A DNA stretch of 64,000 nucleotides. Source: Echinarachnius parma (taxonomy: Eukaryota > Echinodermata > Echinoidea > Clypeasteroida > Echinarachniidae). A program made the translations under genes and the position numbers. Below are positions 1 through 64,000 of this stretch, one piece after another. The stretch spans positions 1 to 64,000 of the forward strand of contig JBAMJV010007754.1 in assembly GCA_037951105.1 (NCBI GenBank), written 5' to 3'. Under the pieces are notes generated by a model, which was not told where the DNA came from, ran no database searches, and worked only from the letters and a program-made list of their open reading frames with translations. Position 1 is the first letter of the stretch, and the number at the start of each line of letters is the position of its first letter.

Positions 1-409
1 ATTTTTTACTCTAAATTAGGCTTATGCCTGTCTGAGGTACATTGTGGGGGATACAAAAAAAAAGGCTTCATGTAACGTCACCGCAGACCAACATCTCTCC
101 TAAGCTTCCCCATGGATTTCCCATTGCAGACACCCACATGCAATATATTAGTAAATGAGTATCAATCAATCTTATTTGAACCATGTTAATCTAAACTGCA
201 TTTATTTATTAGTCTGCTAAATATAAATAAATCCCATCTTACTAGCAAACAAGCATCAAATTTCCATTCTTAAAAAAAGTACTACAGTATTACCCAAATA
301 AAAACGTTGGAGAAGGAGTAAGAAAACAACACAAAATTTAGGTAATTATAGTACATGTAATTCCACTTCAACATGATTCATATCTTTAAACAAGGCAGCG
401 AAAAAATTA

Positions 410-720
410 ACATTTTTATTTCGGGGGGCTCCTTTTCGGGGGCTACTTTTCCAACTTTTGGGGGCTACTTTTATCATCTCGGGGGCTACAAATTTCTGGG
501 CTCTTTTTCGAATTTCAGGGGCTACTATTAAGCTAATGCTGTAAGTGATCATCTTTATAAGCATTTGATCACGATCCAAACAGAAAAATCCAAAAAATAA
601 AAAATAAAATAAAAATAATAATAATAAAATTTTTTTTTTTTTTTTTCGGGGGTTTACTTTTTTTGTTTAGGGGGCTCTTTTGGGCATTTCGGGGGCGAAT
701 TCGCCTGCGCCCCCGTGTAT
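410..720. repeat. interspersed repeat with GGGGGCTACTTTT motifs
   Basis: Short G-rich motifs (GGGGGCTACTTTT) recur every 30-40 bases and are followed by a segment reading AAGTGATCATCTTTATAAGC and a GGGGGCGAATTCGCC end. The same order of motifs occurs near 43612-43860, and a shorter version at 26222-26380, so this is a dispersed non-coding element. No open frame of interest. The class is uncertain; the repeated short subunits fit a non-autonomous DNA transposon. Confidence 0.6.
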
Positions 721-3039
721 TTTTTCGCTAAAACAAGGCATGAAAGTGATTGGAACTTCCTCCAAGTGAATCATATGAGATCAAATAGAGCTCATTTTTC
801 TCTATGAAATGCCTACGGCTCTAATGATTTTATGTTTGTTTCCTTCCCTCTTTTTATTTTAAGATTTGCTCAAGTTTAAAATTGAATATTATTGAACATG
901 TTGCAGTGAATGAAATGCAGTCTTCACAAAAAGCTCAAAAAAAAAATCAATAGAAATTTCACTTATGGGAAAGATCTTCTTCTAGGCTCAATTATTACTT
1001 CCTTCACATTTAACTTTTAAATTTAGATGAATGAATGTAAAAAGCTGCTGAAAAAAGACATTGCAACAGATATTAATCATTTTTGTGGGGTGATATGAAA
1101 CAATCAATGAATGTTTGATTTTGACATTCGTGGAGTAACAATTTAAATGAAATCAATCAATTTCCAAAATATAATTAGAAAGTTTGGTTTTGTGCCATCT
1201 GAAGTCCAGCCAAATGCGTTCTGCTTCCTTTCCTTGAGAAAAAAAAGAAAAAAAAGTTTGAGAAAATTATTTTTAGACAACCCCATGGTGGCACTTTACT
1301 TGGTTGGCCAGATAAAAACCTGTCCTCCATCAAATTTCCAGTTTTTTTTCCCAAAAACTTGAAAGTTCTCCCCACCCTTCTCTTTGGAGAAGTTTCCAAA
1401 GGTTAGAGTGATCCATTAACTTTATATTTTTTCCCAAAAGTGATATTTTGAGACTTTTAATTTTACACCAATATCATTGGAAGATTCTGAGAATGATATG
1501 TGAGATTTTTCTTAGAAAGGAATAATGTTCTAGTGTAAAACAAAACAAAAATTGATGTCTGATTTTATCCCGATAGTTCGAGTGAAGTATCCATGTCCAA
1601 ATACTATGGACGATTTAGTATCTGAATTTGGATACTATTGACTACTGGTCAACAATCTTTTCTGAAATATCTCCAAATATCTCTGAAATTACAGGGAGGA
1701 ACATTTGCAAAATCAGAACTCATTTCATTAATCTGTTACCATAATTAGCCAATCAAGGAAGAAGAGAAGTGCGAAAGTGATTTTAGTTGAATTGTGGCAA
1801 AGTTTATGGATTACTTTAATCAAATTCAAAGACCTTTTTACAATGTATGGAGGCAACTAATGCCGTGTCATTACAAATCATTTCAATTAAATGTATAGTG
1901 CGGGGGAAACTAACTTGACATCAATAAATCTATGCCATGAAACACCTTGGGCAGTTCCTTTTGTATTCCTATATTCTGCCTCTCAATTTTCCAAAAAGGC
2001 TACAAGAGGAAGAAATGGTGAATATTGTCCTTGCGGGAAGGTATGATTAGTTCATATTGCCGCATAATGCACCCGCCCCCCCCACCTGTGGACATGCATT
2101 CTAAATTATGTTTTTAAGGGGACCACCATGCAAAGACCAATACAGACTTAAAGTGTTTGGGTACTGTTTGATATATGTTCAACACTTTGCAGAGGGTTGT
2201 GTAATTCATTTCATAAACAATGTAATTCATCACCAAACCTTATGGAACCCCAACAGGGCCTTTGGCCTTCCGTAAGCCAACAAATGTTTTGCGATCGATG
2301 CGCCAATTCTATACACCGCGACTGTAAGTTTGAAGACAATAGAACCATGGAAGATGCGTACTATAGATAATAGATTACTGGTAGTCTCCTTCTGCAAACC
2401 CATAAAGCCATAATTTAGCATGATGATGAGTTTTAAAATTATATTATTTTTTCTGGAGACCTATTTGTCAGAACTTAGTTCGTGGGAGTGGACTACTAAA
2501 ACTATATCATCTTCATTCATCAGAAAACTATGTTTGGGTGTTGGATCCCTTTAAGTTGAAACTACCTTTGTGTATTTACCACTTATGGAGTTAAATTTCA
2601 ACTAAAATACAAAACATCTAACTAGTGCTTCTGTTAGTAAGTTTACACTAGTTTCACTTACCTGCAAACTGAACTCCTTCCCAAATCATTGTCTCAAACA
2701 CAACATTTCAGCAACATTCAAAGATCATAAAAAGCATATTTCTGTTTTTCCCCCACTTCAAAGTTGTAAATGTTCACTTCTTGTATGACATGAACATTTC
2801 GTCGGTTGAGAAAGAAGAAGGGCAACTCAGTCATTTGTTTGTACTTCAGAGACAATTATATTTAAAGTTTGGAAGCAACGTAGAAACTAATTGTAGCTCT
2901 CTTGTTATTTCAAAAATGAAACATAATTATCATCTGAAAATTTTGCATCACATAGGGGAGGCTCCATCCGTCAAGAATGTATGCAAAACTCAATTTTTGC
3001 AAACAAATCGACCTAACACACTTCTAACTACTCACCGGA
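721..3039. other. AT-rich intergenic sequence, no gene seen
   Basis: No conserved protein, RNA gene or splice-bounded exon is recognisable. The only structured part is about 1408-1575, which resembles 12314-12480 in CCNF intron 6 (shared GTGATCCATT start and AAAATTGATGTC end), so it is a dispersed repeat. The 3' exons of CCNF might be expected here on the minus strand, but none could be identified. Confidence 0.5.
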
Positions 3040-3585
3040 CGAGAAGTTCATTTGTAGAAAAGGAGTGTCCTGCCCGAGGCAGTTCTCCCAAGTTACTTCC
3101 AAAGTTCCGATCCCTAATATTTCTTTATCAAGGTAATCGTACCCCCTCTAGGCTAATTGATAATCCCCCTGCACTTTCCGTCTCGTACAGTACATACTTT
3201 TTTCAAAGGTGAAACGTGAAAATAAATTCACGAGAACCATCACTTCACAAAATACTGTAATCTGTTATCTTCAAGTGTGCTACAATTAAAACCTGCTATA
3301 AAATACAACCTGTCTATAAAGACACGTTTATAAAGACAATCCTTTCTATTAAATACCTCGTGTCTATTAGTTCCTTGTTCTCCCCATACATTTCCGATCA
3401 CTAATATATTCCCTTTTTATCAAGGTACTTGATAATCCCCACTGCACTTTCCATCACATCCATTCTTTTTCAAAGGTGAGAAGTGAAACATTCACGAGAG
3501 CCATCACTTCACAAACATTACCGTAATCCATTATCTTCAAGTGTGCTACAAAGCTACAATCAAAACCTGCCTTCAATTACCACCT
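3040..3585. repeat. imperfect duplication beside minisatellite
   Basis: A block running from about 3105 to 3290 (CCGATCCCTAATAT ... TCAAGTGTGCTACAA) is repeated in diverged form from about 3397 to 3570. Both copies lead into the CTGTCTATAAAGAC repeats, so the flank and the first units of the array were duplicated together. Confidence 0.6.
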
Positions 3586-4455
3586 GTACATAAAGACCCC
3601 CTGTCCATAAAGACCCCTGTCTATAAAGATCCACCTGTCCATAAAGACCCCTGTCTATAAAGATCACCTGTCCATAAAGACCCCCTCTCTATAAAGACCC
3701 CTGTCTATAAAGAACCCTGTCTATAAAGATCACAGGTCCATAAAGACCCCTGTCTATAAAGATCCCGGTCTATAAAGATCACCTGTCCATAAAAACCCCT
3801 GTCTATAAAGATCACCTGTCCATAAAGCCCCTGTCTATAAAGATCACCGGTCCATAAAGACCCCTGTCTATAAAGACCTCCTGTCCATAAAGACCCCTGT
3901 CTATAAAGACCACCTGTCCATAAAGACCCGTCTATAAAGAAAGTCACCAGTCCCATAAAGACCCCCTGTCTATAAAGACCACCTGTCCCATAAAGACCCC
4001 TGTCTATAAAGACCCACCTGTCCATAAAGACCCCTGTCTATAAAGACACCTGTCCATAAAGACCCCTGTCTATAAAGACCACCTGTCCATAAAGACCCCT
4101 GTCTATAAGATCACGCGTCCATAAAGACCCCTGTCTATAAAGACCACCTGTCCATAAAGACCCCCTGTCTATAAGACCACATGTCCATAAAGGACCCCAT
4201 GTCTATAAAGACCACCTGTCCATAAAGACCCCTGTTTATAAAGATTCACCCTGTCCATAAGGACCACCTGTCTATAAAGACCATCCTTCTATAAAGACCC
4301 AATTTCTGTAAAGATTACATGTCTATAAAGACCACCTCTCTATAAGACCAACCTTCTATGAAGATCACCTGTCATAAAGGACATCCTGTCTATAAAGACC
4401 ACCTGTCTATAAAGACCCCCTCTATAAGGATCACCTGGTCCATATAAATGTACAC
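3586..4455. repeat. CTGTCYATAAAGAC minisatellite array
   Basis: About 850 bases are filled by a repeating unit of roughly 32 bases made of two near-identical halves, CTGTCCATAAAGACCCC and CTGTCTATAAAGACCAC. Units vary by single bases and small indels, and decay toward the right end. The open frame across it is an artefact of the repeat. The half-unit resembles the ends of small transposons elsewhere in the window (for example ACCTGTCTATAGCAG in 14806-15015). Confidence 0.9.
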
Positions 4456-4659
4456 CCCCTGTCTATCAACAAAACACCTTTCAAAAAACACCGTCAAAAA
4501 ATGCCCCCCCCCCCCCCCCATCTCAAAGACCACTCTGACAGCTCTTCCAAAGAAGTTTACATAGTACATGTACTAGAACCCTTCAATAAAGACCACCTTG
4601 TTTAAATAAGGAGCACTATTTCTTTCTTTTTTTACCTCGGCCTCAAACATTTTTTAAGG

Positions 4660-4915
4660 ATCTTGGACTCGGCTTCGAAAATTCTTCACCAACACCCCCC
4701 TCCCCTCTGAAAATTCTTCACCGACACCCCCCCCCCCCCCCTAGAAAAATCCTCACCGACACCCTCCCCTCATAAAATCTTCACGGACAACCCTCCCCTC
4801 AGAAAATCTTCACTGAAACCCCCCCTCAAAAAAATCTTCACCGACACACCACCCCCCCCTCAAAAAATTTGGTAGACGAAATAACCCACCCCCCCCCCCT
4901 TGAAAAAAATCCTGT
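4660..4915. repeat. C-rich minisatellite, ~30 bp unit
   Basis: Diverged copies of AAAATCTTCACCGACACCCCC occur six or seven times, separated by variable runs of C. The C runs reach 14 bases. No coding potential. Confidence 0.8.
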
Positions 4916-5084
4916 GTTTGCCAGCAATGTTAGTACTATGTACATTTAAAGGCTAATTTCTTTTTATTTCAATTCAGTTCACCTTTTCCCAAATGAGAGA
5001 ATGAGGGCTTCAATTTAAAATTGTCATAGGGGGCTCCTTGACATCAATCAAAGTTTCCACTTAATGAGTGCATGAAACATGTAC

Positions 5085-5215
5085 TACATTTACCCCCCCT
5101 TTCCCACCTTCCTGCTATAAACCCATTGCCTATGGGAACCTGGTGGGCCCTGTATGAAACTCTATGGGGATTGCAAAATCTAGTATGGAACAGTTTAAGT
5201 CAATTGAGAAGGGAA
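5085..5215. repeat. short interspersed repeat (CCCATTGCC/GATTTTGCAATC type)
   Basis: The segment with AACCCATTGCCTATGGGAACC and GGGGATTGCAAAATCTAG matches, in opposite orientation, 38873-38946, and more weakly 25430-25515. Copies tend to end in TTAACCC/GGGTTAA, which suggests a small TTAA-targeting MITE. Confidence 0.5.
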
Positions 5216-5486
5216 GCTATGTTGAAATGCCAGTGGGTGAATGCCATTCTTCCCCAGCATTCTTTGCTCCATCTCTCAAGTGAATTTTAACATTGACAAG
5301 AAAAATAATGAAGATGGCCTGGAGGCCCTTTTGACTTCAATAAAATGTTCGACTTTATGAGTTCAATTCAACACCACTTACACTATGGGGCTCCCTTTCT
5401 TTACTTCCGTACTAGATTTTGTACTCCGCATGTAGAGTTAATTACATGTACATGGCCCACCAGGTTTAAAGCAGGCAATGGGTTAA

Positions 5487-5745
5487 ATTTCAAGCCTCCA
5501 CACTAACTTTTTTGTGTACTGGCCCATTTGGGCAAGTAAAATCATACATTTTGACATTTTACTTGCCCCATTATCAAATTTACTTGCCTCTTACTTCTAG
5601 ATGAGATTAACACATGTGAAATGACATTGTTCTCTCTGTAGCTGAACAACTATCAAGGCAAACTTATGAAATTTTACTTGCCCGACACCAATTGTACTTG
5701 TCCCGGGCAGTAGGGCAATGTGCTAGTGTCGAGCCTTGAGTTAAT
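5487..5745. mobile_element. hAT-like non-autonomous element
   Basis: The ends are roughly inverted (TTCAAGCCTCCACACTA on the left, TAGTGTCGAGCCTTGA on the right), and the interior carries repeated ACTTGCC motifs in both orientations. This is the layout of the better-defined hAT-like elements at 19640 and 27521. Its right end lies just downstream of the last recognised CCNF exon. Confidence 0.5.
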
Positions 5746-5769
5746 GATGAAACAGTAAAGGTATCTCAC

Positions 5770-6046
5770 CCCTTGCCCCGTGATTTCCTGGACGGTGACA
5801 TCAGCAGGAACGCGTCCAGGGCCGTCTTTGTTCGATGGCGTCGCGTCGACTTTGCCAGAAGCTCTCCTCCTCCTCTCCTCTCCCTCCTCGTCCTCCTCCA
5901 TGCACAGCATGTTGCGGAGGGCGGCGTTGGTCCATGCGCAGCCCATCTTGCCCCACCCGAGGTAAGAGTTCCCCCCTCCGAGAAGCGTTGCTTGACCGCT
6001 GCAAGTGTCACCTCCCGGTGGTCTCGCACGGCCCTCCTCATAGAAG
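5770..6046 (-). CDS. CCNF: CCNF exon 14, frame-disrupted
   Basis: The conserved core is REVTLAAVKQRFSEG, equivalent to YRQVSLTAVKQRFEDK, followed by an acidic/arginine-rich low-complexity stretch and DAFLLMSPSRKSRGK, similar to HAFLSSPSGRRTKRK. A GGG at 6032-6034 and a run of six G at 5971-5976 (minus strand) mark probable one-base errors, and another frame change lies near 5820. The 3' end is a GTGAGA donor, so at least one more exon should follow. Confidence 0.72.
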
Positions 6047-9000
6047 CTGTAATGGGGGTGGAATAGGGGGAGTAAGTTATTAAGGGGTGTAACATGAGTG
6101 GGGTAAGGGCCTTGGAAGAGTGGGGTAAGGTAATGGGGTGGAAGAGTGGGGTAAGGGGGTGGAAGAGTGGGGTAAGGGGGTGGAAGAGGTGGGGTAAGAG
6201 GGTGGAAGAGTGGGGTAAAGGGCATGGAAGAATGGGGTGTGGTAAGAAGTGTTAAGAGGGGTGTGACTACCCCTCTCCAACAGTTTGCAAAAATAAGGGG
6301 TGTGACTGCCCTTCAAACTGTAAAGGAATTATTGAAACATTATAAATAAAGAAAGAAAGAGAAGAGGTGCGAAGAAGGAATAGCACGAGAATTCCAGAAA
6401 AGGTATTTAAACCTGTCTGAGCAACCACCTATCTATAACAGCCAACCTGCATAGTGGCCACCAAAATTGATCCCCTGTAGAGAAAAACTATGTGATAGCA
6501 CCTTGTCTATAGAGATCACCTGCCTACAGTGGCCACTTAGATGATCCCTTAGATGGTCACTATGCACAGTTACTGACTGTAATAGTTACTTACCCATTTG
6601 TTGTGTAGATGGAGCGTGCAGTGTTTGAGGTCCTTGAGGGTCAAGTTCCTGTGTACTCAACCATGGAGGCTGGCCAAGGGAAATCTGGACAAACAGAAAC
6701 AAAAATATATAATTTGGAAATCAAAATAATGAAAAAGGGATATTAAACTTGCAATTAAAAAGATAACCCACAACTACTAAAAACTTGCAACCCCCAGTAA
6801 GCTGTAAGCTAGACAAAGACTTGACATAGCTGGCGCTAGACCACATAAAAAATGCATGAAGTGTACATATAAGACAATATAAATCCCCATACTTATTATA
6901 ATATACAGGCCTTACATAATTGGCAACCAAAATATAACAAAATTTAAATATTTGTCTTTGTTTGGGCCACCAGATTCATGTTTTGGATCACTGAATTCAA
7001 AGAATCTTGTTTTTACTTGCCTGACCGGGACACAGGCGCAAAAATGTTAATTTCTCGCATTGCAAACCTTCTCCTGTGACCAGCCCTAGCGAGGAAAAGA
7101 GAGCAGGCTGCAATGTGCGCCCTGAAGTACTGGCCAAATGTTTGATTTCAGGCAAGCTATATCTTAGAAACTTGCCCCAATTGGGCAAGTCAGAAAATAA
7201 TTGTTCATAGGCCCCTGATATGCATACCTACTCCTGTGACAAGCCCATAGCAAGGAAGGAGAGAGAGCAGGCTGCGATGTGCGCCCGCGAGTTACTGGCC
7301 AAATTCTGTATGAAGGAGCGACAGCTCGCTGATGTACAGCGCCAAGTATCATCTTCCTGTCTGCTGCCACCATTGGCAGAACAGATGTCAGGTAGTCCAG
7401 AATCGTCAGCTCTAAAACAAAATGAAGATTTATTATGTATTAGGCATTTTGAGAAATTCATCACATTACATATTATCATTGAAAACATGATTTTATTTAA
7501 TAAAAATACAATCTGGCTCCTGAAAATATATTTGTTTACATTTGAGTTCGGACATTCGTTTCTTTTGGGAGATAAAGGACAAGTATTTTTGGTTATACCT
7601 TCTATCATTTAAATAGCCACCCATCCCAGATAGAATTTCAAAGTTCAAAATAGGTACAGAATTAGATTAGATTAATGAAATTGGATCTAGATAAAATCAA
7701 CAATTCTACAATATTAATTGCATGCATTCCTCACTAGGAGCACAAATTAGAAGGGAAAGCGTGTTGTTAACTTGTTTACTGGTTTAGATCCAGTCAACTA
7801 ACAATAAATGTTGTTATAAGCTAGACATATGACCCTCGGAGGAAGAATCAATCAACTCTCAGAAACAGCTGCTAACTCCTTACCAAATTATCACTTTCAA
7901 CTAGGCTTGAAATTGAAACTGTGGTCTAGACAAATTATTTAAGTTTTCATTTATTACATGAATTCACGGATATACACTGCAGACAGAGAGCAATTAATTA
8001 TTAAGTTAACTTTTCTGCTAAATATACATTACGTAAAAATTATATATAACATCAAACATAAATTTGCACTTTATTCCTCAATTTTAATTGAAATATTTTT
8101 GTTTGTATTCATCTTATTCTATGTACATATCTTTTGTTTGATATGAAAAAATATTCACAAATTGTATGTATGATTATTCACAAACCAATAAAGTAAAAAC
8201 TGTGTATAGTGACACACCTAAGGGGAAAAAGTAGCCAATGTAGACAGGTGACCTCTATAGAGGGGTTCCGTAACACTTTTTTCTCTGCAGGGGATCACTT
8301 CTGTTAGCCGCTATAAGTGGTCGCCTAAGAAAGTTTTGAATGTTATTCATTTTGCCCTTCCCTCTTTCATGTTTTTTAATTTTTTGTTGACTCACCCTGA
8401 GGTTTCCCTTCAATGTTGCCACCACATCCCCCAGCATCCGCACCACGTCTTCATACTTGTTAGGTGCCATCTGTCAGCCACGCCGCCTCCTGATAGTGAT
8501 GATGTCATCCTCCAGTAACCTACAACTATTTACATACTAAAATGACAATAATTTACAATTCATAAGAGTGTCGCTGCTGTAGTAAAGTTTTCATTTGCTC
8601 ACTATTGATTTGATTTAAATGGGATATTCCAGATCTGTAAGCATATTATCAAATCACTTAAATATTAAATCATTTACATAATTTTTCTGAAAATTCTAGT
8701 AGCGGTGGGAAAATGCTCTCTCTTCTCTCTATGGCGTAAAGTGGACTAACTTATCAGGGCACACTGCCGATCAGGAAGTGATGGAATTTGATGTATGGAT
8801 GCATGTAAGTACAGGGACATACCAATAAATGTACGGACAACCCAAATACATAATGCCGCCAGCCACTTAATGGGCGAAGGTACACTTAATTGGGAAGGGA
8901 GTTGCAAGGTATATTTAATACCCCTTTAACAGTTGTGAAAATTTCTTTAAGAAACATAAGAAATGTTGAGTACAATCCGACCAGTTTAACAGGTATACCC

Positions 9001-12000
9001 CATTAACCCTAAAAAGGCCGGGGGGGGGCCATAATGGGCCCCCCCACCTCCGCGATTTTTGTTATGCTCCAAAACGCGGTAAGATGACGCGCCGCTGCTT
9101 AGTGACTTTTTTTCTTTTGGGTCTTGCGCATATTTTAAACAAAAATTTTGAAAATCGGACCTACCGTTACAAAGTCACGTGACCTTTTGTCTATGCATGT
9201 CAGCCCGAAAATTGCTCAATTTCGTGATTTGTGTACAAAACATATGGAAATATCAGTTTCGTAAAAGGAGGTATATCATTGGTTATTTGGTCTTGTTTAC
9301 ATTTTATATGTTTGTTTTGGGGTTCAAAATAGTTGAATTATAGTTAGAAATAAAAAATAAAAAACAATAAAATACATAAGTAAAAAAAAACAAAGAAATA
9401 CATATGAAATTATAAAAATAATAGAAAACAATAAGGAAGAACCTGGCTCTTCCAAATTTTGTTGTCCGTATTATTATTCCAAATGCTCTAAAGAATATAT
9501 GTAGTGAAAACCAGAGTTTAATTTTGAAGAATATATGATTTATGGGTAAAAATATGAATTTTATGACCTTATTTGCATTATTACCATAAATATGCCAATT
9601 AATGAATTTGTCAAAAAATTAAAATTACCATTGTATCTCTACACTTCACTTATCATGCGTGCAATTTTTCACGGCGATTCGGCCGCTCTGCGGCCGAGAT
9701 TTTAGGGGGGGGGGGGGGGGGGCCATAATGAGCAGAAACAGTTTATAAACATAATTGTCTTATTCACCTTGAACAGATGACCATGCACGTGATGCCCACA
9801 AGTTGCAGGGTGGCTCGGTCAACCTTTCTGGCCGTCAGATAGCGGTTCAACCAGCTGGACTGCTGTATGGATGGTCAGGCAAGAATAGTCCTTCATACTG
9901 GCCACTTCCACCAGCCAGTCTACTAGGATATACCTGAATGATAATAACAAAGATTGTAACAGCAATGATATATAAGAGAGTATAAGATGATGAACATGAT
10001 AATGATTATGTTGGTTATCATGAATATCATCATCATCATCATCATCAATCATCATTAATCTAGATCAGAAAGATGATGATTATTATGATTATGTGTAGTC
10101 TGTAGATAATACTGATGAGGATGATGAGGATGATGATGAGGAGGATGATGATGAGGAGGATGATGAGGAGGAGGAGGATGAGGATAAGGATGATGGTGAT
10201 GATGATGACGATGAAAACACTATATCATAATAACAATGATTTTTAAAATCCTGATGACTACGCTAACAGTGGTGATAATCAGAGGACAATGATGATGGTG
10301 ATTATTACTATGATTACGATGGTGTTAATACTGAACATGATGATGATGTCAGTGATAACTATGATAATTAATGGTGATGACCCGAGTGACGATGATGGTG
10401 ATGAGAAGTTTTAAAAAGTCAGCCCTTACCTCATCGAACTAGTAAGTCCATTCGGCGTCCTGGGTAGCGAATTTGCACTTGCTGGTCGTGACGACTTCAC
10501 AAAGCTCCTGATTGTTTCTCGGGCTTGCACCTTGGTTATACCGCCCAGCTTTCCCTTTGCATACTCTGAATACAGTCGTAGCTAAACGGAAAACAAAAAG
10601 AATAAAATGAAATTGTTCAAACTCTTTCAAATTTCAAAATATTACCCTGTTAAACACCTTGGTTATACTGCCCTTAGCGTAGTCTGATACAATCGTAGCT
10701 GCACAGATAAACAAAAGAATAAACAGGATTTGACAACACTTTTAAAAGAACCCATAAAATTCCAACAGATTTGGGTTTAAAGTGTACTACTCAGCAGATG
10801 CATCCAAGATTGAGCTCACAATGTAACGCTCTGATAGGAATACCTTTTATAGCAAAATAAAAACAGCAACATACTAAATACAATATTTCCTTAATATAAT
10901 GTGTAAATTAAGGGTTTACGAGCTACAAAAACAGTTAAATTCAAATATAATAGTAAAAACCTGCTGCAAAGTGCAAAACCATGAACATAGTTTGAGAATA
11001 TGTTATATTTTTAATCATATACTCCAAAGTCAATTAATGTTATTTTATTCTGCTAGCTAACTATATTTAAGTTTATTTAAAGTTTTAAAAAAATCAGTTA
11101 AAAATGGTATTCATCAGGTTTTGCAAACAAACTCTTAAAATATCCTCTGACTTTCTTGAAACTCACCTTTGCCTCAAGGCTGCCCTGAGATGCGAATTCC
11201 CTGAGTTGGCGGAGTACGTTCAGATTGGTTGCCGTATCCATAGTCTGTCGATTCAAAGTTTGGAAGAAATATTGAGACATTGGTTATTTTTTTAAAAATG
11301 CATTTCCATAGCATATTACAAATCATTGATCATTTTAAATCAGTTGCATGATATATCAAGTTGGAATGATATTAGCCTTTAGTCAAGGCCTTGGATGGGT
11401 GTTATCTCATTGAAGTGAGCTGCCAGGATAACCAGCAGTATATGCGGTGAATATAAACGCCATACAGGATCGTAATCGCTACAAAGGGATTTTCTGATTT
11501 CTGATTCGATTAATTTTTCCATGAACAGAAATAGCATGAAGAAGAAAAAAACTGTCAACCAATACGATCACTATACCCCTGACAAATTTGATATAGAGTT
11601 CAACGCAAAACAAATGTTAAGGGGCTATTTTCATACAGGCAAGCTTGAAAAGAAGTCCTCCATATATGAATCTGAGCCCACTACAAGGTACCCACACAGT
11701 TTTACATACACTGTCAGTGAGTGTGTTTTTCCATAGTTCGTATCTGGCTGCCACGTTGCCCTCCTCGGCAGCTCTCCTCAGCCACCTCCTGGACTCCGAC
11801 TGGTGATCAACCCTCGTCCTGTCGCTGAACTCCATCTCCTGGGGGAAGAAGGAGCAATAATATATCATTAAAGGGTACCACCACCCAAAAATAATATTCT
11901 TATTAAAGAAAGGTAACATCTTTAGTATTCCATTCCCTCAACAAGTTCACAAAAATATGTTTCCAGAAGAAAAACAAATAATTGGAAATGCATCACCATT

Positions 12001-15000
12001 CAAAAGCATGCATTCATGCGGTCTGAATTACGCAGACTGCTATGTGTGCGGTGAATTGCAACGTGTGCAGAGCGAACGAATCGCCCGGGAATCTATTGTT
12101 TACAAACATGCGCGTGAATAGCATTGGCGCACTCGCAAATGGTTGGCCCGTATAGAACCAGGAAATAGCAGTGGTTCCGTAAGTGGTGGAAATTAATTGC
12201 TTTGTTTATGAATTACAGAACCCTTTGCAAAATGTTGGGTATCTATTTGATATCACAAAACGGTACCAAAACATATAATAATGTGTTGTTCTTTGCCTGG
12301 TGGTCCCCTTTAAAGTGATCCATTGACTTCAAAAAAATTTCCAAATGTGATATGTGAAACCTCAATCAAATACCAATATCAATGTAAGAATCTTCAGAAT
12401 GTTCTGCACGTCTGTGTTAGTTTCATAGAAAAGGAACAGTTTTATATCAAGTGACGAGGTGAAAATTGATGTCAGACTTTATCACCCTACTGCAAATTGA
12501 TTCTGACTTGCATTCCTACAATCAAAACGTGTTCCAATCATAAACTGTATCTCCATAATTAGGGGGACATTTCATTTGAAACATTGAAACCCAATTCATT
12601 CTTCTATATTCTTCCATAAGCCAAACAACAAGGTACAAGGGGACTCCCGCCAAGAGATGCTTATTATAACATACTCTAAATATACATTCTCACCTCAGAT
12701 TAGATTATGTTTTATCATCTCACAATTTGTACATTGATTTTGACTTACATTTGGATGGACAAGCTGGGTCACCAACACTTGATGGTGATTAACGGTTAAA
12801 ACTATACAGAGCAGTGACACCAAGTGATTAATTATTTTTCTTAAACAAAGTTGTGTAATAATCTTTATTATTGAAAACATTTTTTAAATGCTAAGGAGAA
12901 AAATATAGAATTATCACTTACCTCAAGAAATGAATGTAGTTTGGCAAGGCAGAATAGCAATGATCTGTCAGAATCCTGTTGAGCAAGAACACAATGAAAA
13001 TGGTGATTGCCAAATATGTACACAATAAAAACTCAGGGATTTGGTAGAACTGCAATGGCCAAAACTCACATGAATATGAATGAAAATAAGTTCAATAAAC
13101 ACAAAATCATATACATGTGCATGTCATGCCAACTAATTAATTGTTATTTTACTGTTATTGGAAAATAAGTTCATCAATATTCATTTAATGAAGTGCTGTT
13201 GTACTTGGTTTACTTTTAGCCAATTTTCTTTTCTTCTGCTTTAGATGGAATTTTGATGAAACTCATTGATTACTGAAGGGGAAAAATGCCAGCGCTTGGT
13301 GGTTCTCCTTTAAATGTTTAAGTCAACTTCCTGAAACTTCCTAAAATTAATCTAAGCTCACCTTCATTTGCGTGGACAGTCCCTTCATGCACTGGAAGAC
13401 CCTTGCCTTGCAGCACGTTCCACTGTTACTCCAGGGGGGTCTGATGAACAACCAGGTGAAGGGATTGCTGCCCGGTGCATACCTCTCTGCACTAGTGAAG
13501 TACTTGGCCGCCTGGCTTCCATCCTTGCATAGATTTGACTCCACTGAAATGAAAATCAATAAATGCAAGAATTTTTAGATTAAAAATTAAATCTAATATA
13601 CTACTCATTATTTTATTTAGCGATTATCACATCAAAGAGTATGTTTTTGACAAAAAACCATTCAACAGTGTACGACTATGTATTATATCATTTTGATCAT
13701 TCCAGCTCTGTGCTTTTCTATAGTAGCTATTTTTTGTTACATTTCCTTACTTCTGATTCACTATATAATACTCATTTCATGCGAGTACCTGCTGGGTTCA
13801 ATTTCAAGGTGCACTGATGCCCACATTATAGTGTGTGTCTGCCTTAGAATCCTGATGAAGCGTTGCCCCGAATGTACCGTCAAAAAATGTATGGAACCTT
13901 GCAATAAAGAGCTCTATATAACAAAACCCTCTTATTACTATAAGGTAATTTTGAAAATCCCAGCTCTTTATATTCTGTTATAACGGGGTAATTTGCATGT
14001 CCTACACTCTTCGTTATAATGGTTCAATTGTAATGCTCTTTTAATGTCTCTTACCTCCTTCACTGTACAGAAAGGCAACTCCTAGCTTGATCATGGCTTC
14101 CAGACTTCCAAGTTCTGCTAGCCTAGAGAATGAAAGAAAGACAAATATTTGTAATCTTTTAATAAATACCATAATACCATTAGTGGTGTCGATTTCGGGA
14201 GTATTTCCCTCCCGGGACTCGCGATAATTTTTCGGGCGAGTCACGGGTACCCGAAATTTACCCATTTGTTGATTTCGCTATCGGCATGTCACGCCGCTGG
14301 GAAAACATGGTTTAATACATTGCATCTCATGAGTTTATAATGAACTGAATGATAACTAGCATATTATTACAGAGTGCATGAACACAAAAAGGACAGAAAA
14401 GAAAATGGGAGTGGGCAGATAACTCGGGCGTTCAAAAAGGGGACTTTTACTTTTTTTTCGGGATATAGATTTTTGCGCCCGGGACTCGACATTTTTCGGC
14501 GGGACCCGGGTACCCGTGACTCGTCAACAGCCTTAAATACCATATAACGGAAAATAGTTGAGAAAATAAATTTCTTGTCTGGAATGTTTCTATCTTTTCT
14601 CCTGGAGAAAATAAAACAAATAACCATTTTGCCAAGCAATCATATTTTAATAAAGTAGAAATTAATGCCTTGGCAATCCCCTTTCATTTTCCAGAAACAG
14701 TGGTCTCCTTTTTATCTGAATAATAATTATAATAATGGCCACTTATATACTAGTACTACAGACATTTGTGTGTAGCAGGTAATGCATCATAGACAATACA
14801 GTTACATCTGTCTTTGTGGCCACCTGTCTATAGCAGCCAACCTGCCTATAGTAGACAGGTTCCACAGCACTGTTTCCCTCTGTATGGGAACACTTTTGGT
14901 GGCCACTATAGGCAGGTTGGCTGCTATAGACAGGTGGCCACTATGGAGGTTACCTGTCTACAGTGGCCACTTTTTTTGTTTCCCTTGGGTGGTCACTATA

Positions 15001-16811
15001 CACAGGTTTTACTGTACATGGTTGATGTCTAGAAATCAACTAACCAACTGCCAAGTGCCAACATATAGTATGCATTGTCCACTTTGTGCTGCAAGGAAGT
15101 GTGTAGAGCTTGTATAAACCTACTATGACCATAAATGACATACTGTGGTACACTGGTACGTAGATAACTAACCTTTTGAAGCACTGAAGTTCCTTTGAGT
15201 TGCATGGCCACCTTCCCACAACACTTGCCTGGGCCCATATCCTAGGACTCGAGTCCAGCAGCCATTTGAATTGCTTGTTTATCTGATAAATGTGGAATCA
15301 AATCAATATATTAAATGAAATGGCAATTAAGAAGACTAGATAGTATTTGTTGTCAATGCAATATTCATTTTTTTAAGGAAAATGGCTTGATTATTGATAT
15401 CTGATCATAACTATTCTCAAAACTCTGTAATCTGATACAAAGTTGCATGTATGTTTATAGAAGGCCTATCAGAAACATGTATTTTTACTTTCATGAGGAA
15501 TTTTGCATTTATATAATAGACATCAGGCTCAGGATATTTCAAATTTATGATTGATACAGTGGTCAAAAATGGAAAGTTAATTTTTACTTAATACTGTAGG
15601 CCTACATGTAACTTGTGAATTCCCTGCAGTTTAAAGGTCACACAGTAGATAGAAGGAAATTCAGGAGATACTCGAATAGTTAATCTGGGAGATCAGAGAC
15701 AGAGAAAGAAATCTTTGCCAGCCTGATGTTGTTGCTACAAAAATGTATTTCACAATTTTCTCAATAAAGTTCCTAATGAAGTTCAATTTCTTTGGGATTA
15801 TTTTATTTAAAGAATATGATTTGATAATTTAAACTAAAGTCTTAAAAGTTAAAGACAGATATATTATAATGAAGTGAGTAAATGACATACTCTATAAATA
15901 TTTTCTAGGTCACACAGGGGCAGGAATTTCAGGAGATACAAGAGGAGTTCGTCGGGGAGATCGGTGAAGGACGTCTTTGGCAGTTTGCTGTTGCTTCGGA
16001 GCACCCTGACGTGGAGACTGGTCCCGCAGGGGGGAGTTGATAGGAGGGACCTTCCAGTCATGCCTGATGATCCCCGGGCTAGAGTTCGGCTGCACGAATC
16101 TGTTTTTAAAACAATTTATAAATACATTATTACAATAAAAGTTACATTACAATTACAACAATTTTACAAAATTAAGAGCAAATTTAGAACTTAGTCAATC
16201 AGTTGATCTCTAGTAGCTCTTATAATCTTCATTGTTGTGGGCATGCTTGTGCTTTGGTAGATAATGATCATGATGTGTATTGTAAGTTGTATAAACTATA
16301 GTATAATCAATTAGAAAATTGAATTTTATTTTTTTCACCTCATTTCATTTTATTAATATTATTTCAACAACATTTTGAACATAATATACACAGTCAATAT
16401 AATAATTAAAATAAAATAATCAAGACGGATACATTTACAATTATAATTCAACTTCTATTTCATATTTCATGTATTTGTATCAGTTAGTTTATAAATCGTG
16501 GCTTGCTTTTTTTTTTTTAGTTGAAACTGACATGTAGCAAGCCCCAGTCGATCGACGGTTACAAACGGCCAGAGCGGTTTTTGTAGCGGGGAGCGGTAGC
16601 GTACACTCGCTTCAACGATTGCGTTCGCGGCTTTCAAATGAACGTCCATACACAACACACAGTAATAGTTAACAGCCGTAGGAAGGAAGGCAAGCAAGTT
16701 TTAAAACTCAATTTGTCAATTATTGCAACATTGATATTTATAATTATATCGGAATATGACATGATGAGTTATCGTGCTGTCGTAAAAGAAGGAGTGATTC
16801 TTACCTTTCAT
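5770..16811 (-). CDS. CCNF: cyclin F gene (14 exons; 3' half frame-disrupted)
   Basis: Cyclin F is the founding F-box protein, a substrate receptor of SCF ubiquitin ligases acting in S/G2. Read on the minus strand, the exons give an F-box (DLPDELLLYLLKFLPLCDL), Sel1-like helices (SLEAMIKLGVAFLYSEGG; WLRRAAEEGNVAARYELW; LREFASQGSLEAK) and a cyclin box (YILVDWLVEVASMKD, KYEDVVRMLGDVV, AVKQRF), in the order of vertebrate CCNF. Exons 1-9 join in frame with good GT/AG sites. Exons 10-14 keep conserved residues and splice sites but need about ten one-base corrections. About 610 codons are present against 786 in human; the C-terminal PEST-like tail is not identified. The start at 16811 has an in-frame stop nine bases upstream. 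It is divergent from HID1. Confidence 0.93.
6055..6245. repeat. GGGTGGAAGAGTGGGGTAAG minisatellite
   Basis: About ten imperfect copies of a 19-22 base G-rich unit immediately precede the acceptor of CCNF exon 14, in intron 13. The open frames here are repeat artefacts. Confidence 0.85.
6400..6590. mobile_element. MITE related to 14806-15015 family
   Basis: Motifs ACCTGTCTGAGCA, CTATAACAGCCAACCTG, TAGTGGCCACCAAAA and GGTCACTATGCACAGTTACTG follow the order seen at 14806-15015 and 8190-8340. It occupies CCNF intron 13 and abuts the donor of exon 13. Confidence 0.6.
6594..6684 (-). CDS. CCNF: CCNF exon 13, one or two extra bases
   Basis: It encodes GQPPWLSTQ and then, one frame over, LTLKDLKHCTLHLHNK, matching PWTTQLWDLTGF..EDL..CVLSLHKK of vertebrate cyclin F. 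One A too many at 6646-6647 explains the shift. The donor reads AAATGG|GTAAGT; dropping one G (6593-6595) would give the conserved CF across the junction. An alternative is an internal acceptor after ACACAG that skips the first part. Confidence 0.75.
7010..7210. repeat. CCNF exon 12 fragment fused to transposon-like sequence
   Basis: On the minus strand, 7152 down to 7064 encodes FGQYFRAHIAACSLFLARAG, a second, in-frame copy of the 3' half of CCNF exon 12. The left neighbour (7022-7063) carries the hAT-type end AATGTTAATTTCTCGCATTG, and the right neighbour has ACTTGCC/GGCAAGT motifs like the element at 5487. It lacks a clear acceptor at its 5' edge, so it is probably not spliced. Confidence 0.65.
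7228..7409 (-). CDS. CCNF: CCNF exon 12, several indels
   Basis: The pieces LTILDYLTSVLPMVAADRKM, YLALYISELSLLHTEFGQ and SRAHIAACSL match vertebrate cyclin F in order but occupy three frames, with breaks near 7347-7352, 7292-7293 (TAC read as TAA) and 7243-7250. The acceptor TTTTAGAG and donor GTATGC are usable. A second copy of its 3' half at 7064-7152 is open through the same positions. Confidence 0.82.
8190..8340. mobile_element. MITE related to 14806-15015 family
   Basis: GTGTATAGTGACACACCTAAG and TAGACAGGTGACCTCTATAGA followed by GGGATCACTTCTGTTAGCCGC mark another diverged member of this family, lying just downstream of CCNF exon 11 in intron 11. Confidence 0.6.
8396..8519 (-). CDS. CCNF: CCNF exon 11 (cyclin box), two compensating indels
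   Basis: The reading LLEDDIITIR, then AAWLTDGT, then KYEDVVRMLGDVVATLKG follows vertebrate cyclin F closely, but the three pieces lie in different frames. One G is missing near 8486-8490 (IREAAW expected) and one A is extra at 8460-8461, where TAC is read as TAA. The two changes cancel, so exon length still fits its neighbours. Confidence 0.87.
8995..9725. mobile_element. interspersed element with GGCCATAATG ends
   Basis: The stretch starts TTAACCCTAAAAAGGCC with a GGGGGGGCCATAATGGGCC motif and ends with a poly-G run followed by GCCATAATG. Its middle (9335-9485) matches 52615-52665 plus 53135-53230, where a related copy is split by another insertion. It lies in CCNF intron 10 and has no open frame. 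Confidence 0.65.
9768..9933 (-). CDS. CCNF: CCNF exon 10 (cyclin box), one extra base
   Basis: The exon opens with YILVDWLVEVASMKDY, the cyclin-box helix of cyclin F, runs to TAVQLV, then continues one frame over as RYLTARKVDRATLQLVGI and TCMVICSR. One A too many in the AA at about 9846-9847 explains this: removing it gives VDRYL as in vertebrates. The length of 166 is one above the length that keeps phase with both neighbours. Splice sites are canonical. Confidence 0.88.
10015..10410. repeat. ATG/GAT/GAGGAT microsatellite
   Basis: Nearly 400 bases of imperfect trinucleotide and hexanucleotide repeats (GAT, GAGGAT, AACAATGAT) lie in CCNF intron 9. Frames reading poly-Asp or poly-Glu here are not genes. 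Confidence 0.9.
10430..10581 (-). CDS. CCNF: CCNF exon 9
   Basis: The frame that joins exons 8 and 10 reads LRLYSEYAKGKLGG then ETIRSFVKSS and ends TPNGLTSSMR, corresponding to the linker before the cyclin box. The acceptor is CGTTTAG and the donor GAG|GTAAGG. The longer reading frame across this stretch is a different, non-conserved one. A decayed copy of its 5' end lies at 10645-10715. Confidence 0.85.
10645..10715 (-). pseudogene. decayed copy of CCNF exon 9 5' end
   Basis: CACCTTGGTTATACTGCCC ... CGTAGCTGCACAGA repeats, with several differences and a deletion, the sequence across the exon 9 acceptor (10530-10590: CACCTTGGTTATACCGCCC ... CGTAGCTAAACGGA). It lies about 100 bases away in intron 8. 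Confidence 0.7.
11167..11244 (-). CDS. CCNF: CCNF exon 8
   Basis: A 26-codon exon with LRQLREFASQGSLEAK, equivalent to FRKLRDYAAKGCWEAQ. The acceptor is AATCGACAG and the donor AAG|GTGAGT, phase 0. Confidence 0.9.
11710..11838 (-). CDS. CCNF: CCNF exon 7 (Sel1-like)
   Basis: A 43-codon exon with WLRRAAEEGNVAARYELW, the second Sel1-like repeat. The acceptor is CCCCCAG and the donor AGT|GTATGT. A TTAA-flanked MITE begins 30 bases upstream of the acceptor (11868-12313). Confidence 0.9.
11868..12313. mobile_element. TTAA-flanked MITE, family 1 copy A
   Basis: Bounded by TTAA, with ends TTAAAGGGTACCACCACCC and GGTGGTCCCCTTTAA. A second copy of similar length and order lies at 23779-24200 in HID1. 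TTAA target sites and short TTAAAGGG ends fit piggyBac-type non-autonomous elements; no transposase is present. Confidence 0.8.
12922..12975 (-). CDS. CCNF: CCNF exon 6
   Basis: An 18-codon exon reading DSDRSLLFCLAKLHSFLE, matching the vertebrate KASILHCLGRVLSLFE helix. The donor is GAG|GTAAGT, phase 0 on both sides. Confidence 0.88.
13362..13543 (-). CDS. CCNF: CCNF exon 5
   Basis: It encodes the highly conserved FTWLFIRPPWSNSGTCCKA segment, near-identical to FIWLFIRPPWSVSGSCCKA of vertebrate cyclin F. It is 182 bases long, with a TTTCAG acceptor and a GTGAGC donor. Confidence 0.95.
14055..14122 (-). CDS. CCNF: CCNF exon 4 (Sel1-like)
   Basis: The exon encodes LAELGSLEAMIKLGVAFLYS, the first Sel1-like repeat, equivalent to ...NFEAAVKLGIAYLYNEG in vertebrates. 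Both splice sites are canonical and the phase joins exon 3. Confidence 0.92.
14775..15020. mobile_element. MITE of the ACAGTYA..ACCTGTCTATAG family
   Basis: It begins ACAGTTACATCTGTC and ends CACAGGTTTTACTGT. The interior holds GGCCACCTGTCTATAGCAGCC in both orientations, forming an internal palindrome around 14820-14945. Related copies occur at 6400, 8190, 26035 and 26441. It lies in CCNF intron 3. Confidence 0.75.
15173..15282 (-). CDS. CCNF: CCNF exon 3
   Basis: It encodes INKQFKWLLDSSPRIWAQA followed by SKELQCFK, matching the end of the F-box and the linker VHSQLKDL...SVWACAS of vertebrate cyclin F. The acceptor is TTTATCAG and the donor AAAAG|GTTAG. It ends with two bases of a codon. Confidence 0.88.
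15891..16099 (-). CDS. CCNF: CCNF exon 2 (F-box)
   Basis: This exon carries the F-box helix that binds SKP1: SFTDLPDELLLYLLKFLPL followed by CDLENIYR. The acceptor is TTTAAAAACAG and the donor is AGA|GTATGT. It ends at a codon boundary. Confidence 0.92.
16805..16811 (-). CDS. CCNF: CCNF exon 1, coding part
   Basis: Only ATGAAAG precedes a GTAAGA donor, leaving one base of a codon. Joined to exon 2 it reads MKDSCSRTLARG. An in-frame TGA lies just upstream. The very short coding part makes the start plausible rather than certain. The 5' UTR extends toward the promoter. Confidence 0.65.
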
Positions 16812-17244
16812 CTTTATTCAGCTACAAAAATGACTCAAACTGTACACATTCAGCCCTTCTTTTTTCCGCTCTTCGTACACACTGGAATGCTACACTACAC
16901 ACTTCGTAGAAAATCGGTATTGATTCATTCATTCATTCATTCAAGTTTAGCGCGGGGGTGCACATGAGAGATCCGACGGTTTGTGTTTACGTCCGTTATG
17001 AGCGTCCACACAGCTGATTGGCCAGCCGAATGCGCCCCTTCCAAAATAAGACCCGCCCACAAACTAAAAAAAATCGCAACAAAGTTCGTGTGAAAGGTCA
17101 TTTGACGTCAGCAGTGTTTTTGTGCTACGTCGTTCTTCTTCAGGACTGAACCATACTGCTATGTAATCTGTGGTTTTCTCGAGCTGTAACTCGTGTTTCA
17201 GATTATCATAATATTCAACACATCTTGTAAAGTGTGCTACAAAA
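16812..17244. promoter_or_regulatory. divergent CCNF/HID1 promoter region
   Basis: The start codons of CCNF (minus) and HID1 (plus) are only 433 bases apart. The interval contains a perfect CRE palindrome TGACGTCA (17103-17110), an inverted CCAAT box GATTGG (17016-17021), a GC-type CCCGCCC (about 17052) and an ATTC microsatellite (16922-16943). No TATA box is obvious. These motifs fit a CpG-rich shared promoter, but use of any site is inferred. Confidence 0.7.
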
Positions 17245-17310
17245 ATGGGAGGAACAGACTCCAAGCTGAATTTCAGGAAGGCTGTTGTACAGTTGACAAC
17301 AAAAACTCAG
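17245..17310 (+). CDS. HID1: HID1 exon 1 (start)
   Basis: It encodes MGGTDSKLNFRKAVVQLTTK and ends CAG|GTATGA at a codon boundary. Gly2 is the expected N-myristoylation site. The start context is AAAAATGGGA. Confidence 0.97.
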
Positions 17311-20300
17311 GTATGAAATATTTTCGCAGTCTATCAAGATTGTGCTCTTGTCGGTCCTTTTTGGGGATATACGCTTGTATGCGTTTGGGTTTCGCTGGTG
17401 TGAGAAAATGCACTGTTGTATGGTTCAGCTAAATGTGTGAGGATTGTTGTGCGGTAAACGGGGCGAGATTACGCTGCGAATGTGTAAAACCCGCTTTATA
17501 AACTTGAAATATACCGCACTGGGTTAACCTGAAGAAGCCAATTTGCAATTTGTAGAGCAGTGAATAAGCTTTGTAATTGACCATTTTTGTAGAAGACTGA
17601 ATAGTGTATACTGTATTGTTAGGAATAGAAGAAGTATTTTGAACGACATGATTTCATGGATTTTGTTTGTGCTCAATTATAACAGATTTGTTAGGGCTCT
17701 TATTTTTTTAATCTAGTACAAGAGGAACGTTTAATGGTTCGTTTTGATATTTTGATATTTTTGTTTACATGTTAATTTTTTTATGGAAACATTCTGACTC
17801 TGAATCTGAGGAAAACAGAAATCAAAACAAGACAAAGTCAAAGTTAAAACTAACTTAAACAATGCTCCCCAGGAAGTGGAGAGAGTGCACAATAAGTGCT
17901 GGATTGATTGTGGGTGTGTATCTGAGTCTGGTAAATATATATTAGCCACAAAGTGAAAAGGCTAACTTGGTCCTGGCCTGGCTGGATAAACAAAGCTAGT
18001 AAAAGTAAAAGAACAACATAAAAATTAGCAAATTCAGTTCCTTAATTCATTGCGATATGGTGCATTGACATGCATCTATCACTTATTTTCACTTTACGTA
18101 TATTAGTCTAGTAGTCTCCAGAAGTAGGTCAAAGACCGAATTCACCTAGTATCGGCCCTCCGGCCACAGACTTCAATCAACCCACCAGCACAAATACTTG
18201 GGAGTATAGTAACCCTGTCTTCAGACATGAAATGGAATACACATGGCCGGGCAGGTCCAAGCTAATGTCCCCCTTGATGGTGAATGATCTTCATTTTAGC
18301 ATATCAAGTTTGGTATCATTTAAAAGCTAATAGTCTGATGTTCAGATTTTTAGTGTGGAAATTTGCATAATCTGCATATTTAATGAGTAGGGGTCATCTC
18401 ATTTGCATATTTCAAATATTAGTGTGACGTACGGGACATAACATTTTTATTTCTAATATTTATTTAATCAATGAAGCATTACTTTCATATATGGAGACTA
18501 TTAAAACTAATTACTAGCAATAGTTGACCAAATTTTTAAGTTTCAAAATTAATTGATTATGCTAATTAGGGCGTGTCCAAAATGCTATGTCCTGTATACG
18601 TCACAAAAATGAGCACATTTTTAAATATTTCAATATGAAACAGTTGATTTTTTTCTTTCATATTCTGTGAAGTTCTAATTTATCATACTCCTGACCTGCT
18701 AGCCAAGTTTGATGAAAAAAACATTTTATTAGCTAATTAACAAATGTGACGTACGAGACAAAAGTGTGACGTACGGGACATGTTCAGTGTTAAAGCAATG
18801 GCAAGGCAGGTAAAAATTATTTGTTTGTGTTTTAACTGCTGATCATCAGAAGAATACATGCTTCGATGCTCTCCAGAAGTTCAGAATAGATAGGTCTTAC
18901 CTTCAGGAGCCATCTCTAAAAAGAATTCATGTTTTTCATTTCATACTTCGTGATATAGCCATATTTTCATGAAAATATGTCTTGAGGGAGAAATTTGAGA
19001 TATCTTAAAATTACCTTTAATTAATTATATAAAATACTAGACAATCAATTTGAGTAGGGAAATTGCATGTGAATGAAGGAGAGACAGTAGTACAGTGGTT
19101 AAGTACACCAAGACCTTCCAAACCGGTTCAAAAACTGTAAGAAAGTGCTAAAAAGGCACAAAATATTATCACTTATTCTTCTGAACAGTCCCATGTATAG
19201 GATTTCATGTAAGTTGCCCCATTTTCGATGATTCTGTTTAATTTACTCATATTTATCTCTTTTTTGGCAAATTTAAAAGTAATTGTCATCAGAAGAATGT
19301 CACCTACACATATTGATGCCAGATAAAATATTTTTTGTTAATTATTAATTAGGAATTAATTAGCTTAATTAATTAACATTTGTTTTAAGTCTTATCGTAA
19401 TTTTTTGTATAAGTATTTTTAATTTTTATTTCATCAGAATATTAGATTTATACAATAAGAACAAATATATTGCAAAATAAAATGAAAGATTATGAAATTA
19501 AAATAGAAAAGCGACATAGTTTTAGTGAGGAAAAAATGTCCCGTACGTCACGCGCATACCTATTATCTTTCATTAATTATCGTGGGAAAAAAGTTGTGAA
19601 TTAATTAATTTGTTTGTAGTGTGTACTTGAATGTTTACTCAACGCTCGAAATTAGCACAGGCCCGATGGCCCGGGGCCACCAAAAATTGTTGTCGGGCCA
19701 GTAAAAAAATCATTTTACCCATGTTTGCTGGCCCGATCGGGCCACCAAATGTTGAAACCATGGTGCAGAAAATAATGGTCTATGTTTGCAAATTTAATAC
19801 CATACAGAAAACACTTGAATTGTGATTTAAAAAGGAAGCAAAAAGAAGTAAAAAATGTTCAAATAAGAACGCTTTCCGACATTTGCCTCGAGTTCTCTTG
19901 AGGCAAATGTCGCAAAGCGCACTTTTCATGTTCATAAACATAAACAAGGCATTGTTCTCCCCGCCACCCACCCCCCCCCCCCCCCCCCCCCCCTCAGTTT
20001 TTTTGCTGTTGCCTCATATGAACATCCTCCCTTCAACTTGCATAATAAATGAAATCAATAAACTACTTTCAGAGGGTGTGTGATCGGTAAACTACAACTA
20101 CTTCTGCTGTTTTGCCAACCACGTGTGTGCATAGGCCTAGGCATGAAGTGCACCAGCTGCCCACTCAATATTATACACAAGCATACTACTCATTCACTGT
20201 GCTTGCAATGAAACTCGTATGGCATGATTTGTATCGGCAAGAATAGGGTTTTAATTCCTCTTCCAGATGATTTATAAGGTTTGACATGAATTATGAAGGA

Positions 20301-23300
20301 ATAATCATAAGAAGGTATGAATTTGTTTGTTTCTAAATATGATATTACTCTAGAAATGCAATAAAGTTTTCCGAATTTGTTTAAAAGAAAATGGTTATAG
20401 CCCAGTCCCACACATGTATATTTGTGTTAGTACATTGTAAGTACTATCAAACTTCAAAATCGTACATTGAAACTTCCTAAATTCCATCATTTGGTTTCCC
20501 CAAGATAAGTCCATTTCTTTCATATATAATTTTATCAGGGCTGTGATTTTTAGGATGATATCAATGATTCACATATTAATGACTTGGATTAAAGTCTACA
20601 AAAAGCTATCACTCGGTATCAGATCCATACTTCATTTTACTTACGTTTTTCTTTATTTTTTTTCGGGCCAGCAGATTTTAGTTTCGGGCCAGCAAAATTA
20701 GAAAAACACTAATTTTACTGGCCCGACCGGGCCACCAGCAAAAAATGTTAATTTCGAGCGTTGGTTTACTGAATGCATATATTACAAATTAGTTAGTATT
20801 AGCCCTGTAGATTCAGAGCATTTTCATGATACCTAATTTTCCAAAAAAGTCAATATTTCTTTGGTCCCGTACGTCAAGCTGCATATTAATTAGCATAATT
20901 AAATATTAATGAGCGATTTAAATATTATTTTTTTGCATTTTAGGAAGGGACTGCAAGTAGCTTTCCAAAGCACCAAAAAGATTCCAAATCATAGCTTCTT
21001 CCTCTTAGTAATAATCAATTAAAAGCTGTGAATGTCCCGTACGTCACAAGTCAAATAGCTTGGACCTGCCCACATGTAGACAAGATCGTCTCTAAAGCCA
21101 ACAGCATGATAGGATTTTTACGCCGTAACCTAGGATCTGCCCCCCGTAAAGTGAAGATTCAAGCATTCAAGAGCCTTGTACGCCCCCACCTAGAGTACTG
21201 CAGCTCCGTGTGGGATCCACACACCAAGGTTAACATCAAGAAAATAGAGGCCGTCCAGAGACGTGCTGCCAGATTCATCATGAATGACTACAAGTGGGAA
21301 AGCTCGGTAACAGCTATGCTGTACTAGACATGTGCATTGTATGTTGACTTTTATCTTGGATTCTTTGGTGCACCTGCTCCCCTTTGGTTTATTTCGAACA
21401 TGTATTCGGTGCATAATTGTAGTTTTGTTTACGTTTACTGAACTCTGTAAAATGATGTTGTAGGCGGCTAACCAACCTGTTTCCTACTAGATTTTGCAAT
21501 TCCCATTGAGTTAATACAGGAACCACTAGTTAACCACATTTTCTACCAAAGTGTGCCCACGACTTGGCATGCATTACTAAAAGAACCCATGCTCTATACA
21601 AATTTTGTAGGGCATTGATCAGTTCTTTACGGCATGCATGCCAAGTCGTGGGCACGTTTTGGTAGAGATGCCGCTTCCTGTAGGCAATGAGCTAACTATC
21701 ACATGTATTGTAATTCTCTTTCTCCTCAACTTTGACCACCGAACAGCCCGTGGAAGCCGGAGACGATGCGTTCTGGGACCAGTTCTGGGCGGACAGCGTC
21801 ACAAGCGTGACGGACGTGTTTGCCCTCATCCCGGCTGCTGAGATCAGGGCGCTGAGAGAGGAGTCACCGTCCAACCTAGCAACTCTTTGTTATAAGGTGA
21901 TTTTAGAGATTAGCAGAGTTTTGTTGTTAGAATTAGTGCTGAATAATTACCAAAACATCAGGCAGTTAGTTATCAGGCACTGAGAGAGGCGTCACCCTCC
22001 AACCTAGCAACTCTTTGCTATAAGGTGACCTTAGAGATTAAACCAGTTTTGTTACTAGATGTATAATAATTAGTGCTGTAGAATTTTGGTTATTTCCATA
22101 AACTCTATAGATTAAACCTGTTACCAATAAACCAAGCAGTTATCAGCCTCTGAGAGAGGAGTCACCCTCCAACCTGGCAACTCTTTTCTGTAAGGTGATC
22201 TTAGAGATTAGCAGAGTTTTGTTGTGTAAGAATTAGTGTTGTTTGGTTATCCTGTCCTATCACCAAAAAACAGGCGGTTATCGGTTAACCCATGGATATT
22301 CAGCATTCTTTTAACAATTTGTTGCACTGGTGCTGATGGATTTTTCATTCATAGTGTACCGTTGTAAGCAATTTCCTTCATATTTTTAGTGGAGACAATT
22401 ATTTAAAATGCATAGCTCTATTAAGTCATATACATGTATGTTTAATTTATCAACTTATATTATGAATTAGTACCCACTTCTATTGTTTACCTATTATGCC
22501 CATTATGTCATACATGTACATTTTTGTAGATTGCAAACTGGGGTGTGAACAATTGTATTCATTCTTAATATATATCACTATATTATTATTAGGCTGTAGA
22601 AAAGCTTGTGTCTGCAGCAGAAACTGGATGTACTGCACCAAGGGACCAGCAGGTTGTGCTCAATGCAGTGCGTCTGCTTACCAGGATCCTGCCATACATA
22701 TTCGAGGATCCTGATTGGAGGGGCTTCTTCTGGTCCACTTTGCCTGGCCAATCAGTGAGTAGCTTTCATGTGAAGTACATAACCCTCTTGAAGAATTTAA
22801 CAAGCATGCTCTTTAAGTTTCTTGATTTATTTTAAAACTAAGTTCAAGATTTGAAAACTAATACCTTCTTTATTCTAAATATGTTCATGCTCGTATTTTT
22901 GGTTTGTTATATAATTTTTGTTTTTGGTTTCATCATTATCAATATTACTATTAGCATGCAAATTTCCTTTCTTTTTTTTAGAAGCCAAATTTTCCTTACA
23001 AAAGAGTTAATAGCATGCTGCGCATTTGAGAACTACAAATATCTAGTAAAAATGAGTTTTAATGCAAAACTAGTTTGAAAATTAATACCACTAATAAAAC
23101 ACAGTCTGCCAATAAAAATTGCTTGAGTACACTTCAGAATTGCAAACTTTGAATTGAAACTTCAACTTTCTGAACTTGAATGACAAATTCTCTCAGCTGT
23201 CATTAAAAATCTTCTTATTTCAAAATCATTAATTTCCTTCTGAAGGAATGGTTTCAAGATTTCCTTGCTGGTGCATCTCATGTTTTTCTTATTCCTGAAT

Positions 23301-26300
23301 AATGGTGTAAAAAAAAAGAATACTTGATTGGTAATAGTAAATGCTCACAAAATTCCTTCATAAAAAAACTTAGTCATGTTGGTGATACACTGGGAGCACT
23401 GTTTCAGAAGAAAGAAAAAAAATAATGTTATTTTGTTTTACACTCTACTTTCTTTTCATTTTAATCATTTTGATTTTAGCATGTGAACCTCATATTTCTT
23501 GGAATGTTTTTAACATATATCATCTAAATGTTTACGTATGGTATCACATTTAATCTTCATCATAATAGCATGCAAATTATGTAATTACATGTATTTTCTT
23601 TTCCCGAAACAACTTCTTTCTTTACCCGGTAGGCAAACATGGAAGGGGTCGATGACTTTGTAAGTTTATTTTCTTCTTCTATTTTCACCACTGCTTTCCT
23701 TTTTTCTCCTTTTTTTTTTTTTTTTTTTTTTTTTTTTGCATTAAAGTTGAAATTCACATTGTGCTTATCTTAGAATACTTAAAGGGTACCACCACCCAAA
23801 AATAATATTCTTATAAATGAAAAGTAACATCTTTAGTATTCCATTCCATCAACAAGTTCACAAAAATATGTTTCCAGAAAAAATATATATATAATTGGAA
23901 AATGCATCACCATTTTAAAGCATGCGTTCACAGGTCTGAATGTACAAGACTAATTTGTCCAGAGCGAACGAATCGCCCGGGATTCTATTGTCTCCAAACG
24001 TACGCGTGAATAGCATTGGCGCAAATGTTTGGCCTGTACAGAATCAGGAAATAGTAGTGGTTCCGTAAGTGATAGAAATTAATTGCTTTGTTTATGAATT
24101 ACACAACCCTTTGCAAAATGTTGGGTATCTATTTAATATCACAAAACGGGTACCAGAACATATAATTATGTGTTGTTCTTTGCCTGGTGGTCCCCTTTAA
24201 AACTGCATATATTTGATTATGTCAAATCAAAACAGCATTGTGTTATTGAATATACAAAATGAACTTTTGCGCATAGATCATTAAAAAAATATACACAATG
24301 TTTGTTTACTGGTTTCAGGCAGTTGTTTTCTACAATTGTGCATAGCTTAGGCTGTTGTTGAAGTTCACCAAGTTAGTTAGAAATTGTTAAAATATACATG
24401 TAGATTTAGTCAATTGCTGTTGTAGAGGGATCTTCTTCAGTTAAAGTATAAATGTGTGTAAAAGTGTACCCTTACATTTTGAATAGGAAAGTTAGAAATG
24501 TAATTGAAGTCGATTAATAGATTTTCTTAGAAGCAGAGCTTTGCATGTATGGTTGTTACTTCAAGTAGATACATGTGACCGGCTACATGTGACAAGCAAA
24601 ACCCTTGTACTTGTCCGTAATCAAGTTTTGAAGAAATGGGCATATAAAGTTCACATAATGTGTGTAAAAGACTTATGATTGTAAAATTAAAACAATCATA
24701 TCTTCGCCAATTATTGACCAATTTGTTTGAACAAAGTATCAAATGAAAGCTTGTGATGAGGCCTTCCTAATGGTATGAAAATCTACATTTTAATTGTTAC
24801 CAACAAGTGCAGTGTTTTGCTTTAGCCGGTCATCTAATTGTAAAGCTTTCATTCATGTAGTAAGTCATGTGAATTAGACCAAGAATTACAGTCTTTGTTT
24901 CAACGTTTCCTGTGAGTCTATGCCTTGCTTGACTGATCACCTCCATTCGAGACTGAATTTGCAGTGGATAGCAGACAGAGCATACCTGAGTGCCAATGTG
25001 TCATATGTGCACCAGACAATAAACACAAATGCTATAGAGCTGTAAAATCACTGGCACTCATTTTGTTAATCTGTGTATTGTGTAATGTGCAATTGTGCAT
25101 CAAAGTGAATAATTGTGTAGATCTATGACATCATATATGCATTGCACACATCCAATTGAAATGACTTGATCAATATAAATTTCTACGCTTTTTCCCACTT
25201 TTACGTTTGCTTGATTGAATTGTAAAAGTTAACCCAGCTGTTACGTGACGTGCAATACCTGCATCTGTCTGTGGATCCTGACTCCCTGTATACGGTTTGT
25301 AAAGTGTGAACATGAGCCTTAATTGATGTGCAAACTAATCCAAGACTTACATTAGGTAACCTGTTCTACCATCTGTGCTTGAGACATCTTAATCAAAATT
25401 CTTACACGTTTGTTTTGCTTGCTGATAAAATTAACCCGTTCACTACTACATGTAGATTCTGAAATCCCCATAGACTTTGAACATAGCCCAACGGTTCCCG
25501 TAAACAATGGGTTAACCAAACAGTTACATGTACATGGTGTGCAAGGTATGCTGGTTGGTTATTTTGGTTTTTACAGACGCGTTTGATCAATTATGATTAT
25601 TTACGTCTGGGATCCCCCTTTATCGTCACCTTCCGATAGATGGGCCAAGGTTTGAACCCGGGCAGATTAGTGCAAAGAGCGGAGCTCTGACCACTAGACC
25701 AGAACACCTCTTCAAGATATATTTGTACATGTTGTAGTCTTTGCAATTGTGGATAATTCTATTCAGTGGGTTTGTATGCACTTGAATGAGTTTGAGATGC
25801 AACACTCTTATATAATCACCAGACGTTCCAGAACTGATTTTTAATTGAGCAGGGTTTTTTTCGTACTACTTCTGTGTGGGTTTCTTTTTAAAGCTTTTTT
25901 TTTCCCCTTGAATTGTAACAAAATATGCATTTATGTGTTTGATAGTATACAACATGTATCTAGAAGCTACATGCACACATCTTACCATGGGTAATTCCTT
26001 TTAGCTAATTTGTAGAAATTAACGCAAAAACATGCACAGTCAAACCTGTGTATACTGTAGTGACCACCTAAGGGAAACAAGAAAAGTGACCATGGAAGAC
26101 AGGGGGTGCCTTTGTTTTTCTTTACAGGGAATCACTTTTGGTTGCCACCATAGACGGATCAGAATATGTGGCCACTACTACCAGTTTGACTGTTGTACTT
26201 ACATGTCATGTATACATTTACATCAGGGGGAAAAAAATAATATTGATTTTTCGGGGGCTACTTTTCAAGCTTTCAAGCATGAAAATAACACTGTAAAATG

Positions 26301-29300
26301 TGTTTTGCATTGAACTCTATGCACATTTATGGGGGCTCTTTTTGGCATTGCAGGGGCGAATTCGCCCGGAGCCCCGTGTATTTGTTTTCACTGATTTACA
26401 TGTATTTTTCTCCTAGTTTCCAGGCATTGCCTGTACCAAATCTGCCTATTGGCCACCAAAAGTGATCTCTTGAAGTGAAAAGCTGTATTATGGTAGTACA
26501 TAGTTGTCTATAGAGGTCACCTACTTTTATACTTGTGGTCACTATGTGTATGTGTACAGAATTAGGATTTAACTACACTGTGTTGTGGTGAGGAGTCGTT
26601 GCACCTAGCACAAATCTTGCTGACTGCACTGCTTTGGTCTGCTGTGATAAATTATTTAATCTATGATTGAGTGAAATTATTATTTTTTAATTGCTATAAA
26701 CCAATAACAGTATTTGTTCTTTAAACTAAATTAACAATGAATTCCTTCATTTCTGTGATTTGGTAAGTCTAAATTTGATGTGGTAAGTCTCATTTCTTAA
26801 TACATGTCCTCAAATTGGCAAAACTCTATTTGGTATTTGTATACAAATTGGCTTAAGACCTGCATCTGAATAACCCTCTATTTCAATGTAGGAATTCATT
26901 TTTAATTTTAGGGGGCTATTTTTTCAATCTGATGGATATCACAAAATATTTCACATAATACCCTATATATGGTAATCATGTTGTAGTGGATTGGACTCTT
27001 GTCTTTCAATGTGAGGGTCACAAACTAAACAATACTTCAAGTGCAGAGTGATTGTGTGTTTCTCACATGTATGACCTGAGTAACTGTACTACAGCGCCTG
27101 GCGCATCGAGAAATCAATCATATGAAATACATTACATAACATACTCATGATTGTTATTATTTTATTAATTGTTTAATCATTTTCCTACCTTGTGTGCAGA
27201 GTGATGAGGAGTCCCTGCCCCTAGCCCAGTCCCTGCTGGCAGCCCTATCTGATCTCCTGTTCTGCCCAGACTTCACTGTGGTTGCAGCAAAAAAGACAGG
27301 ACCTGTGAGTATCTTACTATTCTTGATGGAAGCCAGTAATTTTTTTTTTTTTTGGGGGGGGGGGGATGGGGTTATATTTCTATTAATTATATTACTTTTG
27401 TGTATTTTGTAAGGTCTCCACACAGCCTAGTTGGGTCAGTAAAAAGTAAAAAAAAAATCCTGTTGATTTTTGATAACCTGAAACAAAAAATTTCTTTTTT
27501 TTGTTTGCTATTTTATAATACAATGCTAGAAATTAACTGTTTGCCTTGTCGGGAAAGTTAAAAACAAGATTTCTTCAATTTCTAGTAGTCGGAAACATGA
27601 ATCCGGTGGCCCCAATTAAGGAAAAACAGCAAATTATGTTATATTTGGTTGCCCATTCAACCAGTGGAATTAAGGATCAATAAGTTTTGGTGGCCCAAAG
27701 CCAATATTTAGTGACCCCATGCCAGCGGGCCTGTGTTAATTTCTAGCACTGTATAATGTGTTCCTTGATGATTCATGATCTTTTTAATACCTATGTAGGA
27801 GAAGCCAGAAGATCCACAGTCCATTGACAGCTGCGAGTACATCTGGGATGCAGGGGTGGGGTGCGCCACCGCCCCTCCCCAATACGCCCACCTCGACCAG
27901 AACCGGACTGAGATCCTCAAGCTTCTCTTGACCTGCTTCTCTGAGACCATGTACCTGGCACCAGCAAGTAAGTGCTTTCCCTCTCAACCCTTTTTCTTTG
28001 TGGACTTTTTTTTCTTTGATGTTTTTTTTTTAGTTGTTCTCTGCCCCTCCCCACTATGTCCACCTCGATCAGAACCGGACAGAAATCCCCAAGTTGATCT
28101 TGACCTGCTTCTCAGGGACAATGTACCTGGCACTAGCCATTAAGTCCCTTTAGGTTGAAAAAAGGGGGGTCTCATAATTTCTAGGCTGTACATAGCATTT
28201 CTCTAACATTAAACTATCACACATTTTTTTCACTGGACATTACCAAATTGAATCCTAATATAAATAGATGGCTATTTCAAAGAACAATAGTTTCTTCTTT
28301 GTAGACTAATTTTGCTCAAACCTTCAAACATTGTTTGTGATATTGAACAAAAAATTGCCAGTATTGAATATCCCTTTGGATGTTGCATTCATTAACCCAC
28401 TCTCTTAAAGGGACTTAGTAACATTGTCCAAATCCTCAAAATAAACTTCTCATTCTAGCGGTTCCCTCATACCTCGTTGTATTCGTATTAACAATAAAAT
28501 CATGGGACAGGTTTCAGTTTTTCAAATTTCCCTTTCGTTACAAAGATATGTACGATTGAAGTATTCAGATAAGAAAAACTCCGGGCGAGTTTTTCTTCTG
28601 TGGACAAAGTGAGTGCAGTGAGTTATTGAATATCACTTTGCATTTTTCGCTCATTACTTGGCCATGCAATGTCCATTTGACTTGAAATGTTCACACAATA
28701 CCCTGTGGACATATGAGATAACAATAATATACATTGCATCAACCATTCATCACTTTTTGCACATCCTTTTTAAAGATCCCTTTAAAGATTCTAAGATAAA
28801 CTTTGCATATACCCCACCAGGTGTCTGTGGGCAAAGAGGTTAATTAATTGCATTTCTTGTATCATGCCAACTTACCAGGTGATGCTCACAGCTTACCCAA
28901 CCAGTGGATCAGCTTCTTCTGCTCTTCAGATAACAGGTATGTACATTGTTGTTTGTTTGTTTGTTTGTTTTGTCTGAGTTCATATGCAAAAACAGATATA
29001 CACCAACGACTTGTGCGTGAAAATGATAGCAACTTTGCAATTGGTCACAACTCTTTATGCAACAACCCCATGCTCTTCAATCACCTGACCTTTTCTTATA
29101 GCAAATATGCATTATTTCCGTTCTGGCCAGACATGGGCCAGCTACTGTTCTTATCGCTGCTGAATATTTGTATGTATTACCCTGTTAACTATGGTGTGCC
29201 CTACAACCACATTCACTTCTCAGCCACATGATTGTACACATATTGTAAATCTTTAATTAACCTAATTTTTGTCGAGCCCACAGAGGTGGTGGGAGACTAA

Positions 29301-32300
29301 GGGATCCAAATTGCGTCCGTCTGTCCTCCGTCCGTCCGTCGTCCGTGACGCTTACAACAATTTGAATAACTTTTAAACCCTGCATCTGTTTGTAACCAAA
29401 CTTGATTGGTAGATGCCCTATATTGGCCTCCGTGATATTCTGGGGTCAAAGGTCACATAAGTAGGTCAGAGGTCAAATGAGGTCAACTGTGAAAGTTTAC
29501 CTGCAAGACTCTAATAGGGTTGATAACTTTCCAACCCTGCATCTGTTTGTAACCAAACTTGATTTGTGTGTGTTGGTTTTTTGATGAATGCGCACAAGTG
29601 GGCAAGACACATTACGGCAATCGCCAAATTCAACCTTTCACATTGCTATTCCAGACATGCCCTACCACTGTTCACATCACTGCTGAATATCGCCTGTGCT
29701 TACGACCCTGTGGGCTATGGCATGCCCTACAACCACCTGTTGTTCTCGGATACCAGAGAGCCCCTGGTAGAGGTAGCCTCCCAGATCCTGGTGGTCACCC
29801 TGGACCACGCCAACCCGCACAATGTGGCGCCCTCCGTTGACGGGGCCGAGGAAGTCCATGAGGTAAAGTTTCAAAAGTTTGACTATTATGTAGAATTCAA
29901 GCAAACAATAAACAATACAGTAGAAAAAACTTGCTACCTCATATTGGCAAAACAGCTTCAAAGATGGCATGCCACTTACACCATAGCTTCTGGTATACGT
30001 GTTAATAACTTGTTCAGTCTATGTAAAAACAAGAGGGTTTTTTTGTTGATCAAAATGATATTCATATTATAAGAATTTTATGAAAAATTGCAGTATTGTA
30101 CAGAGAATATTTTTCTTGTTTGTGAAGAAAAAAGGATTCAGGATTCCTCATTTAGTTTTCCCCTATGTTACCCACAAATAGCAAGAACAATGATACTTGT
30201 AATTTTGTATCGATCGGCTTGTTTGTTGTTTACCTTTCTAAGTATGGTTGTTTTATTGGTGTGTCATTTTAATTTGAAGTTCTTAATCATTTTCTTTGTG
30301 TATTCTTTCAGGGTGTGCTCCCAGAGAACCTGTTTGTGAATTATCTATCCCGTATCCACCGGGAAGAGGACTTCCACTTCATCCTGAAGGGCATTACCAG
30401 GCTGCTCAACAACCCCCTTATACAGGTACCAAGTCCTTCCTTACAAACTACAGTCAAACTTGTTTTAGCGGCCACATGACTATAAATAAAAGAGCTAGTG
30501 ATCTTCCGGAAGATGTGTAACAAGTAGTTTCTCATGTGCAATGATTCAATACTGTTGATGTCTATAAAATACTTACTTTGGGTTAGTTTGAGTATGCTGG
30601 ATTCTTTCACAGTCACTTTAACTACGTTTGCATTATTTTCTTTGTACAGACTTACATTTTGGGGTCAACTAAGAAGAAAGCCTTTCACCAAAAGCTACTG
30701 GAACAACAGGTTCTTCAGTTACTCTGAATTATTATTGTATACATACTGGTTAGTTTATGATAATAATAATAATGGCCACTTATAGAGCGCTGTCATGTCT
30801 GTCACAATGTGACTCTCCTGGCGCTATTGTATTCAAAGTCTTCTCTTCTTTTGTTTACAGACTTACCTACCTGGGTCAACCAAGAAGATAGCGTTTCACC
30901 AGGAACTGCTTGTTCTCTTCTGGAAGATGTGCGACCACAACAAGAAGTTCCTCTTCTACGTACTCAAGAGCAGTGATGTCCTGGAGGTGCTGGTCCCCAT
31001 TCTATATCACCTCAATGATGCTAGAGCTGATCAATGTAAGTGTTTTAGGCATCAGGGAAACTAATTATGGCATATCACAAACACATTGCAAGTCCCTGGA
31101 CTCCCTCACAAATAGATATATGAAAAATGGTGTGGCTTACTAAGACTAGGGGGTGTTTCACAAAGATCCTAAGTTGAACTTAACTCTAAGTTGGACTTAA
31201 AAATGATGATAAGCCATTTGTAGTCTCAGAATAAAAATACATTCAAAAGCAAAAATGCAAGTATTTTGGACTTTTCATAAATTTTACACCAAGAAAATGA
31301 AATCTCCTTGATAATAGAAAATATTTATAACTTGAACCAATATTTTATGCCTTTAAAAATAACTGTAAGTCCAACTTAGAGTTTTCTTTGTGAAACACCC
31401 CCCAGGGACCGAAACAAAAGGTTTCTCTTCTACGTGCTGAAAAGCAGTGATGTTCTGGTGGTTCTAGTCCCCATTCTATATTACCTCAACGATGCAAGAG
31501 CTTACCAGTGTAAGTGTTTTCGGCATCTAAGAAACTAAATTTGTTTCTTAATTCAGCCAGAAGCTTTAAGCGTTTGTATTGCATAATTTATTATGATCGT
31601 CATTGTAATTGCTTTTATTCAGATTGTGAAATGTATGTTTTAATTTGCTGATTTTGCCTTTCAGCTCGCGTTGGTTTGATGCACATTGGTGTTTTCATTC
31701 TGCTTCTGCTGAGTGGAGAGAGAAACTTTGGAGTGCGTCTCAACAAGCCGTACAGCGTGCGTGTTCCCATGGATATTCCTGTCTTCACAGGCACACACGC
31801 AGACTTTCTTATTATAGTGAGTTAAAATGCTTTACTAGAAATTCAACTAATTCAACGCACATATTCACAAATATATGAGATGTAGATATTTAATGTCCGT
31901 TTGTATTCCACTATTTGTTTTCAAAGTCGTCATTAGGTCTTGGTCTTTTACATAATACATTGTATGTTTGTGTTTGTTTTTCAATAAGATGTTCATTTCA
32001 AGAATTGTTTGATTATTTGTTTCTTATTATAGTCAATAAATTATGCGCACAAAAAATGAGAAGAAAATAAAATAATTAGCATCCATTCACTTGATAATTG
32101 TGTTATTGCATATTCCAGAAACACATTCTTTTAAAAACAATAAAATAAACAAACAATAAATTAAATTTTAAACAGTTAAAATTTGATCAGCATGTATATA
32201 TCCTATTCAGCCATGTTCCTCAATTCCTAGCTTCTAATTCATTGTAATGCATCTACATGTGTTACCATCTAACTTTTCATCAGGTATTTCACAAGATCAT

Positions 32301-35300
32301 CACATCTGGACACCAACGGTTACAGCCTCTGTATGATTGTCTTCTTACAATCATTGTTAATGGTATGTCTGTGTTTTGTTTCCAATTCAAATTGTCTACA
32401 TGTAGTAACTGTCATTCCTTGCCCTGAAGAAGATCCAGCTAGGATTGAAAACTAGGCTCCTATTGACGATCTATTTTGATTTCATAGAGAGGGGAAATAC
32501 ATTCAATGAAAACAAATTAAATAAATTATGCAATGTTGTACTTTCTAGATTACTTTTAAACGAATTTGCTGCTAGTAGTAACAACTTACATGTAGCCCAA
32601 AGCAGCAGAAGAGAATTAAAATCATCAAAGAGTCCCATTTAGTAGTTTCTCAGAGGGGGGAGGGAGGGGTAATTAAATATCTGGTGCATTTAGGCTATAA
32701 AAGTGAACAAGAGGGAGGTTACTTTTATTTTTCCAGTTTTCTCATATGTGGAAGGATTAACCTGAGGTATATTAGTTTTAAAATAAGGTATTTCTAGGAA
32801 TTATTCTACTTTTCAATAAATTATCTCTTTACCCCAGTCTCCCCATACCTGAAAAGTCTGTCCATGGTGTATCACCCAACAATAATTTGCATTGCATTGT
32901 TTAGTTGAATCTTTGTAGATTCATAAGGAAGAAGAGCAAGAAATCTGAGATTTTACATAAGCTATTACTAGAAGTTATACTTACATTTTTATAATGACTG
33001 CTCTTTTTCCCCTCAGTTTCTCCCTACCTGAAGAGCCTGTCCATGGTATCGGCCAACAAGATGTTGCACCTGCTGGAGGCATTCTCCACCCCCTGGTTCC
33101 TCTTCTCCAGCCCGGCCAACCACCATCTCGTCTTCTTCCTCCTCGAGATCTTCAACAACATCATCCAGTACCAGTTTGACGGTGGGTACAACATTTGTTG
33201 CTTTTGATGTAAATGTTGCTGATGTTGTGATGTAATGGTGTACTGTTTTTGTAATTGTGGTAGTGATTGTGTGGTTGCTTTTGGTAGTGCTGTTACCGCT
33301 AATGCTCAAGATCTTTAACACAGGTCATCCAGTATCAGTTTGATGGTGGGTACACCTTCTGTGGTAGGTGATAGTTATGTTGTGGTTTGAGTTCTGATGT
33401 TGGTTTTGTTATTGTGATAGTCTTCAACAACATCATTTTATAGTTTGTTCATGTTATGTTTGTGATGTATGATTATTTTGCTATGGCGATATTGGTGTGA
33501 TTGTGATTGCATTATCTGTTGTCAATCAGTCAGACATACATCTAGAAGAGAAAATCTTTATTCTGGTGAATTTGTTGCTGATATTTGTTCACAACTATTT
33601 CTTTATTATTTAGTTTTTAAGTTATAACAATTTATAAGCGTCTTGTACCTCCTTCTGATGTAGGCAACTCCAACCTGGTTTACACCATCATCCGAAAGCG
33701 TGCAGTGTTCCATCAAATGGCCAACTTGCCAGCACATTAAACATCAATTTTAAAGAGAAAAGCTTTGTTATGGTCAATTTGTTTACAATTTTCTGTTTGT
33801 ACTTGTTTTAAGTTTAATAACTTTAGGTATTGTAATCTTCCTTCTGTTACAGGCAACTCCAACCTAGTGTACACCATCATCCGGAAGCGTACCGTGTTCC
33901 ACCAGATGGCCAACCTGCCAGCCGATCAGGCGTCAATCTCCAAAGCCCTTGCGAAGAGGAGCAAGAAACTCAACCCTGGCCCTAGTAGTGAATACCCAGA
34001 GGGTATATCCATGGAGGGGTCCATGCAGGCAGCAGAGGCTGAGCCAGGAACACTGAAGGCTACGCTGCTTGCTACACCAGGTAATTTGTCCCTCGGATAG
34101 GATGTTAAGTGGAAATTATGTGTGTAGGATTAACCCATATTTAAGGTTTTTTGAAGCACTACTAATGCACACTAAAACAGTATGGATTACCCGGAGGCAA
34201 CATCCATGGAAGGTTCTATGCAGGCAGCAGAGGCTGAACCAGGAACACTGAAGGCTACACTGCTTGCTACACCAGGTAATTTGTCCCTCGGATAGGATGT
34301 TAAGTGGAAATTATGTGTGTAGGATTAACCCATACTTAAGGTTTTTTAAAGCACTACTAATGCACACTAAAACAGTATGGATTACCCGGAGGTAGCGTCC
34401 ATGGAAGGGTCCATGCAGGCAGCAGTAGCTGAGCCGGGAACACTGAAGGCTACACTGCTAGCTACACCAGTAGCACATTTCATAAAACACTTGCAATTGT
34501 TGTAAGTGTCCAATTATTGTAACTATTTGGTCAACAGCAATCAGCATGGAGCATTACAGCTGTTGCCATGGTAGTTACACTAATTGGACACTTACAACAA
34601 TTGCAAGTGTTTTATAAAATGGGCTACAGGTAATATGTCCCATGGATCCCTAAGTTGATTTCTTAATCCTTTGGGTTTGTGTCAGGTTTATGATAGCTTC
34701 TGACCATCACAAACATTGAATACTAAGGGGTTTTAGGGAAGAACGCAGCATCAGGGTTTTCTATAGCTCAGCTGGTAGAGCACCGGTCTAGCAATCCAGA
34801 GGTCTTGGGTTCAAATCCCTGAGAAATCCCATTTTCTTTGCTCAGTCTTCAAATACATATATGTATTATAAATAACTTTCATTCTGTAATGTCCATATTG
34901 TTTCTCTTTGCAGGTGTGTCGATGATGACGGAGACATCCAAGGTGATGCCTGGTGAAGCAGCTGCAGCTGCTGCAGCCATGGTGGAGAGAGCGGGTGAGG
35001 AGAACCCAGAGCTGGCTGGGGGAGGGGGAGACAACATGGCTCTGAGTGTGAGTATTTTAGCCCTGTCTTCAGGTTTATTTCTCTATGTTCCCATTCACAT
35101 ATATATTTTCTTTATGCCTGTGCCAGTGTGCCATGATTCACCAGAAGGCATTATTTTTTAGAATTAAATAGAAGATTTATCAAATGGTGACCCCAACCCA
35201 GACTTGGGTAGCCTAGAACATAGAAAACATGTTAAAAATCTATTTCATCCAGTTCATGTGGTCTGGCAAGTAAAATGGGACAATAGTGAAATTCTGGTGG

Positions 35301-36386
35301 CCTCAAGCTTAATTTTGAAGGCCCCTTGTACATGTAGTGCCTAGTTTGAGCCCTGTTTTATTCTCTTTTTGCATCCCCAGATCAAAGCAGCTGTGTCGGA
35401 CACAGAGAGCCAGGCCCCGGAGTCCAGCAGGCAGCCTCCCCAGGACGGTCAGGCTAGGACGCGGTCATCGTCGGACGAGGCTCGACCCTCCAACCTGCAG
35501 AGGACTGGCTCCACGTCGTCCAGCACGGCGGCCAGCGTGGTGGGAGAGTGGAGGCCCACTCCAGAATGGGTGAGCATGATTTGATGTTTGTATTAGTCAT
35601 CAAATGTGTGTAAGTGCGGGCTGGCATTTCATCCTATGACCGGGGTAATGATAGTGTAAGGTGCTTAGAGATTTAATTGTACAATATTAGGTGCTATATA
35701 AATCAAACCTATGATTATTATGTTAAGTCAGAAGATTTTAGATAGGGGTAAATTTAGTTTAAAAGGATGATTTCCCATAGAGATGATTTCATATAAGGTG
35801 CTATAGAAATCAAACATATTATAATTATTATTATCATTATCATTGTTATAATTAATACAGGTGCAATCATGGAAGCAGAAGCTGCCCCTTCAGACCATCA
35901 TGAGGCTGCTACAGGTCTTGGTGCCTCAAGTAGAGAAGATCTGCATTGACAAGTGAGTCCAAGTTTATTGTCATTTTCCAATAGTGATATCACAAAGTCA
36001 GTGGGGATTTTCCCCTCTACATCATCACGCGCCTGTCAGAGGGGCATATTACAGCTAAATTATATTAAACAGGAACTCCTCCAAATCATATCCAACTTTA
36101 CATTTAAACTCTAATCCACCAGATAAAAGATGAACAATATGTAAAGTGCAAGTTGCATTTAATATTGTGTTTGTTGTATTTGATATTGTAGGCAAAGGAT
36201 TATTAAAGTGTATTTCTTTATTTCCAGGGGGCTGACAGACGAGAGTGAAATCCTCAAGTTTCTCCAGCACGGCACCCTGGTCGGTCTGCTCCCCGTCCCC
36301 CATCCCATCCTCATCAGGAAGTACCAGGCCAACTCTGGCACCACACTCTGGTTCCGCACGTACATGTGGGGTGTCATCTATCTCAG
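17245..36386 (+). CDS. HID1: HID1 domain-containing protein (18 of ~19 exons)
   Basis: HID1 is a conserved peripheral protein of the medial/trans-Golgi, N-myristoylated, needed for dense-core vesicle biogenesis; the worm mutant forms dauers at high temperature. The 18 exons join in frame with no stop and give about 810 codons collinear with the vertebrate protein (788 residues). The N-terminus MGGTDSKLNFRKAVVQL keeps the myristoylation glycine. Conserved blocks include YIFEDPDWRGFFWST, YDPVGYGMPYNHLLFSD, LSRIHREEDFHFILKG, FHQELLVLFWKMCDHNKKF and HPILIRKYQANSGT. Exons 15-16 form a variable Ala/Gly- and Ser-rich linker. The final exon (vertebrate NVDPPVWYDTDVKLFEIQRV) was not found. It is divergent from CCNF; introns are rich in transposons and exon copies. 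Confidence 0.97.
17311..18127 (+). other. HID1 intron 1, 5' part; nothing recognised
   Basis: AT-rich intron with no repeat family, exon copy or RNA gene that I recognise. Confidence 0.5.
18246..21071. mobile_element. DNA transposon with TIR and subterminal repeats
   Basis: The ends hold a perfect 15-base inverted repeat, GGGCAGGTCCAAGCT (18249-18263) and AGCTTGGACCTGCCC (21057-21071). ACATG is duplicated on both sides (18241-18245, 21072-21076). Inside, GTGACGTACGGGACA recurs: plus orientation at 18424, 18746 and 18766, reverse orientation at 19537, 20863 and 21033, with a degenerate reverse copy at 18589. No transposase frame is visible, so it is non-autonomous. Without its nested insertion it would be about 1.7 kb. 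The superfamily is not assigned. Confidence 0.85.
19640..20763. mobile_element. hAT-like element nested in the TIR element
   Basis: Perfect 15-base terminal inverted repeats, CAACGCTCGAAATTA (left) and TAATTTCGAGCGTTG (right), are flanked by the direct repeat GTTTACT. Subterminal GGGCCAG/CTGGCCC and CGGGCCACCA motifs occur at both ends. A 7-8 base target duplication fits hAT elements. The interior has a hairpin (GACATTTGCCTC/GAGGCAAATGTC near 19880-19910) and a run of more than 20 C at about 19971. No transposase is seen. Confidence 0.85.
21542..21666. mobile_element. small inverted-repeat MITE
   Basis: About 30 bases at each end are inverted copies: TCTACCAAAGTGTGCCCACG ... and CGTGGGCACGTTTTGGTAGA. 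It lies just upstream of HID1 exon 2 in intron 1. Confidence 0.8.
21747..21896 (+). CDS. HID1: HID1 exon 2
   Basis: A 50-codon exon reading PVEAGDDAFWDQFWADSVTS and ending EESPSNLATLCYK, near-identical to the vertebrate protein. The acceptor is GAACAG and the donor AAG|GTGATT. Confidence 0.97.
21846..22210 (+). repeat. tandem copies of HID1 exon 2 end plus intron flank
   Basis: The block CTGAGAGAGGAGTCACC..CCAACCTAGCAACTC..TATAAGGTGA plus the following TTAGAGATTAGCAGAGTTTTGTT is present three times: in the real exon and again starting near 21979 and 22150. The two intronic copies keep the donor-like TAAGGTGA but carry substitutions and no acceptor. The spacing of copies is 128 and 170 bases. 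Confidence 0.9.
22593..22754 (+). CDS. HID1: HID1 exon 3
   Basis: A 54-codon exon with AVEKLVSAAETGC and RLLTRILPYIFEDPDWRGFF. The acceptor is TTATTAG and the donor TCA|GTGAGT, phase 0. Confidence 0.97.
23633..23659 (+). CDS. HID1: HID1 exon 4 (27-base microexon)
   Basis: Nine codons, ANMEGVDDF, between the CCGGTAG acceptor and the GTAAGT donor. They fill the acidic, variable linker between exons 3 and 5 in phase 0. The exon is short and not conserved in sequence, so it could be optional. Confidence 0.7.
23779..24200. mobile_element. TTAA-flanked MITE, family 1 copy B
   Basis: Ends TTAAAGGGTACCACCACCC and GGTGGTCCCCTTTAA match copy A at 11868-12313, and most of the interior aligns (for example ACATCTTTAGTATTCCATTC and GAGCGAACGAATCGCCCGGGA). 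It lies in HID1 intron 4. Confidence 0.85.
24574..24834. mobile_element. TGTGACCGGCTA MITE, copy A
   Basis: The ends are TGTGACCGGCTA and TAGCCGGTCA, inverted. The whole 260-base body is present in reverse orientation at 42438-42696 (for example GGTATGAAAATCTACATTTTA). Non-coding. Confidence 0.8.
25430..25520. repeat. short TTAACCC/GGGTTAA repeat
   Basis: TTAACCCGTTCACTACTACA ... CAATGGGTTAA resembles 38800-38946 and 5085-5215, with the same inverted TTAACCC ends. Confidence 0.5.
25618..25712 (-). repeat. tRNA-derived SINE head (second type)
   Basis: Read on the minus strand, TGGTCTAGTGGTCAGAGCTC resembles a pol III A box region and GGGTTCAAACC a B box about 35 bases later. The cloverleaf stems do not pair well, so this is a SINE relic rather than a tRNA gene. 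Confidence 0.5.
26035..26200. mobile_element. MITE with ACAGTCAAACCTG ends
   Basis: It starts ACAGTCAAACCTGTGTATAC and ends CCAGTTTGACTGT, a terminal inverted repeat. It shares GACCACCTAAGGGAAA and GGGAATCACTTTTGG with the family at 8190 and 14806. A related fragment follows at 26441-26560. It lies in HID1 intron 4. Confidence 0.75.
26222..26380. repeat. short copy of the GGGGGCTACTTTT repeat
   Basis: TCGGGGGCTACTTTTCAAGC and GCAGGGGCGAATTCGCC match motifs of 410-720. Confidence 0.65.
27200..27304 (+). CDS. HID1: HID1 exon 5
   Basis: A 35-codon exon with ESLPLAQSLLAALSDLLFCP and DFTVVAAKKTG, matching the vertebrate LAESLLLAIADLLFCPDFTV. The acceptor is TGTGCAG and the donor CCT|GTGAGT. Confidence 0.96.
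27521..27751. mobile_element. hAT-like MITE
   Basis: Inverted ends CAATGCTAGAAATTAAC and GTTAATTTCTAGCACTG are flanked by near-identical TTATAATA/TATAATGT. The ends resemble those at 19640 and 7063, and the interior has GGCCC/GGCCACC motifs. It lies 48 bases upstream of HID1 exon 6. Confidence 0.75.
27799..27967 (+). CDS. HID1: HID1 exon 6
   Basis: It encodes SIDSCEYIWDAGVGCA and RTEILKLLLTCFSETMYLAP, well conserved. The acceptor is TATGTAG and the donor GCAA|GTAAGT, leaving one base. Confidence 0.96.
28037..28146 (+). pseudogene. decayed copy of HID1 exon 6
   Basis: CCCCTCCCCACTATGTCCAC, TCGATCAGAACCGGACAGA and TTGACCTGCTTCTCAGGGAC repeat the 3' two-thirds of exon 6 (27869-27972) about 170 bases downstream, ending in a damaged donor (CATTAAGT for CAAGTAAGT). 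It lies in intron 6 and has no acceptor in the expected place. Confidence 0.9.
28405..28785. mobile_element. TTAA-flanked MITE, family 2 copy A
   Basis: Ends TTAAAGGGACTTAGTAAC and GATCCCTTTAA. It aligns along its length with 47777-48155 and in part with 63560-63800. Its left end is in HID1 intron 6. Confidence 0.85.
28879..28936 (+). CDS. HID1: HID1 exon 7
   Basis: A short exon reading SDAHSLPNQWISFFCSSDN, equivalent to ESGSTNPWVQFFCSTEN. The acceptor is TTACCAG and the donor ACAG|GTATGT. Confidence 0.93.
29127..29230 (+). pseudogene. decayed copy of HID1 exon 8, upstream
   Basis: CCAGACATGGGCCAGCTACTG, then CGCTGCTGAATATTTGT and ATGGTGTGCCCTACAACCAC, copy the acceptor and first ~100 bases of exon 8 (29651-29752) with about 20% difference. 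It breaks at TCAGCCACATGA. It lies in intron 7, ahead of the real exon. Confidence 0.9.
29262..29560. repeat. interspersed repeat with CCGTCCGTCC and GTCAAAGGTCA
   Basis: GTCGAGCCCACAGAGGTGG, a CCGTCCGTCCGTCC tract and two copies of CTGCATCTGTTTGTAACCAA separated by GTCAAAGGTCACATAAG. The internal repeat of about 155 bases and the style suggest a common dispersed element. Confidence 0.65.
29655..29862 (+). CDS. HID1: HID1 exon 8
   Basis: It encodes HALPLFTSLLNIACAYDPVG, YGMPYNHLLFSDTREPLVE and VASQILVVTLDHANPHNVAP. The acceptor is TATTCCAG and the donor GAG|GTAAAG, phase 0 at the end. Confidence 0.97.
30312..30425 (+). CDS. HID1: HID1 exon 9
   Basis: A 38-codon exon with ENLFVNYLSRIHREEDFHFI and LKGITRLLNNPLIQ. 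The acceptor is TCTTTCAG and the donor CAG|GTACCA. Confidence 0.96.
30648..30728 (+). pseudogene. decayed copy of HID1 exon 10, 5' part
   Basis: TACAGACTTACATTTTGGGG, TCAACTAAGAAGAAAGCC and TTTCACCAAAAGCTACTGGA repeat the acceptor and first ~65 bases of exon 10 about 210 bases upstream of it, in intron 9. Confidence 0.88.
30861..31035 (+). CDS. HID1: HID1 exon 10
   Basis: It encodes TYLPGSTKKIAFHQELLVLF, WKMCDHNKKFLFYVLKSSDV and VPILYHLNDARADQ, closely matching vertebrates. The acceptor is GTTTACAG and the donor CAAT|GTAAGT. Confidence 0.97.
31149..31403. mobile_element. GGGGGTGTTTCACAAAGA MITE, copy A
   Basis: Inverted ends GGGGGTGTTTCACAAAG and CTTTGTGAAACACCCCCC, with subterminal AACTCTAAGTTGGACTTA and its reverse. 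A second copy is at 39454-39765. It sits between HID1 exon 10 and the decayed copy of its 3' half. Confidence 0.85.
31404..31530 (+). pseudogene. decayed copy of HID1 exon 10, 3' part
   Basis: TTTCTCTTCTACGTGCTGAA, AAGCAGTGATGTTCTGG and CCATTCTATATTACCTCAA, followed by GTGTAAGTGTTTTCGGCATC, copy the last ~95 bases of exon 10 together with its donor and the first ~25 intron bases (31036-31060). One deviation is TACCAG for GATCAA at the exon end. Confidence 0.9.
31665..31816 (+). CDS. HID1: HID1 exon 11
   Basis: It encodes RVGLMHIGVFILLLLSGERN, FGVRLNKPYSVRVPMDIPVF and TGTHADFLII, among the most conserved parts of the family. The acceptor is TTTCAG and the donor ATA|GTGAGT. Confidence 0.97.
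31817..32283 (+). other. HID1 intron 11; nothing recognised
   Basis: AT-rich intron with no identifiable repeat or exon copy. Confidence 0.5.
32284..32362 (+). CDS. HID1: HID1 exon 12
   Basis: It encodes VFHKIITSGHQRLQPLYDCL and LTIIVN. The acceptor is CATCAG and the donor AATG|GTATGT. Confidence 0.96.
32835..32882 (+). pseudogene. decayed copy of HID1 exon 13 start
   Basis: CCCCAGTCTCCCCATACCTG and AAAAGTCTGTCCATGGTGT copy the acceptor and first ~40 bases of exon 13 (33011-33056), 180 bases upstream in intron 12, then diverge. Confidence 0.85.
33017..33181 (+). CDS. HID1: HID1 exon 13
   Basis: It encodes SPYLKSLSMVSANKMLHLLE, AFSTPWFLFSSPANHHLVFF and LLEIFNNIIQYQFDG. The acceptor is CCCCTCAG and the donor GACG|GTGGGT. 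Confidence 0.97.
33303..33352 (+). pseudogene. decayed copy of HID1 exon 13 end
   Basis: AAGATCTTTAACACAGGTCA and TCCAGTATCAGTTTGATGG followed by GTGGGTACAC copy the last ~35 bases of exon 13 plus its donor and intron start. A further trace, GTCTTCAACAACATCATTT, is at 33420. Confidence 0.85.
33655..33740 (+). pseudogene. decayed copy of HID1 exon 14 start
   Basis: GATGTAGGCAACTCCAACCT, GTTTACACCATCATCCGAAA and CATCAAATGGCCAACTTGCC copy the acceptor and first ~75 bases of exon 14 about 190 bases upstream. It keeps a usable AG and an open frame (GNSNLVYTIIRKRAVFHQMA), then hits a stop (CCAGCACATTAA) and has no donor at the right place. Confidence 0.88.
33853..34080 (+). CDS. HID1: HID1 exon 14
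   Basis: It encodes NSNLVYTIIRKRTVFHQMAN, LPADQASISKALAKRSKK and AEPGTLKATLLATPG, as in vertebrates. The acceptor is GTTACAG and the donor CCAG|GTAATT. Its last ~95 bases are the first unit of a 195-base tandem repeat continuing into intron 14. Confidence 0.96.
33985..34470 (+). repeat. 195-base tandem repeat spanning HID1 exon 14 end
   Basis: Three units, with the ATGCAGGCAGCAG anchor at 34023, 34218 and 34413, an exact 195-base period. Unit 1 is real exon plus intron start; units 2 and 3 carry GGCAGCAGAGGCTGAACCAG, CTGAAGGCTACACTGCTTGC and the donor with GTCCCTCGGATAGGATGTT. Units 2-3 stay open in the HID1 frame over the copied exon part but lack an in-phase acceptor. The third unit is cut by a MITE at 34471. 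Confidence 0.92.
34473..34624. mobile_element. MITE with 45-base inverted ends, TA target
   Basis: ACATTTCATAAAACACTTGC ... and GCAAGTGTTTTATAAAATGG are inverted, continuing through AATTGTTGTAAGTGTCCAATT. TA flanks both ends. It is inserted in the copied donor region of the third unit of the exon 14 tandem repeat. Confidence 0.88.
34750..34850 (+). repeat. tRNA-derived SINE, head fragment
   Basis: TAGCTCAGCTGGTAGAGCA (A box region), CTAGCAA (anticodon-loop position, AGC-like) and GGTTCAAATCC (B box) are followed by CCCATTTTCTTTGCTC. The same head and tail occur at 44632-44712 (minus) and 50843-50905. The stems pair poorly, so it is a SINE and not an active tRNA gene. Confidence 0.75.
34914..35047 (+). 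CDS. HID1: HID1 exon 15 (variable linker)
   Basis: It encodes VSMMTETSKVMPGEAAAAAA followed by AMVERAGEENPELAGGGGD. This is the low-complexity, poorly conserved linker of HID1. The acceptor is TTTGCAG and the donor AGT|GTGAGT; phases fit both neighbours. Confidence 0.88.
35381..35569 (+). CDS. HID1: HID1 exon 16 (Ser-rich linker)
   Basis: A 63-codon exon rich in Ser, Arg, Gln and Pro, ending SVVGEWRPTPEW, which matches SASGQWSPTPEW of vertebrates. The acceptor is CCCCAG and the donor TGG|GTGAGC. Confidence 0.93.
35620..35850. repeat. SINE/LINE 3' tails (GGTGCTATATAAAT)
   Basis: AATATTAGGTGCTATATAAATC and ATAAGGTGCTATAGAAATC, each followed by an ATTATT-rich tail, match the 3' end of the full SINE at 44395-44712 (read on minus). 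They are 5'-truncated copies just upstream of HID1 exon 17. Confidence 0.65.
35861..35952 (+). CDS. HID1: HID1 exon 17
   Basis: It encodes VQSWKQKLPLQTIMRLLQVL and VPQVEKICIDK. The acceptor is AATACAG and the donor ACAA|GTGAGT. Confidence 0.97.
36228..36386 (+). CDS. HID1: HID1 exon 18 (last one found)
   Basis: It encodes GLTDESEILKFLQHGTLVGL, LPVPHPILIRKYQANSGTTL and WFRTYMWGVIYLR. The acceptor is TTTCCAG and the donor TCAG|GTAAGA, so one more exon of about 20 codons should follow. Confidence 0.97.
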
Positions 36387-36808
36387 GTAAGACAGATATC
36401 TTGTATCATATTCCGTCATTAGATCATTCAAAAGATTCATTAAGAAATCTGTATAAATATTAGTCTAGGAGACCTAGATTTTAGACATTGCTGAATTTAT
36501 TTGTTATATTAGATTGTTTAGAAGATCAGTAAAGAAATCTCTATAAATAATACATCATTTAGAAGGCCTATTTAGAAATTCCAACTTTGTTGTATTAGAT
36601 CATTTAGAAGATCTAGTGAGGAAACTCTTAATTTGATGTATTCTAGATCTGTGTAAATACTGTGAGTGCCTTTTGTGGAGCTGTCCTTAATCTTGTGTTT
36701 AATAAAAAAAAAAAAGAGTCTAGTGGAGTAGTGGGGCTTCAGATGCCTAGATGAGTTTTTGTAGTGTTGTTTTTAGCTTTGTTGTTGAATTGTTTGTGCT
36801 GTATTTTC

Positions 36809-37577
36809 TTAAAGGTATGGTGAAATCCCGGCTTTGATTCAGGTTTATAGCTTTGAATATGTGCCTATATTGATATACCACACTTTTTTTCTCAAAGAAA
36901 TCCTTTAGTTGGGCAAAAAAAGGTTAAATTTCATGCAACTTTTTGGAGTCGGCGTTCCATACTCCAAAAAAAGTGATTTATAGAGTGTGACGTCACTTGC
37001 AGTCTGTGACGTCACTTGCAGTCTGTGACGTCATCTATGACGTCATGAACATTTGTTTTTAGAAATTTCAAATTTGAACTTCATTTTCCGAAAGAGCGTC
37101 AAAAATAATGACCAAATACCGAAAATCAATTGAATATGTGAAGTATTGGCTGAGATATGCCCATGGGCAATTAGTGTTATAGATCTCTCGTTCATAAAGT
37201 TATTACCAGAGCACTATAACACTGATTGCCTATTGACAAAACATTCATTTGGATGGGCATATCTCAGCCAATACTTCACATATTCAATTGATTTTCGGTA
37301 TTTGGTCATTATTTTTGACGGTCTTTCGGAAAATGAAGTTCAAATTTGAAATTTCTCAGTACAAATGTTCATGACGTCATAGATGACGTCACAGACTGCA
37401 TGTGACGTAAATCTCCTTTTTTGGAGTATGGAACGCCGACGCCAAAGAGTTGCATGAAATTTACCTTTTTTTGCCCAACTAAAGGATTTATTTGAAAAAA
37501 AAGTGTGGTATATCAATATAGGCACATATTCAAAGCTATAAACCTGAATCAAAGCCGGGATTTCACCATACCTTTAA
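36809..37577. mobile_element. foldback element, ~370-base arms, TTAA-flanked
   Basis: The left arm from TTAAAGGTATGGTGAAATCC and the right arm to GGATTTCACCATACCTTTAA are inverted copies along most of their length, including TATGACGTCATGAACATTTG near the middle. TTAA bounds each end. The open frames inside are by chance. Confidence 0.92.
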
Positions 37578-38799
37578 ACATTATAGTGTAGGGATTAGAT
37601 AGCGGTAACCCTGCCCAGGACTTGTCACAAAAACACTCAGGCTTGTTAAATGTAAGAAATATTTTAATTTACTTTTGTAAATTCCTTGTTAATGGGAAAT
37701 GAAATGAAATGACAGTGAATAATGAAACTTATTATGACATAATTTACCTCACAATTTCTGTTTTTCAAATGGTTTTTAGACAATCTCTCCAGGAATTTAA
37801 TAGGGAATGTAATGAAATAACTGGGTCACCAGCATATCCAATTAAAAAATGCAAGTTTCGTGTCGGATGAAAAGCTACTCTATTGCCAAGAACAACGGTT
37901 TCTTTGGTTAATAATTATGATAATAATTGATTTGATGTTTACAGCGCCAGATATGAAAATCATCTCCTAGGCGCTTAAACAAATTTTACAACATAAGTTT
38001 CATTAAAGCAACAAAATTGTACTGAGAAACGTATCTTTTAAATTAAAACATTGTGGTCAATAGGAGGTATATTTGCTTTGAATGTTTGTAAACTGATCTA
38101 TTGGCCCTAACCCTGGTTTCTGCCTTTCATTCATTGGCCTAAGGTTCCCATACCCAGGGGGGAAAGTGAGTCAAAACCCAATCAAAATGTTGATAAGAAA
38201 TCATTATGAAGAAAAACTTTGGAAGGGAACATAAATAAATATACAAATAAATATGACTAATTGCAAATTACAAACTCATACATCTGAAGTACAAAGTAAT
38301 TTCTGAAATGTATTTTATTTTGTTTAGTTTTGATTTTAATGGCAACTAGTCTGATACTAACAAACATCACTAAAGATAACATTATTATTTCATTTGGGAA
38401 ATTTAGAAGTGCATTTAATATACAGTTTGATACTTTTTATTGTTCATTGCACACGCTGCTTCGCAAACATAAGCAGATGGAGTGAGCGGATAATTCTACG
38501 AGTATCCTGCATTAAACCCTGGAGGCAATTTTTAACGATTAAACATCAGTCTTTTCTATCACCTAAAATTTTCATTAAACATTTGTCTTTTTCTCTTTAC
38601 TTTTTTGCCCAATATTTGTATGTTTGGTAATTTTAAATAAAAGTGCAAAAAAGGATATGATCTTTAAAATTTGTCATGTTGGGCTTGTTTGGATTTTTTC
38701 TTGCATGTATTTTTTAGTTTTGACTCACCTTTCCTTTCAACCTGGGCTATGGTCATTCATAAGAAGCATGGCTGCATGCGTTAACCCATTCAGAACTGA
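37578..38799. other. no gene recognised
   Basis: AT-rich sequence after HID1 exon 18. A short GCGCCAG/CTAGGCGC repeat trace is at 37943-37975. The missing HID1 terminal exon was looked for here and not found. Confidence 0.45.
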
Positions 38800-38950
38800 C
38801 TGATTTTGGTTTAGCATGCATTCTCCATAGATTCATGCCCAATTGTTTGCGGGACCAGTCCTGGATGGGTTAACCTGTCCTACTAGATTTTGCAATCCCC
38901 ATAGAGTTGAAAAAAGGACCTACCAGGTTCCCTTAGGCAATGGGTTATAT
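38800..38950. repeat. two short TTAACCC/GGGTTA repeats
   Basis: GTTAACCCATTCAGAACTGA ... CTGGATGGGTTAACCTG is followed directly by ACTAGATTTTGCAATCCCC ... AGGCAATGGGTTA. Both have TTAACCC-type inverted ends, and the second matches 5085-5215. Confidence 0.6.
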
Positions 38951-39453
38951 GATAGACCATTTGGTAGAGTTAGATTTTGTTGAACTACACTGTAGATGAG
39001 AATGTGGTAGAACCCATACAAAATTGTTGTCTTATTATGTAACACATTTTTCTTCTGGAATATATGGTCTGTCTGTGTGTGTACATGTGTTTAGATGTGT
39101 GTTTGTATGATACAAATGGTTATGTAATCAATAATTATGTGAGACAAATTGATAAGTCTAATTATTAATGAAAAATGGTTATGCAATTAATAGAGACAAA
39201 TAATTTCTTTTATGAAAGAAAGGAACACAGCGATACGGTCAGCCATTTCTCTGTGATGATTTTCCCATTCCACAACAGTGAAAAATGGGTATCTGTTGGT
39301 AGCACCCTTTTATCATCGTTTCCTTACTTGTCATATTACTGGTTGCATTCATTTGTGGACAAATTCATTAAGTTTTAGTTTCTCAAGAAGACAATAAAGA
39401 TAATAAAGACAATGGGTGACAAGGAAGGTCCAACAATGGTGGAGATTATTTCA

Positions 39454-39765
39454 GGGGGGTGTTACACAAAGATTCAAGGTTGAACTTAACTCTAAGTTGG
39501 ACTTAACAATATGGAAAGCCATTTGTAGCCTTGAAATAAAAATATATTCAAAAGCAAAACAAATCAAGTATTTGAAACTTCCAACAAAAATGTATATCAA
39601 TTATTTAAAGGCTCCTTGATAACAAAATTAACTTGACTTTATCAAAGTTTGTGCCTTTTCAAAAGAACTGTTTCAACGATTTTACAAAGAAACTAACAGC
39701 TTTCCATAATAGTCAGTCCAACTTTAGAGTAAAGTTCAACTTTGAATCTTTGTGAAACACCCCCC
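39454..39765. mobile_element. GGGGGTGTTTCACAAAGA MITE, copy B
   Basis: GGGGGGTGTTACACAAAGATTC and GAATCTTTGTGAAACACCCCC form the inverted ends; subterminal AACTCTAAGTTGGACTTAAC also matches copy A at 31149-31403. Confidence 0.88.
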
Positions 39766-39881
39766 TGAATATTTTGCTGCAAGTCAGGAAGTCATTAATC
39801 CCTTGACTTTGCCCAATATATATTGTACATCAGTCAGAGGTGTAGACAAAATAAGGGTTTAAAGGGATATCCTTGTTCTGT

Positions 39882-40683
39882 TTAACTCTTTCGGGAACTG
39901 AATTCCCGTGAAAATTTCTTGCCCTTGGGACCGAATTGTTTTTGTCACGTCGCGTGTGTTGTGTATGTAAATTTTGATCCTAAAAATACATCGCATTCAG
40001 AACTCTTTTAGCAAATAATTTGCTGATAAAAGTTACTCGGTAATAACCATATTTTCATATGGCAATAATTATTTCTCCTGAAAAAAATTTGTAGAAGAGC
40101 AAACAGAGTTCAAACTTACCAATTCTTTGCAAGAAAACGAGAAGAAACGTTTCTCCATAGACTCACACGTTATAAGCACGTGCTGTGCGGCCCATGCGTG
40201 TAGCGGGACCTACTTCCGGGAACTCGCACGCCCAACTCTCGGGGGCCGGCGCGGTGGTGGCTCTCCCCCCTGGATAAGCTGGCTGAGCTCAACAACAAGG
40301 GGCTAATCATCAGAGCTGAATCACAAACTTTCTTCGCTAGAAAGCCCATAAAATTCTCCAGAAGAAGTAGAAAGACTACTAGGATTCACTAGGGAAGATC
40401 ATGATGCTTCCTGATACATCCGAGTCAGAAACCGACATAATGAAAATTCGAAGAGAATTTCTGATTTTTTTTTCAATGGAACCCCCTATAGTATTATACA
40501 GCATTGAAAAGCACGAGACACAGCGAATCGAACTGTATAAATTTCAGTACAAGAGGGCGACATACAAAGAAAATACAAGCTTCTTACTGGAGCCTTTGTT
40601 TTCGTCGCAATAATGCGACAATGGTCCCAAAGCGGTGGGAACCGCTTGTCGCAATATTGCGACTATGGTCCCGAAAGAGTTAA
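39882..40683. mobile_element. TTAA-flanked element with TTAACTCTTTCGGGA ends
   Basis: The left end TTAACTCTTTCGGGAACTG and right end GTCCCGAAAGAGTTAA are inverted. It is about 800 bases long with CG-rich islands (CACGTCGCGTG, GGGGGCCGGCGCGG). No transposase. The right TTAA is shared with the next element. Confidence 0.8.
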
Positions 40684-41247
40684 AGGGGTAGTCCGGGCCT
40701 GATATAACTATTCGTTTTTTGAATAAGCAGAACAAGACGAATGATTGGTGAAAATTTGATCAAAATCGGACAAGAAACACGGGAGTTATACCTGTTTGAA
40801 CATTATGTAATAATGAGCGATCGTTTCAAAATTGCCGCCATATGCAACCTCATTCACGAGCACCTCGCCATGGCTTTAGTACATGAAAATACACTTATTT
40901 CTCATTTTTCGATGTTAAAAATTAACTTTTCTCTCCTTTTTTCACGAATTCATAAAAGAATATCGATGGGGCAACCTCATTTGAATGTGTAAGCTCATAA
41001 ATTTGCTTTGTTATGAAGAAAATTTCAATTTTGTTAAATTTCCATGTAGAAGTCAAAATGGCTGCAGCTCGCAAGTGACGTCACGATCGATAACAATTGC
41101 GAACGATACTAAAAATCGGAGCAAAGTTCGTCCTGTCATAACTTTTTTATTGCTTATCCGTTTTGGCTCAAATTTTCGATCCTGATTCTTCATATTCACC
41201 TCATTTTATAGCAAATATCACATTTCTGGGGTGGAATTCCTCTTTAA
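40680..41247. mobile_element. TTAA-flanked MITE, family 3 relative
   Basis: It starts TTAAAGGGGTAGTCCGGGCC and ends GGAATTCCTCTTTAA. It resembles 48308-48850 in length and end design. It abuts the preceding element at a single TTAA. Confidence 0.75.
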
Positions 41248-41732
41248 GAGGGCGCTTCAAAACAAATATTATTTTGTGAGGTAGAGAAAAACTATGTGTA
41301 GGATTGGCAAGCTTACATAATATTCAAAATAAAAAAATGTGTGTTTGATCATGATGAATGTATTGAGTCATCAAGATTTACCAGATTTTATCAGTTTTCC
41401 ATGATTACACAAAAGTCTTAGCCACTAAAATTCAGTTTTACAAGGACCTTTCTTTCCTTTTAAATATGTTCATGCATTTACATGTACAATTACTGTATAA
41501 TCAAGTAATGTCCAATTGATTAATGAAGAGGATATATTTGTTACCCTCAATTGACAAAGGTGAACTTGATGTTAGCAAATTCATTATGTTATTTAGAACT
41601 ATATATAGGTGAGCCTTGTCAATAAGCTCCCTGTATGTTAATGCCAAGGTGTTGACACAGGAAATTGGTGCTCCGATCTGTCCTCTAATGTGCTTCCCTG
41701 CTAATGATCCACCATAATTACAGGCCTCTCTA

Positions 41733-41834
41733 TTACCTTTAACTCCTAACGTGCCAAGCTCGCATTTTTGCGAGTTACAATACACACAAATGCCATAGAG
41801 CATTAGAATCCCTGGCACGTTAAGAGTTAAGGAT
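41733..41834. mobile_element. short TTAACTCCTAACGTGCCA hairpin MITE
   Basis: TTAACTCCTAACGTGCCAAG and CTGGCACGTTAAGAGTTAA are inverted around a 60-base loop, flanked by TTAA. Confidence 0.75.
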
Positions 41835-42437
41835 TTTTGTTTAACCAGTCTTAGAAAAAAAGTTCTTAACCACATGCTCTGAATGTATTTAACACATGAC
41901 CGGTCATGAGCAAGACGAATGGCCCGTGGGTGGGAAAGCCACTATCATTGTTTACTGCAGTCCCTAATTAAAATTGCATACAATGCATGTAGCCATATGT
42001 ACCATATTGAAGAAGTACAGGGGACCAACCCACCAAAATAAAATAAAATGTTAATCAGTAACCTGTGGAGGACAATAGCATTTTGCATTCTTTTTTACAA
42101 ACATTCTCCATAGATCAGACCCCCCCTCCCCCTCCCCTTGAGATAATACATGTATCAGGCACTATGCTCCGAATTTACAAATAGCAAATTATAACAGTAA
42201 TAATAATATAACGTATTTGTATTGCAGAACAGCCTCCAAGCAATTATTATTATCCCTGTTCATTTGGTACAGTTCAGACCCGCACAATTATCTTGTACAC
42301 ATTTTATATAGTGGAAACCTTGGTAAAGAGCTCTGAGATAAAAAATTAAAACACTTTTGTAAGTTATGGCACATGTTAAACAAGATTATTTTGCTGGTCC
42401 AAGCTCTTGATATTCGTTGTGGTTTTTTGCCATAATA

Positions 42438-42696
42438 TGTGACCGGCTATAGCAAAACCCTGCACTTGTCGTTAACAATCAAAATGTAGATTTTCATACC
42501 ATTAGAAAGGCTTTTTAAAACACAAGCTTTCATTTGATGCTTTGTTCTAACAAATTGGTCAATAATTGGCAAAGATATGATATGATATCAATTTTACAAT
42601 CATAAGTCTTTTACACACATTATGTGAACTTAAAATACCCATTTCTTCAAAACATGAATTACCAACAAGTGCCGGGTTTTGCTATTGCCGGTCACA
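42438..42696. mobile_element. TGTGACCGGCTA MITE, copy B
   Basis: TGTGACCGGCTATAGCAAAAC and TTGCTATTGCCGGTCACA form the ends. The body is the reverse complement of 24574-24834. Confidence 0.85.
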
Positions 42697-43139
42697 TATA
42701 ACGAGCGAGAAACCCAGTGTGAGCGTACAAACGGACACCCACACAACATGAAAAAACAATAGGAAACATTTATAAGGAGACATTTTTTGAAGAAAAAAAA
42801 AGAAATACATATGGTGTGTGCCCCCCCCCCCCCAATCCCGATCAGTCCGACCACACTACGCCACTGGTGTGCGTTTGTGGGTGTGTGTGCACATGCATGC
42901 ACAGTACAGGCATATAGAAAGTGCGTATGTGTGTATCGTAAATCATAATGCATGACAACATGTCTCTGTAAATAAAGCAAATGGCTTCTCGGACACTATA
43001 TCCGTCGGTAAGTCTGTACGCTCACACCTGTATGACCTGATATTTTCATGGTCCCAAATGATTTTAAATGTTTTATCAAGGTTTTAGTACTGTTATACAT
43101 GTAGCGTGTGTGAGATTAAAATGACTGGCTGTGTATGAC

Positions 43140-43310
43140 AAATTCTGAATGTGTATTACCTGCACAAATTCATAACCACGAGGTACGTGGTACCTGCATC
43201 GATATATACCACTGGATACAGCGTGCTGTACACTGCCGCATTCACGGCGCTGAAGCCGCCGCACAAAACCGGAAGTAGTTAAAATTGCACCCATCCATTG
43301 CGCATGTCGA
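43140..43310 (-). promoter_or_regulatory. possible minus-strand promoter / 5' exon
   Basis: On the minus strand a CpG-rich segment with ACTTCCGG (ETS-like) and CGCATG precedes a stretch ending in GTGCAG|GTAATA, a usable donor. No conserved protein is encoded. It contains a 22-base sequence also present at 46327-46348. Function is a guess. Confidence 0.25.
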
Positions 43311-43611
43311 TATACACGTGTATAGGAAATGAATGTAAATAGTGCGAGAATATTAAAATGTTTATGTTCATACTCAAAACATTATTGTCAATTTAATTTG
43401 TAATTATCAAGGATGCCATTTTAAATATGATTGCATGAATATCACTTTGAATATCAGGCTCATTCTGAGTAATTTTACACACAAATCTATGCCCAGTGCC
43501 AGTTTGCTTGTTATTTTGTTATCTTTTTCTATATTCCTACCCCCTTTTGTGTGTGTGTTTTTTGGGGGGGGGGGGGGGGGGGGGGAGGTATTGGGACAAA
43601 ATTATTACAAT

Positions 43612-43860
43612 TAATCAGGGGATTCATATTTTTATTGCAGGGGCTACCTTTCTAATTTTATGGTAGTTTTCGGGGGCTATATACCTTTCCAACTTTTGGG
43701 GCTACTTTTATCATTTCTTGTTTTTCGGATTTTAGGGTCTACTATTTAGCTATAATAATGTAAGTGATCATCTGATTGGCATTTGATCACGATCCAAACA
43801 GAAAACAAAAAACAATTTCGCCCCGCCTCCCCCATATATTTCCCCCCCTGTAATTAATGT
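43612..43860. repeat. GGGGGCTACTTTT repeat, third copy
   Basis: Motifs GGGGCTACTTTTATCATTTC and GTAAGTGATCATCTGATTGG plus GCATTTGATCACGATCCAAA match the order in 410-590. A run of more than 20 G precedes it at 43565. Confidence 0.75.
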
Positions 43861-44394
43861 AATAATAATGTTTTTTCATATAGAAGGGAAGTAAATACTT
43901 GTATGGTTGCTGTTGGCCCTCAATAATTGACAAGTAAAACTGAACAATGGGAAATCTGTGCTTATATTTTGCATACTAATTATTATTCTAAAATCGCAAT
44001 CAATCACCTTTATATATCTTCACATTCCTCATATCCTCCATTTTTATTCTCAGTATATCTATTTCACTCCTTTGACTTGGCAAAGCTGACTTCACTCCTT
44101 TGACTTGGCAAAGCTGACTTAATTACCAAAGCACACAAATTCAGATGACACACACACACGCGAGCACTGACAAGCAAACAAATACACACATAATGCAGCA
44201 TAAACAAACATATAGGTCCCATTGCAGAAAGAGATACAGTTATACATTCAATTGCAAGTCAAGATTGAATGTCTTTCTGCAATGGGGTCCTACATGGTCA
44301 TACAAATAAAGAGGCAATTGGGAATGTCATAAAATATAATTACAACTGTTGTTGTTTTCTATTTCAGAGTCAATATGCGCATGTTCATTTCATA

Positions 44395-44712
44395 TATAAT
44401 AATATATAGCATTTATATAGCACCATGTACGTATCTAGGTGCCCTATTCAAAGCACATAATTCCCCTTGGTCGTCATGTACTGTTCAAACCCGCACAATT
44501 ATCTTGTGCACTATCTCAACTCCCAGGGGAGCATACTAGCCAAAACTGCCTGATGATGTAGAGCACTACAGGCTAATTTAACACCCGACCAAGGAGAAAT
44601 TTATAAATGAAAAAGACAAAAGAAAATGGGATCCCAAGTTTCAACCGGGATTCGAACCCGAGAACTCGAGATTGCTAGACAGGCACTCTTACCGACTGAG
44701 ATATAGAAAACC
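44395..44712 (-). mobile_element. full-length tRNA-derived SINE
   Basis: On the minus strand the head TATCTCAGTCGGTAAGAGTG (A box) with TCTAGCAA and GGTTCGAATCC (B box) lies at 44712-44640. It is followed by CCCATTTTCTTTTGTC, a body with TGCACAAGATAATTGTGCGG, and a 3' end GTGCTATATAAATGC with an AT-rich tail at 44395. A body fragment also occurs at 42240-42305 and tails at 35620-35850. Confidence 0.8.
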
Positions 44713-44719
44713 GTAGTTT

Positions 44720-46199
44720 GGTGTTCGTCCCTGAAAGCCGTTAGTTTTCATTGCTCGTATGGTCAGAACCTATTATAAACCTGACATAATCCCAAAGTAT
44801 AGAAATCAACTTATAGGGAAATATGCGAGGGAACACCAAAACATATATAAAGAAACTGACCCCCCCCCCCCCCCCCCCCCTTTGAGTCAAATGGCGAATA
44901 ATCCTGGAATAATCCTGGTCTCAGTCTTGAAATTTGTAAAGGTACTCGGCCTCGGCTTCGAAGATGTTCTATGAACACACCCGAAGATCAACGGATGCGA
45001 GATCAATTTATGGTTCTGGCTTGAAGTCGAATCCCGCTGCTGCTGTATACAGCCGAGAATGCAGTTGATGGCCAGTGAGAAGTGGGCATCTGATCAGGAA
45101 TCTAATTTAGAGAAAGAGAAAAAGAAAGAGAAAAAAAAAGAGAAAAAAGTCTTTAGTTTTATAAATATGCAAGGCAATGACAAGGTATTAAACTGAGCAC
45201 TTTATATCTAAATTCTGGTTTTAAATTTTAGATCAAATAAATAAATTTACCAAACTATATATACAAACTCTTAAATTTTCATTGGACCACAGTGTCTATT
45301 GAAAACTATGCTACGACTATTGTCCATGGATTATACTTTCATTTGACAATATACATAATTCACATTCATAAATTATATAATTTCAATCGTGTGTTCTGGA
45401 ATTTTACTTGTCCCAAGTTAAAGGCTTTATTGTTTGGTCACTAGCCCCACTTTGGCCATTCAATTACATGATTTTCTAAAGCATGATTACATACAATTAA
45501 AAGTAATGATAACACCGTGATGAAGCCAGTTTACCCGTTTTGAATATGCGTGACCGAATTTAGATCTGCTAACCATACACAACTATTTTGCGTTAAGATA
45601 ACATAATTGATCGTGAGATATGATAAAGGAAGATAGGAGAGTTCAAATCATATTAAAAACCCACATTTAGAAATGTATACCACAAATGTGCACAAATTAT
45701 GCGCGATTCGCCTCTAAAAGACTCTTTTCGGGCCCTTTCGAAAGTTTCAGGCAGAACTGCACAAAACCCGACACAGTTTATAGTATGTGGGGCACATATA
45801 ACACGAAAGAAAACAAGTGAATAAATTGCGCAAATGATGCATTTTCTCAGACCTAATACATTTACTCACCACTAACGAGCTCTTCTATGATAATGAAATT
45901 TCCTTTTCATTCCATCAAGTGGAACTCAAGATGCCACAATAATGTGGTTTTCCGTCGTTGAAAATGGTCCAGTTCGTAGATAGCATTGGGGCCCGGATAT
46001 GGGTCGTTTGACCCCTTGACCATTGAATTTACAATCATGGGTAGGATATAAAGCTTTTACTCTGTGCAGTCATGTTCAGAGTGGCAGATGGTTGTCATGG
46101 GATATCCTTTGTTACTTTCATGAGAACAATTGATCAACCTACGCAACAAGGAATTTCCAATCGATGTACTCAAGAATAATAAGTAAAGAACCTTATCCA
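44720..46199. other. no gene recognised
   Basis: It includes a C run of about 20 at 44862, an AAAGAGAAAA microsatellite near 45112-45150 and otherwise AT-rich sequence. A minus-strand stretch at 44985-45090 after a TAAATTAG acceptor-like site gives a short frame, but nothing I recognise. Confidence 0.4.
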
Positions 46200-46440
46200 G
46201 TCCTTTCAATTTGATGAATGCCGCATTGGGTCGATTGACCTTTGTATTGCGCATGCGCAGATTGTAACTACGAACTGGCATATTGCTGACACTGTCGCTG
46301 GCTTCATGATGAGGGCGCTGTTGCTATATCCAGTGGTATATATCGATGACACTATGGTATACACACGCAAGAACCACAATGCTTTCGTCTCTACTACTGC
46401 GCTATAGCGAAAGTTCAATGAACCGAGGCGCTCGGGTAAC
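46200..46440. promoter_or_regulatory. possible CpG promoter with NRF1-like site
   Basis: GCGCATGCGC (46249-46258) is a perfect NRF1-type palindrome in a locally CpG-rich stretch. The 22-base block TATCCAGTGGTATATATCGATG (46327-46348) repeats that at 43197-43218 in inverted orientation. No exon can be assigned. Confidence 0.25.
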
Positions 46441-47776
46441 TTATTTGGCAGGGCTAAGACTGTGTTTATCTCAATAAAGGGTCTGATTTTAAAAGAATGA
46501 CCGTGGCAAGTTAGAATTTACCGTGCCGTTTTCAAGAAATTTAAGGAAATATAAAGATACTAACATGCGTAAGTCATTTTGAAACGACTGGTAGACTCCG
46601 CTCTAGTCTCCTCTGTAAAGGCATGCCCGATCAAAAAAGGCGCGCAGTGCAACGTACTCCCATGGACTTTGCCCCACACGATGCGAGTCGAGTGTATGAG
46701 CGTAGCACATGGCGATGCATGTGTGCCCATGATTGTGTGTAACGTAAATGTTTCGCATTCGTCCATTCGCCTGGCCTGATCTACTCCCAGTGCGTCTGTT
46801 AATCATATTGGCTATATATTCCATTTCGTTATTTCGTATAATATCAACGATTTCAGAACTCAGAAGGTAGAGTGGATTTTGGCTTTTAGGACTAATGGTT
46901 TGTAAAGGGTTAGGATAATATTAGTTTTATGTTTGGTTGGGTATTATTATTAGGGTCAAGTTCTAGTTGCGGAACTTAAAGCCTGTTAAATGGAGTCCCA
47001 TCACGAACTAGGCATAACGAGACGTATAACTAATGGGTGTAGACCAACGTGACCAAGATAACGCGCTCCATTCCAGGGCGGAGATATTTTCCCACGGTCA
47101 GTCACAGGCATATCATGTAACGTAGGGGAGAGGGGGGGGGGGGGGGGGGGGGAGGATTTCCTTGTAAATTGTGATTGTTATCATTACTGTTGGTCGCTGT
47201 TTAGTGTTTCTTACAATAATACTTCTTACAACTGAGAGCGAGAGTAAAAACGCTCATTTAAATAAAACAATCATTTTATTCCAAATATATATTTTGATAT
47301 ACCTGTTCATGTACTTGCTAAGTCATTCTTCAATACAATATTGTATATACAAGCACGGTCGTTATAAATAACTTGAAATGTGTTGTTCATGTTACATGAT
47401 CACGCAAAGATATGTACACACATATGTTTTTTGTAAATATTAATTTCAATCCCCCTTCCCAATCGTAATGATTTTAAAAACGATGATCATGATATTAGTT
47501 TGATATAAACTGATCAGTAAGTATGCTAATTTCGAGAAAACAATTAACACATTCTGCTAAGCTAGCTATCGCGCTCTCCTCTGTGCGATATACATGATCG
47601 GCTTCGCTACGATACACATACTGAATTACGCGTAAAACGACTCAAACACATCTAGTCGGAGCGATTAGTTTGCTCGCTCAAGTGGCTGAAATATGACACC
47701 TGCGCCTCGCCAGCGTACGTGATCTCCGTTTGGGGGGAAAGCTAGTATCTCCGTAATGGGACCCTTTCCCTCACTG
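46441..47776. other. no gene recognised
   Basis: A CG-richer stretch (46560-46830) has short overlapping frames on both strands but no known domain. A G run of about 20 lies at 47131-47152. Confidence 0.4.
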
Positions 47777-48155
47777 TTAAAGGGACTTAGTAACATTGTC
47801 CAATTCCTCAAAACTTACATGGAACTTTAATGATTCTCTCATTCCTTGTCATGTTAATTGTAACAAACAATCACGAGACATGTTTCGGTTTTTCAAATTT
47901 CTATTTCGTTCAAAAGATATAAACGATTGAAGTGTTAAGAAGTTAAATTGTCTACTTGATAATTTAAGCCACGTACACAGTAAGTGCAATGAGTTAGTGA
48001 ATATCACTAAGTTGTATTTTTGCTAATTTCTCTGCAAAAAAACATCCAATTAACATAACATTTTCACACATTACTTCGTGGACATATCAGATCACACCAA
48101 TACACATTTTATTGATCACTTATCACTTGTCAACAAAATTACTAGATCCCTTTAA
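47777..48155. mobile_element. TTAA-flanked MITE, family 2 copy B
   Basis: TTAAAGGGACTTAGTAACAT and TAGATCCCTTTAA form the ends. It aligns with 28405-28785 (for example ACGATTGAAGT and GTGCAATGAGTTAGTGAATA). Confidence 0.88.
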
Positions 48156-48307
48156 CACGAGTAATACAACAAAGGATTGTCCACACAATTGATTGCCAGA
48201 GTGCGTTGATAGATGAATCCCCCATACAATTACATAATTAAACAGTAAGTAACTAAACATAAACTATTATATTTGATTAAAATACTATTATATTTATTTT
48301 CTTACGG

Positions 48308-48850
48308 TTAAAGGGGTAGTTTAGTTTTGGTAGAGAGGGCGCTGCACATCGCAATTTTTTTGTGAGGTAATTAAAAACTGAGTGTCAAATTTGAGAGAAC
48401 ATGCAATTTTAATGGCAGAATAAACTTTATTTGGTCGAAATCGGCCCACAAACGGCTGAAATATCAATAAATGTATCTGATCTTATAATTATTTGGGGCC
48501 CAAATAATTAACGGTTTTTTCAAAAAATTCAAAAAATGCTTCCACTTTCTCAAAAAATTTCGAAAGTGTTATTTAAGTAGTTGTTGATGTTCTCTCTATA
48601 AAATCAGTCTGGTAATAAAACATCACATGCATTATTGTCTATGGAAAATGGTTGAAACTGACGCCTTTAAAAAAGCGCCCTCTCGTGATCAAAATGGCTC
48701 TTTTTGAATGATAACATGCTTTTTACTTAGTCATTTTGCAAGTTTGTATACTTTTCGAGCATAGTGGAGTTATTACCATTAGTTTTGAAGGTTATTGTCC
48801 AGGTTTGGTTACTAAAGTTCAGCCTTACCAAAACTAAACTACCCCTTTAA
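48308..48850. mobile_element. TTAA-flanked MITE, family 3
   Basis: TTAAAGGGGTAGTTTAGTTTTGGTA-type left end and CCAAAACTAAACTACCCCTTTAA-type right end form a terminal inverted repeat of over 20 bases. Diverged relatives lie at 52675-53130, 60925-61400 and 62450-62880. Confidence 0.88.
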
Positions 48851-49943
48851 AGCCAAATTACAGGAATGGGAAACGTCCCCCACATGCCCACGGATACAAT
48901 GGGTTAAGTTTGTACAATTTCCATCAAACTCACTTTGTTGCTTATTGCTTGGCTTAATATGGCAGTAGAAGTATCCAATTGGTTATGATTTTTCAAATGT
49001 CTCCATGATCATGGATATATTTAAGATTGAAATTGAGAGCGTCTAAAGACGGGCTTTTTTAAACCGTTGTTATAGTCCATATTATGCAAATTCTGATACT
49101 TCGTGCGAACGATCGGGATCAAATCAGACATTGACATTCTCTGTTTTCACAAGGTAAACTGTATTTTTTAAATGAAATTCTCCAATATAATTCTCACGAA
49201 CTAACAATGAAATTGGAACTTGACTGAAACCTCAAACATGTCATTACTATTTTGGGAAAATAATATGTTAATGAATACATATCATTTGGCAATATTTTGA
49301 TTTGACAGTATGCTGTTATTTTCACTTGTCCAAACAAATATAAATGAACAGATTTCAATCCTTAAAAATAAACCCACTTACTATTAATTTCATGAAACAA
49401 AATGTATTTGATGATAATAAAGACCCATATGCTGTACAAGATAATATTTGACTCGAATAATACATGCTAATATATGTTTAGTGAAGACTTAAATGCGAAA
49501 TATAGCAATTATTTCATCTAAATGCGAGAAGTGTTCAGAATCACTTTCATCAATTTAAAACATTAATTTCTTCTCTTGAATTTAACTTTGACATTATGGC
49601 TATATCTAAAACTTGGTTTAATTCAAATACAAATGCAAGTATGTACAATATTCCTAACTGTTTACTCGCTCATGTATGTAGAACAGGAACAAAAAGGTGA
49701 TGGTGTTGCTTTATGTCAAATTGATTTTCAATATACTGTGCGAAATGATTTGTCATGCACTACGAGTAATTATGAAATGATTTTGTTTACAATTAAATAT
49801 AATAGTTAGTCAGTTATTGTAGCGTGTATTTATCCTCCACCGAGCACTGATATCACCTATTTTACTGAAAAAATGATGGATTTACTTGAAATATTGGAAC
49901 ATGAAAAGAAAGATATATATTTGTTAGAAGACTTTGATATATA

Positions 49944-50603
49944 CAGAGTGTCTCAAAATGGTTGCAACACTTACGATCGCTAAATTCTTCAACACCATCG
50001 ACCAAATGTCATTATTTTTTATTTCATTGAATAGAACATTGTTTTTCCAACAAAATGATACCATGAACATTAATTTTGGGTAAGGCGTTTGGATCCTAGG
50101 GCCATTTTCTGAGGCAATTACGTTTCCTAAATTTGCTACTTTTTCGTCTCTAGCGATCCTCGGAATACTGAGGCATTTTCATCCAAATGCCTCCCATATA
50201 ATTAGTTGTACAGACGAATCGCACGACTGCACTCCCTTTGATAAGGAAGACAATGCGAGCCATACTTTTCGGGGTACTCGATTACGCAACATTGTCTTCC
50301 TTATCAAAGGGAGTGCAGTCATGTGATTCGTCTGTACAACTAATTCTATGGGAGTCCTTTGGACGAAAATGCCTCAGTATTCAGAGGATCGCTGGAGACC
50401 GAAAAAGTAGCAAATTTAGGAAACGACATTGCCTCAGAAAAATGGCCCTAGGATCCAAACGCCTTACCCAAAATCAATGCTTATGGTATCATTTTGTTGG
50501 AAAAATAATGTTCTATCTAATGAAATAAAAAATAATGACATTTGGTCGATGGTTTTGAAGAATTTAACGATCGTAAGTGTTGCAACCTTTTTGAGACACT
50601 CTG
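49944..50603. mobile_element. foldback element, ~330-base arms, TA target
   Basis: CAGAGTGTCTCAAAATGGTT ... and ACCTTTTTGAGACACTCTG are inverted, and the match continues almost to the centre (CTTTGATAAGGAAGACAATG and its reverse). TA flanks both ends, as for Tc1/mariner-type MITEs. It is inserted in the endonuclease part of the LINE. Confidence 0.92.
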
Positions 50604-50842
50604 TATAATAGATAAGCCAACTCGAATTGTAGTAAGTAGAGCTTCCTTGATAGACGATTTATACGAATATAATAAAACAAAAAACTCACTCAGGTATTCT
50701 TAATGATGATCTTTCTGACCATTTTCCAACATTTAGTATTTCAAGAAATCATACAAATTATAGTGTGCATACACCCAAGAATAAGCAGAACTTACAAAAA
50801 CGTGGTATTACTAAATCTAATCTTGTGTTAGTTTGTTAGTTT

Positions 50843-50905
50843 GTCTAGCAATCCGGAGGTTTTGGGTTCAAAACCCATCGGAATCCCATTTTCTTTGCTC
50901 TTTTT
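50843..50905 (+). repeat. SINE head fragment
   Basis: TTGTCTAGCAATCCGGAGG, GGGTTCAAAACCC and CCCATTTTCTTTGCTC match the SINE at 34750 and 44640, lacking the A-box half. It is inserted in the LINE relic. Confidence 0.7.
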
Positions 50906-51556
50906 CACTCATATTATATATTTTTGGTCAGTTTTTTTATATGTTTTAATTATTTTGTTATTTATGCAAACACTGATTTCAACTGAATGATTGGTCAAGT
51001 GTTTAAAGTTGTGATGATACAAACAAATGTTATGGTATATTATTTGTTCTTAAATTCTTTAACATGTACACTAAATGTTTCCCTCTAAAACATTTTAAGA
51101 AAAGAAACAAAAGGAAACTTAAGAATCTATGGATTACAAAGGCTATATTTCAATATATTAAGTGTACAAATATATTGTATAAAAAGCAATTGCAAACACC
51201 GAGTATCCAAAACGAAACAAAGTTTAACAATTATTCAAAATAGACTTACAAGTTACAAATATTAGACGGTGTTCTAAAATTGAATATTATAAAAAAACAT
51301 ATGCATTGCACTTAAAGATGACACAAAAAATCTTGGAGTCAAATAAATGATATTCCAGGAAAAAGAATATAATGTTCTTCCTAGAAAAATGTTTTTCGGT
51401 AACTTGAAACTAAATTCAGGGTGTGATAGAGTAAAACACTTCAATTCTTATTTTGTTAAAGTGGGAAAACCTATTCTGAACTCACTATCACGCTCGGGTA
51501 ATTAATTTGTTGATTATGTGTTGCATCCTCGTCCCTTTTTTGTGAAACCTACATCC

Positions 51557-51918
51557 ATGAATGAAATTGTTAAAATGTCTTCTTTAATTTAAACATCTAA
51601 AGCAAGTGGACCTGATAATATCTTACCTCATCTTACCTCGAGTAGTAAAAGAGAATATTCATTATTTGGTACATCCATTATGTGATATTTTTGATAAGTC
51701 ACTATGCTCTGGCATTGTACGTTACAATTGAAGATTCATGAATGAAATTGTTAAAATGTCTTCTTTAATTTAAACATCTAAAGCAAGTGGACCTGATAAT
51801 ATCTTACCTCATCTTACCTCGAGTAGTAAAAGAGAATATTCATTATTTTGTACATCCATTATGTGATATTTTTGATAAGTCACTATGCTCTGGCATTGTA
51901 CGTTACAATTGAAGATTG
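51557..51918 (+). repeat. 181-base tandem duplication in LINE relic
   Basis: The block from ATGAATGAAATTGTTAAAATG to TACGTTACAATTGAAGATT is present twice (starts 51557 and 51738) and is almost identical, so the duplication is recent compared with the LINE decay around it. Confidence 0.93.
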
Positions 51919-52609
51919 CGGATTCCGTACAAAATCATTCTACCTCTTTATGCATAATCAATTTTACTGAACATATCTTACAAAATATGTACAAGTTTTG
52001 TGTTTTTGTTAAAATAAATAGAAAACAATATATGGAGGTAGATGGTGGTAGATGGTGTCGAATCTGAATATGCAAATTGAAATATTGGGGTACCACAAGG
52101 TTCTGTTCTAGGACCTCTCTTATGTTTGATTTATCTAATAAAAAAAATGCACTCTTCGCCGATAAAACAGTTGTATTGTATTCAAATAATAATGTATCCT
52201 TATTAATTTCTACTATGAATCAAGAATTAGATAAGCTTAATGAATGGTTTTAATGTAATAAGATATTTTTTTTATTTCACGAAGACCAAAATATAATTCC
52301 ACAGGATATAAATCCAAAACTATTTCACACTAACAATTATCTGTGCTTGATCCTATGGGATGAATCAATGAATTGGGGAATAAATGAGTATACTGCATTA
52401 GAGTAATAGCAACTGCTGGCACATTTTGTTTTTGACCCACCTGTAAACAAAAGGGAGGTACTCGGCTATGAAGCAAGTGATTTTTTCAAAAGTGGTGTCA
52501 TATTAAAGAGGAAGTAATTAGCTAGTCCACTTATGCATAAAAGGATATAAACGGGTCTAAACTAATTGAGTACTAGGTGGCTTAAAAAAATGCCCAAACT
52601 TGTTTGTAA

Positions 52610-53330
52610 GGAGTTTATTTGAATTATAGTTAGAAGCAAAATAAAAAAACATAAACAATTAAATACTTAAACGGAGAGTTGAGTTTTGGTATAGAGAGTA
52701 CAGTTTTGGTCAAACTAATAGTTAGAACTCCACCATGCTCGAAAGGTATACAATATGACAAACGACTAAGTAAAAAGCCTGTTATCATTTTTAAAAAGAG
52801 CCGTTAAAACTCAATAAGGCGCTCTCTATAAACTCATTGATTGCAACCATTTTCAATGAAAAAATGTGCATGTGATGTTCTCTCAAGATGATGACAAAAT
52901 AGAGAGATCATCAACAACTGCGTCTTTAAATTTTTTTTCATGAAATGTCTGAAAAAGAGTAAGCCTTTTATCAATTGTTTTGAAATAATTTAATAAACCG
53001 GCCCCCAGGTTTAATTCGATCGGATACATTTATTGATATTTCAGCGGTCTGTAAACCGATGTTGATCAAATACAGTTTTCCCTGTCATTAAAATTGCATT
53101 CTCTTTCAAATTATCTAACTATCCCTTCGAGTTATAAAAATAAAGAAATACATACAAAATTATAAAAACAATAGACACATAAGGAATACCTATTTTCATC
53201 ATTTTGTTGTAATACTATTTCAAATGGTCTCTAGAATATAAATAGAAACAATCAATGATCGGGTTTTTCACAGCTAATATCTTACAACGGGGGGGGGGGG
53301 GGGAAGGGGGGCTTAATGCCCCCGATTTAA
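52610..53330. mobile_element. copy of the 8995-9725 element, split by a family 3 MITE
   Basis: 52615-52665 and 53135-53230 together match 9335-9485 (TTGAATTATAGTTAGAA.., AAAGAAATACATA..AAATTATAAAAA). Between them 52675-53130 is a diverged, reverse copy of the 48308-48850 MITE. Confidence 0.65.
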
Positions 53331-53372
53331 AGTTTTCTACAGCCAGGGTGGGGGGGGGCATTTAACCACCCC

Positions 53373-53409
<37 letters not shown>

Positions 53410-53440
53410 TGGCTGTAGAAAGGCTTTAAATAGCCCGGGA
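53280..53440. repeat. hairpin with long G and C runs
   Basis: TTTAAAGTTTTCTACAGCCAGGG and CCTGGCTGTAGAAAGGCTTTAAA are inverted around a poly-G stretch and a run of nearly 40 C. This block could form a strong hairpin and is a likely site of sequence-length error. Confidence 0.75.
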
Positions 53441-53921
53441 TGTTTATGGTTAAACCTTCGAAAGGAACATGACCCGATTTTCCAGACAACATAATGTTAT
53501 ATTATATGAAAAAGGTATGAAAAAGGCTGAAACACTTTCAGCTTCTCTGAGCTCGATTAAAAGAGTGGGTTTTCGAAGTGATATGTTGACAAGTCATTGT
53601 AACGTCATAATATAACCCCTCCTCTATCTCTCATAATACAGTCTCTCTTGTAGTGCGCACCATGTAATCGATATAATCGCTTTCATTGTTTGCCATAGGT
53701 CTAAACAAAAGTATCCTCTATCGATTATAATATCGTGGCTCTTCCGTGTAATATGACAAAATATTATGGCAATCACGTGACTGTGTTGAGCCAATCAATG
53801 ACTCGTGTTGTACTCAGTCATATCATATAGGTTATTCTTGCATACCTGTCACCCACATAATGTTGCAACTTCAGTTCACACTCAGAGGGTATATTTGTTT
53901 ATTTTATATCAGAGCACTTAC

Positions 53922-54009
53922 CACGAAGTATGACGACGATAAGAAAGACGGGAATAGTTAGCAAGTGCCTCATGATGCCTCAGGTTATGGTGCCAGGATC
54001 CCGCGTCTA
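53922..54009 (-). CDS. first coding exon of a putative secreted/membrane protein
   Basis: After a CTTCCCTAG acceptor, ATG at 53973 opens MRHLLTIPVFLIVVILRG, a typical signal peptide (basic start, hydrophobic core), and the exon ends CGTG|GTAAGT with one base left. An upstream UTR exon and promoter are in place. Later exons should lie at lower coordinates; none could be recognised, so the product is unknown. A chance ATG followed by hydrophobic codons remains possible. Confidence 0.45.
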
Positions 54010-54544
54010 CTAGGGAAGAGCTGGAATTAAACGAGAAGCAAAGTGTGAGTTTAGGTTATATTTTGATAGATACTGGAATATGCAATTACAACACAATAGT
54101 GCTTATTGTATCAATTTATTTGCTTCTGCCGTCAGTAACCGATAATTAAACATAAACAGAGTCAACAAAATGAATAAAGAGAGAATAGAAACATTCATAA
54201 TGTGTGTGCCTATGATTAAATCTTATTTGAATCAATATCATTTGTCGACATCAGCATGTTTTTTTCTTTCTATACATAATCATATCACAAACAAATAAAG
54301 TCAACCTTTTTCTTCATCTCGAGAATTAACTCAGACCTTTATTTCACCTCTAGTAGAATAACACGGCTTCCACAGATTGCATGTTTAGCTGAAATGACAT
54401 TGTATATAATTTTTCTTAAAATTGACGTTATGTTAATTATATAGTGTACCATTACATATATTTCAAATATAAGATATTTGAAATTTTAAATAATGATGAA
54501 ATTCAACTCATATAACTCGCTAAAAAATTACTGATCAAACTCAC

Positions 54545-54690
54545 CTATGTGTAATTGTTCTTTTACACCTCAGTGTGAGTCTGATTCGGTTGCAGAGATT
54601 CAGGCGAAGATAAACATTGAAATAAGTCCTTTGCGATTGAGAGTACCAATCGATATGCCCAGCGTGTTCGTTCTATCTTAATAAACTTTC
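54545..54690 (-). other. putative 5'-UTR exon of the 53.9 kb gene
   Basis: A non-coding stretch ends ACACATAG|GTGAGT on the minus strand, just downstream of a promoter-like segment and upstream of the signal-peptide exon. The 5' limit is approximate. Confidence 0.35.
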
Positions 54691-54714
54691 ATGCTCAGGA
54701 ACGACAAAACGCAA

Positions 54715-54850
54715 TATGCCAAGCTTTCTTGGGAACGCCCACGGAAACACGCATGCGCCAGCCTGTGAATTGTGAGTAGCCAATCACAGTCCGTCGTGCA
54801 CTTCCGATTCATTGCGCGCAGTCGGAAATAGGCGGGGCTATTCCAGAGGA
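54715..54850. promoter_or_regulatory. CpG promoter with CCAAT, GC box and NRF1-like site
   Basis: ACGCATGCGCC (about 54749), CCAAT (54780-54784), ATTGCGCGCAG and GGCGGGGC (54831-54838) cluster within 100 bases in an otherwise AT-rich region. This fits a housekeeping-type promoter serving the minus-strand exons just downstream. Confidence 0.5.
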
Positions 54851-55084
54851 CAAGTGAACACAAGCTAAAGCAAAACATTTGTTCTATTTCAATTTGTATT
54901 AATTTGTTCTGGATTATCTCATTTGGAATCATGATCTTATAATCAGATTCTTTAATTTGGACATATCTTTACATTTTCGGGTGCTTCTTAATGGGAATAA
55001 AAGATCAGTCCGAATCATGGCCCCGTTCTCACAATTAAGAGACAGCCACAAATTAAAAGAGCAGTCAGACATTAAGCATACATT

Positions 55085-55315
55085 TGTGTGTGTGCGTGTG
55101 TGGGTGTGTGTGGGGGTTGGGGGGGGGGGGTGGATATACCCCCCTCCCCCTTTTGAGGGATGGCCTGTACAAAACCTCCCTCTCACACTTTTTTATAATT
55201 TCAACAATTTATCCACGTGGGAGGGGTAAACCACTTATATGCCCTCCCATAATTAGTATAGACATGCATGTACAGTGTGTGCGTGTGCGTGTTGTTGTGC
55301 GTGTGCATATGTGAG
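55085..55315. repeat. GT-rich microsatellites and G run
   Basis: GTGTGTGCGTGTGTGGGTGTG leads into a run of G, and a second GTGTGCGTGTGCGTG tract is at 55276-55300. Frames across it are not genes. Confidence 0.85.
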
Positions 55316-55769
55316 TGTAGATTTAAAATAAGTACCACCCTTTTATGGAGACATTTTGAATGTTCGGCAAGAAATAGAAACTTGTAGACGCTTTGAAAAT
55401 GAGAAGATGAATCAAATTGTATTTAATAATAGACATGTGTGCTTCGGAAATAGAATAATCGTTGATCAAGATCTATTTCAACAATAAGGTATAAGTGAAG
55501 TGTCTGATGTAATGCTGAATAATAGTGTGAGATTTGTTGCTCACCTCTTTAGCTTGGGAATAAAAGGTGAAAGAATAAGTAAAGATTCAGGATATTGTTG
55601 GTGCATTACACCAGTAAAAATATGGTACAGTCACGAGCAACTTTATTCAAGTAGATATTCGAACATTTGAAATTAGATTAAAAGTTGTAGGATATACAGG
55701 AATGTATATGTAGGCAGATGTATACATATTTATTTAAAAGGAATAGAGGTTAAAGACATTATGGAGAAA

Positions 55770-56005
55770 GTAAGAAAATCAAAGTGGAAGCTGGGCATGT
55801 ATCAAGACTTCAAGACAATAGATGTACATATCGCTTTTCAGAATGGCAACCAAGGAAGGGCAAGAGAAGAAGAGGAAGGAAAATATGGAGAGATGAACTA
55901 ACATCATACATGGGAATGGCCACATGGCCCAGGATAGCTAGAGATAGAAGAGAATGGAAATGTCATGAGGAGGCCTTTGTCCAAAGTGTTGATGATGAAC
56001 TATAG
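55770..56005 (+). pseudogene. LINE C-terminal fragment (RTE-like)
   Basis: AGHVSRLQDNRCTYRFSEWQ, PRKGKRRRGRKIWRDELTSY and WPRIARDRREWKCHEEAFVQ match the C-terminal end common to endonuclease/reverse-transcriptase ORFs (pattern WAGHV.R..D.R....EW.P....R.GR...RW.D). It ends at a natural stop; everything upstream is lost. Confidence 0.82.
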
Positions 56006-56089
56006 CCTGAAAGAGATGTAGATAGATAGATACATATATACTGCATATGAATAGATAGAAATATATGTATATATACAAGAAATATACTT

Positions 56090-56642
56090 TTTATATTGGT
56101 ATGAAGATAATAATTTTTATTATAGTAATGCAGAATAGAAGAATATATTTTCAGATTAAAACAAGATTACAAAGATTGAGAGAAGTTCAATTTAAACTAT
56201 TGCATATGGCACTGTATACCAAAAAAATGTTTTATGTTTGGATTTGTTTGCGATAATTTAGGCTCATAATGTGAGGTTGAAACATATTCACATTTATTCT
56301 ATGAATGTTTACACGTACGCTAGTATTGGCAATATATAAATTGAATATTTTGGTTTGATTGAAATTACGAATGCTGATTGTAAAACAATGTTTGTAGGAT
56401 TGGCAGGTAGATCATATGAAGTAAAATATTGTACCTCTATTATTTTGTCGTTCAAACATAATATTTATTATTGTAGAATAAAATGTGTACTTCCTTCTGT
56501 ACGAACAAAACACACATTTTGCTTGGATTATGAAGAAGAAGACAAAACAGTTATTAAAAAAGGTAAATTATGGTTTTATTCACACAAATGGGAAAAATAT
56601 AATGTGCATGTAATTTATTTATTAATTATTAATTGTATTTAG
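56090..56642 (+). pseudogene. second LINE C-terminal fragment
   Basis: RLREVQFKLLHMALYTKKMF, then after damage GRSYEVKYCTSIILSFKHNI, YYCRIKCVLPSV and LWFYSHKWEKY, resemble the tail of CR1/L2-like ORF2 proteins (HK..YTKK, hydrophobic ...KYYIYKCR.., ...KW). A frameshift lies near 56256-56355, where a CxxC-type EHLF block would be expected (ATTCACATTTATTCTATGAA). Confidence 0.65.
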
Positions 56643-57239
56643 TTGGGATTATATGGAGCTCGCTAATTACTATTACAGATTTGAGTTTCTCCTCTCTTTA
56701 GTTGAATGTGACGACACTCTATAATCTTTTCAATTATTGTTTAGGTTAATATCAAAATGAGCAGATATACCTGAATGAGTGTCTGATGTATGGAGTGGGC
56801 GAGTGTATGTGCGTGACGGTAATATCAGTGCTCTGATGGGAATGAGATTTTTCTTCGGGTAAATGGGGGGGGGGGGGGGGGGGGGGGGGGTGTAAAGGAG
56901 ACGTGTGGGAGTAGCACGTCTTAGTTCCTTTTATCTTTATTATAACCTCCATTATATTTATTTCTTGGAGTTAGTGAATTGAATATACAATTGATTTGTA
57001 ATTGTTTATGTAAGGCAGGTAATTATTTATACTTTATATTTTTCGTTAAAACTATAGTTATTCTGTTTACAAATAAGATGTAAATATTGGACATATATTG
57101 TTTATGTATATTCAATAGTAAAGGTTATATCGAGGAATGAAAATCACTTGCAAAAACAAATGTGTATGTATGTTTGTGTGTAGTTTCTTTTGTGTTGGTT
57201 TAACGGTCTAATCGATTTAAATCATGCATTCTTAAATGT
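56643..57239. other. no gene recognised
   Basis: AT-rich, with a G run of over 25 at 56866-56890. Confidence 0.45.
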
Positions 57240-57425
57240 AAATATATTCCTTTCAAGGTATGCACCAGATTGCACTATTTCGAGTGAAAATTTGTCACTA
57301 GCCCCCTACCGCGGCGGTAAGGGGATATCTACCTCCTACACCCTCTCCCCGCATTCTTGATTGGTCGCTCCGCTCCCTCGCATCATCCCCCGCTTTTCAA
57401 AACAGATCTACGCCACTGGACCATA
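57240..57425. repeat. interspersed repeat fragment
   Basis: GGTATGCACCAGATTGCAC, TAGCCCCCTACCGCGGCGG and AACAGATCTACGCCACTGG form a CG-rich island in AT-rich DNA. TACGCCACTGG also occurs near 42855, which supports a dispersed repeat. Confidence 0.45.
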
Positions 57426-60280
57426 TACATCACCTGGATCTAAACATCGAATTGTTTCAAAATAACCTATTTCTTAACAATATATTCTGTTATGTTCTTT
57501 ATTAAGGGTATCAGTTTAGGCGATTGTACTAGACCAACAACTTTTCAGATGATACTAATATTTTGAGTGCCAAGAAACATATTTGTTTTAATAGAACGAG
57601 ACTTTCGAACAAAACATAACGTAAGTGGAATTTTTCTTCCTGTACATTATTATTTTAGTTATTTGGAAAGTTCTTTTTATATCAAGTTCTATGTTGACAT
57701 ACATACAGTATGTGATATAAGGTCATACAATAATTTAACAGGACTAATTCATAACAAAGGTGGTTTAACATTGCTAATGTGATGTTTACGCCAGTTACTG
57801 AAATACCTATTTGTATGGACCTTAGGGTAGTTAATTGGTATATATTTAAAACATTTTTTTTTAGGGGGGGGGGGGGGGGTTATCTTGTTTAACAGGCCAT
57901 ATCTATTTAAATCAGAGATATACGCTCAAACTATAGTTACATGGAATGATATATAGTTCCACTACAAAGAAGTCATCAGTATACCCGCAATGTGTAACGC
58001 GAGTTACCATGGAAATGCCCAGCGAAGGCTTATAGGCAAGCAAAAAGCAATTACTATTTACGTTTTATCCCTTCTTCTATTTGATGAAATGAATGGCAAT
58101 AGAATGGTAGTTTTTTATATTAAAAGCGCAACGAAAAAAAGTAGAAGTTTATGAGTTATGCAAAATGCGGTGCACACAATTTCATCCTTAACAGGGTGGC
58201 CAAGAAACAAACATCTTAGTAAGTAGACATTTATATTAGTATTTAGCAACAGTCAAATTTGTGTACACTTTGTTATGAAGTGGACATTGTATATTTGAGG
58301 AATGAAATAAAACATGACATGATAAAATGATAATCTGTAACATGGTCATTTTATACAATAACAATTTGTTCAAGAACTTCAATTTTCTGAGATACAACGT
58401 ATGAAGGAAAGGATTTACACAACATACCTGTATTCGGCAACATTGTGTTCATTTTGAGTAACATGTCATAACAACATCGGGTTAAGTAACTACTAACGTA
58501 TCAGCAAATTCAACAGCAGAGAATGTATAACCGTTATAAAACATGGCGGTCCTTAGCATGTTTAGTGGTCAGTTTATAACAGTTTAAAAAAACATTCAAC
58601 ATTTCCATTATTATATACATAAATCAATATTTATATATATACAATTGCATGTTCAAGTCTGGCGAAGAAAGTTTTTCAACCCGTGCCTATTTTTCATTTG
58701 GAGGGGCTAAAGGGAGGAACTTTGCTTATTTAAGCTACGCTACTATTTCTTCCTTTTCATTTATGATTATTCTTTGCAAATATTTAAACGTAGGAAGAAA
58801 CGGAAGCTGTATAATTAAGTTTACTTTTAGCTTGTATATATATATATATATATATAGATAAAATACTCGACTAGAGGTGAGAGGAATTATGCAGTATATT
58901 AAGCCCAAATTTGAGCGTTTCGTTCCCCTTTACAATTTGATCGCTATCATCGAATAGAGGTTAACTTGTGATATATGAGTAAAAAGCCCTGAAGTGAAAC
59001 TATTCATAGAGATCTGTAACACAATCACGCAAGCAGCGACGATTTAATTAGTTCAGAGACCAAGGCGATTCTAAAAAGCGGATATGGTCATCGTTTCGTA
59101 TAAATGTCTATTTGTAAGGTCGTCATGACAGTACAGGTTTGGCATTGATCTTTGAAATGAAAAATTTGTAATAATATTGTAATTATGAAATTTAACAACA
59201 CGGAGACATTGCAATCGAAAAACCAATAATCATATCGTCATGACAATATCGAGGGTCTACGTGTGTGATGATATATACATAGATAGGTTTAAAAAGTGAT
59301 ATTTAGGAACCATGATAAAAACAGAAGTGAAAGACTAATTTTGCTTACGCATAGGAAATACTAAAGCACTGGAATAAGAGCATTCATTACGATATTTGAC
59401 AGGGTACGCAGGAAACACCGATTTGTTTTCCACAGCAATCACGCGATAGGAAGGATCGAACCTAGTGTCAAAAGACAAAACTAAATTGAGTTTACATTAT
59501 TTTAGTAACATTGGTCGACAATAAACGAATTCGAAGTAGGCATTGGCTCGGTTTCGGCTTCTTGGGACGAAACTGAAGTACAAATTTATAACAATTTATT
59601 GACAAAAGTGTTAAAATCTACGGGACACCCTATAGTTACACGTTTTTGATGAACGACATCTGATGAAATCTTATGATAATCTTACCTTGTTATTATGATA
59701 ATGGCACTTTAAAACGTCTTTTTTTATATAATTAAGAGTCGATTCAACATAATTAACAAACTTATCAAAGAATTTTGACATTAATACGCAAAAAACGCAC
59801 ATTTTTCACCTTCAGAAAACAAAGTGATTTATAAGAGTTATCATGGATTTTGTTTTGTTTCACTCGAAAAATTGTTATAACAAAAAATGATACAAATTTG
59901 TCATTGCCATTTCGATTGACCATTGTTAATAAAGTCATCATTGAAAACATTGTGGGTGCACGTTATCATTATAAAACATTATCTGATGGACATCAAGAAA
60001 TGACTTCATAGATCACTTGTTTATAACCAAAGGCGTTTCGGATTGGTAACTCGGATGTGCGGTGTCATATTGCGAACGCCTTGCGCATCGCCCACACTGG
60101 CTCGGTATTATGCTCGGTATACCAAACTAGCCTGGTTCAAAATGGTGACACGCGGCTTAGTTTCCCCACGCATTTCATACAATAACATCAATAATGACAC
60201 ATATTTCACACAAATGCACTAGTAGAGCAGCTTTATTTATTCATAGTACGAGGCGAAATTGATTTGATTTAATATTTTGC
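57426..60280. other. AT-rich, no gene recognised
   Basis: A TA microsatellite is at 58837-58857 and a G run at 57864-57879. I see no exon with conserved content. Confidence 0.45.
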
Positions 60281-60284
60281 TATA

Positions 60285-60895
60285 GTGAGGATGGCCGTCA
60301 AACAAGAATTCAACCTTGACATATCAATTGCCGTATCGTTGGTAATATGGATAGTATGGTTATCATTGTAGGAACAGGTAAACGATGTGCCAAGAAATTA
60401 AATTGATAAGTCCAACTTGACCTTTTGCCTTGAAAGAGCTTATGATTAATATTTGAAAACTTTTTCTAGCGACACAAAACCAATTTTACTATCATTTTTT
60501 TGTTGTTCAATTGTCAGCACAAAATTGATTCTATACTTTTGAATCAAAGCAAACCTAAACAAAATTATTTGTATTCAGAAAACGAGGCAAAGTTGTTTAG
60601 TATTAATATTAACTATAGTCACGATCGCAGCAAAGAAAAATTCAACATTGGCATATCAATTGCCGTATCGTTGGTAATATGGATAGTATGGTTATAACTG
60701 TCGGAACGAAATTCGTACACGAAATTAGATTGATAAGTAAACATTCACTTTTTGATTTGAAAGAGCTTATGCTTAGTACATTTTTGAACACTAATACTAG
60801 CGAAACTAAAACAATTTTACTATCATATTTTTTTGGTTCATTTGTCAGCACAAAATTTCTATGATACTTTTGAATTAAAGCACACTTAAACTAAA
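60285..60895. repeat. diverged tandem duplication, ~330-base unit
   Basis: ATATCAATTGCCGTATCGTTG followed by GTAATATGGATAGTATGGTTAT occurs at 60320 and again at 60652. Downstream, AAGAGCTTATG, TTTTACTATCAT and GTCAGCACAAAAT repeat in the same order. Weaker relatives (ACAATTAG, TAGCGACA) recur to about 63150. Confidence 0.85.
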
Positions 60896-60924
60896 ACGTT
60901 ATGATTTAGGTTTATGATTCATGG

Positions 60925-61400
60925 TGTAGAGGGCGCTTCGAGAAAAAAAATGCTTGTGAGGTAATACAAATCTATGCATACAATTTTAAAGACCACATCA
61001 TTTTAATGACAGAACAAACTTTGTTTGATCAGAATTGGTTCAGAACAGCTGCAATATCTATAAGTATATCCAATTGGATCAATGTTGGGGACCAACGTTT
61101 ATTCAATAATTTACGAAAATATATACAAATCCTTAAATTTTTTGAAGCTATGCCAAAATGATTTTAAAATTATTTTGATGACCTCCCTCCAGAATTATAA
61201 TTTTAACAAAAAATCACATTCACAATAATTTGTTGAAACTTGTATTACCGGCTGCTTTTTGAAAATAAAAACAGCCTTGTATTAAACTTAATCGTTTACA
61301 AGTTGTAATACCATTGAAGCATCATCGAATTATAACTCTCAGTTTATAAATATAATTTTCAAGTTTTAGTTTTCTAAAATTCTGTTTGACAATAACTGTA
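60925..61400. repeat. diverged family 3 MITE copy
   Basis: TAGAGGGCGCTTCGAGAAAA, TGTGAGGTAATACAAA and ACAGAACAAACTTTGTTTGA follow the order of 48308-48850. Confidence 0.6.
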
Positions 61401-62449
61401 CTATCCCTTTCGTTTAGATTTAGTGTTAAGAACTGTTATATACAATTAGGGAAATCACATATAGCTACATCAAAATTAATGACTTTAAATTATTATTACA
61501 AGATTCCTATTAACATTTGTAAACATAAATATACTTATGAAACGAAACACACTTTAGCTGTAATGACGTATAATGATTAATACAAATTTAATATCAACAG
61601 CTTTTTGTACGATTATATTATATTTAGCGACAATTTCTTTTGTTATAATCATTGTCAATGCTACTTTCTATTCTACTTCTGTCTGAAAAAACAACAACAA
61701 CACATACACCCACGTTTGCTATACCGCAATGAGAAATATAAGTAATATTTAGTTTCACTAAATTGTTAATTGTACAATTAGGTAAATTATATTTAGCGAC
61801 ATAACATCACTTATGTTAACATTATCATTGCTAGTTTCCTTTTTAAATAATATGACAGATAGGCTGACATTAGGTCAGCCAATCTATCTGTTATGAAACG
61901 AAACGAACAACAACATACAACATTATGATTATACATATTTGTTTTGAAATATGTATTTGTACTAATAGATATATTGTGGCGATAAAATCATCCTTGTTGT
62001 TGTGTTTTGCATTATTTTCCCCCCTATTTTCAGCATTTATTATTTATTAAACCTTTAAAACTAAATATACTTCAGCAAACACGATATTATTGATACATAT
62101 TCATTATTCAGAATTACAATTCTATTAACATGAGTATAACCATTTGTTTTCCATTGTTATCATATATGCTTTCTACTATACTTTCGATACAAAATACACT
62201 CCAACAAAAACTGTATGATTCGTGACATTTCTTTGTAGACATCGTTGTGTACAATTAGAAAAGGAAATCCAGCGAAACCCAATTTAAAGATATGATAATA
62301 GTTTTCCCCTTTTGAAATATATTATAAATATTTTTACATTAGTCTGCAAATACTTATTATTATACTTGTGTAAAGAAAAACATTACTGAAAACGTTAATA
62401 CTGTACCAGATTAACGTTATTACGAATATATTGTTTTCCAAATAAGGGT

Positions 62450-62880
62450 GTAATTTAGTAACTGTTCTGCGGGCGCTCTAATAAATATATAATTTGTGAG
62501 GCAATGCAAAACCAAGTGTAATTTTTTTAAATCACGTTATTTCCAAGGTATACACATTTTTATTTAAACAAACCTTATTTGATCAAAATCGTTTCAGGTT
62601 CGGTTCGGTTCGGTTCTTTAGATTATGTGTGAAACCACATTCTTTTTCATAATTAAATCAAACTATTAATGTAATAATAACATTCTTTGAGAAAAAATAA
62701 CAAGAGGGTCATAGTTTTTGATGATCCTTCTTTTGAATGAGAATTTAAACAAGATAACCCATTCACATTTTTAAAAATAAAAAATGGTTGAAACATTAAT
62801 ATTCTTAGAAAGCGCCCGTTTGTATTTTAACGACTGCTCTTTGAATAATAACATACTCCTGCCTTATCCTTCGTTAGATT
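62450..62880. repeat. diverged family 3 MITE copy
   Basis: TTTAGTAACTGTTCTGCGGGCG, TTTGTGAGGCAATGCAAAACC and CAAACCTTATTTGATCAAAAT match the left half of 48308-48850; AATGGTTGAAAC and AGCGCCC match the right half. Confidence 0.55.
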
Positions 62881-63559
62881 TTTCTAACATTTAGGGAAGA
62901 TGTAGTTGTAATGATATGATATCGTGGTTACTATAATTAAGTTGGACCAGGACTGTACTTTCCTTTTTAATAAATCATTTAGCGGCACTAACACATTTGT
63001 ATAATTGTTAGTACTATTTACATTTGTCATCAACAGCACTGCCTTTCTACAATACTTTTGAAATAAAACCCACCTTTTTTTAACACGGTATAATGGATCA
63101 TTACTTACTGTTCTGTCACAATAAGAGCGAAAGTATTTAGCGACAAAACACCTTTCTTTTATCATTAGTAAAATAATGTTTTAACATTTTTCGGCAGTTA
63201 CGTTCTTGTATAATTTTGAGAAAAGGAGAATACAAACACGTTTATTAGAAGTATTTGGTATTTCACTATTTGGCTAGTTGACAAATACAAAGAAAAGATT
63301 AAAGTGTATAAGTATACTCGATAGAATAGCTAATGTACCAAACAATTATTGATGATTGTTTGACAAATAACGTATTAGTTGAAGCGCGTGCTCTTTCAAA
63401 AGTAGGTTAACAAGTATTCGCTGACAAATTGAACCACAGTAGTACTAATTGGGATAATACAATTATGTATGTCTGGTTAAATACAATTTATTCAAATGGA
63501 TCTAGTTACATTGTCAAGATATGTTTGGAAATGTTGTGGCTCTGACACACCTCACTGCA

Positions 63560-63800
63560 TGGAATAGCTTACGGTTGTTCAAATTTTTCTTCCGTTATAA
63601 CACTATGTACGATTGAAGTATTCGGGTTTATAATTATCCAGTACATAATTATGAATGTATACAAGGTCAGTACAGTGATTGATTTATTATCACTTTTCAT
63701 TTGCATTCATTACTGGGTCATATGACATTAATTAACTGTTGAATTTATACAGATCACTCAGTGGACACATATATACACCCTATCAAACATATTTATCATC
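63560..63800. repeat. partial family 2 MITE copy
   Basis: ACTATGTACGATTGAAGTATTC, AGTACAGTGATTGATTTATTATCAC and CATTACTGGGTCATATGACAT follow the order of 28540-28700. The ends are lost. Confidence 0.65.
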
Positions 63801-64000
63801 AACAATTGTTTTGTACATATACACTGTTGGTCATAATGTTGGAATATGTTTTATTTTAGATCCAACTTTATTCTTTTTCCTGTTTGTTGCGCCTAATGAA
63901 TCATTTTAGACTAAAAATAATCATTATATTATGTTTCTAAACTACCAATGTACACTACAAGGTAGCATGAATTTGCATTAATTAATGCATTCTTTTGTTT

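Follow-up and report, generated by a model that had tools for sequence, protein, structure and literature searches.

Partial copies of HID1 exons

The window, that is, the whole 64,000-nucleotide stretch of Echinarachnius parma DNA analysed here, contains a HID1 gene (Table 1). Elsewhere in the genome, a single AAA codon where COX1 has an invariant asparagine suggests the echinoderm-type mitochondrial code, which some other animal groups also use. The joined HID1 protein matches the Pfam profile Hid1 (1.9e-267) and covers residues 1–809 of 810; no match to the last exon was obtained by pattern search. The Pfam profile search of the genome, in which 50 out of 6324 candidates were scored, yielded 15 HID1 matches, all of them on contigs C7742 and C6671, the latter carrying the second haplotype, and hence a paralogue is an unlikely source of the copies described below. 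None of these 15 matches is a copy, so that such copies cannot be counted from profile hits alone. Retrocopies are ruled out by the intron bases included in the copies.

Table 1. HID1 gene, its exons with partial copies, and the copies and insertions beside them (positions in the window; spacings start-to-start, in bp).
Feature	Position	Strand	Remark
HID1 gene, 18 exons modelled	17245..36386	+	last exon without match
Exon 2, intact	21747..21896	+	gene model
Exon 2 3'-partial copy A with donor	21972..22078	+	downstream, spacing 129
Exon 2 3'-partial copy B with donor	22150..22241	+	downstream, spacing 298
Exon 6, intact	27799..27967	+	gene model
Exon 6 3'-partial copy, donor GT lost	28043..28145	+	downstream, spacing 172
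Exon 8 5'-partial copy with acceptor AG	29127..29210	+	upstream, spacing 524
Insertion (apparent mobile element) in exon 8 pair	about 29240-29620
Exon 8, intact	29655..29862	+	gene model
Exon 10 5'-partial copy with acceptor AG	30633..30690	+	upstream, spacing 213
Exon 10, intact	30861..31035	+	gene model
Palindromic insertion (apparent mobile element) in exon 10 3' pair	31141-31404
Exon 10 3'-partial copy with donor GT	31407..31538	+	downstream, spacing 474
Exon 13 5'-partial copy with intron	32774..32891	+	upstream, spacing 174
Exon 13, intact	33017..33181	+	gene model
Exon 13 3'-partial copy with intron	33305..33421	+	downstream, spacing 163
Exon 14 5'-partial copy with intron	33583..33733	+	upstream, spacing 194
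Exon 14, intact	33853..34080	+	gene model
Exon 14 3' part with intron, 195-bp head-to-tail unit x3, third short	33984..34470	+
Exon 18 start	36228	+	modelled

As described in the first-pass annotation, decaying partial copies in the same orientation (echoes) accompany six out of 18 HID1 exons (2, 6, 8, 10, 13, and 14), four of the 18 at no less than 80% identity. The alignments are 70–92% identical and extend up to or beyond an exon edge, and nine out of 11 copies retain the splice AG or GT, in agreement with the earlier statement that acceptors or donors are often included. The start-to-start spacings are 129–524 bp and the edge-to-edge gaps 75–444 bp; distances near ~20 bases, the lower end of the initially proposed range, are not observed. 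Apparent mobile-element insertions fall inside the two widest spacings, and with the palindromic insertion removed, the spacing of the exon 10 3' pair is ~210 bp instead of 474 bp.

All ten copy sites of the window have counterparts on C6671, where all 18 modelled exons align ungapped, and the shared copies on the two separate contigs carry private substitutions. The haplotypes differ in copy number at both edges of exon 13 and at exon 14: the exon 14 unit is present in three copies in the window vs. two on the other haplotype, and C6671 has additional copies of exons 13 and 14. The exon 8 copy on C6671 is just 75% identical to its counterpart in the window, and since identity to the respective exon is 75% in the window and 92% on the other haplotype, gene conversion or a second event is needed at this site.

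Differences between the exons and their copies are distributed over codon positions as 16/25/75 (the exon 14 copies r2 and r3 being non-independent in this count), that is, with a stronger third-position bias than expected of a naive neutral copy, which speaks against neutral decay. We therefore suspected constraint on the copies and dropped it after calibration on allele differences. Between haplotypes, these are distributed as 4/0/53 in the real exons (direct exon alignments; 2.3% overall) and as 2/5/9 in the exon-derived parts of the copies, with positions 1 and 2 of the copies differing at a low rate (7/384); third positions diverge by 6.5%, compared to 4.2% in introns. The 16/25/75 distribution fits neutral decay only if this fast third-position rate between alleles is taken into account.

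Local repeats beyond HID1

Among 13 other blocks of 10 kb each, ten contain local direct repeats. Together, these 130 kb hold 42 repeat clusters, and the densities of the blocks range from 0 to 0.9 per kb. The blocks come from contigs having a repeat in common with the exon 2 intron, were placed away from the match, and are not strictly random. Shuffles of 20 tested blocks gave no local repeats. Echoes accompany seven out of 16 exons encoding the myosin head and, as predicted in a record made beforehand, seven out of 16 exons of the CCT/TCP-1 family, that is, 14 out of 32 exons in the two families, or 20 out of 50 with HID1 included. The myosin and CCT stretches were picked from match lists for exon density, with a sixth CCT stretch (C4646) left out, and their exon baselines rest on profile hits, so that unlisted exons count as intron. 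Stretch L029, picked for an echo seen earlier, and L030, its likely allele, are outside the 16 myosin exons but inside the 27 founders and the exonic spacings considered below. The satellite-rich block L019 was excluded from the counts of direct and inverted repeats and retained in the block densities and the 42 clusters. The process at first taken to be locus-wide is thus not confined to HID1, the survey of other genes and blocks having revealed density of the same order elsewhere.

The geometry of the copies is uniform. All 27 founders at exon edges are arranged as tandem duplication forces them to be, with 5'-partial copies upstream and 3'-partial copies downstream; none of the 27 is inverted or on the wrong side, and no whole-exon copy with both splice sites was found within 900 bp of the surveyed exons. 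Direct repeats outnumber inverted ones 101 to 21 in 218.7 kb, and 55 to 2 at distances of 100–200 bp (both haplotypes being included, some events are counted twice). The cluster spacings (n = 99) are concentrated at 60–200 bp (72), those below ~60 bp being undetectable, and fall off beyond 200 bp, with 14 at 201–340 bp and 13 above 340 bp.

Twelve pairs reach 90% identity or more at a spacing of up to 220 bp, and nine of these are head-to-tail contiguous. Many older pairs have a spacer separating the copies, which is an argument against plain tandem duplication. A test for spacer homology, applied jointly to 29 pairs, yields Fisher's 8e-5, with six below 0.05, three of these touching multi-copy stretches; significance is not reached by any of the five HID1 exon pairs included (0.26–0.90), which may therefore have arisen through local capture or through duplication accompanied by filler. 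A further argument against it is the lack of correlation between contiguity and identity (Spearman -0.19, P = 0.12): 14 out of 20 pairs are contiguous at 60–75% identity, as opposed to one out of seven at 85–90%.

The suggestion that duplication occurs at exon edges receives some support: overlap with exons is seen for 24 of the 31 founder clusters, the baseline fraction being 0.38. The excess has P = 0.0002 at the simulated detectability weight of 1.3, P = 0.009 at weight 2, and P = 0.10 at weight 3, the simulations including substitutions and small indels and leaving out large deletions and mobile-element insertions. In this exploratory analysis, exon edges appear to be struck more often than simulated detectability accounts for, and exonic units appear to be longer.

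Origin of the copies

The uniform geometry, the absence of inverted copies, and the copy-number differences between haplotypes lend good support to the initial proposal that the copies arose by local tandem duplication and then decayed. It is highly probable that an ongoing, genome-wide process of short direct tandem duplication, with units of ~60–200 bp, yields the half-exon copies. Duplication-prone exon edges in HID1 alone are a very unlikely cause: local repeats are indeed dense in the interval of the copies (ten in 12.6 kb, 0.79 per kb, vs. none in five out of five dinucleotide shuffles of the region), and none were found in the large HID1 introns 1 and 4, but the densities reached in the 13 other blocks and the echoes in two other families (14 out of 32 exons) argue against a cause specific to this gene. 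Nor is it at all probable that pieces of the second haplotype were misplaced in tandem during assembly. The presence of diverged haplotypes, assembled as two HID1 contigs, would be in keeping with such an artefact, but the copies are 70–92% identical while exon alleles differ by 2.3%, and the same copies recur on two separate contigs with private substitutions.

Repair-mediated capture, in which nearby DNA is copied into a break by synthesis-dependent strand annealing, as in the primate cases of PMC2671141, appears improbable, if less so than the two preceding explanations. Segment sizes are alike (the proximal mean in PMC2671141 is 162 bp), distances are short, spacers separate some copies, and the exon 6 spacer has no detectable residual homology; on the other hand, neither the side nor the orientation of a captured copy should be predetermined, as we infer and as the inverted exon copy reported there illustrates, whereas the 27 copies here are all on the tandem side and never inverted. 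That selection maintains the copies as present or former alternative exons is very unlikely. The splice dinucleotides retained in nine out of 11 copies, the third-position bias of the copy–exon differences, and the scarcity of allele differences at the first two codon positions of the copies would be expected of such exons, but each copy has one exon edge only, the exon parts of several copies (2A, 8, 13 5', and 13 3') contain gaps that are not multiples of three, and whole-exon copies are absent within 900 bp.

Under the preferred explanation, short direct tandem duplication, the duplicated unit would have one breakpoint in the exon and its second one in the intron alongside, leaving the full exon and a half-exon with a single splice site. 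A half-exon derived from the 5' part of the exon would lie upstream, one derived from the 3' part downstream. Given this side rule, stray sites in any intron would be ordered donor then acceptor; such an order cannot define a new exon, and the half-exon copies are probably tolerated for this reason. The copy would then decay roughly neutrally while the exon remains constrained, so that old exon-edge duplications would be recognisable for longer than intronic ones, and arrays may gain or lose units, exon 14 being an example. The drop above ~200 bp would be consistent with slippage or backward template switching at forks as candidate lesions, and equally with defective maturation of Okazaki fragments.

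A more specific version is possible but doubtful, namely, that germline direct tandem duplication has a hard ceiling of ~200 bp and favours exon edges, with selection culling short exon-edge units. In such units the decoy splice site would be too close and they would be removed, leaving exonic units mostly at 160–200 bp. Okazaki fragments and nucleosome repeats likewise measure about 200 bp. Some two out of five coding exons would then carry half-exons, a load unlike those reported for human, fly, and worm.

Should the pattern hold genome-wide, the copies would provide a dense and dated archive of short tandem duplications, tied to exons with a known intact partner; as the exon identifies the original copy, the breakpoints, sides, and sizes of thousands of events could be determined and set against maps of replication and nucleosomes. 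Annotators would have to expect frequent exon-like half copies and decoy splice sites in such introns.

Comparison with known duplications

Among the top literature matches (titles and abstracts, with few subscription journals), we found no paper on half-exon copies in echinoderms; the closest systems are compared below. The "doublets" of Thomas et al., as cited in PMC2671141, are surveyed duplicons below 100 bp and near-identical; they resemble the repeats described here in being short, closely linked, and abundant in the genome, whereas our units reach ~200 bp, are both old and young, and hit many coding exons. The vertebrate repair-mediated duplications of PMC2671141, a set from which copies lying 50 bp or less from their template were excluded, are also local, polymorphic copies of ~150 bp that may hold parts of exons and splice sites; four partial exon/intron donors are listed there among 824, as well as an inverted exon copy and two copied exons without detected constraint. 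Unlike that set, all exon copies here are direct and have tandem geometry.

The internal tandem and "alternative" duplications of PMC13202174, attributed there to faulty Okazaki-fragment maturation in rad27 yeast, with human cells discussed, are likewise short and direct, some with internal sequence between the units, while nothing in the present data, in which a size ceiling of ~200 bp was seen, connects the germline events with that pathway.

Tandem exon duplication, as described in PMC9013439, similarly places exon sequence in the adjoining intron of the same gene; it is a search for candidate exons, whereas only half-exons are seen here. At 80% identity, duplicated exonic bases account there for ~2% in human, 0.08% in fly, and 0.06% in worm, compared to 342 out of 2432 exonic bases in HID1, 553 out of 2154 on the other haplotype (15 exons), and 485 out of 2844 in myosin, although the methods differ, the copies being sought within 1 kb here and in the whole gene there. 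Finally, compared to intron gain by tandem genomic duplication, as presented in PMC4974935, no new intron was found here and the frame of the intact exon is kept, the common feature being that duplication touches both exon and splice-site sequence.

HID1 and its partial exon copies on two haplotypes

HID1 lies on the + strand of contig C7742, in a 1.2-Gb assembly, and its 18 modelled exons form a single joined open frame, with the joined protein matching the Pfam Hid1 profile at 1.9e-267. In a genome-wide profile search (50 of 6324 candidates scored), all 15 scored matches fell on C7742 and C6671. The latter contig, taken as the second haplotype of the locus, is collinear with C7742 across much of the gene and carries 18 out of 18 exons ungapped. 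The COX1 gene of the assembly contains one AAA codon at the position of an asparagine regarded as invariant, which points to an echinoderm-type mitochondrial code.

Direct partial copies flank exons 2, 6, 8, 10, 13, and 14, that is, six out of 18 exons (four at the 80% identity cut-off), and their alignments extend to the exon edge, most continuing into the intron. Shuffled sequence yielded no local copies, and all ten copy sites of the window are matched on C6671; the copies reported beside these six exons in the first-pass annotation are thus real. Beyond the window's set, C6671 bears extra copies on either edge of exon 13 and at exon 14. The head-to-tail 195-bp unit, formed by the 3' part of exon 14 plus intron, is present three times in the window vs. 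twice on C6671. Two large spacings between HID1 exons and their copies are attributed to apparent mobile-element insertions.

Between the haplotypes, the real exons differ at 4, 0, and 53 sites in codon positions 1, 2, and 3, respectively, and the exon-derived parts of the copies, at 2, 5, and 9 (about 190 sites each). Introns differ by 4.2% without windows above 15% (4.7% before exclusion; median 3.3%), and third positions of the real exons are faster, at 6.5%. Copies differ from their own exons at 16, 25, and 75 sites in the three positions, a third-position excess above the simple neutral-copy prediction; at the 6.5% rate, the counts approach those of neutral copies. The few allele differences at positions 1 and 2 of the copies (seven out of 384) leave some room for constraint. 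The splice dinucleotide is retained in nine out of 11 copies, a proportion roughly as expected under neutral decay at such divergences. The exon 8 copy is 92% identical to its exon on C6671 vs. 75% in the window, a disparity that needs gene conversion or a second event.

Coordinates of copies, repeats, and duplications (contig C7742 = window positions)
Contig	Positions	Feature
C7742	29127-29210	Exon 8 copy
C6671 (stretch L012)	87674-87787	Exon 8 copy
C7742	31141-31404	Palindromic MITE-like element separating exon 10 from its 3' copy
C7742	34471-34640	Short MITE-like inverted repeat; its start coincides with the loss of the donor in the third 195-bp unit
C7742	36816-37580	Long inverted repeat 3' of exon 18, arms ~370 bp, read by eye; probably a mobile element
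C7742	3583-4430	Minisatellite, 17/33-bp unit
C7742	51553-51917	Recent tandem duplication (non-HID1): 181-bp unit at 99% identity, 3-bp overlap at join
C6671	108043-109921 (L014 1043-2921)	Array of about twelve 156-bp units, ~98% alike
L035 (myosin-bearing stretch)	3272-4241	Array of 126-bp units extending into a myosin exon at its 3' end
C2768	~27.8-39.2 kb and 117.9-128.4 kb	Two groups of four matches to the myosin head, scoring identically and ~90 kb apart; either a large-scale duplication or an error of assembly

Occurrence, side, and size of the copies across genes

Local direct repeats occur in ten out of 13 other 10-kb blocks (42 clusters in 130 kb in all; none in the remaining three). 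Over 218.7 kb, there are 101 direct vs. 21 inverted pairs, and at spacings of 100–200 bp, 55 vs. two. Half copies accompany seven out of 16 myosin-head exons, selected blind to such copies, and seven out of 16 CCT/TCP-1 exons, sampled after the prediction had been set down; pooled with HID1, 20 out of 50 exons have them (95% interval 0.28–0.54). Half-exon copies are not HID1-specific, and a locus-wide process confined to this gene is not supported.

A tandem duplication with one exon-internal breakpoint that leaves the exon whole would force a 5'-partial copy upstream and a 3'-partial copy downstream. This side was seen in 27 out of 27 founders, i.e., exon-edge duplication events (nine in HID1, 18 elsewhere; probability under random sides about 1e-8), a count that includes one myosin exon on two likely alleles, one CCT founder detected only at a looser cut-off, and three founders supported solely by pairs touching only the inner part of the profile hit (five such pairs, with the side assigned by the nearer end). 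Within 900 bp of the founders' exons, there were no inverted and no whole-exon copies.

Among 99 clusters, surveyed up to 900 bp, the smallest spacing is 60–200 bp in 72, 201–340 bp in 14, and larger in 13. The lower end of this range is set by detection; the fall beyond 200 bp is not taken for a detection effect, since detection should improve with unit length. At spacings up to 230 bp, those of exonic clusters are longer (at 160–200 bp, 13 out of 23 exonic vs. 13 out of 53 non-exonic, P = 0.0006, exploratory); a possible reason is the removal of short units at exon edges, whose decoy splice site would lie too close to the real one.

Across HID1, myosin, and CCT, 24 out of 31 founder clusters overlap exons, where circular shifting gives an expected fraction of 0.38. 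Constraint on one of the two copies prolongs the detectability of exon-edge pairs, by a simulated factor of 1.26–1.30; the P-value of the overlap is 0.0002 at a detectability weight of 1.3, 0.009 at 2, and 0.10 at 3. By manual count, seven out of the nine clusters that contain a pair ≥90% identical are exonic (P = 0.02; 0.09 at a weight of 1.6). With the test weakened by unlisted exons, large deletions outside the simulation model, and the discovery of HID1 via its exon copies, the evidence that exon edges attract duplications is suggestive.

Origin of the copies and their share of exon bases

Short direct tandem duplication, variable between haplotypes and with a ceiling near 200 bp, is shown in several genes and blocks; the spacers within older pairs are explained only in part. 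Fork slippage or template switching is a candidate lesion that fits the unit size, as is faulty Okazaki-fragment maturation, as described in PMC13202174. Break-capture, in the account of PMC2671141, is likewise compatible with the unit size, but it clashes with the fixed side and orientation of the copies and is an improbable source. Half-exons left by tandem duplication may be tolerated, as each would carry one splice site and the stray donor would precede the stray acceptor in the intron, so that no exon would be defined.

At 80% identity, copies cover 342 out of 2432 exon bases in HID1, 553 out of 2154 in the 15 exons used from its other haplotype, and 485 out of 2844 in myosin; the copied share given in PMC9013439, obtained by a different method, is about 2% in human, 0.08% in fly, and 0.06% in worm.
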